Assembly: GCA_903813345.2 (NCBI GenBank)
Contig: CAIIXF020000013.1
Location: 428,508-492,507 of the forward strand
Direction of reading: 5' to 3'
Source: Owenia fusiformis
Lineage: Eukaryota; Annelida; Polychaeta; Sabellida; Oweniidae
Length of the DNA stretch: 64,000 nt
Both the position numbers and the translations under genes were made by a program. The notes beneath the pieces were generated by a model. It did no database searches. It saw only the letters and a program-made list of their open reading frames with translations, and was not told the origin of the DNA. This document shows, piece by piece, positions 1-64,000 of this stretch. Numbering within the stretch: the first letter of the stretch is position 1; every line of letters begins with the position of its first letter.

Positions 1-3000
1 GCATATCTTCATGTGCATTCTTGTCAGCACGAGCGTTGCAACTGCGGAAGTTAAAGTTGGAGCAGTAATTTAATCCACTGCAACCCATTTGGCAAGGTTC
101 CTCAACTGTAGAACAAAGTACAGCGTTACGTTTACATGACAACCAATTGTTCTATATTGGTGAAGATAAGTGAAGTACAAGTACTTGTACATATGCACCT
201 ACACAGCTTCAAGTTGGGATTCGAGAATCATGAATATTATGTTAGTCAAATTGACAAACAATTTGCTCACGTTTGGAGCATTGCAATTTAAGTTGGAAAT
301 AAAGTTTGATTTCATTTTATTTTAAAGATTCTTGCCATGATTATACATGATGATAAAGAAACTTACTTTCAGTTTAGCACATATTAAGTTCCACCTCATT
401 AGGGCTGAACTGGCACTCTCTGCTGAAGGAATGCCAGGTCTGGCTCCAGTGAAGGGTGTAGGTCTGAAAGAGAAACATTTGATTGTTTATACCCATACAC
501 TTTAAGTACAAGGCATTTACAATGAAAATGGATGAATTTACCTCTAAATCAATTTTACATATCAGTCTGTAGTGTTTTGGACATTTGTCATGGGTACCAT
601 ATTACTTTATTTCAAAAGCAACTATGCAACATAAATTGATCACAAAACTGAAATCTGAATATATTTGAGGAATATCAATCTCATATTTCCATAAAATAGA
701 GCTTGTAGCTCTGATATTCCATTTTGTTTTCTTACCATAATGTGATCTCCTGGATAAAACATGGTACAACATTTCTCTATACAGTTTTGGGTACAGGATT
801 TTTCTGATAACTCATGGCTTATTATATATGTAGACTTAATCAACAGTATGTGTCAGGTTAAGATGAATTGCAGACAAATGCTTCTATATCTATCTCATAA
901 TCGTACCCTGACGCAGAGGTCTCTACATTTTCTTGAGGTGGCTTTCCCACAACAATGCAGTTTGGCAGCATCCAAGACAATATTGGAGACTGCTCCCCTA
1001 GCAGTCTCATCTTTTGCTCTAGTGTTACTGGACTTGGTCAGGAAACACTGCCACATAGGGTCCTAAAATAGTCGATCAAGGAAATTTCAAAATACATATA
1101 CGTAAATAGCCTAAATATAAAACATTGACATATATTGAGGAAATTTTTTTTCAGATTGGGGCCTCAATTTAATCAATAAGATATTGCCATATTAGATCAA
1201 CACTGTAAAGGAAAGGTACATTACAATGTCAACTTAGATCCTAACATACCATCGAGAAATCCTAGGTCATGCAGTACAGACAATATGCACATACAGTGAC
1301 AAGTGACAACAAGACATTAACATGCAAAATGTCACCACATGCCATTTATTACAGAATCTGAATGCCAACCCATGAAGGTCAACTCAACTTCCATTCACCA
1401 ACTGCCAAACACTTTCCTCAAAAAAATTGGAGACTATATATAACATGTCACCAACAATTATGGCAGTGATATAAACGAACCAAATATAGGATTCTCTTTT
1501 TTCTATTACTCAACTCACCATGGGTAAAGGGTCCCCACAACTTTTGATTATTTCTTCCATGATCTCTTGCTCAGTGGTTAGGGTGACTAGAACGGTCTCA
1601 CAGGTTTGGCGGCACACAGGAGTTGCAGCCTTCTCACAACAAGGGAGACCTGCAGCAAAGAAAAAAAATTCTCTTTTATTAATCAACACATAACAGTCCA
1701 AGAAAAGCAAAAACAAATATAAGACATATTATATATATAAATCAAATATGTATCAATTGCTGTCACTTAAGTCTCAATGAAACATCAATTCAATAATGAA
1801 CTTCAAAGTATATGCATGTATTTTATAACATTTTGACCTCATTTCTTTCTGCTTAAAGCTATGTTCAACACCTGACGAATGCCAGAAATAGAAGATACGC
1901 ATCATTTCTGAATTCACATATCAATTGTAGCTTGAATAAAAGGAGGTTTTCAAGGCTAAATTCACCATTCCGACTTGATTTTTCATGTCGTATTTAAAAA
2001 TACAATACTTTGAATATTAAAATAGCAATTAACTGAAGTAAGTCAACTTTTACTTTTTAGTTTTGACTCTCATCTAAAGGTATAAGAGCTTAGCATAGTT
2101 TCACTTGGCTTATCCCTTATTTTTAGAATTCAGAGGTTTCCAAGACAGAGGGCAAAGTAAAAAAAAGGTGAGCATCAGTTTTATGGAGTGTGATAGTAAT
2201 GCTATCAGGTGATATTCATCCCAGCAGGATTGTAACAGTATGTGTAAAATTGAATCTAATGTAGAGAAGTTACAGCACTGAATTGTTCTCAGATGTTTCC
2301 TGTCTATGATGAAACACCAGGAATCAGCTCAAATTATCCATAGATTGAAAATGTTCTTGTTAATACAACTAAATCAAAACATAGGATTCCTAGTAAACTG
2401 AGATAAAATTACTCTTGAGTGAAAACAGTTATCATTTACTGAATAAGAATTAAATGAACTAAACTGGAATAAAATATAAAATGGAGGAGTATGTCTTAAG
2501 AAGTTAACAAGATCTGAGAATATAGGATTTCACAACATATTTTGTTTTTTTGGTTTTCATAAGAATGCAAATTTTAAACAATTCCTATAAATTACAATCC
2601 CCTAAAATGCAGGATACAATACATCATTCTCCTTTTAGAAATGGAGATAGCATAACTGAAGTAGATTCACTCAGGCATGACCTTAACCATTGAAATAATA
2701 AACGTGCGAAATGTCACCACCTGCCATTCATTACAGATACCAAACACCAACCACCGCCACAAAAAAGTTGGAGACTGTAACAATATGTCAACACTTGTGG
2801 TGGTGATATGTTATTTCATCTCATTTATTCATTTATTTGTTTGATATGTGTAACTTATTTCTTACCTTTATGAGGGTTGTGAGCTGGTGTGGTTCTCGTG
2901 TAGTTCTGAACACATTGGGTGATATGACGATTGTCCCTGCAGAGTTTCTGCACTGCATTGCGTTCCTCCTGCGATGGAAGGAAAACAAACAGCACTGCAT

Positions 3001-3037
3001 TGTGGGCCCGAGGCGGAGAGACAACATTCGTCACTGG
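1..3037 (-). CDS. RECK: RECK-like gene, five internal exons (partial, with two lesions)
   Basis: RECK is a GPI-anchored extracellular protein that restrains metalloproteinases; its N-terminal half is a series of CC-x7/8-C-x3-C cysteine knots. Minus-strand exons, in coding order: 3037-2866 (or from 3033), 1649-1519, 1062-907, 463-367, 105 to beyond base 1, all with AG/GT borders and matching phases. Seen peptides line up with human RECK from memory: CCEKAATPVCRQTC, DPMWQCFL, KLHCCGKATSRKCRDLC, EEPCQMGC and NYCSNFNF. Two oddities: the first exon changes frame between its CC-x7-C-x3-C part and its C-terminal part, explained by one extra T in the T-run near 2989-2992; the fourth has an in-frame TAA at 376-374 where the human protein has Leu. 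Both could be assembly errors or signs of a decaying copy. Signal peptide, first knots, Kazal domains and GPI signal lie outside or were not found. Family call is firm; integrity is not. Confidence 0.8.
1305..1475 (+). repeat. Short dispersed repeat, copy 1
   Basis: This intronic stretch shares a core (ACCACATGCCATTTATTACAG, then a run with CCAAC/CCAAAC motifs, then TTGGAGACTATA and a GTCACCAACA-like end) with 2697-2812, 53438-53550 and 58885-58978, all in the same orientation. No RNA polymerase III boxes or TIRs were recognised. It may be a MITE or SINE-like family. Confidence 0.5.
1650..2865. other. RECK-like intron with short dispersed repeat copy 2 (2697-2812)
   Basis: The interval lies between two RECK-like exons. 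It is AT-rich and I see no exon in it. Bases 2697-2812 are a second copy of the short dispersed repeat at 1305-1475. Confidence 0.5.
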
Positions 3038-3536
3038 CTGCAACAGATAGGAAAATTCAATTTTGATGTTTTTACTGGCTATCCAAGAATTGTTTGAATG
3101 TTTACAATCATGGATGTCATTTTTAATGCAGCAATTGGTGAACCCAGAATTGCACTTGTTTTTAAGATAGGGAACACTCTTCGAATTTTCATGAGCTACA
3201 TGTAATAATGTTTTGGTAGAGCATATTTCACATATACAAAAATGTCAATTAAAATTTAATAAAAAATACAAGAAACATCAGTAAGTGTCAACTTCAAGCT
3301 GGTCAACAGCTATTGGGTAAAGGTTCAAGTTCTCTTTTGTCTCACAGAGTCTCACCATAAGACATTCACAAGTCTGAGGTGTGGTTGACACGACTAGGAG
3401 CTCACTCAATGCTGCTATTGAGACAATGAAACGTCACATACAAATCTCAACCTGTCATATTGTTATATACGAGTGACACTTCAATATTAGTTTTGAGTAT
3501 CATTTCTTTATCTTTATATAGCATTAAATGTGATAA

Positions 3537-3818
3537 ACTAAAAATGGTTAGTTTTGGCTCTTCAAATTTGGCACAGATCATCTTCATTCACTGTATGGTA
3601 AATCTGTAGAGTGAAATCAAAATCACTTCAGGGACTTTACAGTCATGGTCGAAATGCTTTCAAATCGCAGTCCCTGGTTCAGGGAGACTTAAGAAGGCAT
3701 TTTGACCATGACTGTAAAGTCCCTGGAGTGATTTTGATGAAACTCCACAAATGTATCAAACATTGAATGAAGATAATTTGTGCCAAATTTGAAGTGCCAA
3801 AACACTATGGTTAGAAAG
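3537..3818. repeat. Foldback (hairpin) element, arms about 130 bp
   Basis: The left half (GGCTCTTCAAATTTGGCACA ... GGGACTTTACAGTCATGGTC) recurs as reverse complement in the right half (GACCATGACTGTAAAGTCCC ... TGCCAAATTTGAAGTGCC). The whole block is an imperfect palindrome with a short centre near CCCTGGTTCAGGG. There is no coding content. This is typical of a foldback MITE. Confidence 0.7.
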
Positions 3819-4881
3819 TTATTTGGTTTTATTGCTGTGGCAGTCACCTCTGACTGCATTTTCATATTTTCCTAGTCTTTTGAGCAAGTGTTCAAGACAT
3901 CATGTTTTACAACTAACTAACAACAGGGGTTATACATACACAGTCTCTTCTTTCTTTCTTGAAAATATGAACATAATTGGATTAGTATTTTCCAAGATAT
4001 GGCGATTTCTTTGGGTTGCGTTTTTTTTTAACACCCTGTATAATATAGTCTTTTTACAGTTGTCTGATTAGCCATATTCACCGTATGTTGAACATCATGT
4101 ACAACAAAAATTCAACATATTTCTGTCAACGTTACTGTCAGATTTGACATCTTAGTCCCGATGTTAAAACAAAGTATATTGTTGAATAAACACAGGCTGA
4201 TGGCAGTCTATAGACTGGAGCTACTGGATACGCAAATGTACAATACAGTAGCACTGCAGTACCTGGGTAAATGTCATTGTTTTGTCTCAATGTTTACAAC
4301 TGAGGTGTCAAACAATAGAAAAGATAACTTTTAAGATATCCCTAAAACAATTTTTTGACAGGGATTATATTGCAGATAATATATAATAAAGTATAGAATT
4401 AAATTATAAACATTTGTATCTTCCGTCTTCCCCTAAACATTTTGAACAGGTATACCCTGTACACTTCTATTAACATGGGCTGCATCTTTAAAGCTTGTAT
4501 TTACACCTGTTTTAGTAAGTTAACATAGGTTTTCAGTGAAGAATGTACATGTCAATCAAATAACATGAAGTTACAGGCAAATATTATGTCGACGCATCAC
4601 AATTATAAAGAACGGAAAACATAAAACATGATCAAAGTTAACATAATAAACAATATTGAGGGCATTCAGGTTTTTAAAGGTGCAATACCTTTCATGTAAA
4701 ATATTTAAGCCAAATACTGGACTCGGAACATAGGGGATACATCTACCTATTTTTGAATAATTGAAGAAGGATGAGAATTTTTACTTGATTTGTGTTTTAA
4801 GGGGGAGGAACCAGTTACCATCAAATCTATTCCATAAAAAATTCAATTATCTAATTAAATTCTGCAAATTATGATGTATAC

Positions 4882-5625
4882 TAGCCTTGCCCAAGTCGGT
4901 CTCTTTTACTATCTGATTTCTATTATGACCGCCTTGTACCAAAGAGAAAGCCACGTGCTTTACCGACTCAATGTTTATGTCTGTAAAATTTGACCAATCA
5001 ACGACGGCCCTGCAGCGTTAGCTCATTATTACGCACGGTCAAAAGCAAGAACACTTTTCATCGGGACTTTTCACGAACAAATCTTGCATGGATTCATCAT
5101 GAAAATACAAATATTTTATCAGATAAATATCAATCAGAGTTAAGTCGATGCCAGACTGTTTTTTAGGCTGAGATTCAATCACTGATCGACGAATACATGA
5201 CCCGCTACATTGGACGAGGTCTTGCATTTTCATCGCGAGATCAGTTTTAAATCTATTGCATGATTGAATTTATATTAATGACTCTTACATTCCCTATGTA
5301 CATTTAATTACATGATATATTGTAACTCTAAAGAAACGATCGATCAGATCATTGAATTTCAAGTCGTAGACGGGAAGATTGTTTTGCTGGGCAGCTCAAC
5401 CTGATAACGTTTTGATTGGTCAATCAGCCTGAAGTCACACGTCGTGTCCACGCGTATATCTGTTAATCACTATGGTTTCGCGATACCCCTGATAGCGTAG
5501 GTATTATGGAAATCTCGAAACCGTTGAATATCTCAGCATAATAGCAGCGGAGATGTATTGGATTGTACAAGGCGGTAATAATTCAAGATCAGATAAGTAA
5601 AAAAATACCGACTTGGGCAAGGCTA
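4882..5625. mobile_element. Non-autonomous DNA transposon with about 60-bp TIRs and a 7-9 bp TSD
   Basis: The ends are inverted: TAGCCTTGCCCAAGTCGGT at 4882 returns as ACCGACTTGGGCAAGGCTA ending at 5625, and similarity continues inward to ACCGCCTTGTAC and its complement. GATGTATAC flanks both sides (4873-4881 and 5626-5634). If the TIR is taken as CTAGCC...GGCTAG, the duplication is 7 bp. A 9-bp TSD suits Mutator-like elements; 8 bp would suit hAT. No transposase is seen in the 744 bp. Confidence 0.75.
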
Positions 5626-5904
5626 GATGTATACTAAACATAGCTATAAGATACACATATTCCAGGTATCTGTTTATAATTTGCATTACTTTTAATTTGC
5701 GGAATTGTGTTGGCAAGGAGTTTATAAACAAGCAGAGATATGATCCAGTTGGTATAATAGGCCTATAGCTTGTGGCAGATGGTTATATAGTAAACCATCT
5801 TTCTATTAACTTATACCTTTGTACCAAAACTACAAAAAATTGAAAGGTTTACTGGACTTGTAATGTAAGCCATACTACAACCCTTTGCTTTGTAGAATAA
5901 TAAA

Positions 5905-6125
5905 CCAGAACAACAGCAATGCCAAAGCGTAGCGAATCCCATCGAACAGCCATGGATGGCATTTTTACAAACAAAGTATATAGCAAAAATGGCAGGCATT
6001 TTTCAGAATGGCCGCCTTCTACCAAAAGTGTCATTAGACCATTTGCCATACTTATAGTATTCACATACCAAATATGAACAAAATCGCTCCACTACTTTTC
6101 GAGTTATAGTAAAATATGTTAAAAT
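5905..6125 (+). repeat. Dispersed repeat shared with 30209-30410
   Basis: AGCAATGCCAAAGCGTAGC through the TATAGTATTCACATACCAA and CAAAATCGCTCCACTA segments recurs in the same order at 30209-30410. The copies are diverged and interrupted. No coding capacity. Confidence 0.6.
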
Positions 6126-6149
6126 GGCGGCCATTTTGAAAAATGTATA

Positions 6150-6515
6150 TAATAATGATATAAATACTTCAATATTGATATGTGGTACAAAAGCATCAGT
6201 GGGATAACATAATGTGGGATTCTATTTATACATATCTCAGTATTGACATTGTGTGCAAAAGCTTCGGGTAAAATACCACAATCTGTGATTATATTTGTAA
6301 ATACCTCAATATTTACATTGAGTGCAAAAGCCTTAGGGGGATACCATAATGTGGGATCCTCTTTATACATACCTCAGAATTGACATTCAGGACAAAAGCC
6401 TCACGGGAATACCATAATGTGGGATTCTATTTATACATACCTCAGTATTGACATTCAGGACAAAATCGTCAGGGAAAATACCATAATGTAGGATTCTATT
6501 TATACATATAAGTAT
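6150..6515. repeat. Minisatellite, about 68-bp unit, about 5 copies
   Basis: The phrase CATAATGTGGGATTCTATTT, or a variant, recurs at about 6207, 6277, 6346, 6413 and 6482. Each is followed by TATACATA, CTCAGTATTGACATT and a CAAAAGCCTC-type tail. Spurious open frames with repeating peptides arise from it. Confidence 0.75.
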
Positions 6516-6545
6516 AGAATTGTTGTGAATAAAAAATGTATTTAC

Positions 6546-6650
6546 CTTCCACAGCACTGGCCGAGAAGAAGTTCCAAGAATGTACTCATTGGTCAAATCA
6601 AGGCTACATGATGGAGGCTCAGATATTACAGTGAGAAAACAGTTATCTAC
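6546..6650 (-). CDS. Possible exon with an NTR/C345C-like segment
   Basis: The minus strand reads TTGTAG, then a 35-codon open segment, then GTAAAT. The peptide contains FLTVISEPPSCSLDLTNEY followed by ILGT. The pattern T-x-x-S-x-x-x-C-x-x-x-L-x-x-x-x-x-Y-I/L-L/M-G is what one sees near the middle of netrin-like (NTR) modules of TIMPs, PCOLCE and complement C3-C5. It is phase 0 at both ends, so it cannot join the RECK-like exon at 3037 directly. Thirty-five residues are too few for a firm call. Confidence 0.3.
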
Positions 6651-6735
6651 CTACAACAGACATATTATAGGAGATATTAATGATTATTGGTTCAGGCTAC
6701 AAATACAAAAATTAAGGTTACCCTTATACAAGAAT

Positions 6736-7242
6736 TAGTAGCCTGGCCAGAACAAGTCATGCCTCTCTATTTTCTCAATAACTTTCTCAATTTTGAATAT
6801 TTTTTCATGAAATTTTCTAAAAAGATACGAAAAATCTAAATTACGTTTTGTCCTCATATGGTCTACAAATTTGATTGCAGTCTTTGATAGGGGATCATTT
6901 ATCTTTTTTAGTGTTCTAAATCCACCATACTATTTCAAGACATCATGATCTCAAGCCTCTATACTGCTGTCCCATAAAAGGCATTACTACTCGCCTATTG
7001 TCATACTTGATGGATATAAAATATGCTTTCAAATGGCGACAAAAATGACCCATCAACAGAATATGACATTACTTTTTAAAAGGTTGTAACAATGAAATTA
7101 ATGAGGCATTTACCATATAAAAAAATTTGTATGTTAGGAATTCTTTAAAGTTTATTCTGTAAAAATTTCATGAAAAAATATTCAAAATTGAGAAAGTTAT
7201 TGAGAAAATAGAGAGGCATGACTTGTTCTGGCTAGGCTACTA
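6736..7242. mobile_element. Tc1/mariner-type MITE with about 80-bp TIRs and TA TSD
   Basis: GTAGCCTGGCCAGAACAAG and about 80 bp inward return inverted at the right end (CTTGTTCTGGCTAGGCTAC ending at 7240). TA flanks both ends (6736-6737, 7241-7242). No transposase is seen in about 500 bp, so this is a deletion derivative. Confidence 0.7.
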
Positions 7243-8514
7243 ATAAATACTGAGCTCCAATGAGCAAGTGTCAAAGGGAAAGGACCAAAACGTATTTCAA
7301 AAAACACAGGAGGAAAATGAAAAATGTACATTAGTTAATGAAAACACAGAATGAAATCCTGTTCTCTACGCAAGTTTTTTTTCTTGGTTTAATATTAATG
7401 CAAATCAAACTTTGTCTTGTATCTAATTGAGTGTGTGAGTAACATGTTCCAATGATTATTTTATAATTTTTTCTTCTGAAGTAAGCATAGTAGGGCTTTA
7501 ACTGATGAATGGATATATAATATATTAAGAGGTTATTTTCCTCTTTAGCATCCATTTGATTTGAAAACTTAACGCATTATCACCAGTCCCCAACATCATG
7601 TCATGATAAAAAAAATTAAAAATTAATGAACTTCCCCAGAGGAAATTTTTATTTCATCATTTTCATGCGTGTATTAATAGTAACATCTGGTCACTTAAAG
7701 GTTGATTAGTTCCTAGCAAATATATCCAGCAGTTGCAATAATCGAGAATTCTTCACTTAGCAACCAGGACATTATCTGGTGAATTTAATTACTGCTCAGT
7801 TACATTGTGTTATAGTGTATTAAAGTCCTTATTGCTGAAGTGCGGAATTCTCACTCAATTATTGGAGCCCTTGGATGTAAACACTCATGACTCATTCACT
7901 TTTAAGTAACAGGGTGTTACTATAGTAACATAAGGGTAAAATATTTGGATACGAATTGACCTCCTTCTAGGTGAAAATAAACATCACCTCCGATGGAAGT
8001 TCATCCATTTTGTCATAAAGACACAAATATCTAAGCATGAGTGCCAAAGGGTCCCCAACATCTTTATAACCAGGTGGGGATCAGTGATTATAGAAAAAAT
8101 AATTTGAACACTTACCTCATATCAGAAAAGGTTTGAGAGTAGTGGATCTGTTTATTTAATCAACCTCTATTACTTTGTTATTTTCTATCACAATTCTCAA
8201 TTGCTCTACTCACTCAGTGTTTTGCTTTCTGATCAACTGTTATTTTTATTACTTTGCTGTTCCATTGCATCTTGTTGTTTTGATCTGTTTCAGACTGCAA
8301 ATCATATTATCTAATTCACTGTCTGTTTTGTTTGATCTGTCTAATTCCCTCTTTGTTTCCTTTGATATTGTTGTTCTTTCTGCTTTGGTCTGTCGTAGAA
8401 CTGTATTTTTAATTATTGATGTGTTGTGTTGACTTTCTGTTCATCTGTGTTTAATATGTTGTCTGATTCTGCTAATGATTTTTTTGCTGATTTTATATAA
8501 TTCTATTAATATAT
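7243..8514. other. No gene recognised
   Basis: AT-rich sequence. From about 8160 to 8500 the plus strand is T-rich with loose TTTGATCTGTCTAATTC-like recurrences. Short open frames here have biased composition and no recognisable motif. Confidence 0.5.
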
Positions 8515-8926
8515 GTAATAACAGTTATGGCATTGTCTCAAAGTGGAGGTATGCTGACTGTGTGCACATTTCCTAATATGCTTTTGTAATAAATAGCAAT
8601 AACACCTTCATAGCTTGATAAACCCATTACTTTTCTATTAACCAAGTATCCCTGTTGTTGCCATAATTATCACTATTGTTGTCATAAGTATGCATTGTCG
8701 CCATAAGTATCATTATTGTTGTAATAAGTATCCCTGTCATTGCTAAGTTAGCTAAGTTGGTATTACTGATATTATTACTTCCTAGTCCTTTACTTCCGGA
8801 TACTTATTTAGTCTACTACACGTGTAATTATATTACATTCTTTATAATTATTTTGATCACTTCATGATAACTGTAATAGATAGGCATGACACTTATGTCT
8901 ACATTGGTTAATACTCTACTGGTATA
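8515..8926 (-). mobile_element. Helentron fragments in tandem (internal piece plus 3' end piece)
   Basis: 8515-8645 resembles the endonuclease-coding part of the main Helentron at about 10610-10745. 8755-8926 resembles its 3' end (about 10194-10365), including AGTTGGTATTACTGAT and TACTTCCGGATACTTATT. The two are separated by AAGTATCCCTGTTGTTG-type minisatellite units. Both are too short to encode anything. Confidence 0.75.
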
Positions 8927-8956
8927 AGTATCCCTGTTGTTGTCATAACTCTCAAA

Positions 8957-9827
8957 TCAGCTTAGTTGGTATTATTGATATTATTACTTCCTTGTCCTTT
9001 ACTTCCGGATACTTATTCAGTCTACTACACTTGTAATTATTTCACATTCCTTATAATTATTTTGATCATTTCATGATAACTGTAATAGATAGGCATGACA
9101 CTTATGTCTACATTGGTTAATGCTCTACTGGTATAGACATGATCAATACATGTTCCACCTTCTGTAGTTGGTATAGCTGTGTCTGATAGTAATACATATC
9201 CTTTGCATATCATGAAATCATGAATGTAGTGTTTCTTCGAGTTCAGTAAATTATCATTAAAATCACCTACGATGAGAACTTTTCCATGTTTTTTTGTGAA
9301 CATGCTCTAAAATGTTCCCCATTTCTGTAATAACCTTAGTTTTCTGCATTTTAAGGGGCTTATATATAGTTATAATTGCAATATCTTTAATAACAGTTAT
9401 AGCATTATCTAATGGTGATGGTATGTTGCTTGTTTGCACAATTCCTAAAATGCTCTTGTTATAAATTGCAATACCACCTTCATGGTTTGATAAGTTTAAT
9501 ACTTTTCTATTGATTAAGTGTGGAGAGTTAAATGTTTCAATCTCAAGGATACCACTTACTTTTTCATCTCTGAGCCATGTTTCTGTTAGACATACAATGT
9601 CACAAGTCAGATCTGTGTTACACTTAACATCTTTTATATGAGCAATCAAACCTTCTGTATTGTGAAAGATAAGGCTCAAATCATCAGTTGTTGCAGTTTC
9701 ATATTTGGGCAGATCAAAGTCTGGCATTTCATTTAAAGCTTTTGCCATTTTTTCATCACAGTAAATTGAATTTGGGTAGTAATCGATAATGTAAAGACCA
9801 TCAGATGAAGTAACTTTACTAAAAGTT
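8957..9827 (-). pseudogene. Truncated Helentron copy: C-terminal endonuclease region
   Basis: The segment parallels the main element from its 3' end to the helicase/endonuclease junction (10194-11058). Two minus-strand frames, 9748-9263 and 9303-9037, overlap and hold consecutive parts of the same endonuclease domain: LTETWL and GDFNDN motifs, then TCIDHVY and YYSYHEM. The copy is therefore 5'-truncated and carries a frameshift in the 9263-9303 overlap, near the T-run at 9288-9294. The Rep and helicase parts are absent. Confidence 0.85.
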
Positions 9828-9845
9828 AGGGCCTACACTGGTCAT

Positions 9846-9965
9846 GAGCATCAAAGTAATTATAAGTATCCCTGTTGTTGCTATAAGTATTACTGTTGTT
9901 GCCATAAGTATCACTGTTGTTGTCATAAATATCAATGTTGCAATAAGCACTAAGTATCACTGTTA
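9846..9965. repeat. Minisatellite next to Helentron ends
   Basis: Loose repeats of about 20-24 bp built from ATAAGTATCCCTGTTGTTGC and variants. Similar units occur at 8640-8755 and about 8920-8950, each time beside a Helentron-derived piece. Confidence 0.6.
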
Positions 9966-10193
9966 TAACTGTATTCTTCAGACAGTAAATATTTTATCCA
10001 TGATCAGTTTTCTGTGGAACATTTAATTATTTAACAAAGGTTTATATTGTCAGACTTCACTTTGTCTTAAATAATACTAGATCCATCATTTGAATGTTTC
10101 ACATTGTTATTCCTTTTGTTGTTTTATCCATTATATATAATATTGCTGATGTTATTGGCCTACATTTAGCGCTCATTGACTCTTAAATTAACG

Positions 10194-13100
10194 AAGTTGG
10201 TATTACTGATTTTTTTACTTCCCAATCCTATACTTCCGGATACTTATTAAGTCAACTACACTTGTAATTATTTCACATTCCTTATAATTATTTTGATCAT
10301 TTCATGATAACTGTAATAGATAGGCATGACACTTATGTCTACATTGATTAATGCTTTACTGGTATAGACATGATCAATACATGTTCCACCTTCTGTAGTT
10401 GGTATAGCAGTGTCTGATAGTAATAAGTACCGTTTGCGCATCATGAAATCGTGAATGTAATGTTTCTTTGAATCCAATAAATTTTCGTTAAAATCACCTA
10501 CAACGAGAACTTTGTCATGCTTTTTGTGAACATGCTGCAAAATTTTCTCCATTTCTGTAATGAATTTAGTTTTCTGCATTTTAGGTGACTTATATATAGT
10601 TATAATTGCAATATCTTTAACAATAGTTATAGCATTGTCTAATGGTGATGGTATGCTGATTGTTTGCACATTTCCTAAAATGCTTTTATAATAAATGGCA
10701 ATGCCACCTTCATGGTTTGATAAGTTTAATACTTTTCTATTGACTAAGTGTGGAGAGTTAAATGTTTCAATCTCAAGGATCCCACTTACTTTTTCATCTC
10801 TAAGCCATGTTTCTGTGAGACAAATAATGTCACAACAAGACAAATCAGTGTTAGACTTAACATCTTTTATGTGAGCAATCAAACCTTGTGTATTGTGATA
10901 GATAAGGCTTAGATCATCTTCTGTTGCAGTTTCATATTTGGGCAGGTCAAAATCTGGCATTTCGTCTAAAGCTTTTGCCATTTTTTCATCACAGTAAATT
11001 GACTTTGGATCATAATCGATAATGTAGAGACCATCAGATGAAGTTACTCTACTAAAAGCAACATATGCTTGACCACCAGCGAACATATCTTTGCAAGAAA
11101 TTGCTAGTCGGTTACATGTTTTTCCTTGTAACTTATGTATAGTGCAAGCGTATGATGGAATAAGTGGTATTTGCTGTCTCATAAACTTGCTATTGACTTC
11201 GTCATTATATGGTTCAATACGTATAGATTCAGGATGAACTTCAGTCTGATTTTTATATCTGGTCTTAATACCTACTTTTGGATTATCAAACTTTACCCAT
11301 ACAGCACTTGGCATATTGTCTGATTCTTTCTTAAACTCAATTGCAGTTACAACACCAAATGCACCATTAGCAAGTCCATCAGCAATACATATATTCTTTA
11401 TCAGAAGAACTTCTGTACCAATACAAATTTGCAATTCATGAAGAAGTGTATCTGCTCGCTGTTTTGGTTCTTCATCAATTTTTTTCCATTCTTGCCCCTT
11501 CAATTTATTGTGGTCAATTGCTTTTATCTTATATATTTTGGCATTTGTTGATTTTGCATGTGAGAGTATTCTCTTCCGATTATATACATCAACATTGACA
11601 CGCTTTGAATATATTCTCATAACATCTTCTGGAATCGGTTTCTTCATTATTTGTCTTATAAATTCATCATCTTGAGCTGATATCCTTTCTCCTTTTTTAA
11701 GAACTCTAATCCTATTTAAAAATTCTGCATATTTCATATCACCCTTTTGTCTCATGATTTGCGTAAGCTCTATTTTCTTGAACTTTTCCCAAGGGTTATA
11801 ATTTGTTTCATCAGACTTAAGTAAACTTTTCTGTTTGACTGGAGGCAATTGATAAAAATCCCCAAATGCTAATATTGAAGTATCGCCAAAGTCAGGATTA
11901 TCACCAGGTTTAATTTGCTGAAGCCTTCCTCGTACTGTATTAAATAGTCTAACGCTTACCATAGATATTTCATCAATTATTAAATCTTTCAGAGATTCGA
12001 GTCTCATTTTCAATGGAGCTATCTTGGATTCTTCAAGTTCCTCGTACGTTTTAGATAGATATCGTGAAGTTATTCTGAATGCAGAATGTAACGTATTGCC
12101 ATTAATTTGGAAGGCACTTGTACCTGTTGGACTAGTTAAAAGCACACTCAAATCATTTGGATGCTTTAAAAGGTTTCTCAATAAATGGGTAGCAATGTAA
12201 TGAATACATTTTATTAGGTGTGATTTACCAGTTCCAGCTTTGCCACAAATATGAAGAAATAATGGTTTTATTTTCTTACCCCATGATAGTTCTAGGCATT
12301 GTTTTCGTATCAAGTAAAATATTTGTTTTTGTTTTGTGTTCATAGATCTTATCAATTCCATGGCTTCATTTGTCGGTATTGTGTCCGTTTGTAATTCAAC
12401 TAGACAATTCACTTTTCCTGTTTCCTTGTCTTTGGTTTTAAAATCAATGTCAGGCATATCAGTTTCATCAATGTCATCAGATATTGGTTCAATATTTTCA
12501 GAAATACACTCTTGTCTTTCTAGTTCTTGCTCAGGAGCTAAATTAGCCCATGCATTCTCATATGAATCTCCGTCAGATAATTTATCTTGTGCAGCATTTA
12601 ATTCATCACCAGTAACATCATAAATACTTTTATATTTTGTTACAATTTCAGAAACATTAAACAATTTACCTCCTTGTTTTATTTTGCCACATTTAAAATA
12701 GCCTTCAAATGTTTCATGTTTAGTAGGTCGTAATTCCTTATCACTTCTGTGTGGGATGAACAGTTGGAGCATACTATGATAATATTCATCTGGATTAGTT
12801 TCCTTTGAGAACTTTGGGTAGCGTATAATAGCTGGTGGACTTTTTGATCGCTTTTGTATAAATCCTAAACCAAAGTCTAGTTTTATTTTTTTGGATGTTT
12901 CCTTCTGATTTTCTACTATATCTTCATCATTGTTATATGTCACAAGTCTATATTGTGATGCAAATTCTGCCAAGCATAAATCATTGAATTCAACACTGTG
13001 TGGTCTTGCAAAATATCTATCTATGATACTTGTTGCCCATATTTTATCATCTTTTTGTTGACGAATTACTGAAATTGGTAGTGACATTTTAATAGGATTG

Positions 13101-14000
13101 TTACCTACTGGAAGGAAAACAGTTTGTCTTGAGCATTCTTTGAGATGAAGATTACTTGCTCTGTATACGGCTTCTTGAGCACTAACTTCTCTATGTTTCA
13201 TATATCGGTAACCAATGATTTTCATGAGTTTAGAAGCTGAGGAGTTTTGTTCTTTGGCTTCCTGTTCTGCATCTATAAGATTCTGACTCATTTCTCGTTC
13301 CTGTTTTGATATATATGATACAATGTAGACAACACATGAAAATACATCAAGGACAAATTGTATATCCATATTGGCTTCCCATGCTTTTAAAAGGTCTGCA
13401 TTGTAGTTATTTATCCAAATGTCTTTAACAGTTCTCTTCAAAAATATGGCTTTCCTTTTACTTTTTGTCAGAGTTCTTATAATATTTTCATATTTTTCCA
13501 TTGTTAAGCCTGGGTGTGCTTTTTCAAATATTTCATTTAATGTCATTTGAGAATAATCTTCAGAGAGAAAGAATTCCCAGAGAGATTGAATGATATCTTC
13601 GGCTTCTTTTATTGGTATACACTCTGTAGTCTCATCAGGACTTTTGTCATCAATGATAAAGGTTTTCTCAGATGGAAGTCTTGGAAAGTGAAATCTACAA
13701 GTTCTTTTATTTTTCTTGCAACTTTTTGAGTGGTTTTTGCTGTGTGTTTGGACTTCGTTTACTATTCTGAACAAGTCTGGGTCAGTTTTTTCATCGGGCA
13801 ATGCACAAGTGATATACTTATCTATGAATTCTTCAACTTCTAAATTTGGTGATTTACCATAAACGGGAGCATCTTCAATCCAAATTAAACAATGTATATG
13901 AGGTGACCCTCTCATTTGAAATTCAACTCTGTAAAACATGTCTTTCACTTTACCAATTGGTTCAGCTGGTGATTTAATAACATCATTCATGAACCTTTTC
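10194..14000 (-). mobile_element. Helentron (Helitron2-type rolling-circle transposon), 5' end lost in the gap
   Basis: Rolling-circle DNA transposon read on the minus strand. Its 3' end is inferred at the motif around 10194 (AGTTGGTATTACTGAT on the plus strand), where two truncated copies also begin. It runs into the N gap at 14001; beyond the gap (from 14501) no further Rep coding is visible, so the 5' end is in the gap, or the gap is longer than 500 bp. Fusion of Rep-helicase with an apurinic-like endonuclease is the diagnostic of the Helentron branch. Confidence 0.85.
10268..13999 (-). CDS. Helentron Rep-helicase-endonuclease polyprotein (N-terminus missing)
   Basis: This is the replication/transposition protein of a rolling-circle element. 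At least 1240 residues are seen; the frame stays open into the gap. Numbering from the first Met at 13990: HUH nuclease motif GSPHIHCLIW with H31 and H33; two-tyrosine motif Y222-x3-Y226 followed by ISK; PIF1-like helicase with Walker A GKAGTGKS at 583-590, DEIS at 673-676, GDFYQLPP at 710-717, IHKLQGKT at 951-958 and YVAFSRV at 976-982; then an EEP-type endonuclease from about 1028 to the end, with E1060 in LTETWL, GDFN at 1165-1168, IDHVY near 1205 and a YHEM end motif. All expected catalytic positions in the visible part are present and there is no internal stop. The N-terminal zinc-finger region is not visible. It could still be active if the hidden part is intact. Confidence 0.9.
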   Translation of the reverse strand, partial: KRFMNDVIKSPAEPIGKVKDMFYRVEFQMRGSPHIHCLIWIEDAPVYGKSPNLEVEEFIDKYITCALPDEKTDPDLFRIVNEVQTHSKNHSKSCKKNKRTCRFHFPRLPSEKTFIIDDKSPDETTECIPIKEAEDIIQSLWEFFLSEDYSQMTLNEIFEKAHPGLTMEKYENIIRTLTKSKRKAIFLKRTVKDIWINNYNADLLKAWEANMDIQFVLDVFSCVVYIVSYISKQEREMSQNLIDAEQEAKEQNSSASKLMKIIGYRYMKHREVSAQEAVYRASNLHLKECSRQTVFLPVGNNPIKMSLPISVIRQQKDDKIWATSIIDRYFARPHSVEFNDLCLAEFASQYRLVTYNNDEDIVENQKETSKKIKLDFGLGFIQKRSKSPPAIIRYPKFSKETNPDEYYHSMLQLFIPHRSDKELRPTKHETFEGYFKCGKIKQGGKLFNVSEIVTKYKSIYDVTGDELNAAQDKLSDGDSYENAWANLAPEQELERQECISENIEPISDDIDETDMPDIDFKTKDKETGKVNCLVELQTDTIPTNEAMELIRSMNTKQKQIFYLIRKQCLELSWGKKIKPLFLHICGKAGTGKSHLIKCIHYIATHLLRNLLKHPNDLSVLLTSPTGTSAFQINGNTLHSAFRITSRYLSKTYEELEESKIAPLKMRLESLKDLIIDEISMVSVRLFNTVRGRLQQIKPGDNPDFGDTSILAFGDFYQLPPVKQKSLLKSDETNYNPWEKFKKIELTQIMRQKGDMKYAEFLNRIRVLKKGERISAQDDEFIRQIMKKPIPEDVMRIYSKRVNVDVYNRKRILSHAKSTNAKIYKIKAIDHNKLKGQEWKKIDEEPKQRADTLLHELQICIGTEVLLIKNICIADGLANGAFGVVTAIEFKKESDNMPSAVWVKFDNPKVGIKTRYKNQTEVHPESIRIEPYNDEVNSKFMRQQIPLIPSYACTIHKLQGKTCNRLAISCKDMFAGGQAYVAFSRVTSSDGLYIIDYDPKSIYCDEKMAKALDEMPDFDLPKYETATEDDLSLIYHNTQGLIAHIKDVKSNTDLSCCDIICLTETWLRDEKVSGILEIETFNSPHLVNRKVLNLSNHEGGIAIYYKSILGNVQTISIPSPLDNAITIVKDIAIITIYKSPKMQKTKFITEMEKILQHVHKKHDKVLVVGDFNENLLDSKKHYIHDFMMRKRYLLLSDTAIPTTEGGTCIDHVYTSKALINVDISVMPIYYSYHEMIKIIIRNVK

Positions 14001-14500
14001 NNNNNNNNNNNNNNNNNNNNNNNNNNNNNNNNNNNNNNNNNNNNNNNNNNNNNNNNNNNNNNNNNNNNNNNNNNNNNNNNNNNNNNNNNNNNNNNNNNNN
14101 NNNNNNNNNNNNNNNNNNNNNNNNNNNNNNNNNNNNNNNNNNNNNNNNNNNNNNNNNNNNNNNNNNNNNNNNNNNNNNNNNNNNNNNNNNNNNNNNNNNN
14201 NNNNNNNNNNNNNNNNNNNNNNNNNNNNNNNNNNNNNNNNNNNNNNNNNNNNNNNNNNNNNNNNNNNNNNNNNNNNNNNNNNNNNNNNNNNNNNNNNNNN
14301 NNNNNNNNNNNNNNNNNNNNNNNNNNNNNNNNNNNNNNNNNNNNNNNNNNNNNNNNNNNNNNNNNNNNNNNNNNNNNNNNNNNNNNNNNNNNNNNNNNNN
14401 NNNNNNNNNNNNNNNNNNNNNNNNNNNNNNNNNNNNNNNNNNNNNNNNNNNNNNNNNNNNNNNNNNNNNNNNNNNNNNNNNNNNNNNNNNNNNNNNNNNN
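14001..14500. other. Assembly gap (500 N)
   Basis: Exactly 500 N. It interrupts the 5' half of the Helentron. Any open frame drawn through it is meaningless. Confidence 0.99.
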
Positions 14501-14571
14501 TGTTCTGAAAAGCGATAATTATTACTAAATGTACTTTGAACAGGTCGACTGACAAAAAAGCCAGGCTTCTG

Positions 14572-15397
14572 CAGGGATGTCATTAGAATTCCTGAAAGGA
14601 GGATCATTGGCATATAAAGGAGGAGCAATACTGTAAGATGGCTGCGCGGTGCGCCGCACGCCGTGCGCGCGGCGCAAACTAGGGGGTCTGGGGACTTGCC
14701 CCTCCAGAAAATTTAGAAATTTAGACCCTCTTTGGTGCATTCTGAGCATATCTGAGCACAAAATTTTCAATAATAATATTTATAATACATAATTCATTGT
14801 AATTATTATTTTTTCTTAATTAATTTATTTTTCAATGTTGCCCCATGTTCCTCCTCACTCTGATGTAAATTAATAAACTCAATATTCCTTTCTGACGCAT
14901 GATCAATCTCAATGAAATATAAAGATCAACATTCAATAGTTTGATATGTATTTTTGACTTGTAATATTTTATTTGTTTTCAAATGTTGCCCTTTGTGCTT
15001 CCTCACTATGATGTGAGATAATCCCAAAAAGATCAATTGTATTAATTAAACAGTTTCTTTTCAAGATTATGGAATTCAAGGAATTGTTAATAATAGTATC
15101 CATTGAAAGATGGCAGGACACTGATAAAGGTTTTTTGCTACTGACCCATTAATCTCAAAGCAATGATGTTTTGGTTTTAGAGGTCAATCAAAATGGTGGC
15201 CGAGTTACTGTAAGATAATTATCTTAGTGTTTCTCTAAAACACTACTGATTATCTGCCTATTATACTTAGATTTTGTCTTCACAAGGTAGGCCAATTTAT
15301 ATTCTTTCATTTGATATGTTTAACTGAATTGAAAGCCGGAGATTTTCATCTGAAAGCCGGAGAATTCTCTGTGATCCGGCTTGTAATGACATCCCTG
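14572..15397. mobile_element. Non-autonomous TIR element, CAGGGATG ends, 6-bp TSD
   Basis: CAGGGATGTCATTA at 14572 is matched inverted at 15384-15397. CTTCTG stands directly outside both ends (14566-14571 and 15398-15403). The interior holds a short GC-rich patch near 14640-14680 (CGCACGCCGTGCGCGCGGCG), and a GAAAGCCGGAGA motif occurs twice near 15330-15365. CAGGG ends recall hAT elements, but those make 8-bp duplications, so the superfamily is open. Confidence 0.55.
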
Positions 15398-15508
15398 CTT
15401 CTGGCACGTCTCGTTCTCGCTCTCAAACAAAACGTGAAGAACGTGACATCACTTCCGAATCATAGCATTCAAAATAAGTAGCGTTTAATTCCCAACACCA
15501 TTTGTAAT

Positions 15509-15579
15509 ATAACGGTGGTCTAGTGGGAGAATCCTCGCTTAGCACGCTGCAGGCTCGGGTTCGAATCCCGTACTCGCTC
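15509..15579 (+). pseudogene. tRNA-like sequence, decayed (or head of a tRNA-derived SINE)
   Basis: An A-box-like TGGTCTAGTGGGAG and a B-box-like GGTTCGAATCC are correctly spaced. The T-arm folds (CGGG/CCCG) and the anticodon position would read AGC. A T-run follows at once, as for a Pol III terminator. The acceptor halves (ATAACGG versus ACTCGCT) do not pair and the anticodon stem is poor, so it is not a working tRNA. Confidence 0.5.
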
Positions 15580-15597
15580 TTTTGTTTTTTTTCGAGG

Positions 15598-16099
15598 TCG
15601 TTATCTTCATCGTCTAGTTTACCAAATGTCGATGTGATGTTTTAATTGATAAATACGAATTCCTTACACATTTCGTTATCTTATTGTGAAATAGCAAACT
15701 AAGAGATATCTTTACTCGCTAGGAATTAACATAATATTATTTGAAGCGATTTTAGAAAATTTTGAAACCGCCATCTTGGTAATATTGATGACGTGATCAC
15801 CATCGGTCAAGGTCAGGTCAAAAGTCATCCATCTTGCCATTTGCCTGGCGTTTTCTTGCCAGTCGACAAAAAACGATGAAATCACGTTGAAAATAAAATA
15901 TACACTTTAAAATTGAGGCTGATCGAATATGACAAGACTCCATTGAATACAGCTGTGCAATTTACAGTCACCAAGATGAGCTAATTTCGGAGAGATTCGG
16001 TGAGATTCGGGAATTGAAAAAGGTAAGCCCTTCCGGTTTCCCAACTTCAAAGTGTTTGAAATCCCAGAATTTTCGCCAGAAACATTCTCTCTGACTGTG
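15598..16099. other. Unassigned sequence outside the left inverted-repeat arm
   Basis: No gene, TIR or recognised repeat seen. It has no counterpart beyond the outer end of the right arm at 50633. Confidence 0.4.
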
Positions 16100-16437
16100 C
16101 AAAATTTGGGGAAAATAGTTCCCTTTTTTTATCGCATATGTGGTCAATTTTCACACAACTTATAAAATATGTATTCATGAATGTTCCCCAAACATTATTT
16201 TGTCAAAATATTTCAAAATTATTGAAATATGAGGAGAAATCACCGCGAAAGGAATTCTGAGTATAAGTTTTGTTGATAATAGTTTACCGCACGTGTTGTT
16301 TATTAGTTAATACGCGCAATTCAACCAATGAAATTGTCTAAATTTTACAATCACGCGACCTGAGCATGGGACTAGAACCAATCACGTCAGTTGTTTATTA
16401 CGAAGTTACCATGCTTACGGTGAGATACCTGCCCGCC

Positions 16438-16455
16438 GCAGTGATATATCACTGC
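16438..16455. repeat. Perfect 18-bp palindrome GCAGTGATATATCACTGC
   Basis: Self-complementary over 18 bp and retained unchanged in the right arm at 50278-50295. A relative hairpin with changed but still paired bases stands at 50658-50681. Confidence 0.8.
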
Positions 16456-16499
16456 ACGGGAGTTCGGAATTTGGTGCCAACAAGTGGGTGACGTCATCA

Positions 16500-17390
16500 C
16501 ACCGCTGCCTAACCAAACCCGTCTGGCACAGTTATTTACTTCTGACGTCGTAGATCTTGGCCAGACGAGGTCCAATGCTAAAAAGGGGGGATTTACTCCG
16601 GAAAAAACATGTCGCTGAATCATCACTTATTATTCATTCCCTATTAGCCATCCAACCAAAACATCAGGCTCCATGTAAACCCAAGTATTTATTTGAAATA
16701 AAGAGTATATTACTTGCACGTAAATGTGGTGTTTTGTTTGTTATATTGATGTTGAAATGGGCACAAGATTTCTTCAATATTTTCGTCAGCTCTCCGCACC
16801 GAATAAAGTCACGTGATGTGACGTAACATAAGTGTGACGCAATAATTTTTTAACTTTCATGGAACGAAAATACATTTCCCGGGAATCGATACATTCCAAA
16901 TATTACGATTTGTTCAGCAGATTTGTTATCAAAATGTAGATTTCTTTATAAAACAGACGTATCTGTGTTGTATTTAGACTTGAAAGAAATATTGTGGACA
17001 TTAAATACGATTTTTCGATTTGTTGAACTGACCGAATGTAGTACTGAACGAAATATGCAGCCGAGACTTCTCGATATCCTAAGAGATCACGAACAGATTG
17101 CAGAAGAATTTTTCTTTTGCTGCGTTTTATCGTTTCGTTCTTATCTATTAGCCGTCATCCAGCGATGGAAACCTAATATAAATACAAAGTTTGATACAAG
17201 GAACAAACACGTAAGTGTTTTTTATGATGTTTATTCATTTATCAGCACGTATTATACATTGAAAAACCAGTGTGTTTTTTCCGGAGTAAATACCCCATTT
17301 TTTGCATTGGACCTTGTCAGGCCCAGATCTACGACATCGGGAGTAGATAACTGGGTCAGACGGGTTTGGTTAACCGCTGCCTACTATAAG
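16500..17390. repeat. Nested inverted repeat inside the left arm (about 110-bp ends)
   Basis: The block near 16500-16605 (AACCAAACCCGTCTGGC ... TTTACTCCGGAAAAAACA) returns inverted at about 17274-17386 (TGTTTTTTCCGGAGTAAATA ... CAGACGGGTTTGGTT). In the right arm the pair is at about 49360-49460 and 50128-50230. The roughly 670 bp between contain the frame at 16859-17210. It may be a TIR element captured in the duplication. Confidence 0.65.
16859..17210 (+). pseudogene. Unrecognised exon-like frame, left-arm copy (one-base shift)
   Basis: This is the counterpart of the 117-codon frame at 49874-49524. It starts with the same Met (MERKYISRES), but one extra base near 16913-16920 ends that frame early. 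Downstream the same peptide continues in another frame (LSKCRFLYKTDVSVLYLDL) and ends at a consensus splice donor, CAC|GTAAGT, at 17211. I do not recognise the protein. Confidence 0.35.
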
Positions 17391-17414
17391 CAGCGAGCTG
17401 TGATACACACACAC

Positions 17415-17590
17415 TAGTTTTCTGCATGAGAAAAATGCAAATTCTACCCAGAAATTCTGCATGAAAAAGCCAAATTCTGAATGAATTATAAAATAATGCG
17501 CCAAATTCTGCACGGGAAAAAGTAAAATTTTGTGGTGCAAGTATGTGCAAAAAGTGAAATTCTTGCTAAAATGAATAATTTTCTCCACAA
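17415..17590. repeat. Short-period repeat of AAATTCTGCATGAAAAA type
   Basis: Four loosely spaced CAAATTCTG/GAAATTCTG units with A-rich linkers. The mirror copy at 49146-49330 yields the same 72-residue chance peptide, showing strong conservation between the arms here. Confidence 0.5.
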
Positions 17591-17635
17591 AATAAACAAT
17601 TCTTGAAATCCACTCATTCTGCTTTAATTAAGAAA

Positions 17636-17799
17636 TATAGACCTCAGAGCAGGGGTTATATTGTCGAATACACCCAGCAGGGCTAGGCACAAACGTTTTC
17701 TGTACCCCGAACGACTGAAGGGAGTGAGGGGTTCGAAAGCTTTTGTGCCGAGCCCCAAGGGGTGTAATCAACGATATTACCCCTGCTCTGAGGTCTATA
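17636..17799. repeat. 164-bp palindromic element in left arm
   Basis: Begins TATAGACCTCAGAGCAGGGG and ends with its reverse complement. Both halves carry a GGCTAGGCACAAA / GGCTCGGCACAAA motif facing inward. The mirror copy is 48935-49098. TA-rich borders suggest a TA-targeting foldback MITE; no coding. Confidence 0.7.
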
Positions 17800-18035
17800 T
17801 TACGATTCGACCATGAAAACTCACCAAATTGTTATGACGTCACACATTACACGTATTAACTGGGTTATTGATCTCGAATATAACCTAGCTGAAGCATTGA
17901 CTTTGTTTACAGTTTATAGAAGGCGTGAATACAGTCATGTTCGAATCAGCAATAATGGACAACTACTGTAACTACTGTAGCAGATGCAATGTTAATTAAT
18001 TAACAACAAAACTTCCCAAATGCTCACTTCACGCC

Positions 18036-18480
18036 TGGTGATCGTGAAAATGGGACGGAGGGGGGGGGGAGCAAGCAATTTCTGGTAGAAAAATGAACAA
18101 ATCTGCAAAAATTATTTTTTCAAGAAAAGGTTTATGATTTCATTGCTAAACGAATAGGCGCACGGTATGGTAAAATATGTCACGTATTCTACGAATTTTT
18201 TTAGCCGATTCTCTTCTTAGGTATAAGATCTATTAAAAAAGGCGCAAAGCAACCAACGTGCAAGTCAATGTTTTTGCTTTAAATCAAGCATCAACGGTCT
18301 ACACAACCTGCAATAAATATTTGTAAGTGACATTATCATCATGAAATTAATGATCTTAATGACTTTACAAAATACATTTCCATACGTTGTATAAAAAATA
18401 AACGAAAATAATTAAAATGGGACGGAGGGGGGAGGGGACGGAGGGGGGGGGAGCAATATGTCTATAAGATATGTAACATA
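18036..18480. repeat. G-rich inverted-end module (left arm, outer part)
   Basis: AAAATGGGACGGAGG followed by long G-runs occurs at about 18046 and again near 18417, with a second GGGACGG soon after. The inverted partner with GCAATTTCTG is at about 28010-28050, beyond the LTR element. The G-runs could form quadruplexes. Right-arm partners: 47215-47255 and about 48249-48290 and 48620-48655. Confidence 0.6.
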
Positions 18481-19319
18481 TATATTTGGCTTTCCGTGTG
18501 GCTTATTTCTGGTTTGTGAATCAAAAAAATCAAAATGGCTGCCTTGAGCAGGAATTCGCTTTTACTTAAGATCTCTTCTAAGAATGGTTACATGATACAT
18601 TAGATCTCAAATATTGTATTATCTTTATGATTTGTCCCTTTGAAATTCCTAGATGGTCTTGGGTCCCAAATGCCATCATGAGAATTCATTGCCTTCTGTT
18701 AGCTTCATTCTAGAAGGTATTTCTAGTTGAAGACAGAAAGAAGTGATGAGTATTAGAATGCCCAAATGTCTCTAAGACCTGGTCTGTCAAGGCTTGTTTA
18801 CAGGTTTCCAGCCAAACCAAAGGGATTCATCTAAAATTTCCAATTAGGTTTCTACATATAAAAGTTTAGAACTGATTAGTGTTGGGCATTCTGGGTAAAC
18901 ATTAAAGTGCCCACTTTGGATTTTCCGTCCTAAAATCTTGTCTGTCAAGGTTTGTCTACATGTTTCCAGCCAAACCTTTGAGGGATTCATCTAAAATTTC
19001 CAGGGATGTTTCTACGTACGTATGAAAGTTTAGAACTGACCAATTTTTGGCATGGGGCGGCCATTTTGGATTTTCCATCCTAAAATCTTGTCTACCAAGG
19101 CTTGTCTGCGGGTTACCAGCCAAACCATTTGACAAATTTACTTCAAATTTTTACATATGAGACATAGTCTTGAGCTGATTAACTTTTTGATGGCCATTTT
19201 GAAAGTTTTAAGATAAATCTTGTCATTATTCAAGGAAAACCATAGCAAATTTTACACACGCTCATTGCCTGAGTGGTAAGAAGTTCTAGTCTAAGAGCTG
19301 ATCAACTTTCTGTGGCAAT

Positions 19320-19323
19320 CTTG
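19320..19323 (+). repeat. Target-site duplication CTTG, left
   Basis: CTTG directly precedes the 5' LTR and is repeated at 27879-27882 after the 3' LTR. The right arm holds one copy (CAAG within GGAAAGCAAGATTGCCAC near 47376-47393). Confidence 0.9.
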
Positions 19324-20334
19324 TGTAAATAGGGTATTTAACTGTTCATTTTTAAGCATCAATTGCTCTCATTAATTATGCAATATTGTATGCTCCATAA
19401 TAATTTGGCGTACTTTTTTTGCCAATTGCTCTCATTTATTATGCAATATTGTATGCTCCCTAATAATTTGGCGTACTTTTTTCCCACCTTTTTACTTTTC
19501 AACCAATCAGATTTGTTGATTGGATAAACACATAATGGAGGAAGACTTGGTGAGAAATTATCCCATATTTTGTAATATTTTTAATTGATATAATAACCCT
19601 AGAGATTAATTACATTCATATTCATAAAGTAGATATTACAAGGTTCATGTACATATAAATTATTAGATGTTTCGATAGAAATATGAACTTGAAATTGTAA
19701 TCTTAGAAACTTGTCAACTTTGTGAACAAAATCTATATTTTGTAAACAGACATTTACATTTTGGGTATTACTTTATTCAAGGCAACAATGTTATAGCAGA
19801 TACATATCAATCAACCATCCAATCAACCACAGCTGTATACAGTTAGCCCATAGGGTAAGCATATATATTTTAGAGAATATGCATTTCACTTTGAATATTG
19901 CATTTATATTGCATTTCTCATTTTCTCATATAAGATAGCGTAATTGCTTCTATATTAGAGATAGTTGTATTCACAGGATACATTTGGTCATTTATGTAAT
20001 AATGGTATATATTTCTAGCTTATTCTGCATAATGTAGATGGTCATTGAAATGCACATTGTTGTTTGAAATGCGCATATGCACAATGTTCAATGCCAAATA
20101 TCTAAGCTATTTATAACCACTTTTATGTAATTGTGTGTTGATTCAGGGATGATATGTTACGTATTCTATTTCTGCATTGGTAATTTTATCCATACCCAAA
20201 ATGTTGTAATTTGTACTTTTACAGGCTGTCTGTCTATGTCTGTCTGTGTCTATGTCTGGCTGATTACAATAAACCATTTTAAATCTAAGATGATCTTATG
20301 TGACGCCATTTAGCCACTTAAAGCCACCACTACA
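19324..20334 (+). repeat. 5' LTR (1011 bp)
   Basis: Starts TGTAAATAG and ends CCACTACA. It has a 63-bp internal tandem duplication (19360-19485, unit CAATTGCTCTCATTAATTAT...). Near the 3' side there is a TATTTATAA box at 20110, a CTGT-rich run at about 20226-20252 and AATAAA at 20268-20273, plausible promoter and polyadenylation signals. Confidence 0.95.
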
Positions 20335-20370
20335 AATGGTACTGCGGGTATACAAATGGTACTGCGGGTA
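20331..20370 (+). promoter_or_regulatory. Candidate primer-binding region, duplicated 20-bp unit
   Basis: The unit TACAAATGGTACTGCGGGTA spans the LTR end and is repeated once directly. TGGTACTGCGGG just after the LTR starts with TGG, as expected for a tRNA primer-binding site, but I cannot name the tRNA. Confidence 0.4.
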
Positions 20371-21365
20371 TACAAGAAGTGTTACTGCTACACGGGTAAA
20401 CAAACTGTACTGCAAGGAATCTACAGGAATCAAGTTATACAATTATAGGATCTACATGGTTATACAATCGTAAGGTCTACAGTATATAATCTACAACAGG
20501 CAGAAGCAGAAGTGATACTCAAAACAACCTAATTTTGAAATCTCTATTTCATATCTCTTATATTGGTGGAAAAGTTAGAATCATGAACTTTAGATTTTTC
20601 AATCAAAACAAAGTTAGGATATATATTGGCAATTGTCCAAGGTCAAGCTATTCAGTTAACCATGATAAAAAAACTCAACCACCTGTAGCTTTAAAACACT
20701 GATGAATGGCTTATAAAAAGCTTACTGTGTTGAAACAATAAACTTTGGAAAAAGGTAGCATTTATTAAACACCAACTGGTAATACTTTGCCAATATTTGT
20801 ATTAGAACTCTTGTTGTTATATGCTTGAGTGATTACTGACATTGAGTGTTTACACTTTCGTGGTGACCTATAATTATATAATTATATTAGTGTGCATGAA
20901 CATTGCCACATTGCGTACACAATACTCCCACATACTAGGGTGACATCTATCTTTATCAGATAATATTTATGTGGTACCATCTACCCATGTCAATTATAAG
21001 TGTGACATCTATAATTACAATAGCATCCTATGGTTGATCATTGACTTAGGTGTATACAATATACATGCCATCTATTGGTATACAGGGTTATATAAGGATG
21101 ATATCTATCCATGTAAACTATTTGGGTGACATCTATTGATGCAACATATATAATTATCTGCCATCTATTGGTTTGCAGATATAGCATACTATATATTGCC
21201 AAGCTTTATTGTGTTGGTATACATTACTGACATCTATTGGTAAATAATTATTACATTTTGCCAATATATTTAATATCATATCACACTTAGTGATTTTAAC
21301 TCTAATAATATTTACATCATATCACACTTTGTGATTTTAATTCTGCGGCTTATATTTTTAATTTC
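20371..21365 (+). other. Leader of the LTR element
   Basis: About 1 kb of non-coding sequence between primer site and gag. From about 20940 to 21250 the phrase GACATCTATTGGTA and variants recurs five or more times. Packaging or regulatory roles are possible but not shown. Confidence 0.5.
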
Positions 21366-22490
21366 GTGTTTGATATTTTATCGCGATTTTTTCCGGAGGC
21401 TATTCAAATCACAATGCCGCCCAAAAAAGCTAATCCAAAGGAGGAAGAAGAGGACTTGGAACAAGAAAAATATTATGACCCGACTGAATTTGAAAACATG
21501 AAGGAGGAATTACTGAGATTGAGGAAATTGAGTCAAAGATTCAGCCAATTTATGGAAATTGAAAAGAAGCCAACACAACCAGTACAAAAAATAAAATTCC
21601 CTAAAAGGCCAAAATTAGGAAACTTCTCAGGAAAACCAGAAACCACTGATATTTGGGACTGGGTTGAAGACGCTGAATTGGCAATCAAGAAACTTGATGA
21701 TGATGAGGAAAAGGTTGACTTTCTACTTGAACATCTAGAAGCACCAGCTAGACGTGAAGTACACTATATTGAACCTTTGACAACTAGGAACATATTCAGA
21801 ACACTGAAGGAAGTCTATGGAAGAGAATTTTCTGCAAGCCAAACATTTAGGAAATTCTACACTACTGCTCAAAAGAAAGATCAATCAGTGAAAAGTTTTA
21901 CACAGGAACTTCTTAGATTGATGGACATAATAAAACAACATAGAACAGTTCCAAATGAAAATGAACTATTGTGTCATCAACTAACAGAAAACCTTAACGA
22001 TCCACACTTGAGATGGGAACTAAAGAAGTATGAGGATGACCACCCTAATCCATCGTTTCAGAAATTACGCCACATTGCTTTAGAGTACGAAGATAATGAA
22101 AACAGAAAAAATGAAGAGTCTGAACATCACTCAAGGAAAGAAAAGTCCTACAGTGTCCAAGAAAAGGATCCAGTATTCACACAGATAACCTCACAATTAG
22201 ATGAATTCAAGTCTGCAATCACATCCATGCAAGATAATATGAAAACAATGACTGAGAAGATTAATCGATTGGAGAAAGGACAACAAATGATAATGGAGCA
22301 GAACGCCAACAATCAATTCCAGTATGAAAACAGAAACGACTATTCGTATCCACAGAGAAGTCATAGAGGACAATTTAATGGAAGAAGACCACAAAGAGGA
22401 CAATTTAGAGGCAGACAAACGGCACAGTCAAATCAACGACAATTTAATTTAAATGCTCATGACCTGGGAAACGCCAGAGTCCCTTCATGA
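21366..22490 (+). CDS. gag: gag-like protein of the LTR element
   Basis: Structural protein of the element's particle, 374 residues (358 if the Met at 21414, MPPKKANPKEEEED, is used). It has a charged N-terminus, then a retrotransposon-gag type helical domain at about 85-235 (WDWVEDAE, FLLEHLEAPARREV, TAQKKDQSVKSFTQELLRL), a coiled-coil-like stretch at about 275-310 and an Arg/Gly/Gln-rich tail (RGQFNGRRPQRGQFRGRQ). No CCHC zinc knuckle is seen; the RG-rich tail may do the nucleic-acid binding, as in some gag proteins without knuckles. Its end overlaps the start of pol by four bases. Confidence 0.85.
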   Translation: MFDILSRFFPEAIQITMPPKKANPKEEEEDLEQEKYYDPTEFENMKEELLRLRKLSQRFSQFMEIEKKPTQPVQKIKFPKRPKLGNFSGKPETTDIWDWVEDAELAIKKLDDDEEKVDFLLEHLEAPARREVHYIEPLTTRNIFRTLKEVYGREFSASQTFRKFYTTAQKKDQSVKSFTQELLRLMDIIKQHRTVPNENELLCHQLTENLNDPHLRWELKKYEDDHPNPSFQKLRHIALEYEDNENRKNEESEHHSRKEKSYSVQEKDPVFTQITSQLDEFKSAITSMQDNMKTMTEKINRLEKGQQMIMEQNANNQFQYENRNDYSYPQRSHRGQFNGRRPQRGQFRGRQTAQSNQRQFNLNAHDLGNARVPS

Positions 22491-25400
22491 ATGACGGCCA
22501 AGATGGGACTGATATCAGTAAAGACCGTTCATCTTATCTGTCCAAAACAGTCAAGAATACCCCTTCAACACTTATCACAATTGGAGATGTCACGACAACT
22601 GGAATTTATGACACTGGCTCAAGTGTTACCTTAATGTCACACGATTTTTTCAAACAAAATTTTGAACATGAATCAAATCTCTACAAGGACAAATGGATTA
22701 AAATAACAAGTGCTAATGGTTCGGGAATCCCCTACATCGGTTCTTTAATCACAACTGTAACCGTGGACAATGTACAACTTGAGACATCCATCATGGTTTG
22801 TGAAGGTCATGAACCAAGTACATTCATCATTGGCTCTAATATCCTACAACACTTACCAAGTTTTGCGCATCTTTACAAGAAATCGGAGGACAGTGAAAAA
22901 TCTCAATTTGTTAGATGTTCTGGACCAGAAGAGAAGTTTATTCCAGCAGGATCTAATGTGAATGTTGATGTTTCGACAGGATCGTTCAGAGGAACAGGAA
23001 TTGTTGAAAAACTTACTTCTCCATTACCTGGAAACTTACAAATAAGTCCTGGCTTTATAGACACAAAATGTGGAAGATCTTGTATAACAGTGACAAATAT
23101 GACAGAAAGTGATATATGGTTAAAACCCAGAACTCCATTAGGAACAATTATACCTGCGAAACAACAATGTTACAGAACTAGTTATGACATCATGACAAAC
23201 TCACTACATGTTGCAGACATACCATCTATGCCAACGAAGGATGATTCAACAACTGATGTTTACTCTAACATAGACCAAGAATCAAAACCAGCAAATGACC
23301 AATATACAATGAAAATGAAAACAGCTATAGAGAAAACACTACAAAACTTTCCGGGAGATGAGGAAACTAAACAAAGAGCGAGAGAAATGTTCATGAAACA
23401 CACACCTATATTTGCATTTGAAAAAGAAGACCTTGGTTGTACTGAAGCTTTGAAACATGAGATACCACTTCTTGATGATCAACCGATAAAACAACCCTTC
23501 AGACGTATTCCACCTACACTGTATGATGAAGTACGAGAACATATCGATGACCTGATCAGCAAAAAAATTATTCAAGAAAGCTCAAGCCCATATTCAAGTC
23601 CAATTGTGTTAGTCCGAAAGAAAACAGGAAAACTAAGACTGTGCGTTGACTATAGAATGCTGAACAACAAAACAAGAAAAGACGCTTATCCGTTACCCAG
23701 GATACAAGAGTCCATGGACGCTCTAGTAGATGCTAAGCTATTCTCTGTAATGGATCTCCAACAAGCTTATTATCAAGTTCAAGTAGCTGAAGAAGACATA
23801 TATAAAACAGCCTTCACAACACCCTTTGGTCTGTACGAATATCTTAGAATGCCCTTTGGTCTAACAAACGCACCTGCAACTTACCAACGACTTATGCAAA
23901 TGGCGTTCAGAGATGAGATTTTTAAATCCATACTAGTTTATCTCGACGACTTGATTGTATACTCAGAATCAATTGAAAATCACATTGAGAGACTTGAAAA
24001 TGTATTCGGCATCCTACAGAAGTTTGGCCTGAAATTAGAACTTTCAAAGTGCTCATTTTTTAAAGAAGAAGTCAAATATCTTGGCATGAAAGTGTCAAAA
24101 GATGGTGTCCAGCCAGATCCTAAGAATATAAAAGTGATCGAGGAATGGCCAGTTCCAGAGAATGTGAAAGAATTACGAGCATACATGGGATTCAGCAGCT
24201 ACCATAGAAGATTCATCAAGCAGTTTGCCAAGATTGCAACTCCTTTATATAATATTCTCTCCAAAGTTGGAACTGTAAAGAAAAGAAGATCAAAGAAAGT
24301 ATCAATAAAAGAACACTGGAATGACATTTGTCAAGAAGCCTTCATGGAGATAAAGAGAAGATTAAAATCTGCTCCTATTCTAGCTTTTGCAAACTATAAC
24401 CTCCCATTTATAGTAGAAACCGATGCAAGCAACAAAGGCCTAGGATGTACTCTTTTACAAGAACAAGATGGTGTTAAGCGAGTGATAGCTTATGGCAGCC
24501 GAGGACTAAGAGGTTCTGAAAGAAACATGAAGAACTATTCCAGTAAGAAATTAGAACTGTTAGCCTTGAAGTGGGCAATCACCAACCAATTCAGAGATTA
24601 TCTTCTGGGATCATACTTCACAGTATATACTGATAATAATCCCTTGACATACATCTTCAAGAAGAAAAAGCTTCCTGCATTGGAACAAAGATGGATAGCT
24701 GATTTGGCATCATTCAGATTTGATATCATCTACAAAGCTGGAAAAGAAAACACAATAGCTGATATATTATCAAGACTTCCAAGATCAGGAGCAACTGAGA
24801 GAGATGACGACTCTGAAGAATCTGAACAAGAAGAAGCAGCTATGACGGTACATGTTGAAGAAGAGGAAAAGTTTCCAAAGGAACTACAAGAACAGAATAC
24901 AATGGAAGTAATAGCAGCTCATTGTGAAACTACAATTATTCCTCCTGAGATTCACAGTTTAGCATTAAAACAAGAATACACACGTCAAACTGATAGCAGA
25001 GTTCAAAAGGATGACAGAACAGCAAGCACTATATTTCCAACAATGAAAGATGGTTATGAAAAAATCCAGGACAAAGACAAAGATATCCGTGTCATTAAGA
25101 AATGTGTCAAAGAAGGACAGCACCCAAACAAGATTGAACAGAAAAAACTGTCTAAAACATCCAAAGCTCTACTTCGGAATTGGAACCGTCTAAATATTAT
25201 CAAAAATGTTCTAGTAAGAAAAATCAAGGACAACAATGGAAATGAAACTTATCAAATCATAGTCCCACAATGTATTCGTGAAGATGTATTGAAAGCTAAC
25301 CATGATATGAGCGGACATCAAGGATCTGACAGAACTGAAAAACTTGTAACAAAGTCTTTCTTCTGGCCAGGAATGTATACAGATATACGAAACTATGTAC

Positions 25401-26467
25401 GAGATTGCTCAAGATGTTTGTATTCCAAGAAACCAGTCAGAAATGTAATTACGCCATTGGGAAGTTTAACAGCCAAACGCCCACTTGAGTTATTATTTCT
25501 AGACTTTACACTTTTGGAAAAATCTTCCGATGGAATCGAAAATGTCCTTATAATTACTGACGCATTCACAAAATACACTCTTGCAATTCCTACAAAGAAT
25601 CAAAAAGCGGATACAGTCGCAAAAGTCCTAGTCAACAATTGGTTCTATAATTTTGGAATACCAATGAGAATCCACTCGGACCAGGGACGAAATTTTGAGA
25701 GTGAAATTATTGCAAGCTTATGCCAGCTCTATGGAATCAAAAAATCTAGAACAACTCCATACCATCCTTCGGGAAATGGGCAATGTGAACGTTTCAATAG
25801 ATCGCTCCACTCGCTACTGAGAACACTTTCCGAAGAGAAAAAGAAAAAATGGACGAAGCATATACGAGATGTTGTCTTTGCATACAACAATACTCCTCAC
25901 AGTTCAACAGGTTACTCTCCATTTTACTTGATGTTCGGCAGAGAGGCAAGAACACCAATTGATATACAGCTAGGATCCTTAGATGTAGACACTCAACAAG
26001 AAAACTGGGTCACAGAACATAGTGAAAGATTGAAATATGCTTATAAAATGGCAAATATTCAACTGGAACAAAATTCATCAAAAAGGAAGGAATATCAGGA
26101 AAAGAAAGTAACACACAAAAACGAAGACATTGAGATAGGATCTGTAGTATTACTAAAGAAATTTCATCAAGGAAGAAACAAAATCCAAGATACTTATGAT
26201 CAAAAAGAATACATAGTTGTGAATAGGAAAGGAGATGTATATGAAATTCAAGATGAAAGTGGTGAGAAGAAAAATGTAAACAGACAAAACATAAAACAAA
26301 AACCACTCACTACTAGAGATAGTCAAAAGAAAGAAATTGTGAGAACTGAGTCAAAATCAGATGAACATGACAACAGGAGATACAATTTAAGAAAAAGAAA
26401 GAGTGCAAAGTCGGAATCAAGTGTTAAAGACAACGAAGAAGATTCTGATGATTCTGATTTCTATTAA
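22487..26467 (+). CDS. pol: pol polyprotein of the LTR element (protease, RT, RNase H, integrase)
   Basis: 1326 residues. Aspartic protease with DTGS at 42-45; Ty3/Gypsy reverse transcriptase from about 330 with LRLCVDYR at 383-390 and YLDD at 485-488; RNase H with ETDAS (D646) and VYTDNNPL; zinc-binding HHCC near 940-980 (HDMSGHQGS ... CSRCLYSK); integrase core D1006, D1065, E1101 with 35 residues between the last two; a basic, charged C-terminus. It begins in an ATGA overlap with gag, which suits termination-reinitiation or a frameshift of the kind such families use. All named catalytic residues are present. Confidence 0.95.
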   Translation: MNDGQDGTDISKDRSSYLSKTVKNTPSTLITIGDVTTTGIYDTGSSVTLMSHDFFKQNFEHESNLYKDKWIKITSANGSGIPYIGSLITTVTVDNVQLETSIMVCEGHEPSTFIIGSNILQHLPSFAHLYKKSEDSEKSQFVRCSGPEEKFIPAGSNVNVDVSTGSFRGTGIVEKLTSPLPGNLQISPGFIDTKCGRSCITVTNMTESDIWLKPRTPLGTIIPAKQQCYRTSYDIMTNSLHVADIPSMPTKDDSTTDVYSNIDQESKPANDQYTMKMKTAIEKTLQNFPGDEETKQRAREMFMKHTPIFAFEKEDLGCTEALKHEIPLLDDQPIKQPFRRIPPTLYDEVREHIDDLISKKIIQESSSPYSSPIVLVRKKTGKLRLCVDYRMLNNKTRKDAYPLPRIQESMDALVDAKLFSVMDLQQAYYQVQVAEEDIYKTAFTTPFGLYEYLRMPFGLTNAPATYQRLMQMAFRDEIFKSILVYLDDLIVYSESIENHIERLENVFGILQKFGLKLELSKCSFFKEEVKYLGMKVSKDGVQPDPKNIKVIEEWPVPENVKELRAYMGFSSYHRRFIKQFAKIATPLYNILSKVGTVKKRRSKKVSIKEHWNDICQEAFMEIKRRLKSAPILAFANYNLPFIVETDASNKGLGCTLLQEQDGVKRVIAYGSRGLRGSERNMKNYSSKKLELLALKWAITNQFRDYLLGSYFTVYTDNNPLTYIFKKKKLPALEQRWIADLASFRFDIIYKAGKENTIADILSRLPRSGATERDDDSEESEQEEAAMTVHVEEEEKFPKELQEQNTMEVIAAHCETTIIPPEIHSLALKQEYTRQTDSRVQKDDRTASTIFPTMKDGYEKIQDKDKDIRVIKKCVKEGQHPNKIEQKKLSKTSKALLRNWNRLNIIKNVLVRKIKDNNGNETYQIIVPQCIREDVLKANHDMSGHQGSDRTEKLVTKSFFWPGMYTDIRNYVRDCSRCLYSKKPVRNVITPLGSLTAKRPLELLFLDFTLLEKSSDGIENVLIITDAFTKYTLAIPTKNQKADTVAKVLVNNWFYNFGIPMRIHSDQGRNFESEIIASLCQLYGIKKSRTTPYHPSGNGQCERFNRSLHSLLRTLSEEKKKKWTKHIRDVVFAYNNTPHSSTGYSPFYLMFGREARTPIDIQLGSLDVDTQQENWVTEHSERLKYAYKMANIQLEQNSSKRKEYQEKKVTHKNEDIEIGSVVLLKKFHQGRNKIQDTYDQKEYIVVNRKGDVYEIQDESGEKKNVNRQNIKQKPLTTRDSQKKEIVRTESKSDEHDNRRYNLRKRKSAKSESSVKDNEEDSDDSDFY

Positions 26468-26867
26468 AGAAATTCGAATAGCCTCGCGCGAGTTTTAACT
26501 ACGTGAAAAATGGAATAGCATATCCAACAGATGTTTAATCATATAAAAATGAATAAAAATACAAAAATATTTATAGTTAAATGTTAAAATTTTAAATTTA
26601 AGTGTGCTGTTTTACATGTTTGTAATATCTTAACTTATGTAAGTAAACATACTCATAATAGTTAGGATCGTGGTTGTTTAGCTTAAACATCTAGCTTTAT
26701 CATATTGGATATTATGCATTATAGGGGAGGAATATCCTCAATATTATGATTACAACTTTACATATGTAATAGATACAATAATTTGATGTTAGTTTATATT
26801 TTATAATTTTTGTAATTGTGACCGAGTTAAGGTATCTGCGGTGCATTGATAGACATGTCCGCGTGAA
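26468..26867 (+). other. 3' non-coding part of the LTR element
   Basis: AT-rich. A purine tract AGGGGAGGAA at about 26723 is the only polypurine-tract candidate, but it lies some 135 bp before the LTR; none abuts the LTR. Confidence 0.5.
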
Positions 26868-27878
26868 TGTAAATAGGGTATTTAACTGTTCATTTTTAAG
26901 CATCAATTGCTCTCATTAATTATGCAATATTGTATGCTCCATAATAATTTGGCGTACTTTTTTTGCCAATTGCTCTCATTTATTATGCAATATTGTATGC
27001 TCCCTAATAATTTGGCGTACTTTTTTCCCACCTTTTTACTTTTCAACCAATCAGATTTGTTGATTGGATAAACACATAATGGAGGAAGACTTGGTGAGAA
27101 ATTATCCCATATTTTGTAATATTTTTAATTGATATAATAACCCTAGAGATTAATTACATTCATATTCATAAAGTAGATATTACAAGGTTCATGTACATAT
27201 AAATTATTAGATGTTTCGATAGAAATATGAACTTGAAATTGTAATCTTAGAAACTTGTCAACTTTGTGAACAAAATCTATATTTTGTAAACAGACATTTA
27301 CATTTTGGGTATTACTTTATTCAAGGCAACAATGTTATAGCAGATACATATCAATCAACCATCCAATCAACCACAGCTGTATACAGTTAGCCCATAGGGT
27401 AAGCATATATATTTTAGAGAATATGCATTTCACTTTGAATATTGCATTTATATTGCATTTCTCATTTTCTCATATAAGATAGCGTAATTGCTTCTATATT
27501 AGAGATAGTTGTATTCACAGGATACATTTGGTCATTTATGTAATAATGGTATATATTTCTAGCTTATTCTGCATAATGTAGATGGTCATTGAAATGCACA
27601 TTGTTGTTTGAAATGCGCATATGCACAATGTTCAATGCCAAATATCTAAGCTATTTATAACCACTTTTATGTAATTGTGTGTTGATTCAGGGATGATATG
27701 TTACGTATTCTATTTCTGCATTGGTAATTTTATCCATACCCAAAATGTTGTAATTTGTACTTTTACAGGCTGTCTGTCTATGTCTGTCTGTGTCTATGTC
27801 TGGCTGATTACAATAAACCATTTTAAATCTAAGATGATCTTATGTGACGCCATTTAGCCACTTAAAGCCACCACTACA
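26868..27878 (+). repeat. 3' LTR (1011 bp)
   Basis: Copy of 19324-20334 at a constant offset of 7544. The same TG/CA ends, 63-bp duplication (26904-27029), TATA-like box and AATAAA are present. No difference was noticed on reading. Confidence 0.95.
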
Positions 27879-27882
27879 CTTG
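27879..27882 (+). repeat. Target-site duplication CTTG, right
   Basis: Directly follows the 3' LTR and matches 19320-19323. Confidence 0.9.
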
Positions 27883-29500
27883 CTTTCCTGGTCAATGAGC
27901 CCAAACTGTTGTGGTACGATTTTGTTCCTAACATATTTAACCATACTGTGCGCTTTTCATACAGCAATTCAACTGTAAGCTTTCTCTTGAAATATTTGTT
28001 GAATATCTAGCAGAAATTGCTTCCCCCTCCGTCCCATTTTCCCAATCACTGGGAGTGTATATGCATGTACATGTACTTTTTTGTATTTCAGGTAGGAACT
28101 GTCCCGTTTGCAGGTTCAGGAGTTGCTGGAATAGGGTAGGTGCCTTTGAACTAAATATACGTATCGTTGAACATCATTTTTGTCAAAAATAAGATCTTTG
28201 TCACATTTTTGTCTCATTCTGTTCCTTTAGCAGTTATACATAGCTATGAATACATTTTAAAGGTAGAATCAGATATATAGGGGTGACAAAATCACAAGCA
28301 ACATGTACAATTGACCTACCAATCTATTCATATTTACAATCTCAATTACAATATCTCCCAAAAGATTCACAATATTTTATAAATTGGTGAAGTTATTATG
28401 GATCTTAAGTGCAAAAATGGGTGAGAAATGTTTAGATTCCCCAAAATAATAACTATGGTTATCATTCTTATAGAATAATAATACATTATTATAAGCTTTT
28501 TTTGTTTTCCTGAAATAAAGTGTCCAATTTGGGGATTTTTAGAAAATAGACATGACAAGGAATGACATAAGCCAGAAATATTCTAAAATTGAAAAAAAAT
28601 TGTTTGATTGCTCATTATATCTGATTCTCTCTTTAAAGAATAAATAAATATTTCTTCACATCACAGTATGGGACAAGCTCAAATCATCATTACCTTCTCG
28701 TCAAGTTCAATAACATGACAATTTTCCATTTGTAATTTTGTCAATTTTGCCATATCAAACAGTTCTCTGTATTTTACAAGTGACCCAAGAGGGGCAGCTA
28801 TTCTAATTTTTCCATAGGGGTAGTGGGATAAATGTGCAGATTCAGAAACAGGATGTTTTTGTCAACAATCTCATGTTTAAAATGCAGAGGAGGAGTTTTT
28901 CCAAAGGATCCAAAAATTGCCCCCAAAGATTTCGTTGAAAATAATATCGAAATAGTTACTTTTATCAATTATGAATTTACAGTATTCAAAACGAAATTAG
29001 GTCACTCAGATTAAAACTAAGGTCATTCAGTGCATTTAGTTTTATTATGGAATTCATTCTTAGTATCATTTTAGGAGTATGTTAGGCTTCACTCATGAAC
29101 ATTTAAGTATATTGACCATTCATCAGTCCACATATTAAAACATCATTAAGGTAAAACACTAAGGGAAACATATTGAAAATGCATACCATGAAATAACCCC
29201 TAGATATGTAATACAGTGTGTTCAAAAAACACAACAAGCAAAAACATTGTAAAACAATAAAATCAGTGATGTAAGTGTAACCTTCAAGGGTTTCTAAAAA
29301 TGAGGCCTCTGAATGAGTCAAGCACCATTTGATTCAACTGTTGTGAAAAAGTGTCATTATCAGGAATGCTGAAAGCTCTCCTTGAGCCCGACATGAAAGT
29401 TCAACTGATGAATGATCTAATGAATAAAGAAACAATCTTATACCCCCCCTCATCATTTATTCAGGTACCACTTTCAAAATCCAAGTCCAGTGCTTTTAAC

Positions 29501-30000
29501 NNNNNNNNNNNNNNNNNNNNNNNNNNNNNNNNNNNNNNNNNNNNNNNNNNNNNNNNNNNNNNNNNNNNNNNNNNNNNNNNNNNNNNNNNNNNNNNNNNNN
29601 NNNNNNNNNNNNNNNNNNNNNNNNNNNNNNNNNNNNNNNNNNNNNNNNNNNNNNNNNNNNNNNNNNNNNNNNNNNNNNNNNNNNNNNNNNNNNNNNNNNN
29701 NNNNNNNNNNNNNNNNNNNNNNNNNNNNNNNNNNNNNNNNNNNNNNNNNNNNNNNNNNNNNNNNNNNNNNNNNNNNNNNNNNNNNNNNNNNNNNNNNNNN
29801 NNNNNNNNNNNNNNNNNNNNNNNNNNNNNNNNNNNNNNNNNNNNNNNNNNNNNNNNNNNNNNNNNNNNNNNNNNNNNNNNNNNNNNNNNNNNNNNNNNNN
29901 NNNNNNNNNNNNNNNNNNNNNNNNNNNNNNNNNNNNNNNNNNNNNNNNNNNNNNNNNNNNNNNNNNNNNNNNNNNNNNNNNNNNNNNNNNNNNNNNNNNN
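29501..30000. other. Assembly gap (500 N)
   Basis: Exactly 500 N. It cuts the inner end of the left inverted-repeat arm, so the true inner border of the repeat is unknown. Confidence 0.99.
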
Positions 30001-30208
30001 GCAAATTTACATAATAAAAAAACATGCGACGTTTTGAAATGTCTCAAATCACCAAATATGATGTAAAAATTTGAAAAAAGTGAAAGTTACAGAAAACTAA
30101 TAGAAACTGAAAATTTTCAATAACACAAAAAAGCAAAATATAAAACCACGGAATATTGCAAAAAGTATAGTATCTGGTATTCAGATGAATGAATGACTAA
30201 TACAAACT

Positions 30209-30800
30209 AGACAATAGCAATGCCAAAGCGTAGCAAATCCCATCGAACAGCAATGGCTGGAAATATTTACAAAAATTGTCATTAGACAGTGTGTCATGCT
30301 TATAGTATTCACATACCAATTATGAACAAAATTGCTCCACTATTTTTTGAGTTACAGCAAAAATAGTAAAATAATGAGTAAAGGCCGCCATTTGTCAAGG
30401 TGGTCGCCATGTGCTTCTTTAATATCAACATTTCTAGCTTTATTAATGTCCTATATCATTTTTTTACATTTAAAACATATTGCTATTACAGTTTTACACA
30501 TTGCACCTAAATAACTGTAAAATTGACACTAAATGGCTGCCATTTTTAAATGAGTGACCATTTTAAAAATCAGCTTTCTAACAGAACTTCTACCCCTATA
30601 GGGCATATATGTACAAAATATTAACAAAATCAGGCCAATGGTATTCGAGTTATTGCCCTAACGGACACACAGACGTTTATACGGACGGACGTACATACGG
30701 ACAAACGGACAGATGGATGGAGGCATTCTCTATATCCCTCCGAATTTCATTCGATGGGATAATGAATACATACCTATGCAAATCACTTTCGCAGGGTTAG
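30209..30800 (+). repeat. Dispersed repeat with a GGAC-rich tail
   Basis: 30209-30410 resembles 5905-6125. It continues through further AAATGGCTGCCATTTT-like text to a run of CGGACGGACG/ACGGACAAACGGACAG at about 30660-30715 and TTTCATTCGATGGGATAATG. No coding recognised. Confidence 0.55.
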
Positions 30801-31667
30801 GATGCTACATAGTCAGTTTGATGTATCCAGTACCTGAGATTGATTGACTAATTCACTCAAACACACTAGATGTCATATTCATACTCACATACTACAACAC
30901 TGCAACTGGAAGCTTAGTGATAATAAATGAATAATAAAAAGAGCACAGGTAGTAACTTATCCAATGCCCTTGACTATTCAGAAAATCCCCAAGACTGAGT
31001 GTTTCATTACATATTTTCACTACATTCATACACACTGTCTTAAAAACATACAGTGGAACACTTTCGTCATCGATGAATCAATAAGCACAATTGTCTATCT
31101 CATGACCTGTAATTGCAAAAACAGTTGTCTATCTTGATTTATCCTGAAATGTTTACAGCCCAGGAAATTCAGCATCTTTAAATGACATAAGTTATGCACA
31201 GACATTTTCACTCAATTGTTCCCAATGACTTGGAACAAGAAACTCTGCCACTTAAAGCCCAGCCATTGATCATAAATGAGTGAAAATATATAAAGCCCAC
31301 ACCCAATTAAACTTCCAGGTTATAGCACCAATCACCTTACCTGATGTATCCAGAGCTCTATACTACTTGGCTAGATTCCATTACCCAGGATGCCTAAAGG
31401 GTTCACTCAGTTACATACTAACAAATGCTCGACTGTCCTTAAGGAATCACAACTTGAGTTGTCAAATTTTTATAACTGAAACCCCAGACAGTGATCATTC
31501 ATTGACTATAAACATGTTTCTCAAACTCACAACATCTAGGTAACAGCATACCTACCCAGTAGCTCTAGATGATGAAATATAACAATAGTCATATAACACT
31601 GCTCTCCATCTAGTTTACAAGGTTACAACATAGATGACCATTTTTAGAACTGTTGTTAATAGTTTAC
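30801..31667. other. No gene recognised
   Basis: AT-rich sequence with short chance frames only. No TIRs or tandem repeats noticed. Confidence 0.4.
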
Positions 31668-31738
31668 CTTTTTTAGGTCTAACTTGGACCTCTTGACATA
31701 TTCTCTTTTCCTCAATCCTTTTGGTTTTCTCGCCATGG
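31668..31738 (-). CDS. Possible exon of unknown gene
   Basis: The minus strand reads TTTACACAG, then 71 open bases, then GTAAAC. Two frames are open. The one in phase with the possible exon at 36656-36595 gives HGEKTKRIEEKRICQEVQV; the other gives MARKPKGLRKREY. Basic and short; the gene is not recognised. Confidence 0.3.
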
Positions 31739-32450
31739 CTGTGTAAATAAAAAATAAAAAATAAATAATCAAGACAATAAATATACATTTTCTATGATAT
31801 ATGCCTGATTTAAAAAACTTCAGAAATTAACTTTTTGTATCATGTATGACAAAGAGCTTGAGTGTTACGCTATTTTTCATTTTATATGCAATTTAAAAAT
31901 TTCAACAGTTAAATATAAGCTATTTTTATTTCATCTAAAATCAAATGTATCAATTGAGGCAATTTAAGTATAAAATCTAGCCAAAATTTAAATTCATCTT
32001 ATTGTTACATTGTCATACTTAATTAGTCAAAACATGATTGAGTATATGGTTTGTATTTATGAATGAGTATTCAATAAAATCATGTTTGAAGGACACCAGA
32101 ACTATGCTTAAAATTTAAATACTAAATATTTCGTTTGAGATTCTGTTAAAAATTCAATATATATATATGGTGCGCTTAATAAACTTTCAACTTCACTATT
32201 GTATTTATGGTATGGGATATATTTATCATAAGTGTATTTCTATTAGGCATATATATCATAGAATTTGTATTTTTAATTCATTGAATAAAATGTTATGTAA
32301 AATTATAGCACAGTAGATAGTGTAACCAATTTCAACTGTTTATCCTTTGGGTATTGAGTGTGAGTGTATCAAAATATGACAAATTATGACAAATTATGAC
32401 AATATATCATTACGAAAGAAAGTTTGATAACATAGTCACTTTGCTTGTAT
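31739..32450. other. No gene recognised
   Basis: AT-rich. The only regular feature is a threefold ATGACAAATT near 32378-32403. Confidence 0.4.
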
Positions 32451-32451
32451 T

Positions 32452-32612
32452 TGCAAATGCAACTATCAGCTGTCGGATACTGGATTAGCTTAATGTTTTA
32501 TGGTCAACCCATTTAAATATGAATATTACATGCCACTATTTTGTTCATATTAAAATGAATTGGTCATAAAATAGTAGGTTAATCCAGTAGCCAACAGCAA
32601 GTTGCATTCACT
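32452..32612. repeat. Foldback element of about 160 bp
   Basis: GCAAATGCAACTATCAGCTG ... CATTTAAATATGAA on the left is met by TTCATATTAAAATGAATTGG ... AGTTGCATTCA on the right as an imperfect reverse complement. TACTGGATTA is shared by both arms. Confidence 0.65.
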
Positions 32613-34600
32613 AATATAAACTCAGCCAATTAAGCAATATGTTAACTTTAAAGTGAACAATTTATTACAATGTCTAATACAAAATTGATGAGACCTTAGA
32701 AAAATAAAATGTACATTTAATACTATAATAAAATAATCCTTAATTGAAGAAATTAGGTATAATTTTAAAAATATACCACTATGGACAAAATATTGTAAGA
32801 GGGTATAGCCAAACCAATACAGTGACAAGGATATTACAGATGGAAGAATCATAGAACACATGAAAGGCAAAAGAGGAACTAGCAAGAACTGGTCTTAAGT
32901 AGAAGGCATTAGTTGAAAGAGTAGTAGAAGGAATATATAAGCACAAATGCCAAATGGGAGCTGTGACTAAAAACTATAAAGAAACCCAACAAGAAAAGCA
33001 AACTCTAAGTGTAAATCTGTCATAAGAAAAGTAGACCCTTTATATCCCAAAACCATGATCTAACGTGAAAACAAACAATGTCTAACATCCCCCCCCCCTC
33101 CAATCGAGAAGCAGTATCACAATCCAGGACCAGAACACCAAGGGACATTTCATTCATACAATGAAGTCATTACAATACATGTTGAAGAAAAATTGAAAAA
33201 ATTGATAGCCAATACTCATAACATCAAAACAACATCATTAAATGAACAATGAGTAACAAGTACACACTGGCATGCTGAAAATTCCAATTAAAAAACTTGT
33301 TCACATGAAGGCATGACCAACTCCATGAAAAGAAAACGACACATCCTCAGTAATTTGATCTTGTTAAGGCAAAGGGCACTTGGAAGAAACCCAGGAGAAG
33401 TGTACTGACCACCACAAGAAGTTGGTTCACAATTCAAGGTTGTTTGGTTGATTTGCATTAAAACTTCTATTGCCAAATCACTGCACTATAATGATACTCA
33501 TCAGACCAGATATTCTCCTGTCTTAAAATAGTACAAAGCATAACAAGGACAAAGGTCACAGTGTCATGAGGATGCAAAAAAGATCTGATTGAAGAAGTTG
33601 CCAAAGGCTGTATTGTCCATTTATTGTCCAATTGAAATTGGATGAAAGAGATTCCCTTCATTCACCCCACACTACACAACATAGCTTAAGGTTGAGCGAG
33701 TATTAATCGCTATTAAGGAATTCTAATTGCAAAAAAACTGATTAGTAGATGCACTTACCTTGTACTTAATTTTAATGGATATATAACATCATATGCAGTT
33801 ATAGGTTGTTATAAAGGAAGTGTGTGGTAACAGCAGCTCATCACGTGAGCTAATAATAACTGATAAGTAGATTCACTCACCTTGTAATTCATTTTAATAG
33901 ATATACAACAACCAATTATAGGTCGTTATAAAAGGAAGTTGAATTTCTTCCACTTTGGAAGATTCATATTATCATTCACAATGGAAACATACATAATCTT
34001 AGAACACATTTGTACTTTAAAAAGAAGTTGTGTTAGTTCTCAATAAGATTTTTAGACTGAGTTTGATTTATAATACATTCCTTTGGTTAACATGGCAGAA
34101 TGTTCACAGTTCAAATTTGATTCAAAGATGTAAATGCTTTCTTAATTTATATTTGTAGAATTTTTTTGGTGACCAAAAATATTAGAAATAAAATAGTGAG
34201 ATTCTGCATTTTAGTCTAAAGATTCAGTGAGAACCCTATAGTAAATAGGTTGATGGACTTAAAACTATCTGATTACCAATTACCAATGTTGACAGAACAT
34301 GTACTCCCCATAGCAGCAAACCTGAAAATACTTCTATTTCTTCCAGTTGTAAGTAAATGCTCACTTCCTGTCCATTCTTATTTTGCTGATTGTTTTTTCC
34401 ATCTTTTTCATTTAGCCTCAGATTGGTTTGTTATATCCATTCTTCTTTGAAAGTATTCTTTTGTCATTGAATGTATCTTTATGTTTGTGTGTTTTCATCA
34501 GCCCTCTTGTTAATGCCACATTTTCCTTAATTTGTTATCCATTCTCAGGTCAAACTCTCCAGTACATAAATAACTAGACATGTAAATTGAACAAGTTCAA
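32613..34600. other. No gene recognised; one tandem duplication
   Basis: Around 33733 and 33850 a segment of about 118 bp is present twice (ACTGATTAGTAGATGCACTT and ACTGATAAGTAGATTCACTC, each followed by a TTATAGGTTG/TTATAGGTCG motif). A C-run lies at about 33090-33098. Short minus-strand frames near 33300-33660 faintly recall Tc1-type transposase text but are too weak to call. Confidence 0.4.
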
Positions 34601-34604
34601 TTTA

Positions 34605-36225
34605 AGACTCCAGATTTCAGACTTTTTTTAAGCTGAGTCATCCAAATACTTGTAAGCTGAGTCATTCAGAATAAGCTGAGTCAGCTAGAATATAGACATT
34701 TAGACAACTCTTAAGAATGTTATCTTCGACTCCATTGGCTTAACATGGGGATATCATCATATCGACTTTTCGAGACTTCAAACCGCTATAACTATCTAAT
34801 CAGAAGTTGGATCGAAGTTTAGTTTAAAGATTCTGATTCCTGAGAAAATTCTACCCTTAATTCATAGCTCATATGTTAAATTTGGAGAACTTTTTATTTT
34901 GACCTACTTTTCGGACACCATATCTCAAAAGTGGGTCAAAATACTTTCTGACGGCAGAAGGCTAACATTATAAGCACTCTCTTTGCTACCTGTATACAAA
35001 ATTTCGAAGCAAATCATTAAAGTGTAATGCCAGAATTGCAAAAATAAGGAAAAACTATGAATTTGACCTAGATTTTGACCTAGGCATTTTGGTGTCCAAA
35101 TTTTAAAGCTAGATAGCCTTCGAGGTCCCCTTCTTTTATAGGCTTTCAGAATTTTAAGCTGTACTCAGTTTAGATCTGGTATTTTACACTTCAAAAAAAT
35201 CTTTTTTCTCATTGACATAACATGGGGCACCAAATTTAGCGATTTTTGAGCTTTCAAAACGCCATAACTTCCGAACCGAAAGTCGGATTGAAATTTGGTT
35301 TGCAGATTCGGATTCCTGGGAAAATTCTACCTTTAATTCATAGCTCATATGTTAAATTTGGACAACTTTTTATTTTGACCTTCTTTTCGGACACCATATC
35401 TCAAAAGTGGGTCAAAATACTTTCTGACGGCAAAAGGCTAACACTATTAGCACACTCTTTGCTACCTGTATACAAAATTTTGAAGTAAATTATTAAAGTG
35501 TAGTGTCAGAATCGTAAAAATAAGGAAAAACTATGAATTTGACCTAGATTTTGACCTAGGCATTTTGGTGTCCAAATTTTGAAGCTATGTAGCTTTTGAG
35601 GTCCCCTTCTTTTATAAGCATTCATTATGTTAAGCTGTACTCAGTCTATATCTTGTATTTTACACTTCGAAAAAGTCTTTTTTCCCATTGACTTAACATA
35701 GGCACCAAATTTAGCGATTTTTGAGCTTTCAAACCGCTATAACTTCCGAACCGGAAGTCCGATCCAAATTTGGTTTGCAGATTCAGATTCCTGAGATCAT
35801 TCTACACTTATTTCATAACTCATATGTTGAATTTGGAGACCTTTTTGTTCTGACCTACTTTATGGACGCCATATCTCAAAATCGGTAAGAGTAATCAAAA
35901 TTCTGATGTCATATCTTTGATTCGCCTTTTTCTAAGCTACACGATGAAAAAAAGATGAAGGAGTTACGAAGAATATTGACAAAGATATGATGAAGAATGT
36001 TGAAAATGTAAGATTTGACCTAGTTCTTGACCTTTTACCTAGATAAAAATTTGACCTAATTTCCCAGAAAGCCAGATACATTCCCTAGTCAACCATGTAG
36101 GTTGAATTAAGTAAGATGTTATAGTTGGAGAGAAAATATGTTAGGAGGAAGAAGAAAGAAAAAAGAAGAATAATAATAAGAAAACAGGCAAAAACAATAG
36201 ACTCCAGATTTTCAATCTGGAGTCT
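34605..36225. mobile_element. Candidate HINE-like (non-autonomous Helentron-type) element
   Basis: A 12-bp motif AGACTCCAGATT at 34605-34616 appears again at 36199-36210 and, inverted, at 36214-36225. This makes a perfect 12-bp stem with a 3-nt loop at the right end. Between them lie about three tandem copies of a roughly 475-bp unit (anchors 34861, 35337, 35812; TTCATAGCTCATATGTT). Terminal inverted motif, central tandem repeats and a 3' hairpin are the layout of DINE-1/HINE elements. No coding. The family assignment is inference. Confidence 0.5.
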
Positions 36226-36594
36226 AATAAATATATCCACTTAAAACCTAACCACTTCGAGTAAACTTGCTTGGACACATCTCATTTAGCAATTGCATCT
36301 TGGTTAAACAAAGCAAGAATCACAAGAGTCTGGTACTACTGATGCCTTGTATTGACTGCTTGACTTTCCCAGCAATGTCTGCATTCATAGAATAAAGCAT
36401 ACAAAAGATAAATAAACTGATTGAATAATATAATGTGGCAGATACAGAAATACAGTCACTGCAGGTTAAATTATTGGTAATGCAATACCCCAAAGAGAAA
36501 CAATTCTAATGCCAAAGCTTAAGATCCAAGGGTGGAGCAGGTGGTTTCAGAGAAGCTTGCAAGAACCACAGCAAGAATTATGGCTTCTGGTTAC
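36226..36594. other. No gene recognised
   Basis: AT-rich stretch without visible repeats or motifs. Confidence 0.4.
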
Positions 36595-36656
36595 CTCATC
36601 ACAAAGTCATATACAGCAGTCCAGCGTTTCCTTCTCTTAAATCTTGGAGATATCAC
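36595..36656 (-). CDS. Possible exon of unknown gene
   Basis: The minus strand reads CTACTTTAG, 62 bases open in one frame only, then GTAACC. Peptide VISPRFKRRKRWTAVYDFVM. Its phase (two bases left over) fits the possible exon at 31738-31668. A beta-strand-like WTAVYDFVM segment would suit an extracellular module such as NTR, but this is weak. Confidence 0.3.
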
Positions 36657-37050
36657 CTAAAGTAGTTTAAAGCAATTTGGTTTTCATCCTGGAGTTTGGT
36701 AAATCAACCTACCTACAATTTGAAATTAACAGCATTTAAGAAAAATGTTCTAAATTCTAAATGGGCATGGCTTTTAAATAATTTCAAGCCTCAGACATTT
36801 AAATGTCCTTATTTCTTAATTGAAACAGATTGATTTCCATTTATCTACAATGTTCCATCTATTCTTGCAGGTTCTGTCTTTCTGAAACCAGGCATAAACA
36901 TGCAAACTGTCAGCACCTATTTGTTACAAATGCTCAACTCCAACTGCTATTACACATTCCACAAAAACGAAAAAGTATAATATAGAATAAAAGTTGACCA
37001 AAAATAGAAAAACATGCAGACTGACACTGACACTAAATTACTGAACAAGC

Positions 37051-37363
37051 TACTGTACACCCAGTACACCCAGTTTTAATTTCGCAAATTTTGAGAAATA
37101 CCAATTTCGCGGCCATTAAATTTCGCGGATTTCAAAGGTTTAAATTCCATTATTCTCTGAATCCTCAAGCTCTGTAAACTAATTTACCTTATCTACAGTA
37201 ATCATATTTGGATAAGATTTACAATTTCTAGATCTTAGTCAACGGCATTGTTGCACCTCAGCCTTTAATTCGCAAAATTAACGATGATTTATTTTCACGA
37301 TTTTAACACAATCGCGAAAAGCGCGAAACTAAATCGCACGCGAAAAATACCGGGCGTACAGTA
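37051..37363. mobile_element. Tc1/mariner-type MITE (TACTGTAC...GTACAGTA ends)
   Basis: TACTGTACACCCAGT at the left and ACCGGGCGTACAGTA at the right are inverted partners. Both lead into AATTTCGC/GCGAAAAAT and further TTCGCGG / CGCGAAA motifs. TA at each border. 313 bp, non-coding. Confidence 0.65.
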
Positions 37364-37679
37364 TGTTCTTGAGGTTTAAATTATTTCTGAGTCAATTTTC
37401 TGATTGACCAGCACCTTTTCATATGGACCGAAACTGAAGTACTCCGGATTATGTTGAGCAGCTTAATTTGATATCAACCACCTGACTTTTAAGGTCAAAG
37501 GGTTGTTTTAGCAGTCTCAGTTTTGCCCTAAATGTCTACACTGTTTGCCAGAGATGAATGATGTGTGCTAGTTGCTAGTGTATCACTTTGATTGGTTCCT
37601 CCTGATCCATCTGGTATTTGTTGTTCAGCCAAAAATTGGATTCCTCTCTATGCTGATACAGTGTTTGTCTTTAATTTGG

Positions 37680-38118
37680 CAAAGGAGTTCATGACCATTA
37701 GACTGACAATCACAATGTTACAGCACTTTAAACAACATGCCCCAGTGGCTAATATTGGGCTGTAGGCAAACCTGCTCATGTCATCTAAATTGTCCTATCT
37801 GACTTCTACCTGTGGGTATACACCAAAGATAGAGTGTATGAGAATGACCTCAGGACAATTGCAGACCATAAAAGGAAGATCATCCATGTCATTCAGGCCA
37901 TACCTGCTGAGGAATACAGTTGGATTGTTGCCAGCTTGTGCAGGTTTGCCTACAGGGCGATGATGGCCACACCTGTGACATGTTGTTGAAAGTGCTGTAT
38001 TTTGTGGGATAGTAGGAAATTATATGTTCTACAAATATGTGAAAAATCAGGAAGTTATTTCTTAAAATGACAAAGATATGAGGAAAATGCAGGGTTGCCG
38101 TTTTTTGACCACCCTGTA
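37680..38118. mobile_element. Remnant of an IS630/Tc1-mariner transposon
   Basis: Shares about 430 bp with the element at 59339-59906. Both contain a segment coding RVYENDLxxIAD, then VIQAIPAEE, which looks like the C-terminal end of an IS630/Tc1-type transposase, and both end in an ACCCTGTA terminus (here ending at 38118). The catalytic domain is absent. The left end was not located. Confidence 0.6.
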
Positions 38119-38282
38119 TGATCCCAGTCGCAGTCCACCATCAGCCCCATATCCACTCAAATCAAATATTCCATGACAATATCACCTGAGTAGATATCCA
38201 TGTTTTAAAACTTTTTAAACTAAAAAAAACTCAACGTTTGGAAAAAATTTGGAAAACTGAATAGGCTTACAGCAGAATGACT

Positions 38283-38461
38283 TATACACCATTCAAACGT
38301 TTGTGAGAGACCCCCCCCCCTCCTCCCATTGGCATGAATAGGGAATTTAACATCCTCACCCCGTCATTGGCCAAATAAATGTGTCAATTTCCCCTCTCTC
38401 AAATCAAATTCCCCAACCTCCCTGCGTGGGGGGTCTCAGGCAAACTTTTGAATGGTGCATT
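38283..38461. mobile_element. Small TIR element with G/C-run ends
   Basis: ACACCATTCAAACGTTTG and a following GAGACCCCCC on the left match, inverted, GGGGGGTCTC and AAACTTTTGAATGGTG on the right. About 180 bp, non-coding. Confidence 0.6.
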
Positions 38462-39191
38462 ATTTAAACTTAATTAAATTTCTTATGGAAAATTGTCAAC
38501 AGAATTCTATTATGTCATCAAGTCTTTTAATGGTTAAATATGCAAATCTCTCTATTGCATCATCAATGGGAACCTATAACAATAAGCCTTTAATTAAAAA
38601 TGGAAGCCTAAAATAAAAGAAAAAAACACAAAATTCATTCCTTAAAGAGGAAATTATGTCCTCTAAAATAAACAGTATGATTAGAGAGCTTTCGATAAAA
38701 GTTGTTTCAAAAACGTATATGGTATGTAAACTTTGACTTTAAAGGGTCTTGTCACACTAAAATCAATTTGAAATTTGAAATTGATTTTCATGTACTTTGT
38801 TGACATAAATAGTTTCCCAATTCTATACCTCATTCATCAATCAGTGACTGTGATTGTAATATCTGTAACATCATTGTAATCTGTACATTATCAACTCAAT
38901 ACCTAGCTCTTGTGACGTGGTGTTCTACACACAAGACTCTTTAACGTGGTTCGTCACACAGCAGAGTAGATTATTTCACATTTCTCAGTGATCCCCACAG
39001 CATTAAAGCAAGTGGGCACAGCCCCCATCTGAGATTTTTAAAACATGCTTGCACTCACCTGAAAATCCATTTGCACCAACTTGAAAATGAGAAAAATCAT
39101 GAAAAATGGGCACATTTTGACCAATTTTGGTCTGAATTGTGAGAATGAGAATTTTGCACCCACTTGACAAAACAAGGCACAGACGTGAACA
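38462..39191. other. No gene recognised
   Basis: AT-rich. 39000-39190 leads into the next element and has AGTGGGCACA / GTGGGTGCA-like words on both strands, but no clear structure. Confidence 0.4.
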
Positions 39192-40063
39192 ATATCGTAC
39201 CTAAAACACAGCATTGTGGTCTTGTTGACCAAGAAAGCAAGATGGCCACAGAAAAGTTAATCAGCTCTAGAACTTATCACTGTGTAACATATGTAAAAAT
39301 TTGAACGGTTTGGCTAGAAACCTGTAGACAAATCTTGAAAGTGAAGATTTTAGGACGGAAAATCCAAAATGGCCACCTTAAAATTTTCCCAGAATGCCCA
39401 AAAACCAATCAGTTCTTGACGTTAGTATGTAGAAACATCCCTGAAAATTTCAGATGGATTCCTCAAATGGTTTGGCTAAAAATCTGTAGACAAGTCTTGA
39501 AAGTGAAGATTTTAGGACGGAAAATCCAAAATGGCCACCTTAAAATTTAACCAGAATGCCCAAAAACTAATCAGTTCTTGACGTTGATATGTAGAAACAT
39601 CCCTGAAAATTTCAGATGAATCCCTCAAAAGGTTTGGCTGTAAACCTGTAGACAAGTCTTGAAAGTAAAGATTTTAGGACGGAAAATCCAAAATGGCCAC
39701 CTTAAAATTTATCCAGAATGCCCAAAAACTAATCAGTTCTTGACGTTGATATGTAGAAACATCCCTGAAAATTTCAGATGAATCCCTCAAATGGTTTGGC
39801 TGAAAACCTGTAGACAAGTCTTGAAAGTGAAGATTTTAGGACTGAAAATCCAAAATGGTCACCTTAAAATTTACCCAGAATGCCCAAAAACTAATCAGTT
39901 CTTGACGTTGATATTTAGTAACATCCCTGACAATTTCAGATAAATCCCTCAAATGGTTTGGCTGGAAACCTGTAGACAAGCTGAAAAGTGAGACGCCGCC
40001 CGCCCGCCCGCCTGCCGCCCGCCAAGCTGACTACAATATCGTACCTCTTGTTAGGTACGATAT
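39192..40063. mobile_element. Second HINE-like element: terminal inverted motif, tandem array, 3' hairpin
   Basis: ATATCGTACCTAA at 39192-39204 is inverted at 40051-40063. At the right end ATATCGTACCT (40036-40046) and AGGTACGATAT (40053-40063) form an 11-bp stem with a 6-nt loop. Between are about 4.5 tandem units of about 162 bp, each with TTTTAGGAC, AAAATCCAAAATGG and GTTTGGCT. A GCCC-rich run lies at about 39993-40022. Related units, without the hairpin, occur in both arms of the large inverted repeat (18780-19320 and 47430-47930). Confidence 0.6.
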
Positions 40064-42501
40064 AAAAACTGTGGAGAACACTGGTTCTTATAAAAGTTTA
40101 AGTTGAGATATAAGTTTAGAATGTATAAAAAGGTATATAGTAGACAATGATTGTAAACTTATAAATTGGATCTACATGTAAAGCCTAACATACGCATGAT
40201 CCCTATTCAAAATTAATAAGCTGAATATGCAAAGTATCCAATCAAACACTTCGACTACCATTTGGATACATTAATCAATCCAATCTGTGCTAGCGATTTC
40301 TGGAGCGAGCCATTTGTTGCATAATAAACTCTCTCACCAGTATCTGTACAGGGTGTTTCATAATGTTCATCCCCAAATTAGGATAGACTTTAATGTATAT
40401 ATCATATCGGAATTCCTATTTCATTTTAGACCAAGACATCTCACACATGTGATAATAAAAGTCACAAATGGTTTGCATTTGAATGTTATGTTATGTCCAA
40501 CCTCTGGAGATTTTTGAGTAATAGCTTTCATTATGTAGCACTCTGTATTTTTATTTAGAAGCACAAGTTTACATACAAGTTGATCAAACAACTTACATCG
40601 AAAGCTCTCTATTGATCGATCTGAAGCTGCAAAGATATCCAAAACAATATAAAGTCAAATCAATGCAATTTTTCTTAAATACCTCTTGAGCTCTATTTGT
40701 GTGGCTCAACTAACAACTTCATAAAATTTTAAGTCCATCGACCTTAGTTACTGATGCCCATATTTCATAAGCTGAAATCAGTAGATAACTGGCAGAGAGT
40801 CTGGTTGAGAAACATTGAGTGTGTGTGTGAATAGAGCCTTCAATTTATGTTAATTTTTCACATTCATTATTATGATATACTGTACTTGTATCTTAGCATA
40901 TTGCTTGAGCTACATCAAGCATGAAATCCCTACCTAACCTATTACTAGCTATGCTTGGTAACAAATACATTACTTTTATTGCAACAATAAAGGTTTTCAT
41001 TGACACAAAGTTACACTATCCATGCTCTACATATAGCAAAGAGCAGCTGGAATATTTCAGGCCTGTGGGGCTACACCATAGTACTTGATGGTCCTGTGAA
41101 GAAGCAGATCTGACTCTTTTTTGTTCTTCACTCGTCATTCCACAGTTTCTGCTGCTGATTTTGTAACTCTTATACAGAATTTTATTCCTACCCTCTGTTC
41201 AATTTTATCAATTCGAAAAAGTTCTGGTAGCATATTTGACAGACAAAAAAGGATGAGATGCAAACAACTTTACTCTGTTTTGAATAAAATTAGTTAAAGC
41301 ACTCATTCTCAAAATCATCAATTTTAGGGGGTTTTTTCAAATGTTGCCATTGCACTTTTTAACATGACTTTAGCTTTCAAATAATACTGCAGCTTGGGCT
41401 GTATTCAAATATCTGTGTTTTAAATTGATGCCCTTGTGCCTTTCAATATTGAGTTTGTACTTTCAAATGTTGACTCGTGTGCTTTTATTGAACATTTGTG
41501 TTTTGAAATGTTGCCCTTGTGCCTGAGCTTTCAAATTTTGCGCTTATGCCTTTTAATATCGATTCCGTGTTTTCCAATTTTGCCCTTATGCCTTTAAATA
41601 TTGATTTTGTCCTTTCAAATTTTGCCCTAATGCAAATTTTGCCAATTGTGCTTTCAATCAAATATCTGTTTTTGAAATGTTGCCCTTGTGCATTAAATAT
41701 TTGCATTTATTAATGTTATCACACACATTTTAATTTAAGCAACATGTATGATTAATTCTCCAATTTGTTTACTACCGCCTTAAATATACATGCAATTTAT
41801 CTTGCAATAAATCTGTGACATCGTATCAAATGATGAATTTACTTAAGATCCAAAATGCTAAATTATTTAAATTCTCAAAAATGTTGAAATTCTCCAAATT
41901 CCAAAACTTTGCATGCATCTCATCCTTGAACTACTTATTCCCTTACAGAATTTACACATTGTTTTTGGATACTTAGAAATACATTTTAAATGTTATATTT
42001 AATTTCAACATCTATTAAACCATCCATCTAATAGTTATCTATCTACTCTATCAGGCTAATACATGAACTTCCCTAAACAATACTGTTAAGAGAAAATTTA
42101 AATGTCTATTGTAAGGTGGGTTATGTATGTTGTGTAAGCATATCTATCCTCCACAAAGAGACATGGCAGTTTCCTAATTTCTCTTAAAAATTTTCAAACA
42201 TTTCAATTTTAATACGAATTTAATTATTGCAAATATTTTCAGAAAAATATTATAATACTGAACATTAGCCCTAATTAAAAGTTTCCGCAAGTGCATGACG
42301 AGCCAAATTTGGTGATCTGTCAACTCGATCAACTCAACTGTTAGCTTCAGATTTATTTTAACAGGTTCATAAACAAACAAAATAGTGAACAAATACAACT
42401 AGAAAGCAACACAAAAACATTTTTATCTTATTATCTTAGTGTAGAGGATAGATGGAGCTGAGTTTGGATGGACTCTCTACCAGGAAGAAAATTATACATA
42501 C
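40064..42501. other. No gene; low-order repeat at about 41330-41710
   Basis: Mostly AT-rich. Between 41330 and 41710 the phrases TTTCAAATTTTGCCCTTATG and AATGTTGCCCTTGTG recur every 35-60 bp, a decayed minisatellite. At 40346 a TACAGGGTG terminus of Tc1/mariner type is seen without a clear partner. Confidence 0.45.
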
Positions 42502-42587
42502 CATTCCCCGTCAATAACCACTACTGGAACATCTGCTTCCACTACTGCTCTCAGCTTATACAAACCGCTTATTATCCAGTTCCAGGA
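42502..42587 (-). CDS. Possible exon of unknown gene
   Basis: The minus strand reads CACATATAG, 86 bases open in a single frame, then GTATGT. Peptide includes LYKLRAVVEADVPVVVIDGE, with a beta-strand pattern. Two bases are left over, so it does not join the possible exon at 36656 directly. Unrecognised; an NTR-type first strand is a guess. Confidence 0.3.
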
Positions 42588-43205
42588 CTATATGTGAGGA
42601 TAAGGTTGTAGTATATTGATAGGCCAGCTTACACTTACCAATAACTCCAACTGCTATGTCTCAGAAAGTAGGGCTAGAAAAACAAATTGATTTGAATTAA
42701 AAACAAGACATATGGTGATATCACCCTAGGAAGATGGTACTATCCAAAAACAATGAGTGCAGGTATTATGTGCATGAAGTGAGTAAAAAAGTCGTTTTCA
42801 AATTTGATAATTTCATTAACTAAGGCTTAATGGGTACTCAATTTAACTCATACATGTGTAGTGGACACCTTAGAATAAGGAAATTTGAAATTGAATTTGA
42901 AAATGCGTTGTTTATACACTATTTACAGCTTTCATTTAGTATTGATGATCAAAATGATCATTAGATTGTAGATAAAGAAAATTAGATTGTATGATAGTAT
43001 TTGTGAAACAATGCATGTTGTTTTTTAACTGTATAATTATATGTTAATGTCCTGTAATTGATTTTGTAAGGAAACCAAGTGTTTGGTTTGAAACACAATA
43101 AAATCTTGAATCTTGAATCAAAATGACCTATTGGTACAAAATGGCATTCTTAAAGCCCCCATGTAAAGTTTAAACCACTTTGGCTTATATTGTAGTCTTA
43201 CCCAA
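42588..43205. other. No gene; possible retroposon tail near 43085-43120
   Basis: AT-rich. AATAAAATCTTGAATCTTGA at about 43099 looks like the short-repeat 3' tail of a SINE or LINE, but no body was recognised. Confidence 0.35.
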
Positions 43206-44725
43206 TCTATTTATAATTCATCATTCATGCCTGTCCCTGAAGATGATATATTGCTGAGGGACTGGATCAATATCCATTTAGCCATTTAAAGGGACAGTGC
43301 TTGTGAAGTAGTTTACATATTAATGAACACTTAAGTATTTTGAACAGAGAAACAAATGGATCAATCTATCTTGAATTCATTGCTCATCCCTGTCCATGAT
43401 GATATATTGCTGAGGAACTTGATCAATATCCATTTAGCCATTTAAAGGGACAGTGCTTGTAAAGTAGTTTACATATTAATGAACACTTAAGTATTTTGAA
43501 CAGAGAAACAAATGGATCAATCTATCTTGAATTCATTGCTCATCCCTGTCCATGATGATATATTGCTGAGGAACTTGATCAATATCCATTTAGCCATTTA
43601 AAGGGACAGTGCTTGTAAAGTAGTTTACATATTAATGAACACTTAAGTATTTTGAACAGAGAAACAAATGGATCAATCTATCCTTAATTCATTGCTCATC
43701 CCTGTCCATGATGATATATTGCTGAGGAACTTGATCAATATCCATTTAGCCATTTAAAGGGACAGTGCTTGTAAAGTAGTTTACATATTAATGAACACTT
43801 AAGTATTTTGAACAGAGAAACAAATGGATCAATCTATCTTTAATTCATTGTTCATGCCTGTCCATGATGATATATTGCTGAGGAACTTGATCAATATCCA
43901 TTTAGCCATTTAAAGGGACAGTGCTTGTAAAGTAGTTTACATATTAATGAACACTTAAGTATTTTGAACAGAGAAACAAATGGATCAATCTATCTTGAAT
44001 TCATTGCTCATCCCTGTCCATGATGATATATTGCTGAGGAACTTGATCAATATCCATTTAGCCATTTAAAGGGACAGTGCTTGTAAAGTAGTTTACATAT
44101 TAATGAACACTTAAGTATTTTGAACAGAGAAACAAATGGATCAATCTATCCTTAATTCATTGCTCATCCCTGTCCATGATGATATATTGCTGAGGAACTT
44201 GATCAATATCCATTTAGCCATTTAAAGGGACAGTGCTTGTAAAGTAGTTTACATATTAATGAACACTTAAGTATTTTGAACAGAGAAACAAATGGATCAA
44301 TCTATCTTTAATTCATTGTTCATGCCTGTCCATGATGATATATTGCTGAGGAACTTGATCAATATCCATTTAGCCATTTAAAGGGACAGTGCTTGTAAAG
44401 TAGTTTACATATTAATGAACACTTAAGTATTTTGAACAGAGAAACAAATGGATCAATCTATCTTTAATTCATTGTTCATGCCTGTCCATGATGATATATT
44501 GCTGAGGAACTTGATCAATATCCATTTAGCTTATGATTTAAAGGAACGCTGCTTGTAAGGTAGTTTTCATATTAATGAACATTAAAACATTTTAAATGAA
44601 GAAACAAATGGGTTAATCTATTTTTAATTCATCATTCATGCCTGTCCCTGAAGATGATATTTTGCTGAGGGACTGGATCAATATCCATTTAGCCATTTAA
44701 AGGGGCACTGCTTCTGAGATAGTTC
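43206..44725. repeat. 156-bp satellite, about 9.7 units, with ABC higher-order order
   Basis: GATGATATATTGCTGAGG recurs at 43242, 43398, 43554, 43710, 43866, 44022, 44178, 44334 and 44490 (exact 156-bp steps), and again as a diverged unit near 44653. The first and last units are visibly diverged and the inner ones almost alike. Three variants of the junction (CTTGAATTCATTGCTCATCC, CCTTAATTCATTGCTCATCC, CTTTAATTCATTGTTCATGC) follow the order A-A-B-C-A-B-C-C. Confidence 0.95.
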
Positions 44726-45861
44726 TCACCCTGCTAGTAAGGTAATTCCCCAAAGAAATAATGAAACTAAGCCTTTTTAACTTGTAACCCCCCCCCCCTG
44801 ACACCTAATTATTTCATGCGAATTGGTTATTTTGAAAAATAATGCTAATAAGATTGGAGAGTCTATCACCTTTTATTAACATTTGTTATTTGAAAATGCC
44901 AAATTAATATATAATACATGTATACTCGAAAGCCACAACTAGTCTAGTTTGGGAGATTTGAGTTGAATATCTGGGTTTTGTGATTTTAGTATGTTGCCTA
45001 ATTTGTGACCTGCCTTTTATAATAATGTTTTAATATTTCCTCTAGATTGAATGTCTATGATAAAGCTAATTGAATAGCAACTTAGGTAATCAAACTATTG
45101 CCAGGTTGCTGAGAACACCTTGATTAAGATTGACTTTTTCATATGATAACAGTGCATCCCAATAAAAACACAACAAGCAGAACCATTGTAAAACCAAAAA
45201 AAACAGTGATGATTAGATAAATTTCAAAGTTTATCATAAAGCTACGTGTCTCATCTTTACAATGATATGCCATTTGTTCATATGTGATCATTGACCACTG
45301 AATAATCATTATTTTTCATGCATGGGAGTTAGGGTGTTTGGATTAAATCTCACTTTTTTACCAGAGAGCTAAGCACATTTGGGTTCCCATTCCTTTTACC
45401 CTAACTAACTTTACTGTAAAATTTCAGATTGCTAGGATGCTGTCTTGGTTCTTGGAATCACACCTGAAATATCGGCCATTTTGGTGAAAATTCACCTTTT
45501 TCCTGAATTGCGTTCAATTTCAAATGACTTTATTTTTTAACTTAATGTTCTCTAATGGCATGCAATTCAATAACAGCTTTTTACCATGTTACTTCAGTAT
45601 ACAAGTCAAGTTAAATATTTTCCCTGCCATTTCTGAGTTTAAAACTGTTGAAATACACTGTATTTTACCATTTTAATACTTTATATGCACATGACTGTTC
45701 CAGAATGTAGATTTGCAAGATTCTTGTATAAAAGTCATAAGTCTAATTGTATAGTCATCTGTGGTAATTGTTCCTCCTAGTATCAGTGCAGAATACAGCC
45801 ATTCTTGAGGTGGTACATGTAGCTTCATCTAATCAATATGTACATCATAGAACTTAAAGGG
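44726..45861. other. No gene recognised
   Basis: AT-rich, with C-runs near 44790. 45160-45215 resembles text inside the right arm (ACACAACAAGCA ... ATTGTAAAAC). If the large inverted repeat extended past the gap on the left, its partner would start here, but this cannot be seen. Confidence 0.4.
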
Positions 45862-47204
45862 GTTAAAAGCACTGGACTTGGATTTTGAAAGTGGTACCTG
45901 AATAAATGGTGAGGGGGGGGGGTATAAGATTGTTTCTTTATTCATTAGATCATTCATCAGTTGAACTTTCATGTCAGGCTCAAAGATAGCTTTCAGCATT
46001 CCTGATAATGACACTTTTTCACAACAGTTGAATCAAATGGTGCTTGACTCATTCAGAGGCCTCATTTTTAGAAACCCTTGAAGGTTACACTTACATCACT
46101 GATTTTATTGTTTTACAATGTTTTTGCTTGTTGTGTTTTTTGGACACACTGTATTACATATCTAGGGGTTATTTCATGGTATGCATTTTCAATATGTTTC
46201 CCTTAGTGTTTTACCTTAATGATGTTTTAATATGTGGACTGATGAATGGTCAATATACTTAAATGTTCATGAGTGAAGCCTAACATACTCCTAAAATGAT
46301 ACTAAGAATGAATTCCATAATAAAACTAAATGCACTGAATGACCTTAGTTTTAATCTGAGTGACCGATTTTCGTTTTGAATACTGTAAATTCATAATTGA
46401 TAAAAGTAACTATTTCGATATTATTTTCAACGAAATCTTTGGGGGCAATTTTTGGATCCTTTGGAAAAACTCCTCCTCTGCATTTTAAACATGAGATTGT
46501 TGACAAAAACATCCTGTTTCTGAATCTGCACATTTATCCCACTACCCATATGGAAACATTATTGAACTTGACGAGAAGGTAATGATGATTTGAGCTTGTC
46601 CCATACTGTGATGTGAAGAAATATTTATTTATTCTTTAAAGAGAGAATCAGATATAATGAGCAATCAAACATTTTTTTTTCAATTTTAGAATATTTCTGG
46701 CTTATGTCATTCCTTGTCATGTCTATTTTCTAAAAATCCCCAAATTGGACACTTTATTTCAGGAAAACAAAAAAAAAGCTTATAATAATGTATTATTATT
46801 CTATAAGAATGATAACCATAGTTATTATTTTGGGGAATCTAAACATTTCTCACCCATTTTTGCACTTAAGATCCATAATAACTTCACCAATTTATAAAAT
46901 ATCGTGAATCTTTTGGGAGATATTGTAATTGAGATTGTAAATATGAATAGATTGGTATAGATTGGATTTTGTCACCCCTATATATCTGATTCTACCTTTA
47001 AAATGTATTCATAGCTCTGTATAACTGCTAAAGGAACAGAATGAGACAAAAATGTGACAAAGATCTTGTTTTTGACATAAATGATGTTCAACGATACGTA
47101 TATTTAGTTCAAAGGCACCTACCCTATTCCAGCAACTCCTGAACCAGTAAACAGGACAGTTCCAACCTGAAATACAAAAAAGTACATGTACATGCATATA
47201 CACT

Positions 47205-48665
47205 CCCAGTGATTAGGAAAATGGGACGGAGGGGGAAGCAATTTCTGCTAGATATTTCAACAAATATTTCAAGAGAAAGCTTACAGTTGAATTGCTGTAT
47301 GAAAAGCGCACAGTATGGTTAAATATGTTAGGAACAAAATCGTACCTAACTCACAACAGTTTGGGCTCACAGGAAAGCAAGATTGCCACAGAAAGTTGAT
47401 CAGCTCTTAGACTAGAACTTCTAACCACTAAGGCAATGAGCGTGTGTAAAATTTGCTATGGTTTTCCTTGAATAATGACAAGATTTATCTTAAAACTTTC
47501 AAAATGGCCATCAAAAAGTTAATCAGCTCAAGACTATGTCTCATATGTAAAAATTTGAAGTAAATTTGTCAAATGGTTTGGCTGGTAACCCGTAGACAAG
47601 CCTTGGTAGACAAGATTTTAGGATGAAAAATCCAAAATAGCCGCCCCATGCCAAAAATTGGTCAGTTCTAAACTTTCATACGTACGTAGAAACATCCCTG
47701 GAAATTTTAGATGAATCCCTCAAAGGTTTGGCTGGAAACATGTAGACAAACCTTGACAGACAAGATTTTAGGACGGAAAATCCAAAGTGGGCACTTCAAT
47801 GTTTACCCAGAATGCCCAAAACTAATCAGTTCTAAACTTTTATATGTAGAAACCTAATTGGAAATTTTAGATGAATCCCTTTGGTTTGGCTGGAAACCTG
47901 TAAACAAGCCTTGACAGACCAGGTCTTAGAGACATTTAGGCATTCTAATACTCATCACTTCTTTCTGTCTTCAACTAGAAATACCTTCTAGAATGAAGCT
48001 AACAGAAGGCAATGAATTCTCATGATGGCATTTGGGACCCAAGACCATCTAGGAATTTCAAAGGGACAAATCATAAAGATAATACAATATTTTAGATCTA
48101 ATGTATCATGTAACCATTCTTAGAAGAGATCTTAAGTAAAAGCGAATTCCTGCTCAAGGCAGCCATTTTGATTTTTTTGATTCACAAACCAGAAATAAGC
48201 CACACGGAAAGCCAAACATATATGTTACATATCTTATAGACATACTGCTCCCCCCCCCTCCGTCCCCTCCCCCCTCCGTCCCATTTTAATTATTTTCGAT
48301 TATTTTAACGTATGGAAAAGTATTTTGTAAAGTCATTAAGATCATTAATTTCATGATGATAATGTCACTTACAAATATTTATTGCAGGTTGTGTAGACCG
48401 TTGATGCTTGATTTAAAGTAAAAACATTGACTTGCACGTTGGTTGCGTTGCGCCTTTTTTAATAGATCTTATACCTAAGAAGAGAATCGGCTAAAAAAAA
48501 TTCGTAGAATACGTGACATATTTTACCATACCGTGCGCCTATTCGTTTAGCAATGAAATCATAAACCTTTTCTTGAAAAAATAATTTTTGCAGATTTGTT
48601 CATTTTTCTACCAGAAATTGCTTGCTCCCCCCCCCTCCGTCCCATTTTCACGATCACCAGGCGTG
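47205..48665. repeat. Nested inverted-end module in the right arm (uninterrupted)
   Basis: GAAAATGGGACGGAGGGGG next to AAGCAATTTCTGC at about 47217 is matched inverted near 48620-48655 (CAGAAATTGC ... CCGTCCCATTTTC). Outside, CCCAGTGATT and a diverged ATCACCAGGC keep pairing. It holds tandem GTTTGGCTGG-type units at 47570-47930. Its left-arm partner is 18036-28055, split by the LTR element. Confidence 0.6.
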
Positions 48666-48934
48666 AAGTGAGCATTTGGGAAGTTTTGTCGTTAATTAAT
48701 TAACATTGCATCTGCTGTTGTTACAGTAGTTGTCCATTATTGCTGATTCGAACATGACTGTATTCACGCCTTCTATAAACTGTAAACAAAGTCAATGCTT
48801 CAGCTGGCTTATATTCGAGATCAATAACCCAGTTAATACGTGTAATGTGTGACGTCATAACGGTGGGTCTTAGTAATGGCGGACCATGATGAATATTCGA
48901 AACAATTTGGTGAGTTTTCATGGTCGAATCGTAA

Positions 48935-49098
48935 TATAGACCTCAGAGCAGGGGTAATATCGTCGATTACACCCCTTGGGGCTCGGCACAAAAGCTTTCA
49001 AACCCCTCACTCCCTTCAGTCGTTCGGGGTACAGAAAACGTTTGTGCCTAGCCCTGCGGGGTGTATTCGACGATATAACCCCTGCTCTGAGGTCTATA
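48935..49098. repeat. 164-bp palindromic element in right arm
   Basis: Mirror of 17636-17799, same length. Ends TATAGACCTCAGAGCAGG and its complement. Confidence 0.7.
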
Positions 49099-49523
49099 TT
49101 TCTTAATTAAAGCAGAATGAGTGGATTTCAAGAATTGTTTATTTTGTGGAGAAAATTATTCATTTTAGCAAGAATTTCACTTTTTGCACATACTTGCACC
49201 ACAAAATTTTACTTTTTCCCGTGCAGAATTTGGCGCATTATTTTATAATTCATTCAGAATTTGGCTTTTTCATGCAGAATTTCTGGGTAGAATTTGCATT
49301 TTTCTCATGTAGAAAACTAGTGTGTGTGTATCACAGCTCGCTGCTTATAGTAGGCAGCGGTTAACCAAACCCGTCTGGCCCAGTTATCTACTCCCGATGT
49401 CGTAGATCTGGGCCAGACAAGGTCCAATGCAAAAAATGGGGTATTTACTCCGGAAAAAACACACTGGTTTTTCAATGTATAATACGTGCTGATAAATGAA
49501 TAAACATCATAAAAAACATTTAC

Positions 49524-49874
49524 GTGTTTGTTCCTTGTATCAAACTTTGTATTTATATTAGGTTTCCATCGCTGGATGACGGCTAATAGATAAGAACGAA
49601 ACGATAAAACGCAGCAAAAGAAAAATTCTTCTGCAATCTGTTCGTGATCTCTTAGGATATCGAGAAGTCTCGGCTGCATATTTCGTTCAGTACTACATTC
49701 GGTCAGTTCAACAAATCGAAAAATCGTATTTAATGTCCACAATATTTCTTTCAAGTCTAAATACAACACAGATACGTCTGTTTTATAAAGAAATCTACAT
49801 TTTGATAACAAATCTGCTAAAAAATCGTAATATTTGGAATGTATTGATTCCCGGGAAATGTATTTTCGTTCCAT
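49524..49874 (-). CDS. Unrecognised exon-like frame, right-arm copy (open)
   Basis: Open frame of 117 codons from Met (MERKYISRESIHSKYYDFLA) to a possible donor CAC|GTAAAT. The sequence is rich in hydrophobic helix text (LYLDLKEILWTLNTIF, FFFCCVLSFRSYLLAV) and ends KPNINTKFDTRNKHV. The left-arm copy preserves the peptide apart from one indel and has the better donor, GTAAGT. I do not recognise a family. It lies between the ends of a nested inverted repeat, so it could belong to a small transposon rather than a host gene. Confidence 0.35.
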
Positions 49875-50657
49875 GAAAGTTAAAAAATTATCGCGTCACA
49901 CTTATGTTACGTCACATCACGTGACTTTATTCGGTGCGGAGAGCTGACGAAAATATTGAAGAAATGTTGTGCCCATTTCAACATCAATATAACAAACAAA
50001 ACACCACATTTACGTGCAAGTAATATACTCTTTATTTCAAATAAATACTTGGGTTTACGTGGAGCCCGATGTTTTGGTTGGATGGCTAATAGGGAATGAA
50101 TAATAAGTGATGATTCACCGACATGTTTTTTCCGGAGTAAATCCCCCCTTTTTAGCAGTGGACCTCGTCTGGCCAAGATCTACGACGTCAGGAGTAAATA
50201 ACTGTGCCAGACGGGTTTGGTTAGGCAGCGATGTGATGACGTCACCCACTTGTTGGCACCAAATTCCGAACTCCCGTGCAGTGATATATCACTGCGGCGG
50301 GCAGGTATCTCACCGTAAGCATGGTAACTTCGTAATAAACAACTGACGTGATTGGTTCTAGTCCCATGCTCAGGTCGCGTGATTGTAAAATTCAGACAAT
50401 TTCATTGGTTGAATTGCGCGTATTAACTAATAAACAACAATTGCGGTAAACTATTATCAACAAAACTTTTACTCAGAATTCCTTCCGCGGTGATTTCTCC
50501 TCATATTTCAATAATTTTGAAATATTTTGACAAAATAATGTTTGGGGAACATTCATGAATACATATTTTATAAGTTGTGTGAAAATTGACCACATATGCG
50601 ATAAAAAAAGGGAACTATTTTCCCCAAATTTTGGGGATTTGCTTCATCTGCCCGCCG

Positions 50658-50681
50658 GCAGTGTCTATACCGAGACACTGC
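50658..50681. repeat. Hairpin GCAGTGTCT...AGACACTGC outside the right arm
   Basis: Nine-bp stem, six-base loop. It is flanked by TGCCCGCCG and GGAGTTCCACCAAATTCC, as the palindromes in the arms are flanked by TGCCCGCCG and GGAGTTCGGAATTTGG. It seems to be a third, diverged member of that motif. Confidence 0.5.
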
Positions 50682-50731
50682 ATTGGAGTTCCACCAAATT
50701 CCAATTTCGTACGATTGCAAGCTAAATAACG

Positions 50732-50741
50732 CCAGGATTAC
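50732..50741 (+). repeat. 10-bp target-site duplication, left (CCAGGATTAC)
   Basis: Identical to 63235-63244. Directly outside the left TIR of the Mutator-like element. Confidence 0.9.
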
Positions 50742-50795
50742 GGTCGCGAGTAAATCTCAGGCACGACATGGAAATCTGAAATTAAAGAGGGCGCA
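50742..50795 (+). repeat. Left TIR of the Mutator-like element
   Basis: Begins GGTCGCGAGTAAATCTCAGG and ends GAGGGCGCA. Inverted partner at 63181-63234 with one mismatch. Confidence 0.92.
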
Positions 50796-52703
50796 AATCC
50801 AAGTGCACTTGTACCGGAAGTCTGTCTAAATATGGCGGGACTACACAAATTCGACCTACTTTTGTACCACGTGATGTGTTTTAGCCAATAGCCGAGGGGC
50901 TGCTAGATGTCTGTCAAGTTATAGTATTTATGTCTCAAATAAAAATGCATTATATCTCATCTTATATTGGACTTTTAAGTTACATTATTGAACCCATTAA
51001 CAGCACACTAAGTGATTTTTCCTGATCCAAAAATTTCTTCTGAGCCCTTGGTGTTCTTAATTCTTAGTGATTAATCTTGATCCTAGGTGATTGTTATTGA
51101 TCTTAAGTGATAATGTTTTTGATCCTTAGAAATATCCTCATGATCTTGATCTTTGGTATCTGTCTTGATCCTTAGGGATTGGGTCGATCCTAAACAATTT
51201 TACAGGTGATTGTTCTTAATCTTAAGTGATTGTTTTTATTACTTTAATTTTTTCTTGACTCTTCTGGGCAATTGTTTGGTTGTGATTCTTAATATTTTGT
51301 TTTGATACTGTGATTGTACTCAATTGTTCTAATCTTAGTTGATTGTCCCTGGTTTAGGTGATTGTTCCTGATCATAAGTGATTTACCTTGATCCTTGATA
51401 TTTTTTCTTTACTAAGCTCGGTCAGTACGTGGTTGATTGTTTTAGAGCATATTAATTGGTCCCTATGTGATTTGTGATCGTGCTGGTCAAATGTGGTTGT
51501 ACAATGTACAATAGACTATTAAGGTACAGCTGGAAATTTGAAATTGTAAAAAATAAAAAAAAAATTGAAATTGAAATTACCTTTTATTGGTTACAATTGT
51601 TGAAAATTTAGATCAATTTAGTATCCCTATGTCACCATATCATCATAATACCTGTTAAAGTGTATGTAATTAGCAGAGGAATCTAATTATCACTAATTAG
51701 ATGTGAAGAAAACACCAAGTCTATAAGTACATATAATTTCAAAAATAATATGTATTGACACTAGAAATATAAATATCGCTTACTACACATATCAAAGACC
51801 TGAAATAAGTAAAGTTTTGAATTGAAAGTGATTCATAGAAGCCATAAAATTGATCTAAATGTCAACCTTGTAAACTTACCATGTGGCAAAAATACTGTCC
51901 ACCATATTGGAAAATATGGAACTACTTTTGACCTACTTATAGTTGTTTGTAAACAAAAGCACATGTGTGAACAGTCACAATGCATATATAGTGTGTTCAT
52001 TGCAGTAATAAACTGCACAGGTGATTCTTTTCAACAGTAGATAAAAAAAGCTACTTCCCAGAGTGATACAGTTATAAAGTATTATAAAGTACATGTACTG
52101 TCATCATAGCATGAAGTATAATAGTGAGAAATGAAGGTTCATAATATATACTTACAGTAAAGTATTTCTGTTTTCAAATATCTGTAGATCACTATACAGC
52201 AAATTCAATGATTTCAGTATCTCAGTATTCTCATGAAAAATGGTACTTCCTTTTTATCAATGTCCATCCAATTTTTTCAGTCTGTCAGTAGCACTTTGAT
52301 ATCTTTATTTCCTGTAGACAGGAAATGCCTCAATGTCCATACCAATATTTATGCAGTAAGTGAAATGTTTTATTTCTATTTATTAAGTCATCCAGAGTCA
52401 ATCTCTCCCTATATATTTACTCAAAATTCATCTTATCATTTTAGAAGCACTTTGGTATCCTAATCTCCTGTAGGATTAATGTCTGCTAATATTTACAAAG
52501 GTTGTCTCTGTTAATCCAATGTATCATAGCTCCTTGGTTTCAGAATTAATCTCTATTTATTTTTAGAAGCACTTTGGTATCCTTATCTCCTGTAGAGTTA
52601 AAAGTCTGCTAATATTTCCAGATACTGTACATGCCAATCCAATGTTTAATGTTATTTGTCATATACAATGAATTTCCTTTTATATTCCTGTTTAGGGTGA
52701 CAT
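50796..52703. other. Non-coding left part of the Mutator-like element
   Basis: 51000-51430 is a degenerate array of short words around TGATCCTTAGTGATTG, with no fixed period. The rest is AT-rich. Polyadenylation of the gene must occur here; no certain signal was picked out. Confidence 0.5.
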
Positions 52704-52870
52704 TTATAATATTGTCAAAGTATTTGATTTGAAGTCTTCCATCAGTTCTGAGTAAGATAAGATAACTTCTTCTGAGTCAGAATCAGATATATCATCCTGG
52801 TTATCATATATCAATGCATAAGAAGCGGTCTCTGTTCCATCAGTTCCAGAAAGAAGCCTGGTTACTTTGC
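52704..52870 (-). CDS. Last exon of the Mutator-YqaJ gene: acidic tail
   Basis: With exon 11 (53285-53197) it forms a module reading GKHISHTW, DTVYSGKVTRLL, YALIYDN, DISDSDSEE, MEDFKSNTLTIL. The rhythm of short beta strands with a W and Y, an acidic loop and a terminal DFK-x-x-x-L resembles small Tudor/chromo-type barrels found at the ends of some invertebrate transposon proteins. This fold is inference. Confidence 0.6.
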
Positions 52871-55800
52871 CTGAAAACATATAAGGAAAATCTTGGAATG
52901 TATGTGTTCTATACATAATTCACATTAAACGTCATTGCAATATTATATTTGTAATCTTCTAGTACCAGGTAGGGAGGATTGTAAAAATTATTGCACGTAT
53001 ACAACATTGTCATTCTGGAATACAAGTATGCAATACAAACTGAAAGGGGGTGGGATTGAAATTGCATTCAATTCACTTTTACTCTTTAACACTACATGTA
53101 CTAGAAAAAAATGTTTTTAAAATAATCTATGAAGCCAAACATCAACTGGATGACTCTCCATCACTATGCTTTGAAAAGGGAGACATTTGTACATACCACT
53201 GTAAACTGTGTCAGTACCATTACTTTCAGTCCAAGTGTGAGAAATGTGCTTTCCAAGAAACAAAACATTACTGTTCACATCATTCCTACAAAAGACATGA
53301 CATATTGTCATAACATTTAAAAAATAACACCTATTTTTTAAGTAATGTAATAGACAAATTTAAGAGATAATGATGTAAGAATGAAGCTTGAAAAGGATGC
53401 ATCAAGATACAACTAGGTATGAGATACAAAATGTAACCACCTGCCAATTGTTAAAGACAAACCATCAAAACAATAAACACCAAACAACATCGACAATGAA
53501 GTTGGAGACAACAATATGTTGCCAATCGTGCTTGTGACATAAATGCTACATTTTCTGTGTTTTCTGGGGTATCAAATATCACAACTTTATCTCTGTACAA
53601 TTTGAAAGGGGGAAACAACAGATGAGCATTCATGATCTTATGTTAACATGTATGTGTAGTCCAAGTTTGTCAAAGTTTGTTATATTCGTACTGGTGCATA
53701 ATAACAATTTTTAAGTGACATTTATCCAACTTTACCTAAGAGCAGAGATGACTTTGTCAGCCATGGGTTCAATGTCAGATGTGTGTTCAGTCATCCATTC
53801 TTCACCTAGACTATTAAACAGAGGTGTCTTTATTTAAAAATGGGTGTCACTAGACATTCTATGGAAATATATATGGAAATATACATATGGAAATTGCATG
53901 AAATTTGAGATGGTCACTTGGCTTATTTTGAGGTCCACTTCTTTTAATGAACAGGACAAAGTGAATGAAATGTTAGAAGTCCTGAGTACATGAATTGTAT
54001 GCAGTAATATACTCACACTTTCTTTCTACACTTTCTTGCACTACGCCTGGAAGCTACATTTGATTCTGATGAAGTACTGGGTTGAGGTACTTGGGGCTCA
54101 TTGTGACCTCTGTAAATAATGTTTATGCTAAAGGTTGCAAGACAGTGTTTTTCACTCCTTTTCATAGATTTAATAGGGCATGTTTCAATCTTACTTTTGC
54201 TTGCTTTTAAATAACAAAAAATGTGAGTTTCAATAATAAAATGATTTTGCATCATCATTGCCCTTGATCATTTATTGGAAATAATTACCTCTGATCAGGG
54301 TTTTTCCGTTTTCTTCTTACACTTAGATGTTGAGTTATGTCTTGAGCTGAGATGGACCTTTTTGTACGCTTGCTTGAACTGAATTCATCCCACTGAAAAA
54401 GAAAAGAATATATTAATACAAGCAATATCATTGTGTCATGGCTAGTTTTGTTACTTGGCAGAATTGTATGTATTCATTTTAAATGATTACTATGTGTAGG
54501 ATGTTGACAATTATTTGTAATAACAAAATAAATTTTCATTAGAAACAAAGGACCTTAGTTATAAGAAATGTTTAAATCAAGACATAATGTCATTATTCAA
54601 GTTGTCACAATCATGAATATAGGCACATTACATGAACTGAAAATAAAGTCCAGTGACAGTAATACTTGTCATGCTTGCCTAGCTAATTTCTATTTGCCTC
54701 ATCGAATCGGGGAATGGCCCTGATATTTGCAGAAGCTCATAGAAAATACATGAGCAGGTTATTCAGTGCAATACATACATTGTACAGTTATATAGTGTAA
54801 AATGCATTCCTAAATCTAATACATTTACATAAAGTTGGTTACGGTCATTATATATATTATACTATGCATAGTATTTAATGGTTTATTCCATAATGTTATG
54901 GCTAGCTTGGATGCAGCCCAAAGCATCCACTGGACCTGAAAATGAAATGTTAAAATTAAATAGTGCACCTTAATTGTATACATAAAAAATAATTTCCATA
55001 CAAAAGGAATATGAATGTTTTAGTACATTAAATCTATGAAAGTTGAATGTTGAAGCTGATGTTTAAGTTGGGAAAACTGACAAGTCTTACAAAAGTTAAT
55101 TTTACACTAAATATATTTAAGTATAACATAATCTGCTCCATTATTGGCATTTTTGGAAGTGTTCCACTTTCAGCATTGATCCACTTTTCAGTTTTTACAG
55201 TATCATGGTGAACAATAATATGACAGACAACCTAAAAGTACCTAAACAACATAATGTAGGCATACAAACATATATTAACTATGTATGAGGTGAATGTATT
55301 AGACATTGAAAGATCAATGTGTGTGGCACATCACAGTCAGATGAATTACCCATCCAGTTGTTGGCTCCCATATGCCAGGGTGTTTCTGGTGGCGTGGAAC
55401 TGCTAGTTCCCGAAGTAATGCATCAAAGTAAAACTTCCGTAGTCTTGGTAGCATAAAGGAGGTGAACATGTTGTCATCTCTTTGTATCCTTTGTATGACA
55501 ATGTCATTTGGGTCATCACTACCAACAACAAGGTCAACCCAGTCAAGGTCGTAGCACTGAATTTGACCATGTATCTGGAAGAAGAACTTGTGGTTCTTCT
55601 TCAGTTGGAGTTTGCCATTGACAAATGTCAAGCAGAACGAGATGTTCTTAGCAGCCTCTCGCAGGGATGTTGATTTGCCATGCAACACCTTCTTACACTC
55701 GACACCATTCCTCCTGTCCTTGTGAGCTAGGGGATCAACATTGATCCCATCACAAGAGGCACATAGGAAATGATGTTCCCTGTGCACCTTGACCCCACAC

Positions 55801-58800
55801 TTCCTCACAATGACAGGGTCAGCTTGCTCCTTCATGTGTTTCTCATAGTGTCTTATAAGTAAGCCCTCTGACATCAATCCATCCTTTGTAGAGGAGTTTC
55901 CAGTAAAAGGAGTGTACAGCTTGTTAGTAATGAAAGGGGTGACTGGTGTTGTGCTCCTCCTATTGATGATCATTCCAAACGTGGATGCGGATAGCCGAAT
56001 CCTTCTCGCTGAAAACCAATCTGGAGATCCAGATTGATGGATGGTGTCCTTTTCCAATTGCACACAGCCAGCTGGACTCATAACAACATTGTCTAAATGA
56101 AACATTGATAAATATTAATAAATATTAATATGATTCCTGTAAAAAAATGAAGTGAATTTTCATTAGGATAAAACAAAGTAGCAAACAAAAAAGAAACAAG
56201 ATATGTGACAATAACAAGCTGAAAAGTCTCATTACATGTTCATATTCTATCAAATAACTTATTAAACTCATTCTGAGTAATATCAAACACTGGGAAATGC
56301 CGAGACATTTATGCTACCTTTGTAAAACTTATTTTTCATTTCCTGGACTGTTTCTTCGGAGAAAACTGGTTCAACTTGAACCGCATTTGGGCCATATTGA
56401 GTTTCCCCTTTGGTCTTACTACCCCTCCTCTGTTTTGCCTTGTACCTGGCACTCTGGCATTTAGCAGATCTGGTGCGCTCATTTTCTAGGATGCGCTTGC
56501 GTACCTGTTTCAATAATGACAAAATCTAAAATTCTATATTAATTAATGCTTTCTACCTGGAAAGAAACATATGGGATGACGTAAGTAATATCTTCATCTT
56601 TACCTTTCTATGATATTGTCAAATATCATGAACCGATAACAATCCTAAACAGATACTGAATTACTATATAATAATAATTAATTCATGAAAAGAGTATGTA
56701 ACTAGAAATCAGCAACTGCACTGAGTAGCAAATCCTTTAGAACCAATGCTATTATTGATGAATATTTATATGTCACAATGTAATATTTTCTATGTACTCT
56801 TCGCTTATATTCCATGGTAGTGTTACCTTACTTTAAAGAGATCGTTAAGTAATAGTAAATTCCTGCTCCAGACAGCCATTTTTATTTATCTGCCATCCAA
56901 ATCAGAAAAACAATACCATTATTGTGATCAACAATAAAATACATTCAATCTGAGTATAATATAGAAATACTTTGACGAGATCAGAAAATTACTGCGGTAT
57001 CCCACGTTAGGTGGCTATTTCAAAATGACTGATGCCTGAATCAGAAGAACGATACAAAATTTGAAATCGCAGACGGCCGAACAGACAGACAGCTTCACTA
57101 GATCCCTAAAGATTTTTGTTTGTTGGGGATAATAACCTGTGTATTTCCATATTTCAAAAATATGTCTGAGGCAGGATTGGAGGTGATCTTGGTATAACAT
57201 CTGGCTGCCCAATCCGGCCCCATACTGGATCTAAGCATCGCAGCAAAAATCCTGGTTATCCAAGCTCCCCTGTGACATTTGTGGATGCGTTTTCCTCCAT
57301 CAAATTTGCATCGTAAACTCATCCAGCCTTCGCACAAATTTGTATTGAAGTTGCCAATAAGTTTAAATGCCTGTATATGTAAAAACATACAGTAATATAA
57401 TGAAGTTATCAAAAACAATACGCAAGATCGCATGGTCTTTGTAACCTAAAGATTCAAAGGTCATTGTATGAAAATTACATACCAGTAGTTAATATATATA
57501 TACAGCATATATCTGAACAACTGGCCAATCCGAACACCTCCCAATCTGAAAACTTTTATTGGTCCCATTTTTTCCTCCCATTGACTCCCACGTAAAAAAT
57601 TTGAAAGTGTGAACACCTCTCAATTTGAACAGTGAACAGTCATGTTTGAACAATTAACCTGTCTAATCTGAACACCGTTCATAAAATTTCACATGTTACA
57701 AAAATTGCTGAAAACTTGAATGGTTTTGATTATAATAGGGCTTTCCAGCATCACTAAATTCATTTGAATCGAATTTTCAAATTTATGAAATACTGCGAAG
57801 CTATGTGGTCAAATGAACTATAAATATTTCTTCAGAATCCATAATCCAGAGAATGCAAAAACCTAGAAATGTGAACACTTCCTAATCTGAACGCCTTAAG
57901 GCAGTCCCAATAGCTTTTAGATTAGACAGCTTCTACTGTACTGTACTTGTAATTAATTTTGTACTTCTTTATTTTGTACATTTGCTGTTTGAAACATTTA
58001 AAGGCTACTTAATTCTGCAGACTCGCAATATTACAATACACATGGTACTAAAATAAATGGTGAATTTAGCATCTACTTAATCTGGGGGATTTTCCAATTT
58101 GTAAGATCTGCCAAATTATGTTCATTTCATAATCAATCCAAAAAAGTGTATGATTTTTTGAAAATTAAGCTTCAAACATTTTAATCCCTCATATTCCACT
58201 ATGGGAGGAAAGATGGTATATTAATTTTAAAAAACAAAGATCCATCTAAAATTTCAAGTCAGTCCAAATGTACCGGATTTTCTCGCATATACGCCCCCCT
58301 AAACTTAGGCCAATGGGACAAAAATCGAATGTAGTACACTTATACGCCCATGGGCCTATAAAAAATGACTATTTATTGATTTTTTTCAATAAATTCAAGG
58401 GTATTTTGTCACTGGCAGATCATTCTATCGTTACTTTGTTTCAACATTAAGTTCAACGCTGTGCCGCAAGTGGCAGTGGTGGATCGTTCTGTTGTTACTT
58501 TGTTTCAACATTTAAAGTCCAAGGTTGTAGGTGACATTTCCTTTATAATTCTTACAAAACATGCGGTAGGACTACAACACTAGGTACGGTAGTCTTTGAG
58601 GAAGATCAGCTCTTCTCACCTTTACGCCCACTGGGCCAAAAATCGAAAGTAGTACACTTATACGCCCATGGGAGAAAAATAAGAGGTAAAATAACAGACG
58701 AAATTACCCCTTCTTTCAGTTATACGCCCAGGGCATATATACGAGAAAATCCGGTAATGGATTCTTGGAACAAAGGAAAATTTTACAATTAATCTATCAG

Positions 58801-61800
58801 CTACTAATAAACTGCTTCAATAACCTGCCATAATAAAATATGAAAGCATATTAAAGAATTAAAATAAAATAAAGGAAAACAAGACATAAGCATGCAGAAT
58901 GTCACCTGCCATTTGTTACAGATACCAAACTCTAACCGCTAACTGCCAATCACCATCCACAAAAATTGTGCCATGTCTATTCATTATATCATTTTAACTT
59001 ACTTTATTGGCAGTTATATTTAGTATTGAATGAAGATGAGCCAATAATGTCTCGTCAATTGGTGTTTTATCTGAGGCTATGCTTCTAGAAGCTTCTTCTT
59101 CTTCAATTGACATTCCTTGTGTCCAATAAGCCACCTCTTGCTCAATACAATTTTGGACAAGTGCAACACCATCCATGTCTTCCTCATCCTGAACTTCCTC
59201 TCCTACTAACAGGGGATCGCATGAATCATCATCAGCTGAAATTAAACCGTACTATACATGTGCTAATATCATGTATACTGCATCTATCTCGGTAGTAGAA
59301 CTTACTGGTGAATACTTTAAAAATAAAAACTACACATACAGGGTGGTCCAAAAAAATGGAAACCCTTATGGCATTTTCCTCATATCTTTGTCATTTAAAA
59401 AAATAACTCCCTGATATTTTCCACAAGTGTACATCATTGCATTTCCTACCAGCTATATTTCATGACCATCAGATTGATAGTCACAATGTTACAGCACTTT
59501 AGGGAACATGCCTCGGTGGCCACTTTTGGGCTTTCAGCAAACCTGCACTCATAGTCCAAAATGTGACTACCTGTAGGTATACGCGAAGATAGAGTGTATG
59601 AGAATGACCTCAAGGCAATAGCAGACCTCAAAAGTGAGATCATTCGTGTCATTCAGGCCATACCTGCCGAGGAATAGATTTAGGTCATTGACAACTGTGC
59701 AGCTTTGACTTAATTGCTATAATGCCCAAACATGAATCATGTTGTTCAAAGTGCTGTAAAATTTTTACTATCAGTCTGATGGTCATGAAATATGCTAGGG
59801 TGGTAGGAAAGTGAAAAATGTACAAATGTGTGAAATATCAGGGAGAAATTTTTAAAAATAACTAAGATATGAGGAACATGCAGGGTTTCCATTATTTCCC
59901 ACCCTGTACTTGATGCAATTATGTATATTTCTCCTTACATTTTTTGGATTTGCACCAGACCGAATCACACAAACTGTGGTGTCCAAAAACGTGGCGGGCG
60001 ACATTTATTATGTCTCTGCGTAATAATTCAGTGATATACCCTTTCTTCTCAGGCGTTTCCTCTAGTTGTTTTGTGCGCATTCTAATCGCACATCTTACTG
60101 AGCTCACCATTTTAATTCGTTTTTCAAGAGTTAGTATTTGTTTAAACTTTGGATTCTCCTTTACAAAAGTTTCAAGCCTGGTTCTGACATTTTTGGTAGC
60201 ATGATTAGAACATTCGACTTTTTGCATTCTTTCACACCATTTTGGGCCATATTTGAGCAAAGTTGCTTCACAGCTACTATCGCCATCTCCAAGGAGTTTC
60301 AAATATCTAATGCCGTACTTTTCTTCACATTCACTAAAGGCCTGCAGACAAATATCTGCTTCCATAGCCTGACTTGACTGGGTCCAATTTTTAAAGCATG
60401 TATGCTGAAATAATTATGAGGTGTGAAATAATCCATGTTTAATATTTTTTAATACATATTGCCATGTTAAGATGAAATGTTTATAGTGGAAATAATAGAA
60501 AACAAAAACGCATCTGAGTAGCAAATATAGATTTTAATATGATTTTATTCAGTTTATTTGGCATTTTTGATTTGCAAATTCAAAATCTGAAAATATCTGA
60601 AAAGTGATAGGCCGTCCAACTATCCCGAAATTCACGTCTGTGAGACATTTGCTGAAGAAATTGAAGTCACATCCATTTTTCACATTTTTCTGATTATTGT
60701 CAAGCAAAAATATTTCAGGAGAACATAAAAAAATGTATGCCAAAAAAAATAAATGTGAGGTGTTCAAAATGGGTGTGATTTGACTGTAATTTAATAGCAC
60801 ACACCAACAAAGGTGTTCAGATTTGGACCAAGGTGTCCACAATTTGAAGGAAGGTGTTCAACATTTGTTAGTCACTCATTTTTGGTGTTCCAGGTTGACA
60901 GGCCTGAAGACAAGGCAAATGCATATGAAAAATATTCTATTCTATGGACTACTTCACACCTTTGGGATTGGTTGCTCCAGGTTTGTGTATTTTGTACACA
61001 TGTAGCAGTCTTTTATTCTTATTCCTACAAAGAGGGGCTTTTTGGTTCTAACACCAAATACAACTCCTACACCACCCTTAGCGGTGTAACTATGCTTATG
61101 GGCAGTTTTACACCATCCAGCATCAAAAGCCACAGGAACAATGGGGATTCCTTCATCAAAGTCAACTGAAATAGAAAACCCTTTGATTTGAAGAGAATCT
61201 TAAAATGCACAATACTATAATTTGTTATGAACCATACTTTATAAAATACTGATCATTGTGAACTAAATCAAATTCTTGGTATTTGTGTTATCATATTTCT
61301 TTAAATTATCAAACATTTCATAAAAAATGCTGGCCATTTTGAATTCCGAGATTTAGATGAAAACACAAGCAAAATGCATGAAAAAAGCTCCCCAGATTCA
61401 TTCTACAAACAACTCACGGTCCTTCACAAATTATTAAAATTGAAAGATCAATTCAATCACCTGCCAGTTTTTTCTCCTCTTTAGCATTTAGCATTAGTTC
61501 TTCTTGGGTTATATTTTTCAAGGACTGTCCTATTTCAGATTCGATTTTTGCATACGTTTTGAAACTTATGGTCCCAATGCCCATGGCGGCAAATGTTTCA
61601 TTGAAACTTGACTCCCCACTACCAGTAAGAATGCTGGCGAAAACTGCACGAAAGTTGATATCATGAGTCTTGTCTTTTTTTTTACTTGTTCTGAAGGAAA
61701 AGGTCTTGAAGCATCCATTACAGCATATTCTTATTGTTTTCACAAGTCCACAGTACTTTTTCTCGGAAATAGCAAATAAATTGGAGGTCACCTGATGGAT

Positions 61801-62064
61801 TTTCTCACAAGATAATGCGTGAGTGGCAATAGTGTTTATAATGTTGTCGAATATGGTATTATCTATAATCCTATAGCCAGCTTTTGTCTCCTTGTTTTCA
61901 ATTTTTATTGTAACTTTTGGAATTTTGGGCAACTTATCTGTAATGTTTTCACTGGGTGTAATATGAGCCTTGTACTGCTGGTACTGAGATTTTTTAATTC
62001 GAAGAACAATGTTGGGGGATTCTCTTGACATTTTACGTCTATTAAAAGGTTTGAAACGAGGCAT
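52704..62064 (-). CDS. Mutator-like transposase fused by splicing to a YqaJ-type nuclease (1066 aa, 12 exons)
   Basis: Exons: 62064-61461, 61165-60960, 60404-59939, 59235-59003, 57370-57137, 56504-56318, 56092-55350, 54392-54289, 54109-54017, 53810-53736, 53285-53197, 52870-52704. Every intron is GT-AG, all phases agree, and the exons total 3201 nt, or 1066 codons plus stop. Residues about 60-425 match the Mutator-like transposase domain: C-rich cluster in exon 1 (CNGCFKTFSF), VAFDAGW with D216, KHSYTAKGGVGVVFG, NWTQSSQAMEAD, and LGDGDSS with D310/D312. Exon 5 keeps the late NTNLCEGWMS ... FDGGKRI block. Residues about 660-890 are a YqaJ/lambda-exonuclease fold. A basic linker and an acidic C-terminal module follow. 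Start chosen at MPRFKPFNRRK; an upstream exon may extend it. Presumed role: transposition of the element, the nuclease perhaps processing donor or target ends. Confidence 0.85.
53438..53550 (+). repeat. Short dispersed repeat, copy 3 (intronic)
   Basis: ACCACCTGCCAATTGTTA ... AGTTGGAGACAACAATATG, the same core as 1305-1475. It lies between exons 10 and 11 of the transposon gene. Confidence 0.5.
55350..56092 (-). CDS. YqaJ-type PD-(D/E)xK nuclease exon (exon 7)
   Basis: The largest exon, residues 644-891 of the fusion. Family features in order: SPDWFSARRIRLSASTFG (the W-R-L-S-F lead-in), an E-bearing helix near E719, CASCDG with D758, VECKK with E775 and K777, then FFFQIHGQIQCYDLDWVDLVV. D, E-x-K and the Q motif form a complete PD-(D/E)xK site. 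YqaJ nucleases are known as phage/viral recombination exonucleases that degrade DNA from ends. No inactivating change is seen. Confidence 0.88.
57503..57938. mobile_element. Tigger/pogo-type MITE in an intron
   Basis: Left end TACAGCATATATCTGAACAA and right end TAGACAGCTTCTACTGTA are imperfect inverted partners with TA at each border. The inside repeats TCTGAACACC/CCGAACACCTCC, the usual terminal text of pogo-like elements. No transposase. Confidence 0.5.
58273..58754. mobile_element. Tc1/mariner-type MITE in an intron
   Basis: CCGGATTTTCTCGCATATAC and its inverted partner at 58735-58754 are framed by TA (58271-58272, 58755-58756). The interior repeats TTATACGCCCATGGG and AGTAGTACAC twice. 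482 bp, non-coding. Confidence 0.75.
58885..58978 (+). repeat. Short dispersed repeat, copy 4 (intronic)
   Basis: CACCTGCCATTTGTTACAG, then ATACCAAACTCTAACC and a CACCATCCACAAAAATTG end, as in the copies at 1305 and 2697. Confidence 0.5.
59339..59906. mobile_element. Deleted IS630/Tc1-mariner element with about 150-bp TIRs in an intron
   Basis: CAGGGTGG ends with TA duplications (59337-59338, 59907-59908). About 150 bp of each end pair, including TTTCCTCATATCTTTG / ATATGAGGAACATG and TTTCATGACCATCAGA / TCTGATGGTCATGAAA. Between them is a leftover transposase C-terminus (RVYENDLKAIADLKSEIIRV) that ends at a stop after IPAEE. The catalytic part is missing. Confidence 0.75.
59939..61165 (-). 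CDS. Catalytic core exons 2-3 of the Mutator-like transposase
   Basis: Exon 2 (61165-60960) and exon 3 (60404-59939) hold the RNase H-like core: GIPIVPVAFDAGWCKTAHKH with D216, then KDCYMC, then MEADICLQAFSECEEKYG, KLLGDGDSSCEATLL and a VECSNHATKNVR block. D216 and D310 or D312 are the likely metal-binding aspartates. A third acidic residue could not be fixed by eye. Confidence 0.82.
61461..62064 (-). CDS. First main exon of the Mutator-like transposase
   Basis: 201 codons. Basic N-terminus (MPRFKPFNRRK), then GYRIIDNTIFDNII, a cysteine cluster with CEKIHQVTS and CCNGCFKTFSF, and NFRAVFASILTGSGESSFNE, as in the N-terminal half of the Mutator-like transposase family. Ends CTGGCAG|GTGATT. Confidence 0.85.
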
Positions 62065-62272
62065 ATTTGCAGTTGAACTTACGATGAATTTTGAATTTTA
62101 CTTTTAGATTTTTTTAAAAATGGCCGAATGACCTAGAAAAGAAATCAACAAATTATTACATGGATTAGTGAAGCAATGCGATGGCGATCGTCGGTATCTT
62201 CCCTGGAAAATGAAAAATGGGGTAGTAAGGTTGAATAAGACATGCACATTGTGACAAAATAAAGTATCTTAC

Positions 62273-62359
62273 CTTGGAAACGAGTGATTTTCTTTAGCTT
62301 TTTTCAGAGATCCCATAGTAGCAACCGATTCGCCACTTCCGCCGGAAAACACATGTTCC
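62273..62359 (-). promoter_or_regulatory. Probable leader exon of the Mutator-YqaJ gene
   Basis: TTTTCAG, then 87 bases, then AAG|GTAAGA. It contains an in-frame ATG (MGSLKKAKENHSFP) that would join the main exon through a weak AG at about 62079, adding a short basic N-terminus. It may instead be 5' UTR. No core promoter was identified upstream. Confidence 0.4.
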
Positions 62360-63180
62360 CTGAAAATAGTTACAATATTAACCAAACGACTTTATATATG
62401 ATAATTATTCTGTAATTATATCCCTTTCTATGTACAGAAGTGGAAAAATATGCTTAAGCATCCATATCTGTTTTCGATAAGACAAATTCAACAGAATAAA
62501 TTTCGCGCAATGATATAACATTTGACCTACAAAATGGCGATTTCGGGAGATATTGTTTATATCGTATACATTACATTTTTATGCCCGATCTGTGAAGGCG
62601 ATTGCCGATCTTAAGGTATGTAAATATAGCTCATGATATTTACAAATGAAATAACAACATTTGGTGTGTGATTTATATTCACATATTGGTGGATCGGCTA
62701 CATGAAAAGTTATTATGTATTTTTTTTAAATTTAGCATTGTGGGTGATAATTGACACTTTTTTAAAACCTATTTTTCTCGAGGTTTGATCCAACATTCAT
62801 ATCAAACATCACTTATCTATTGTCTATTGTATACAAAATACTGATTTATGCATTTATGTCATGATTGCAATCTTAAAACCACATGTGATATGTACCTCAA
62901 AAATGTATTTTTATCCTTCACATTACACTTCATTATCATGTCCACGTGAGGATAATGTTTTTTGGGGCCATTTGAATCATAAAGACTGGATATCAGAGGT
63001 AATTTTGGTACCACATTCATTATATCTCTTAGATATGATTTTGTTGAAAATGCACTGTTTTAGAAGGGGTATAATTTTGGGTATTTTTCATTTTCACTGG
63101 GAAACCTCGCCTTAATATACTAGTATTGTCCAAAATTTCCCGGGAAATCTCATTTCATTTCGCCGTGTGTAAAATGAATA
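62360..63180. other. Upstream region of the Mutator-YqaJ gene inside the right TIR
   Basis: AT-rich with no coding recognised on either strand. The element's promoter should be here or in the TIR. Confidence 0.45.
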
Positions 63181-63234
63181 TGCGCCCTCTATAATTTCAG
63201 ATTTCCATGTCGTGCCTGAGATTTACTCGCGACC
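63181..63234 (-). repeat. Right TIR of the Mutator-like element
   Basis: Inverted match to 50742-50795. One mismatch (A versus T near the inner end). Confidence 0.92.
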
Positions 63235-63244
63235 CCAGGATTAC
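63235..63244 (+). repeat. 10-bp target-site duplication, right (CCAGGATTAC)
   Basis: Identical to 50732-50741. Confidence 0.9.
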
Positions 63245-64000
63245 TCCCAAACATAAAATATACATGAATATAAATTACCGAGACATGAAATATAACAACA
63301 ATTATGCACAGACTGACATAATAAAGATGCTTTAATGAGTTGAAGTTATCCTCCTGAATTTTTAATTCCAAAATTGCCTAGCGTAGACAATTCTCAACTT
63401 GAACTCCATATATCTCGAAAAATATAAGCTAATTCTAGTCCAAAGCTACTCAATCAATACTTGAGATCGTTATTTATACTAATCTATTGAAACTGGATAG
63501 AAAGAAAGACAAACTAACCTGTATTGCAAGGTATGAGCGGCGGTTTCGGTGGTGACGCACTTAAAAACTTTGGTGGGTACTGGATGTCAACTACCCAAAC
63601 GTGAAACGAAACCACTAATTAAATTAGAAATATACGAAATGACCGGAAGTGGTCAATTTAACACGCTAATTAATTCGCACACACAATTGAGAGACCAAGT
63701 AGGAATAAAAATAATTGCTCAAATATGTGTATAATTAGCTAGCTCAACTATAACCGGGGAAATTGCTGTTAAAGTGCTGAAAACCTCCAAATACTGGGAC
63801 CATAAAATCATGTTGAGAAAAAAATTATTACACTGAATGAGATTTCATGAATTTAATTTTCAAAAAATGTCTTTTATCTGCGGCCAAGGTTAGAAAATAA
63901 CAGAAGCACAAAAATGTTGTAAAAGAGTACAATTGAAAAATCGAGCATATCATATGGTATCAAAACAACATTTCTTCAGGCTAGTGTGCTCGAGATTACT
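63245..64000. other. Flanking DNA beyond the Mutator-like element; no gene recognised
   Basis: Continues the sequence that was interrupted at 50741. AT-rich. Only short chance frames; no TIR or tandem repeat noticed. Confidence 0.4.

Follow-up and report, generated by a model that had tools for sequence, protein, structure and literature searches.

Within the window, by which we mean the whole 64,000-nt stretch of DNA analysed, an element of 12,493 bp occupies positions 50742-63234 and carries perfect 10-bp target site duplications (TSDs) on both sides. The TSD, CCAGGATTAC, lies at 50732-50741 on the left and at 63235-63244 on the right, as the original prediction had it; it abuts the terminal inverted repeats (TIRs) and occurs only these two times in the window. 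The TIR arms were located by inverted-repeat search at 50742-50801 (left) and 63175-63234 (right), 60 nt each with a complementarity of 95%. When read inward from the outer ends, their 54-bp core gives 43 matches, one mismatch and another 10 matches, and the 54-bp repeats claimed earlier are therefore identical at 53 of 54 bases. Because the runner-up among inverted-repeat pairs more than 10 kb apart was a mere 30 nt at 80% (among the 25 of 36 pairs listed for the window), the TIR match is far above chance. No third TIR copy was detected in the window by blastn.

Two repeats were observed within introns of the gene carried by the element. Intron 3 holds a fold-back repeat at 59337-59908, which has a 72% relative at 37688-38120 of the window. 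Intron 4 holds a repeat of approximately 490 bp at 58271-58756, and its 26-nt inverted ends and TA flanks make it look like a small non-autonomous transposon. Given these repeats, the element copy is probably not a brand-new insertion.

Other repetitive sequences were seen in the same window. An LTR retrotransposon at 19324-27878 shows RT, RNase H and integrase in the order of Gypsy, together with a PNMA-like gag; its two LTRs, 1,011 bp each, are 100% identical, and it is likely a recent insertion. The matching inverted copy has the site empty near 47380; CTTG stands at both edges. The window also contains a large inverted duplication whose facing arms, 95-98% identical, comprise 16100-19323 plus 27879-29500 on one side and 45862-50633 on the other. 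One arm reaches an N run (29501-30000), and the duplication ends about 100 bp from the left TSD of the transposon. Possible explanations are a larger element that has these arms as its long inverted repeats, a segmental duplication, or an artefact of assembly. A Helitron-like protein at 10268-13978, next to an N run, unites in a single open frame a PIF1 helicase and an endonuclease/exonuclease/phosphatase domain; a partial direct copy lies alongside. Tandem arrays were found at 43203-44713 (156-bp units, 9.6 copies) and 39307-39991 (162-bp units, 4.2 copies).

The gene of the element was rebuilt as 12 exons on the minus strand, with GT-AG borders in 11 of 11 introns and a total of 3,201 nt, or 1,067 codons. 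The spliced product has 1,066 residues, its sole stop is the last codon, and the ATG is preceded by two in-frame stops. Hence every part of the 12-exon minus-strand model put forward earlier (exons, borders, codon number and final stop) was recovered. According to the splice model, exon 1 (61461-62064) carries the ATG and the start of the Mutator domain, which continues through exon 2 (60960-61165), where the candidate first aspartate D216 is located, and exon 3 (59939-60404), which contains the candidate D310 and a CxxH motif (C335, H338). The candidate third acidic residue E517, placed from the MULE pattern, falls in exon 5 (57137-57370). On the splice model together with a codon score, exon 4 (59003-59235) encodes an acidic insert and exon 6 (56318-56504) a basic linker leading from the transposase to the nuclease. 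Exon 7 (55350-56092), defined by the splice model, profiles and alignment, holds the entire matched YqaJ / lambda-exonuclease-like region, including D758, E775 and K777 in the numbering of the full protein. The remaining exons 8 (54289-54392), 9 (54017-54109), 10 (53736-53810), 11 (53197-53285) and 12 (52704-52870, with the stop codon) were again supported by the splice model and codon score.

Each of the 12 exons is open in the model frame, and this frame has the top codon score of the three. Since exons 1-7 and the introns served to train the score, it is circular for those seven exons and only exons 8-12 provide an outside test. The joint score of exons 8-12 was 26.3, compared with a mean of -22.5 (sd 9.9, maximum 18.2) for 2,000 null sets, none of which reached 26.3; these sets were open intron stretches matched in length to exons 8-12, and the same introns had built the score background, which favours a high result. 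As the observed score lies above all null sets, the tail encoded by exons 8-12 is probably coding, though it has no domain match. Read-through of the exon 7 donor meets a stop 12 codons on and intron 7 contains two poly(A) hexamers; thus a transcript form ending shortly past exon 7 is possible. Eight hexamers (AATAAA/ATTAAA) were counted 3' of exon 12.

Residues 83-421 of the spliced protein match PF20700, the Mutator-like transposase family, with an E value of 2.3e-68, above the Pfam cut-off. Apart from PF20700 and the nuclease described below, Pfam gave no match with E up to 1; neither the classical MULE domain nor any other transposase family was reported. The candidate catalytic residues D216, D310 and E517 and the CxxH at 335-338 were assigned on the assumption that the MULE pattern applies; they were placed by this pattern rather than by alignment, and so were the spacings of 93 and 206 residues between the three acidic positions. 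For comparison, the DDE spacings of arthropod MULE families are reported to be mostly 60-76 and 120-135 (with gaps), reaching up to 84 and 214 (PMC13359780). Comparison of the Mutator part with solved structures gave one chance match (E 1.9).

Further along the spliced protein, residues 668-781 match PF09588 (YqaJ) with an E value of 9.5e-7, also above the Pfam cut-off, and thus both domains named in the original prediction were detected by profile. The match scored 29.6 bits in the full protein and 32.6 bits with exon 7 alone (E 1.2e-7), against a cut-off of 22, and spans profile positions 1-116 of 150. The matched region lies entirely within exon 7, a single exon of 743 nt. Among the phage families of PHROGs, exon 7 matched a RecE-like exonuclease (1.5e-6) and a further exonuclease family (2.7e-5), and with the NCBIfam lambda-exonuclease model it scored 23.4 bits, below the cut-off of 68.05.

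Exon 7 and three phage exonucleases, among them that of lambda, were then aligned. This 4-row alignment contains 14 invariant columns, including lambda D119, E129, K131, R28, S35 and Q157. D758, E775 and K777 correspond to lambda D119, E129 and K131, which we take to be the catalytic residues, and R724 occupies the column of lambda E85, the first conserved Glu. With 8 rows, the D119 and Q157 columns stay and E719 meets lambda E85, but the E and K of the element fall out of line with the phage E-x-K, owing to a longer loop. The alignment is thin, with identities of 18-23%, and unstable between 4 and 8 rows. The YqaJ nuclease is probably active. A direct search of solved structures gave no match to exon 7. 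The exonuclease of phage PS-1, a weak relative of exon 7 (E 0.01), itself matches the structures of lambda exonuclease and 3syy (LHK-Exo). AlphaFold prediction of exon 7 alone, run without relatives, gave a mean pLDDT of 33.6 and was unusable as a structure. Thus exon 7 shares its nuclease family with lambda exonuclease, LHK-Exo and RecE (by Pfam and PHROGs) as well as active-site residues in the 4-row alignment. These enzymes, however, are stand-alone phage proteins, with an annealing-protein neighbour in lambda and PS-1, whereas the nuclease of the element is predicted to be joined to a transposase; six-frame Pfam search of the element at E up to 0.1 yielded no domain of an annealing protein.

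The same six-frame scan, in which stops were read as X, returned only the PF20700 and PF09588 families. Relatives were sought in collections of viruses, phages and prokaryotes. The full protein had no related locus in the viral contigs or the phage collection. Stricter Mutator patterns, both of which match the window itself, gave 0 hits in prokaryote genome contigs and 0 in viral contigs, and 13 pattern matches in viral contigs yielded nothing convincing when those loci were examined by tblastn (best E 1.6). With the exon 7 pattern, 11 viral-contig stretches were matched and 0 confirmed; four phage records matched exon 7 weakly (best E 0.01), and a search for viral relatives using a phage exonuclease likewise confirmed none. 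That the element as a whole came from a virus or a bacterium was rejected, as no relative of the full protein or of its transposase was found in the viral, phage or prokaryote collections; given what these collections cover, this absence says little about animal relatives.

A YqaJ nuclease next to a transposase has a precedent in ISL2EU elements of the PHIS superfamily, animal DNA transposons in which a DDE transposase is likewise accompanied by a YqaJ exonuclease domain. In the published accounts drawn on here, the exonuclease is a second, separate ORF beside the transposase (PMC4482050, PMC9179366), and the role of this extra ORF is stated to be unknown (PMC4482050). According to the same descriptions, ISL2EU has two ORFs, a PIF/Harbinger-related transposase with THAP/HTH, and an AT dinucleotide as TSD. 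The present element differs from it in having one predicted spliced gene, a transposase of the Mutator type and a TSD of 10 bp in place of the AT dinucleotide, and no PIF/Harbinger-related transposase with THAP/HTH was found in its six frames (Pfam, E up to 0.1). Derivation of exon 7 from a nested ISL2EU element was also considered and rejected: since the six frames hold, at E up to 0.1, no Pfam domain besides the two named, exon 7 does not come from a nested ISL2EU with a recognisable transposase. By analogy, the presence of a YqaJ gene in ISL2EU, with its different transposase superfamily, hints that such nucleases may be useful to transposons. YqaJ domains are also counted among transposon-related families in a report on scallop (PMC10225492).

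With MULEs, the element has in common the PF20700 Mutator-like match, the TIRs and a TSD within the 8-11 bp range given in Table 1 of a MULE review (PMC6446971). Its protein, unlike that of classical MULEs, gave no hit to their Pfam domain at E up to 1. The element is also longer, at 12.5 kb, than the 1.4-10.0 kb reported for arthropod MULEs (PMC13359780). The extra parts given in Table 1 of the review include zinc fingers, FAR1, PMD, OTU, SET and some unknown ORFs or inserts, with no YqaJ among them (PMC6446971), and section 3.2 of the arthropod survey names the catalytic domain and zinc fingers only (PMC13359780). A fusion of Mutator and YqaJ domains was found in none of the matches listed from a search of full-text literature. 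Because the protein matches PF20700 rather than the classical MULE domain, MULE catalogues may miss the kin of the element, and because PF20700 elements may lie outside such catalogues, the absence of such a fusion from these matches is weak evidence of novelty. Uncharacterised invertebrate proteins with both domains may exist in the databases. A YqaJ beside a transposase is already known from ISL2EU; what may be new is that the partner is of the Mutator type and that both are fused in a single chain.

The fusion depends on the join between exons 6 and 7. By simple splice-site scoring, the exon 6 donor ranks last of the 11, its score being equalled or exceeded by 26% of the 650 GT in the element; the exon 7 acceptor shares the lowest acceptor score with exons 3, 4, 6 and 9, a score that 27% of 690 AG reach. 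Hence the fusion hinges on the least certain of the joins. Exons 1-6 and 7-12 might accordingly be transcribed separately, as two genes in one transposon, comparable to the separate YqaJ ORF of ISL2EU. This arrangement, which we regard as rather unlikely, agrees with the position of the weak sites exactly at this join, with a stop reached after 11 further residues when the exon 6 donor is read through, with an ATG in the exon 7 frame shortly 5' and another shortly 3' of the acceptor, and with the ISL2EU precedent itself. However, intron 6 is 225 nt long and contains no AATAAA or ATTAAA, so there is no sign of a gene end ahead of exon 7, and the frames agree across the join, though this would happen by chance in one case out of three. 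Transposase and nuclease are likely to form one polypeptide, by way of one predicted splice join. As to the fusion that had been claimed, both domains and a single open splice model were found, but the donor at the join between exons 6 and 7 scores lowest, and the fusion itself keeps the status of a prediction.

Taken together, we interpret the element as a complete, apparently intact, cut-and-paste Mutator-like (PF20700) DNA transposon of an intron-bearing eukaryote, presumably an invertebrate. Its one gene most likely encodes a transposase that carries a YqaJ (lambda-exonuclease-like) nuclease at its C-terminus, and this nuclease would act in the processing of the donor break; we assign this reading a probability of roughly 50%. 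In such a process, the transposase would bind the TIRs and cut the element out, and the DDE transposase would insert it with a 10-bp stagger, as the TSD and the family suggest. The fused nuclease, held at the break, would process the donor ends 5' to 3', and this may steer gap repair toward copying from the sister or homologue. The element would thereby be restored at the donor site and gain copies. For the nuclease, we rank donor-break processing first, separate genes second and a TnsA-like cutting of the second strand third.

In the last of these, the nuclease, which we take to belong to the PD-(D/E)xK type, would cut the 5' strand at the element ends, and the DDE domain would cut and join the 3' strand, like TnsA and TnsB of Tn7. 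We consider this unlikely: YqaJ/lambda exonucleases need a DNA end, nothing in the element shows endonuclease activity, and the likeness to TnsA is one of enzyme type. Nevertheless, the element seems to fuse a comparable pair of enzymes, and its D...E-x-K is present in the 4-row alignment. In published descriptions of Tn7, the restriction-endonuclease-like TnsA cuts the 5' ends and the DDE transposase TnsB the 3' ends, and natural TnsA-TnsB fusions occur, so that a DDE transposase works with, or is fused to, a nuclease, as is proposed for the element (PMC10761935, PMC9527255). Tn7, on the other hand, is bacterial, carries TnsA rather than YqaJ and has a TnsC ATPase, and the resemblance is an analogy that does not rest on homology. 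Extended further, this analogy would make the element a eukaryotic counterpart of TnsAB, in which the DDE domain would cut and join one strand, the fused phage-recombinase-type PD-(D/E)xK nuclease would cut or trim the other, the element would control excision as well as the repair outcome, and ISL2EU, with its YqaJ, would have arrived independently at an unfused form of this solution; such an extension seems to us quite improbable.

It is more doubtful still that the YqaJ part serves only as a DNA-binding or scaffolding module with its cutting activity unused. Although the Pfam match stops at position 116 of the 150 of the profile, the 4-row alignment shows D, E and K of the catalytic site retained. 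Least probable of all is a capture of the YqaJ exons by this copy in the manner of Pack-MULEs, with no part in transposition: one copy is known and MULEs, as reviewed, tend to pick up host gene fragments (PMC6446971), but the matched domain is entire, all exons are open and the active-site residues are kept.

If the preferred reading of a fused, break-processing nuclease is true, having transposase and nuclease in one chain would link the nuclease physically with the transposition complex, and its role would become directly testable by point mutation. If the nuclease does act in transposition, two transposase superfamilies would have recruited the same phage-type nuclease.
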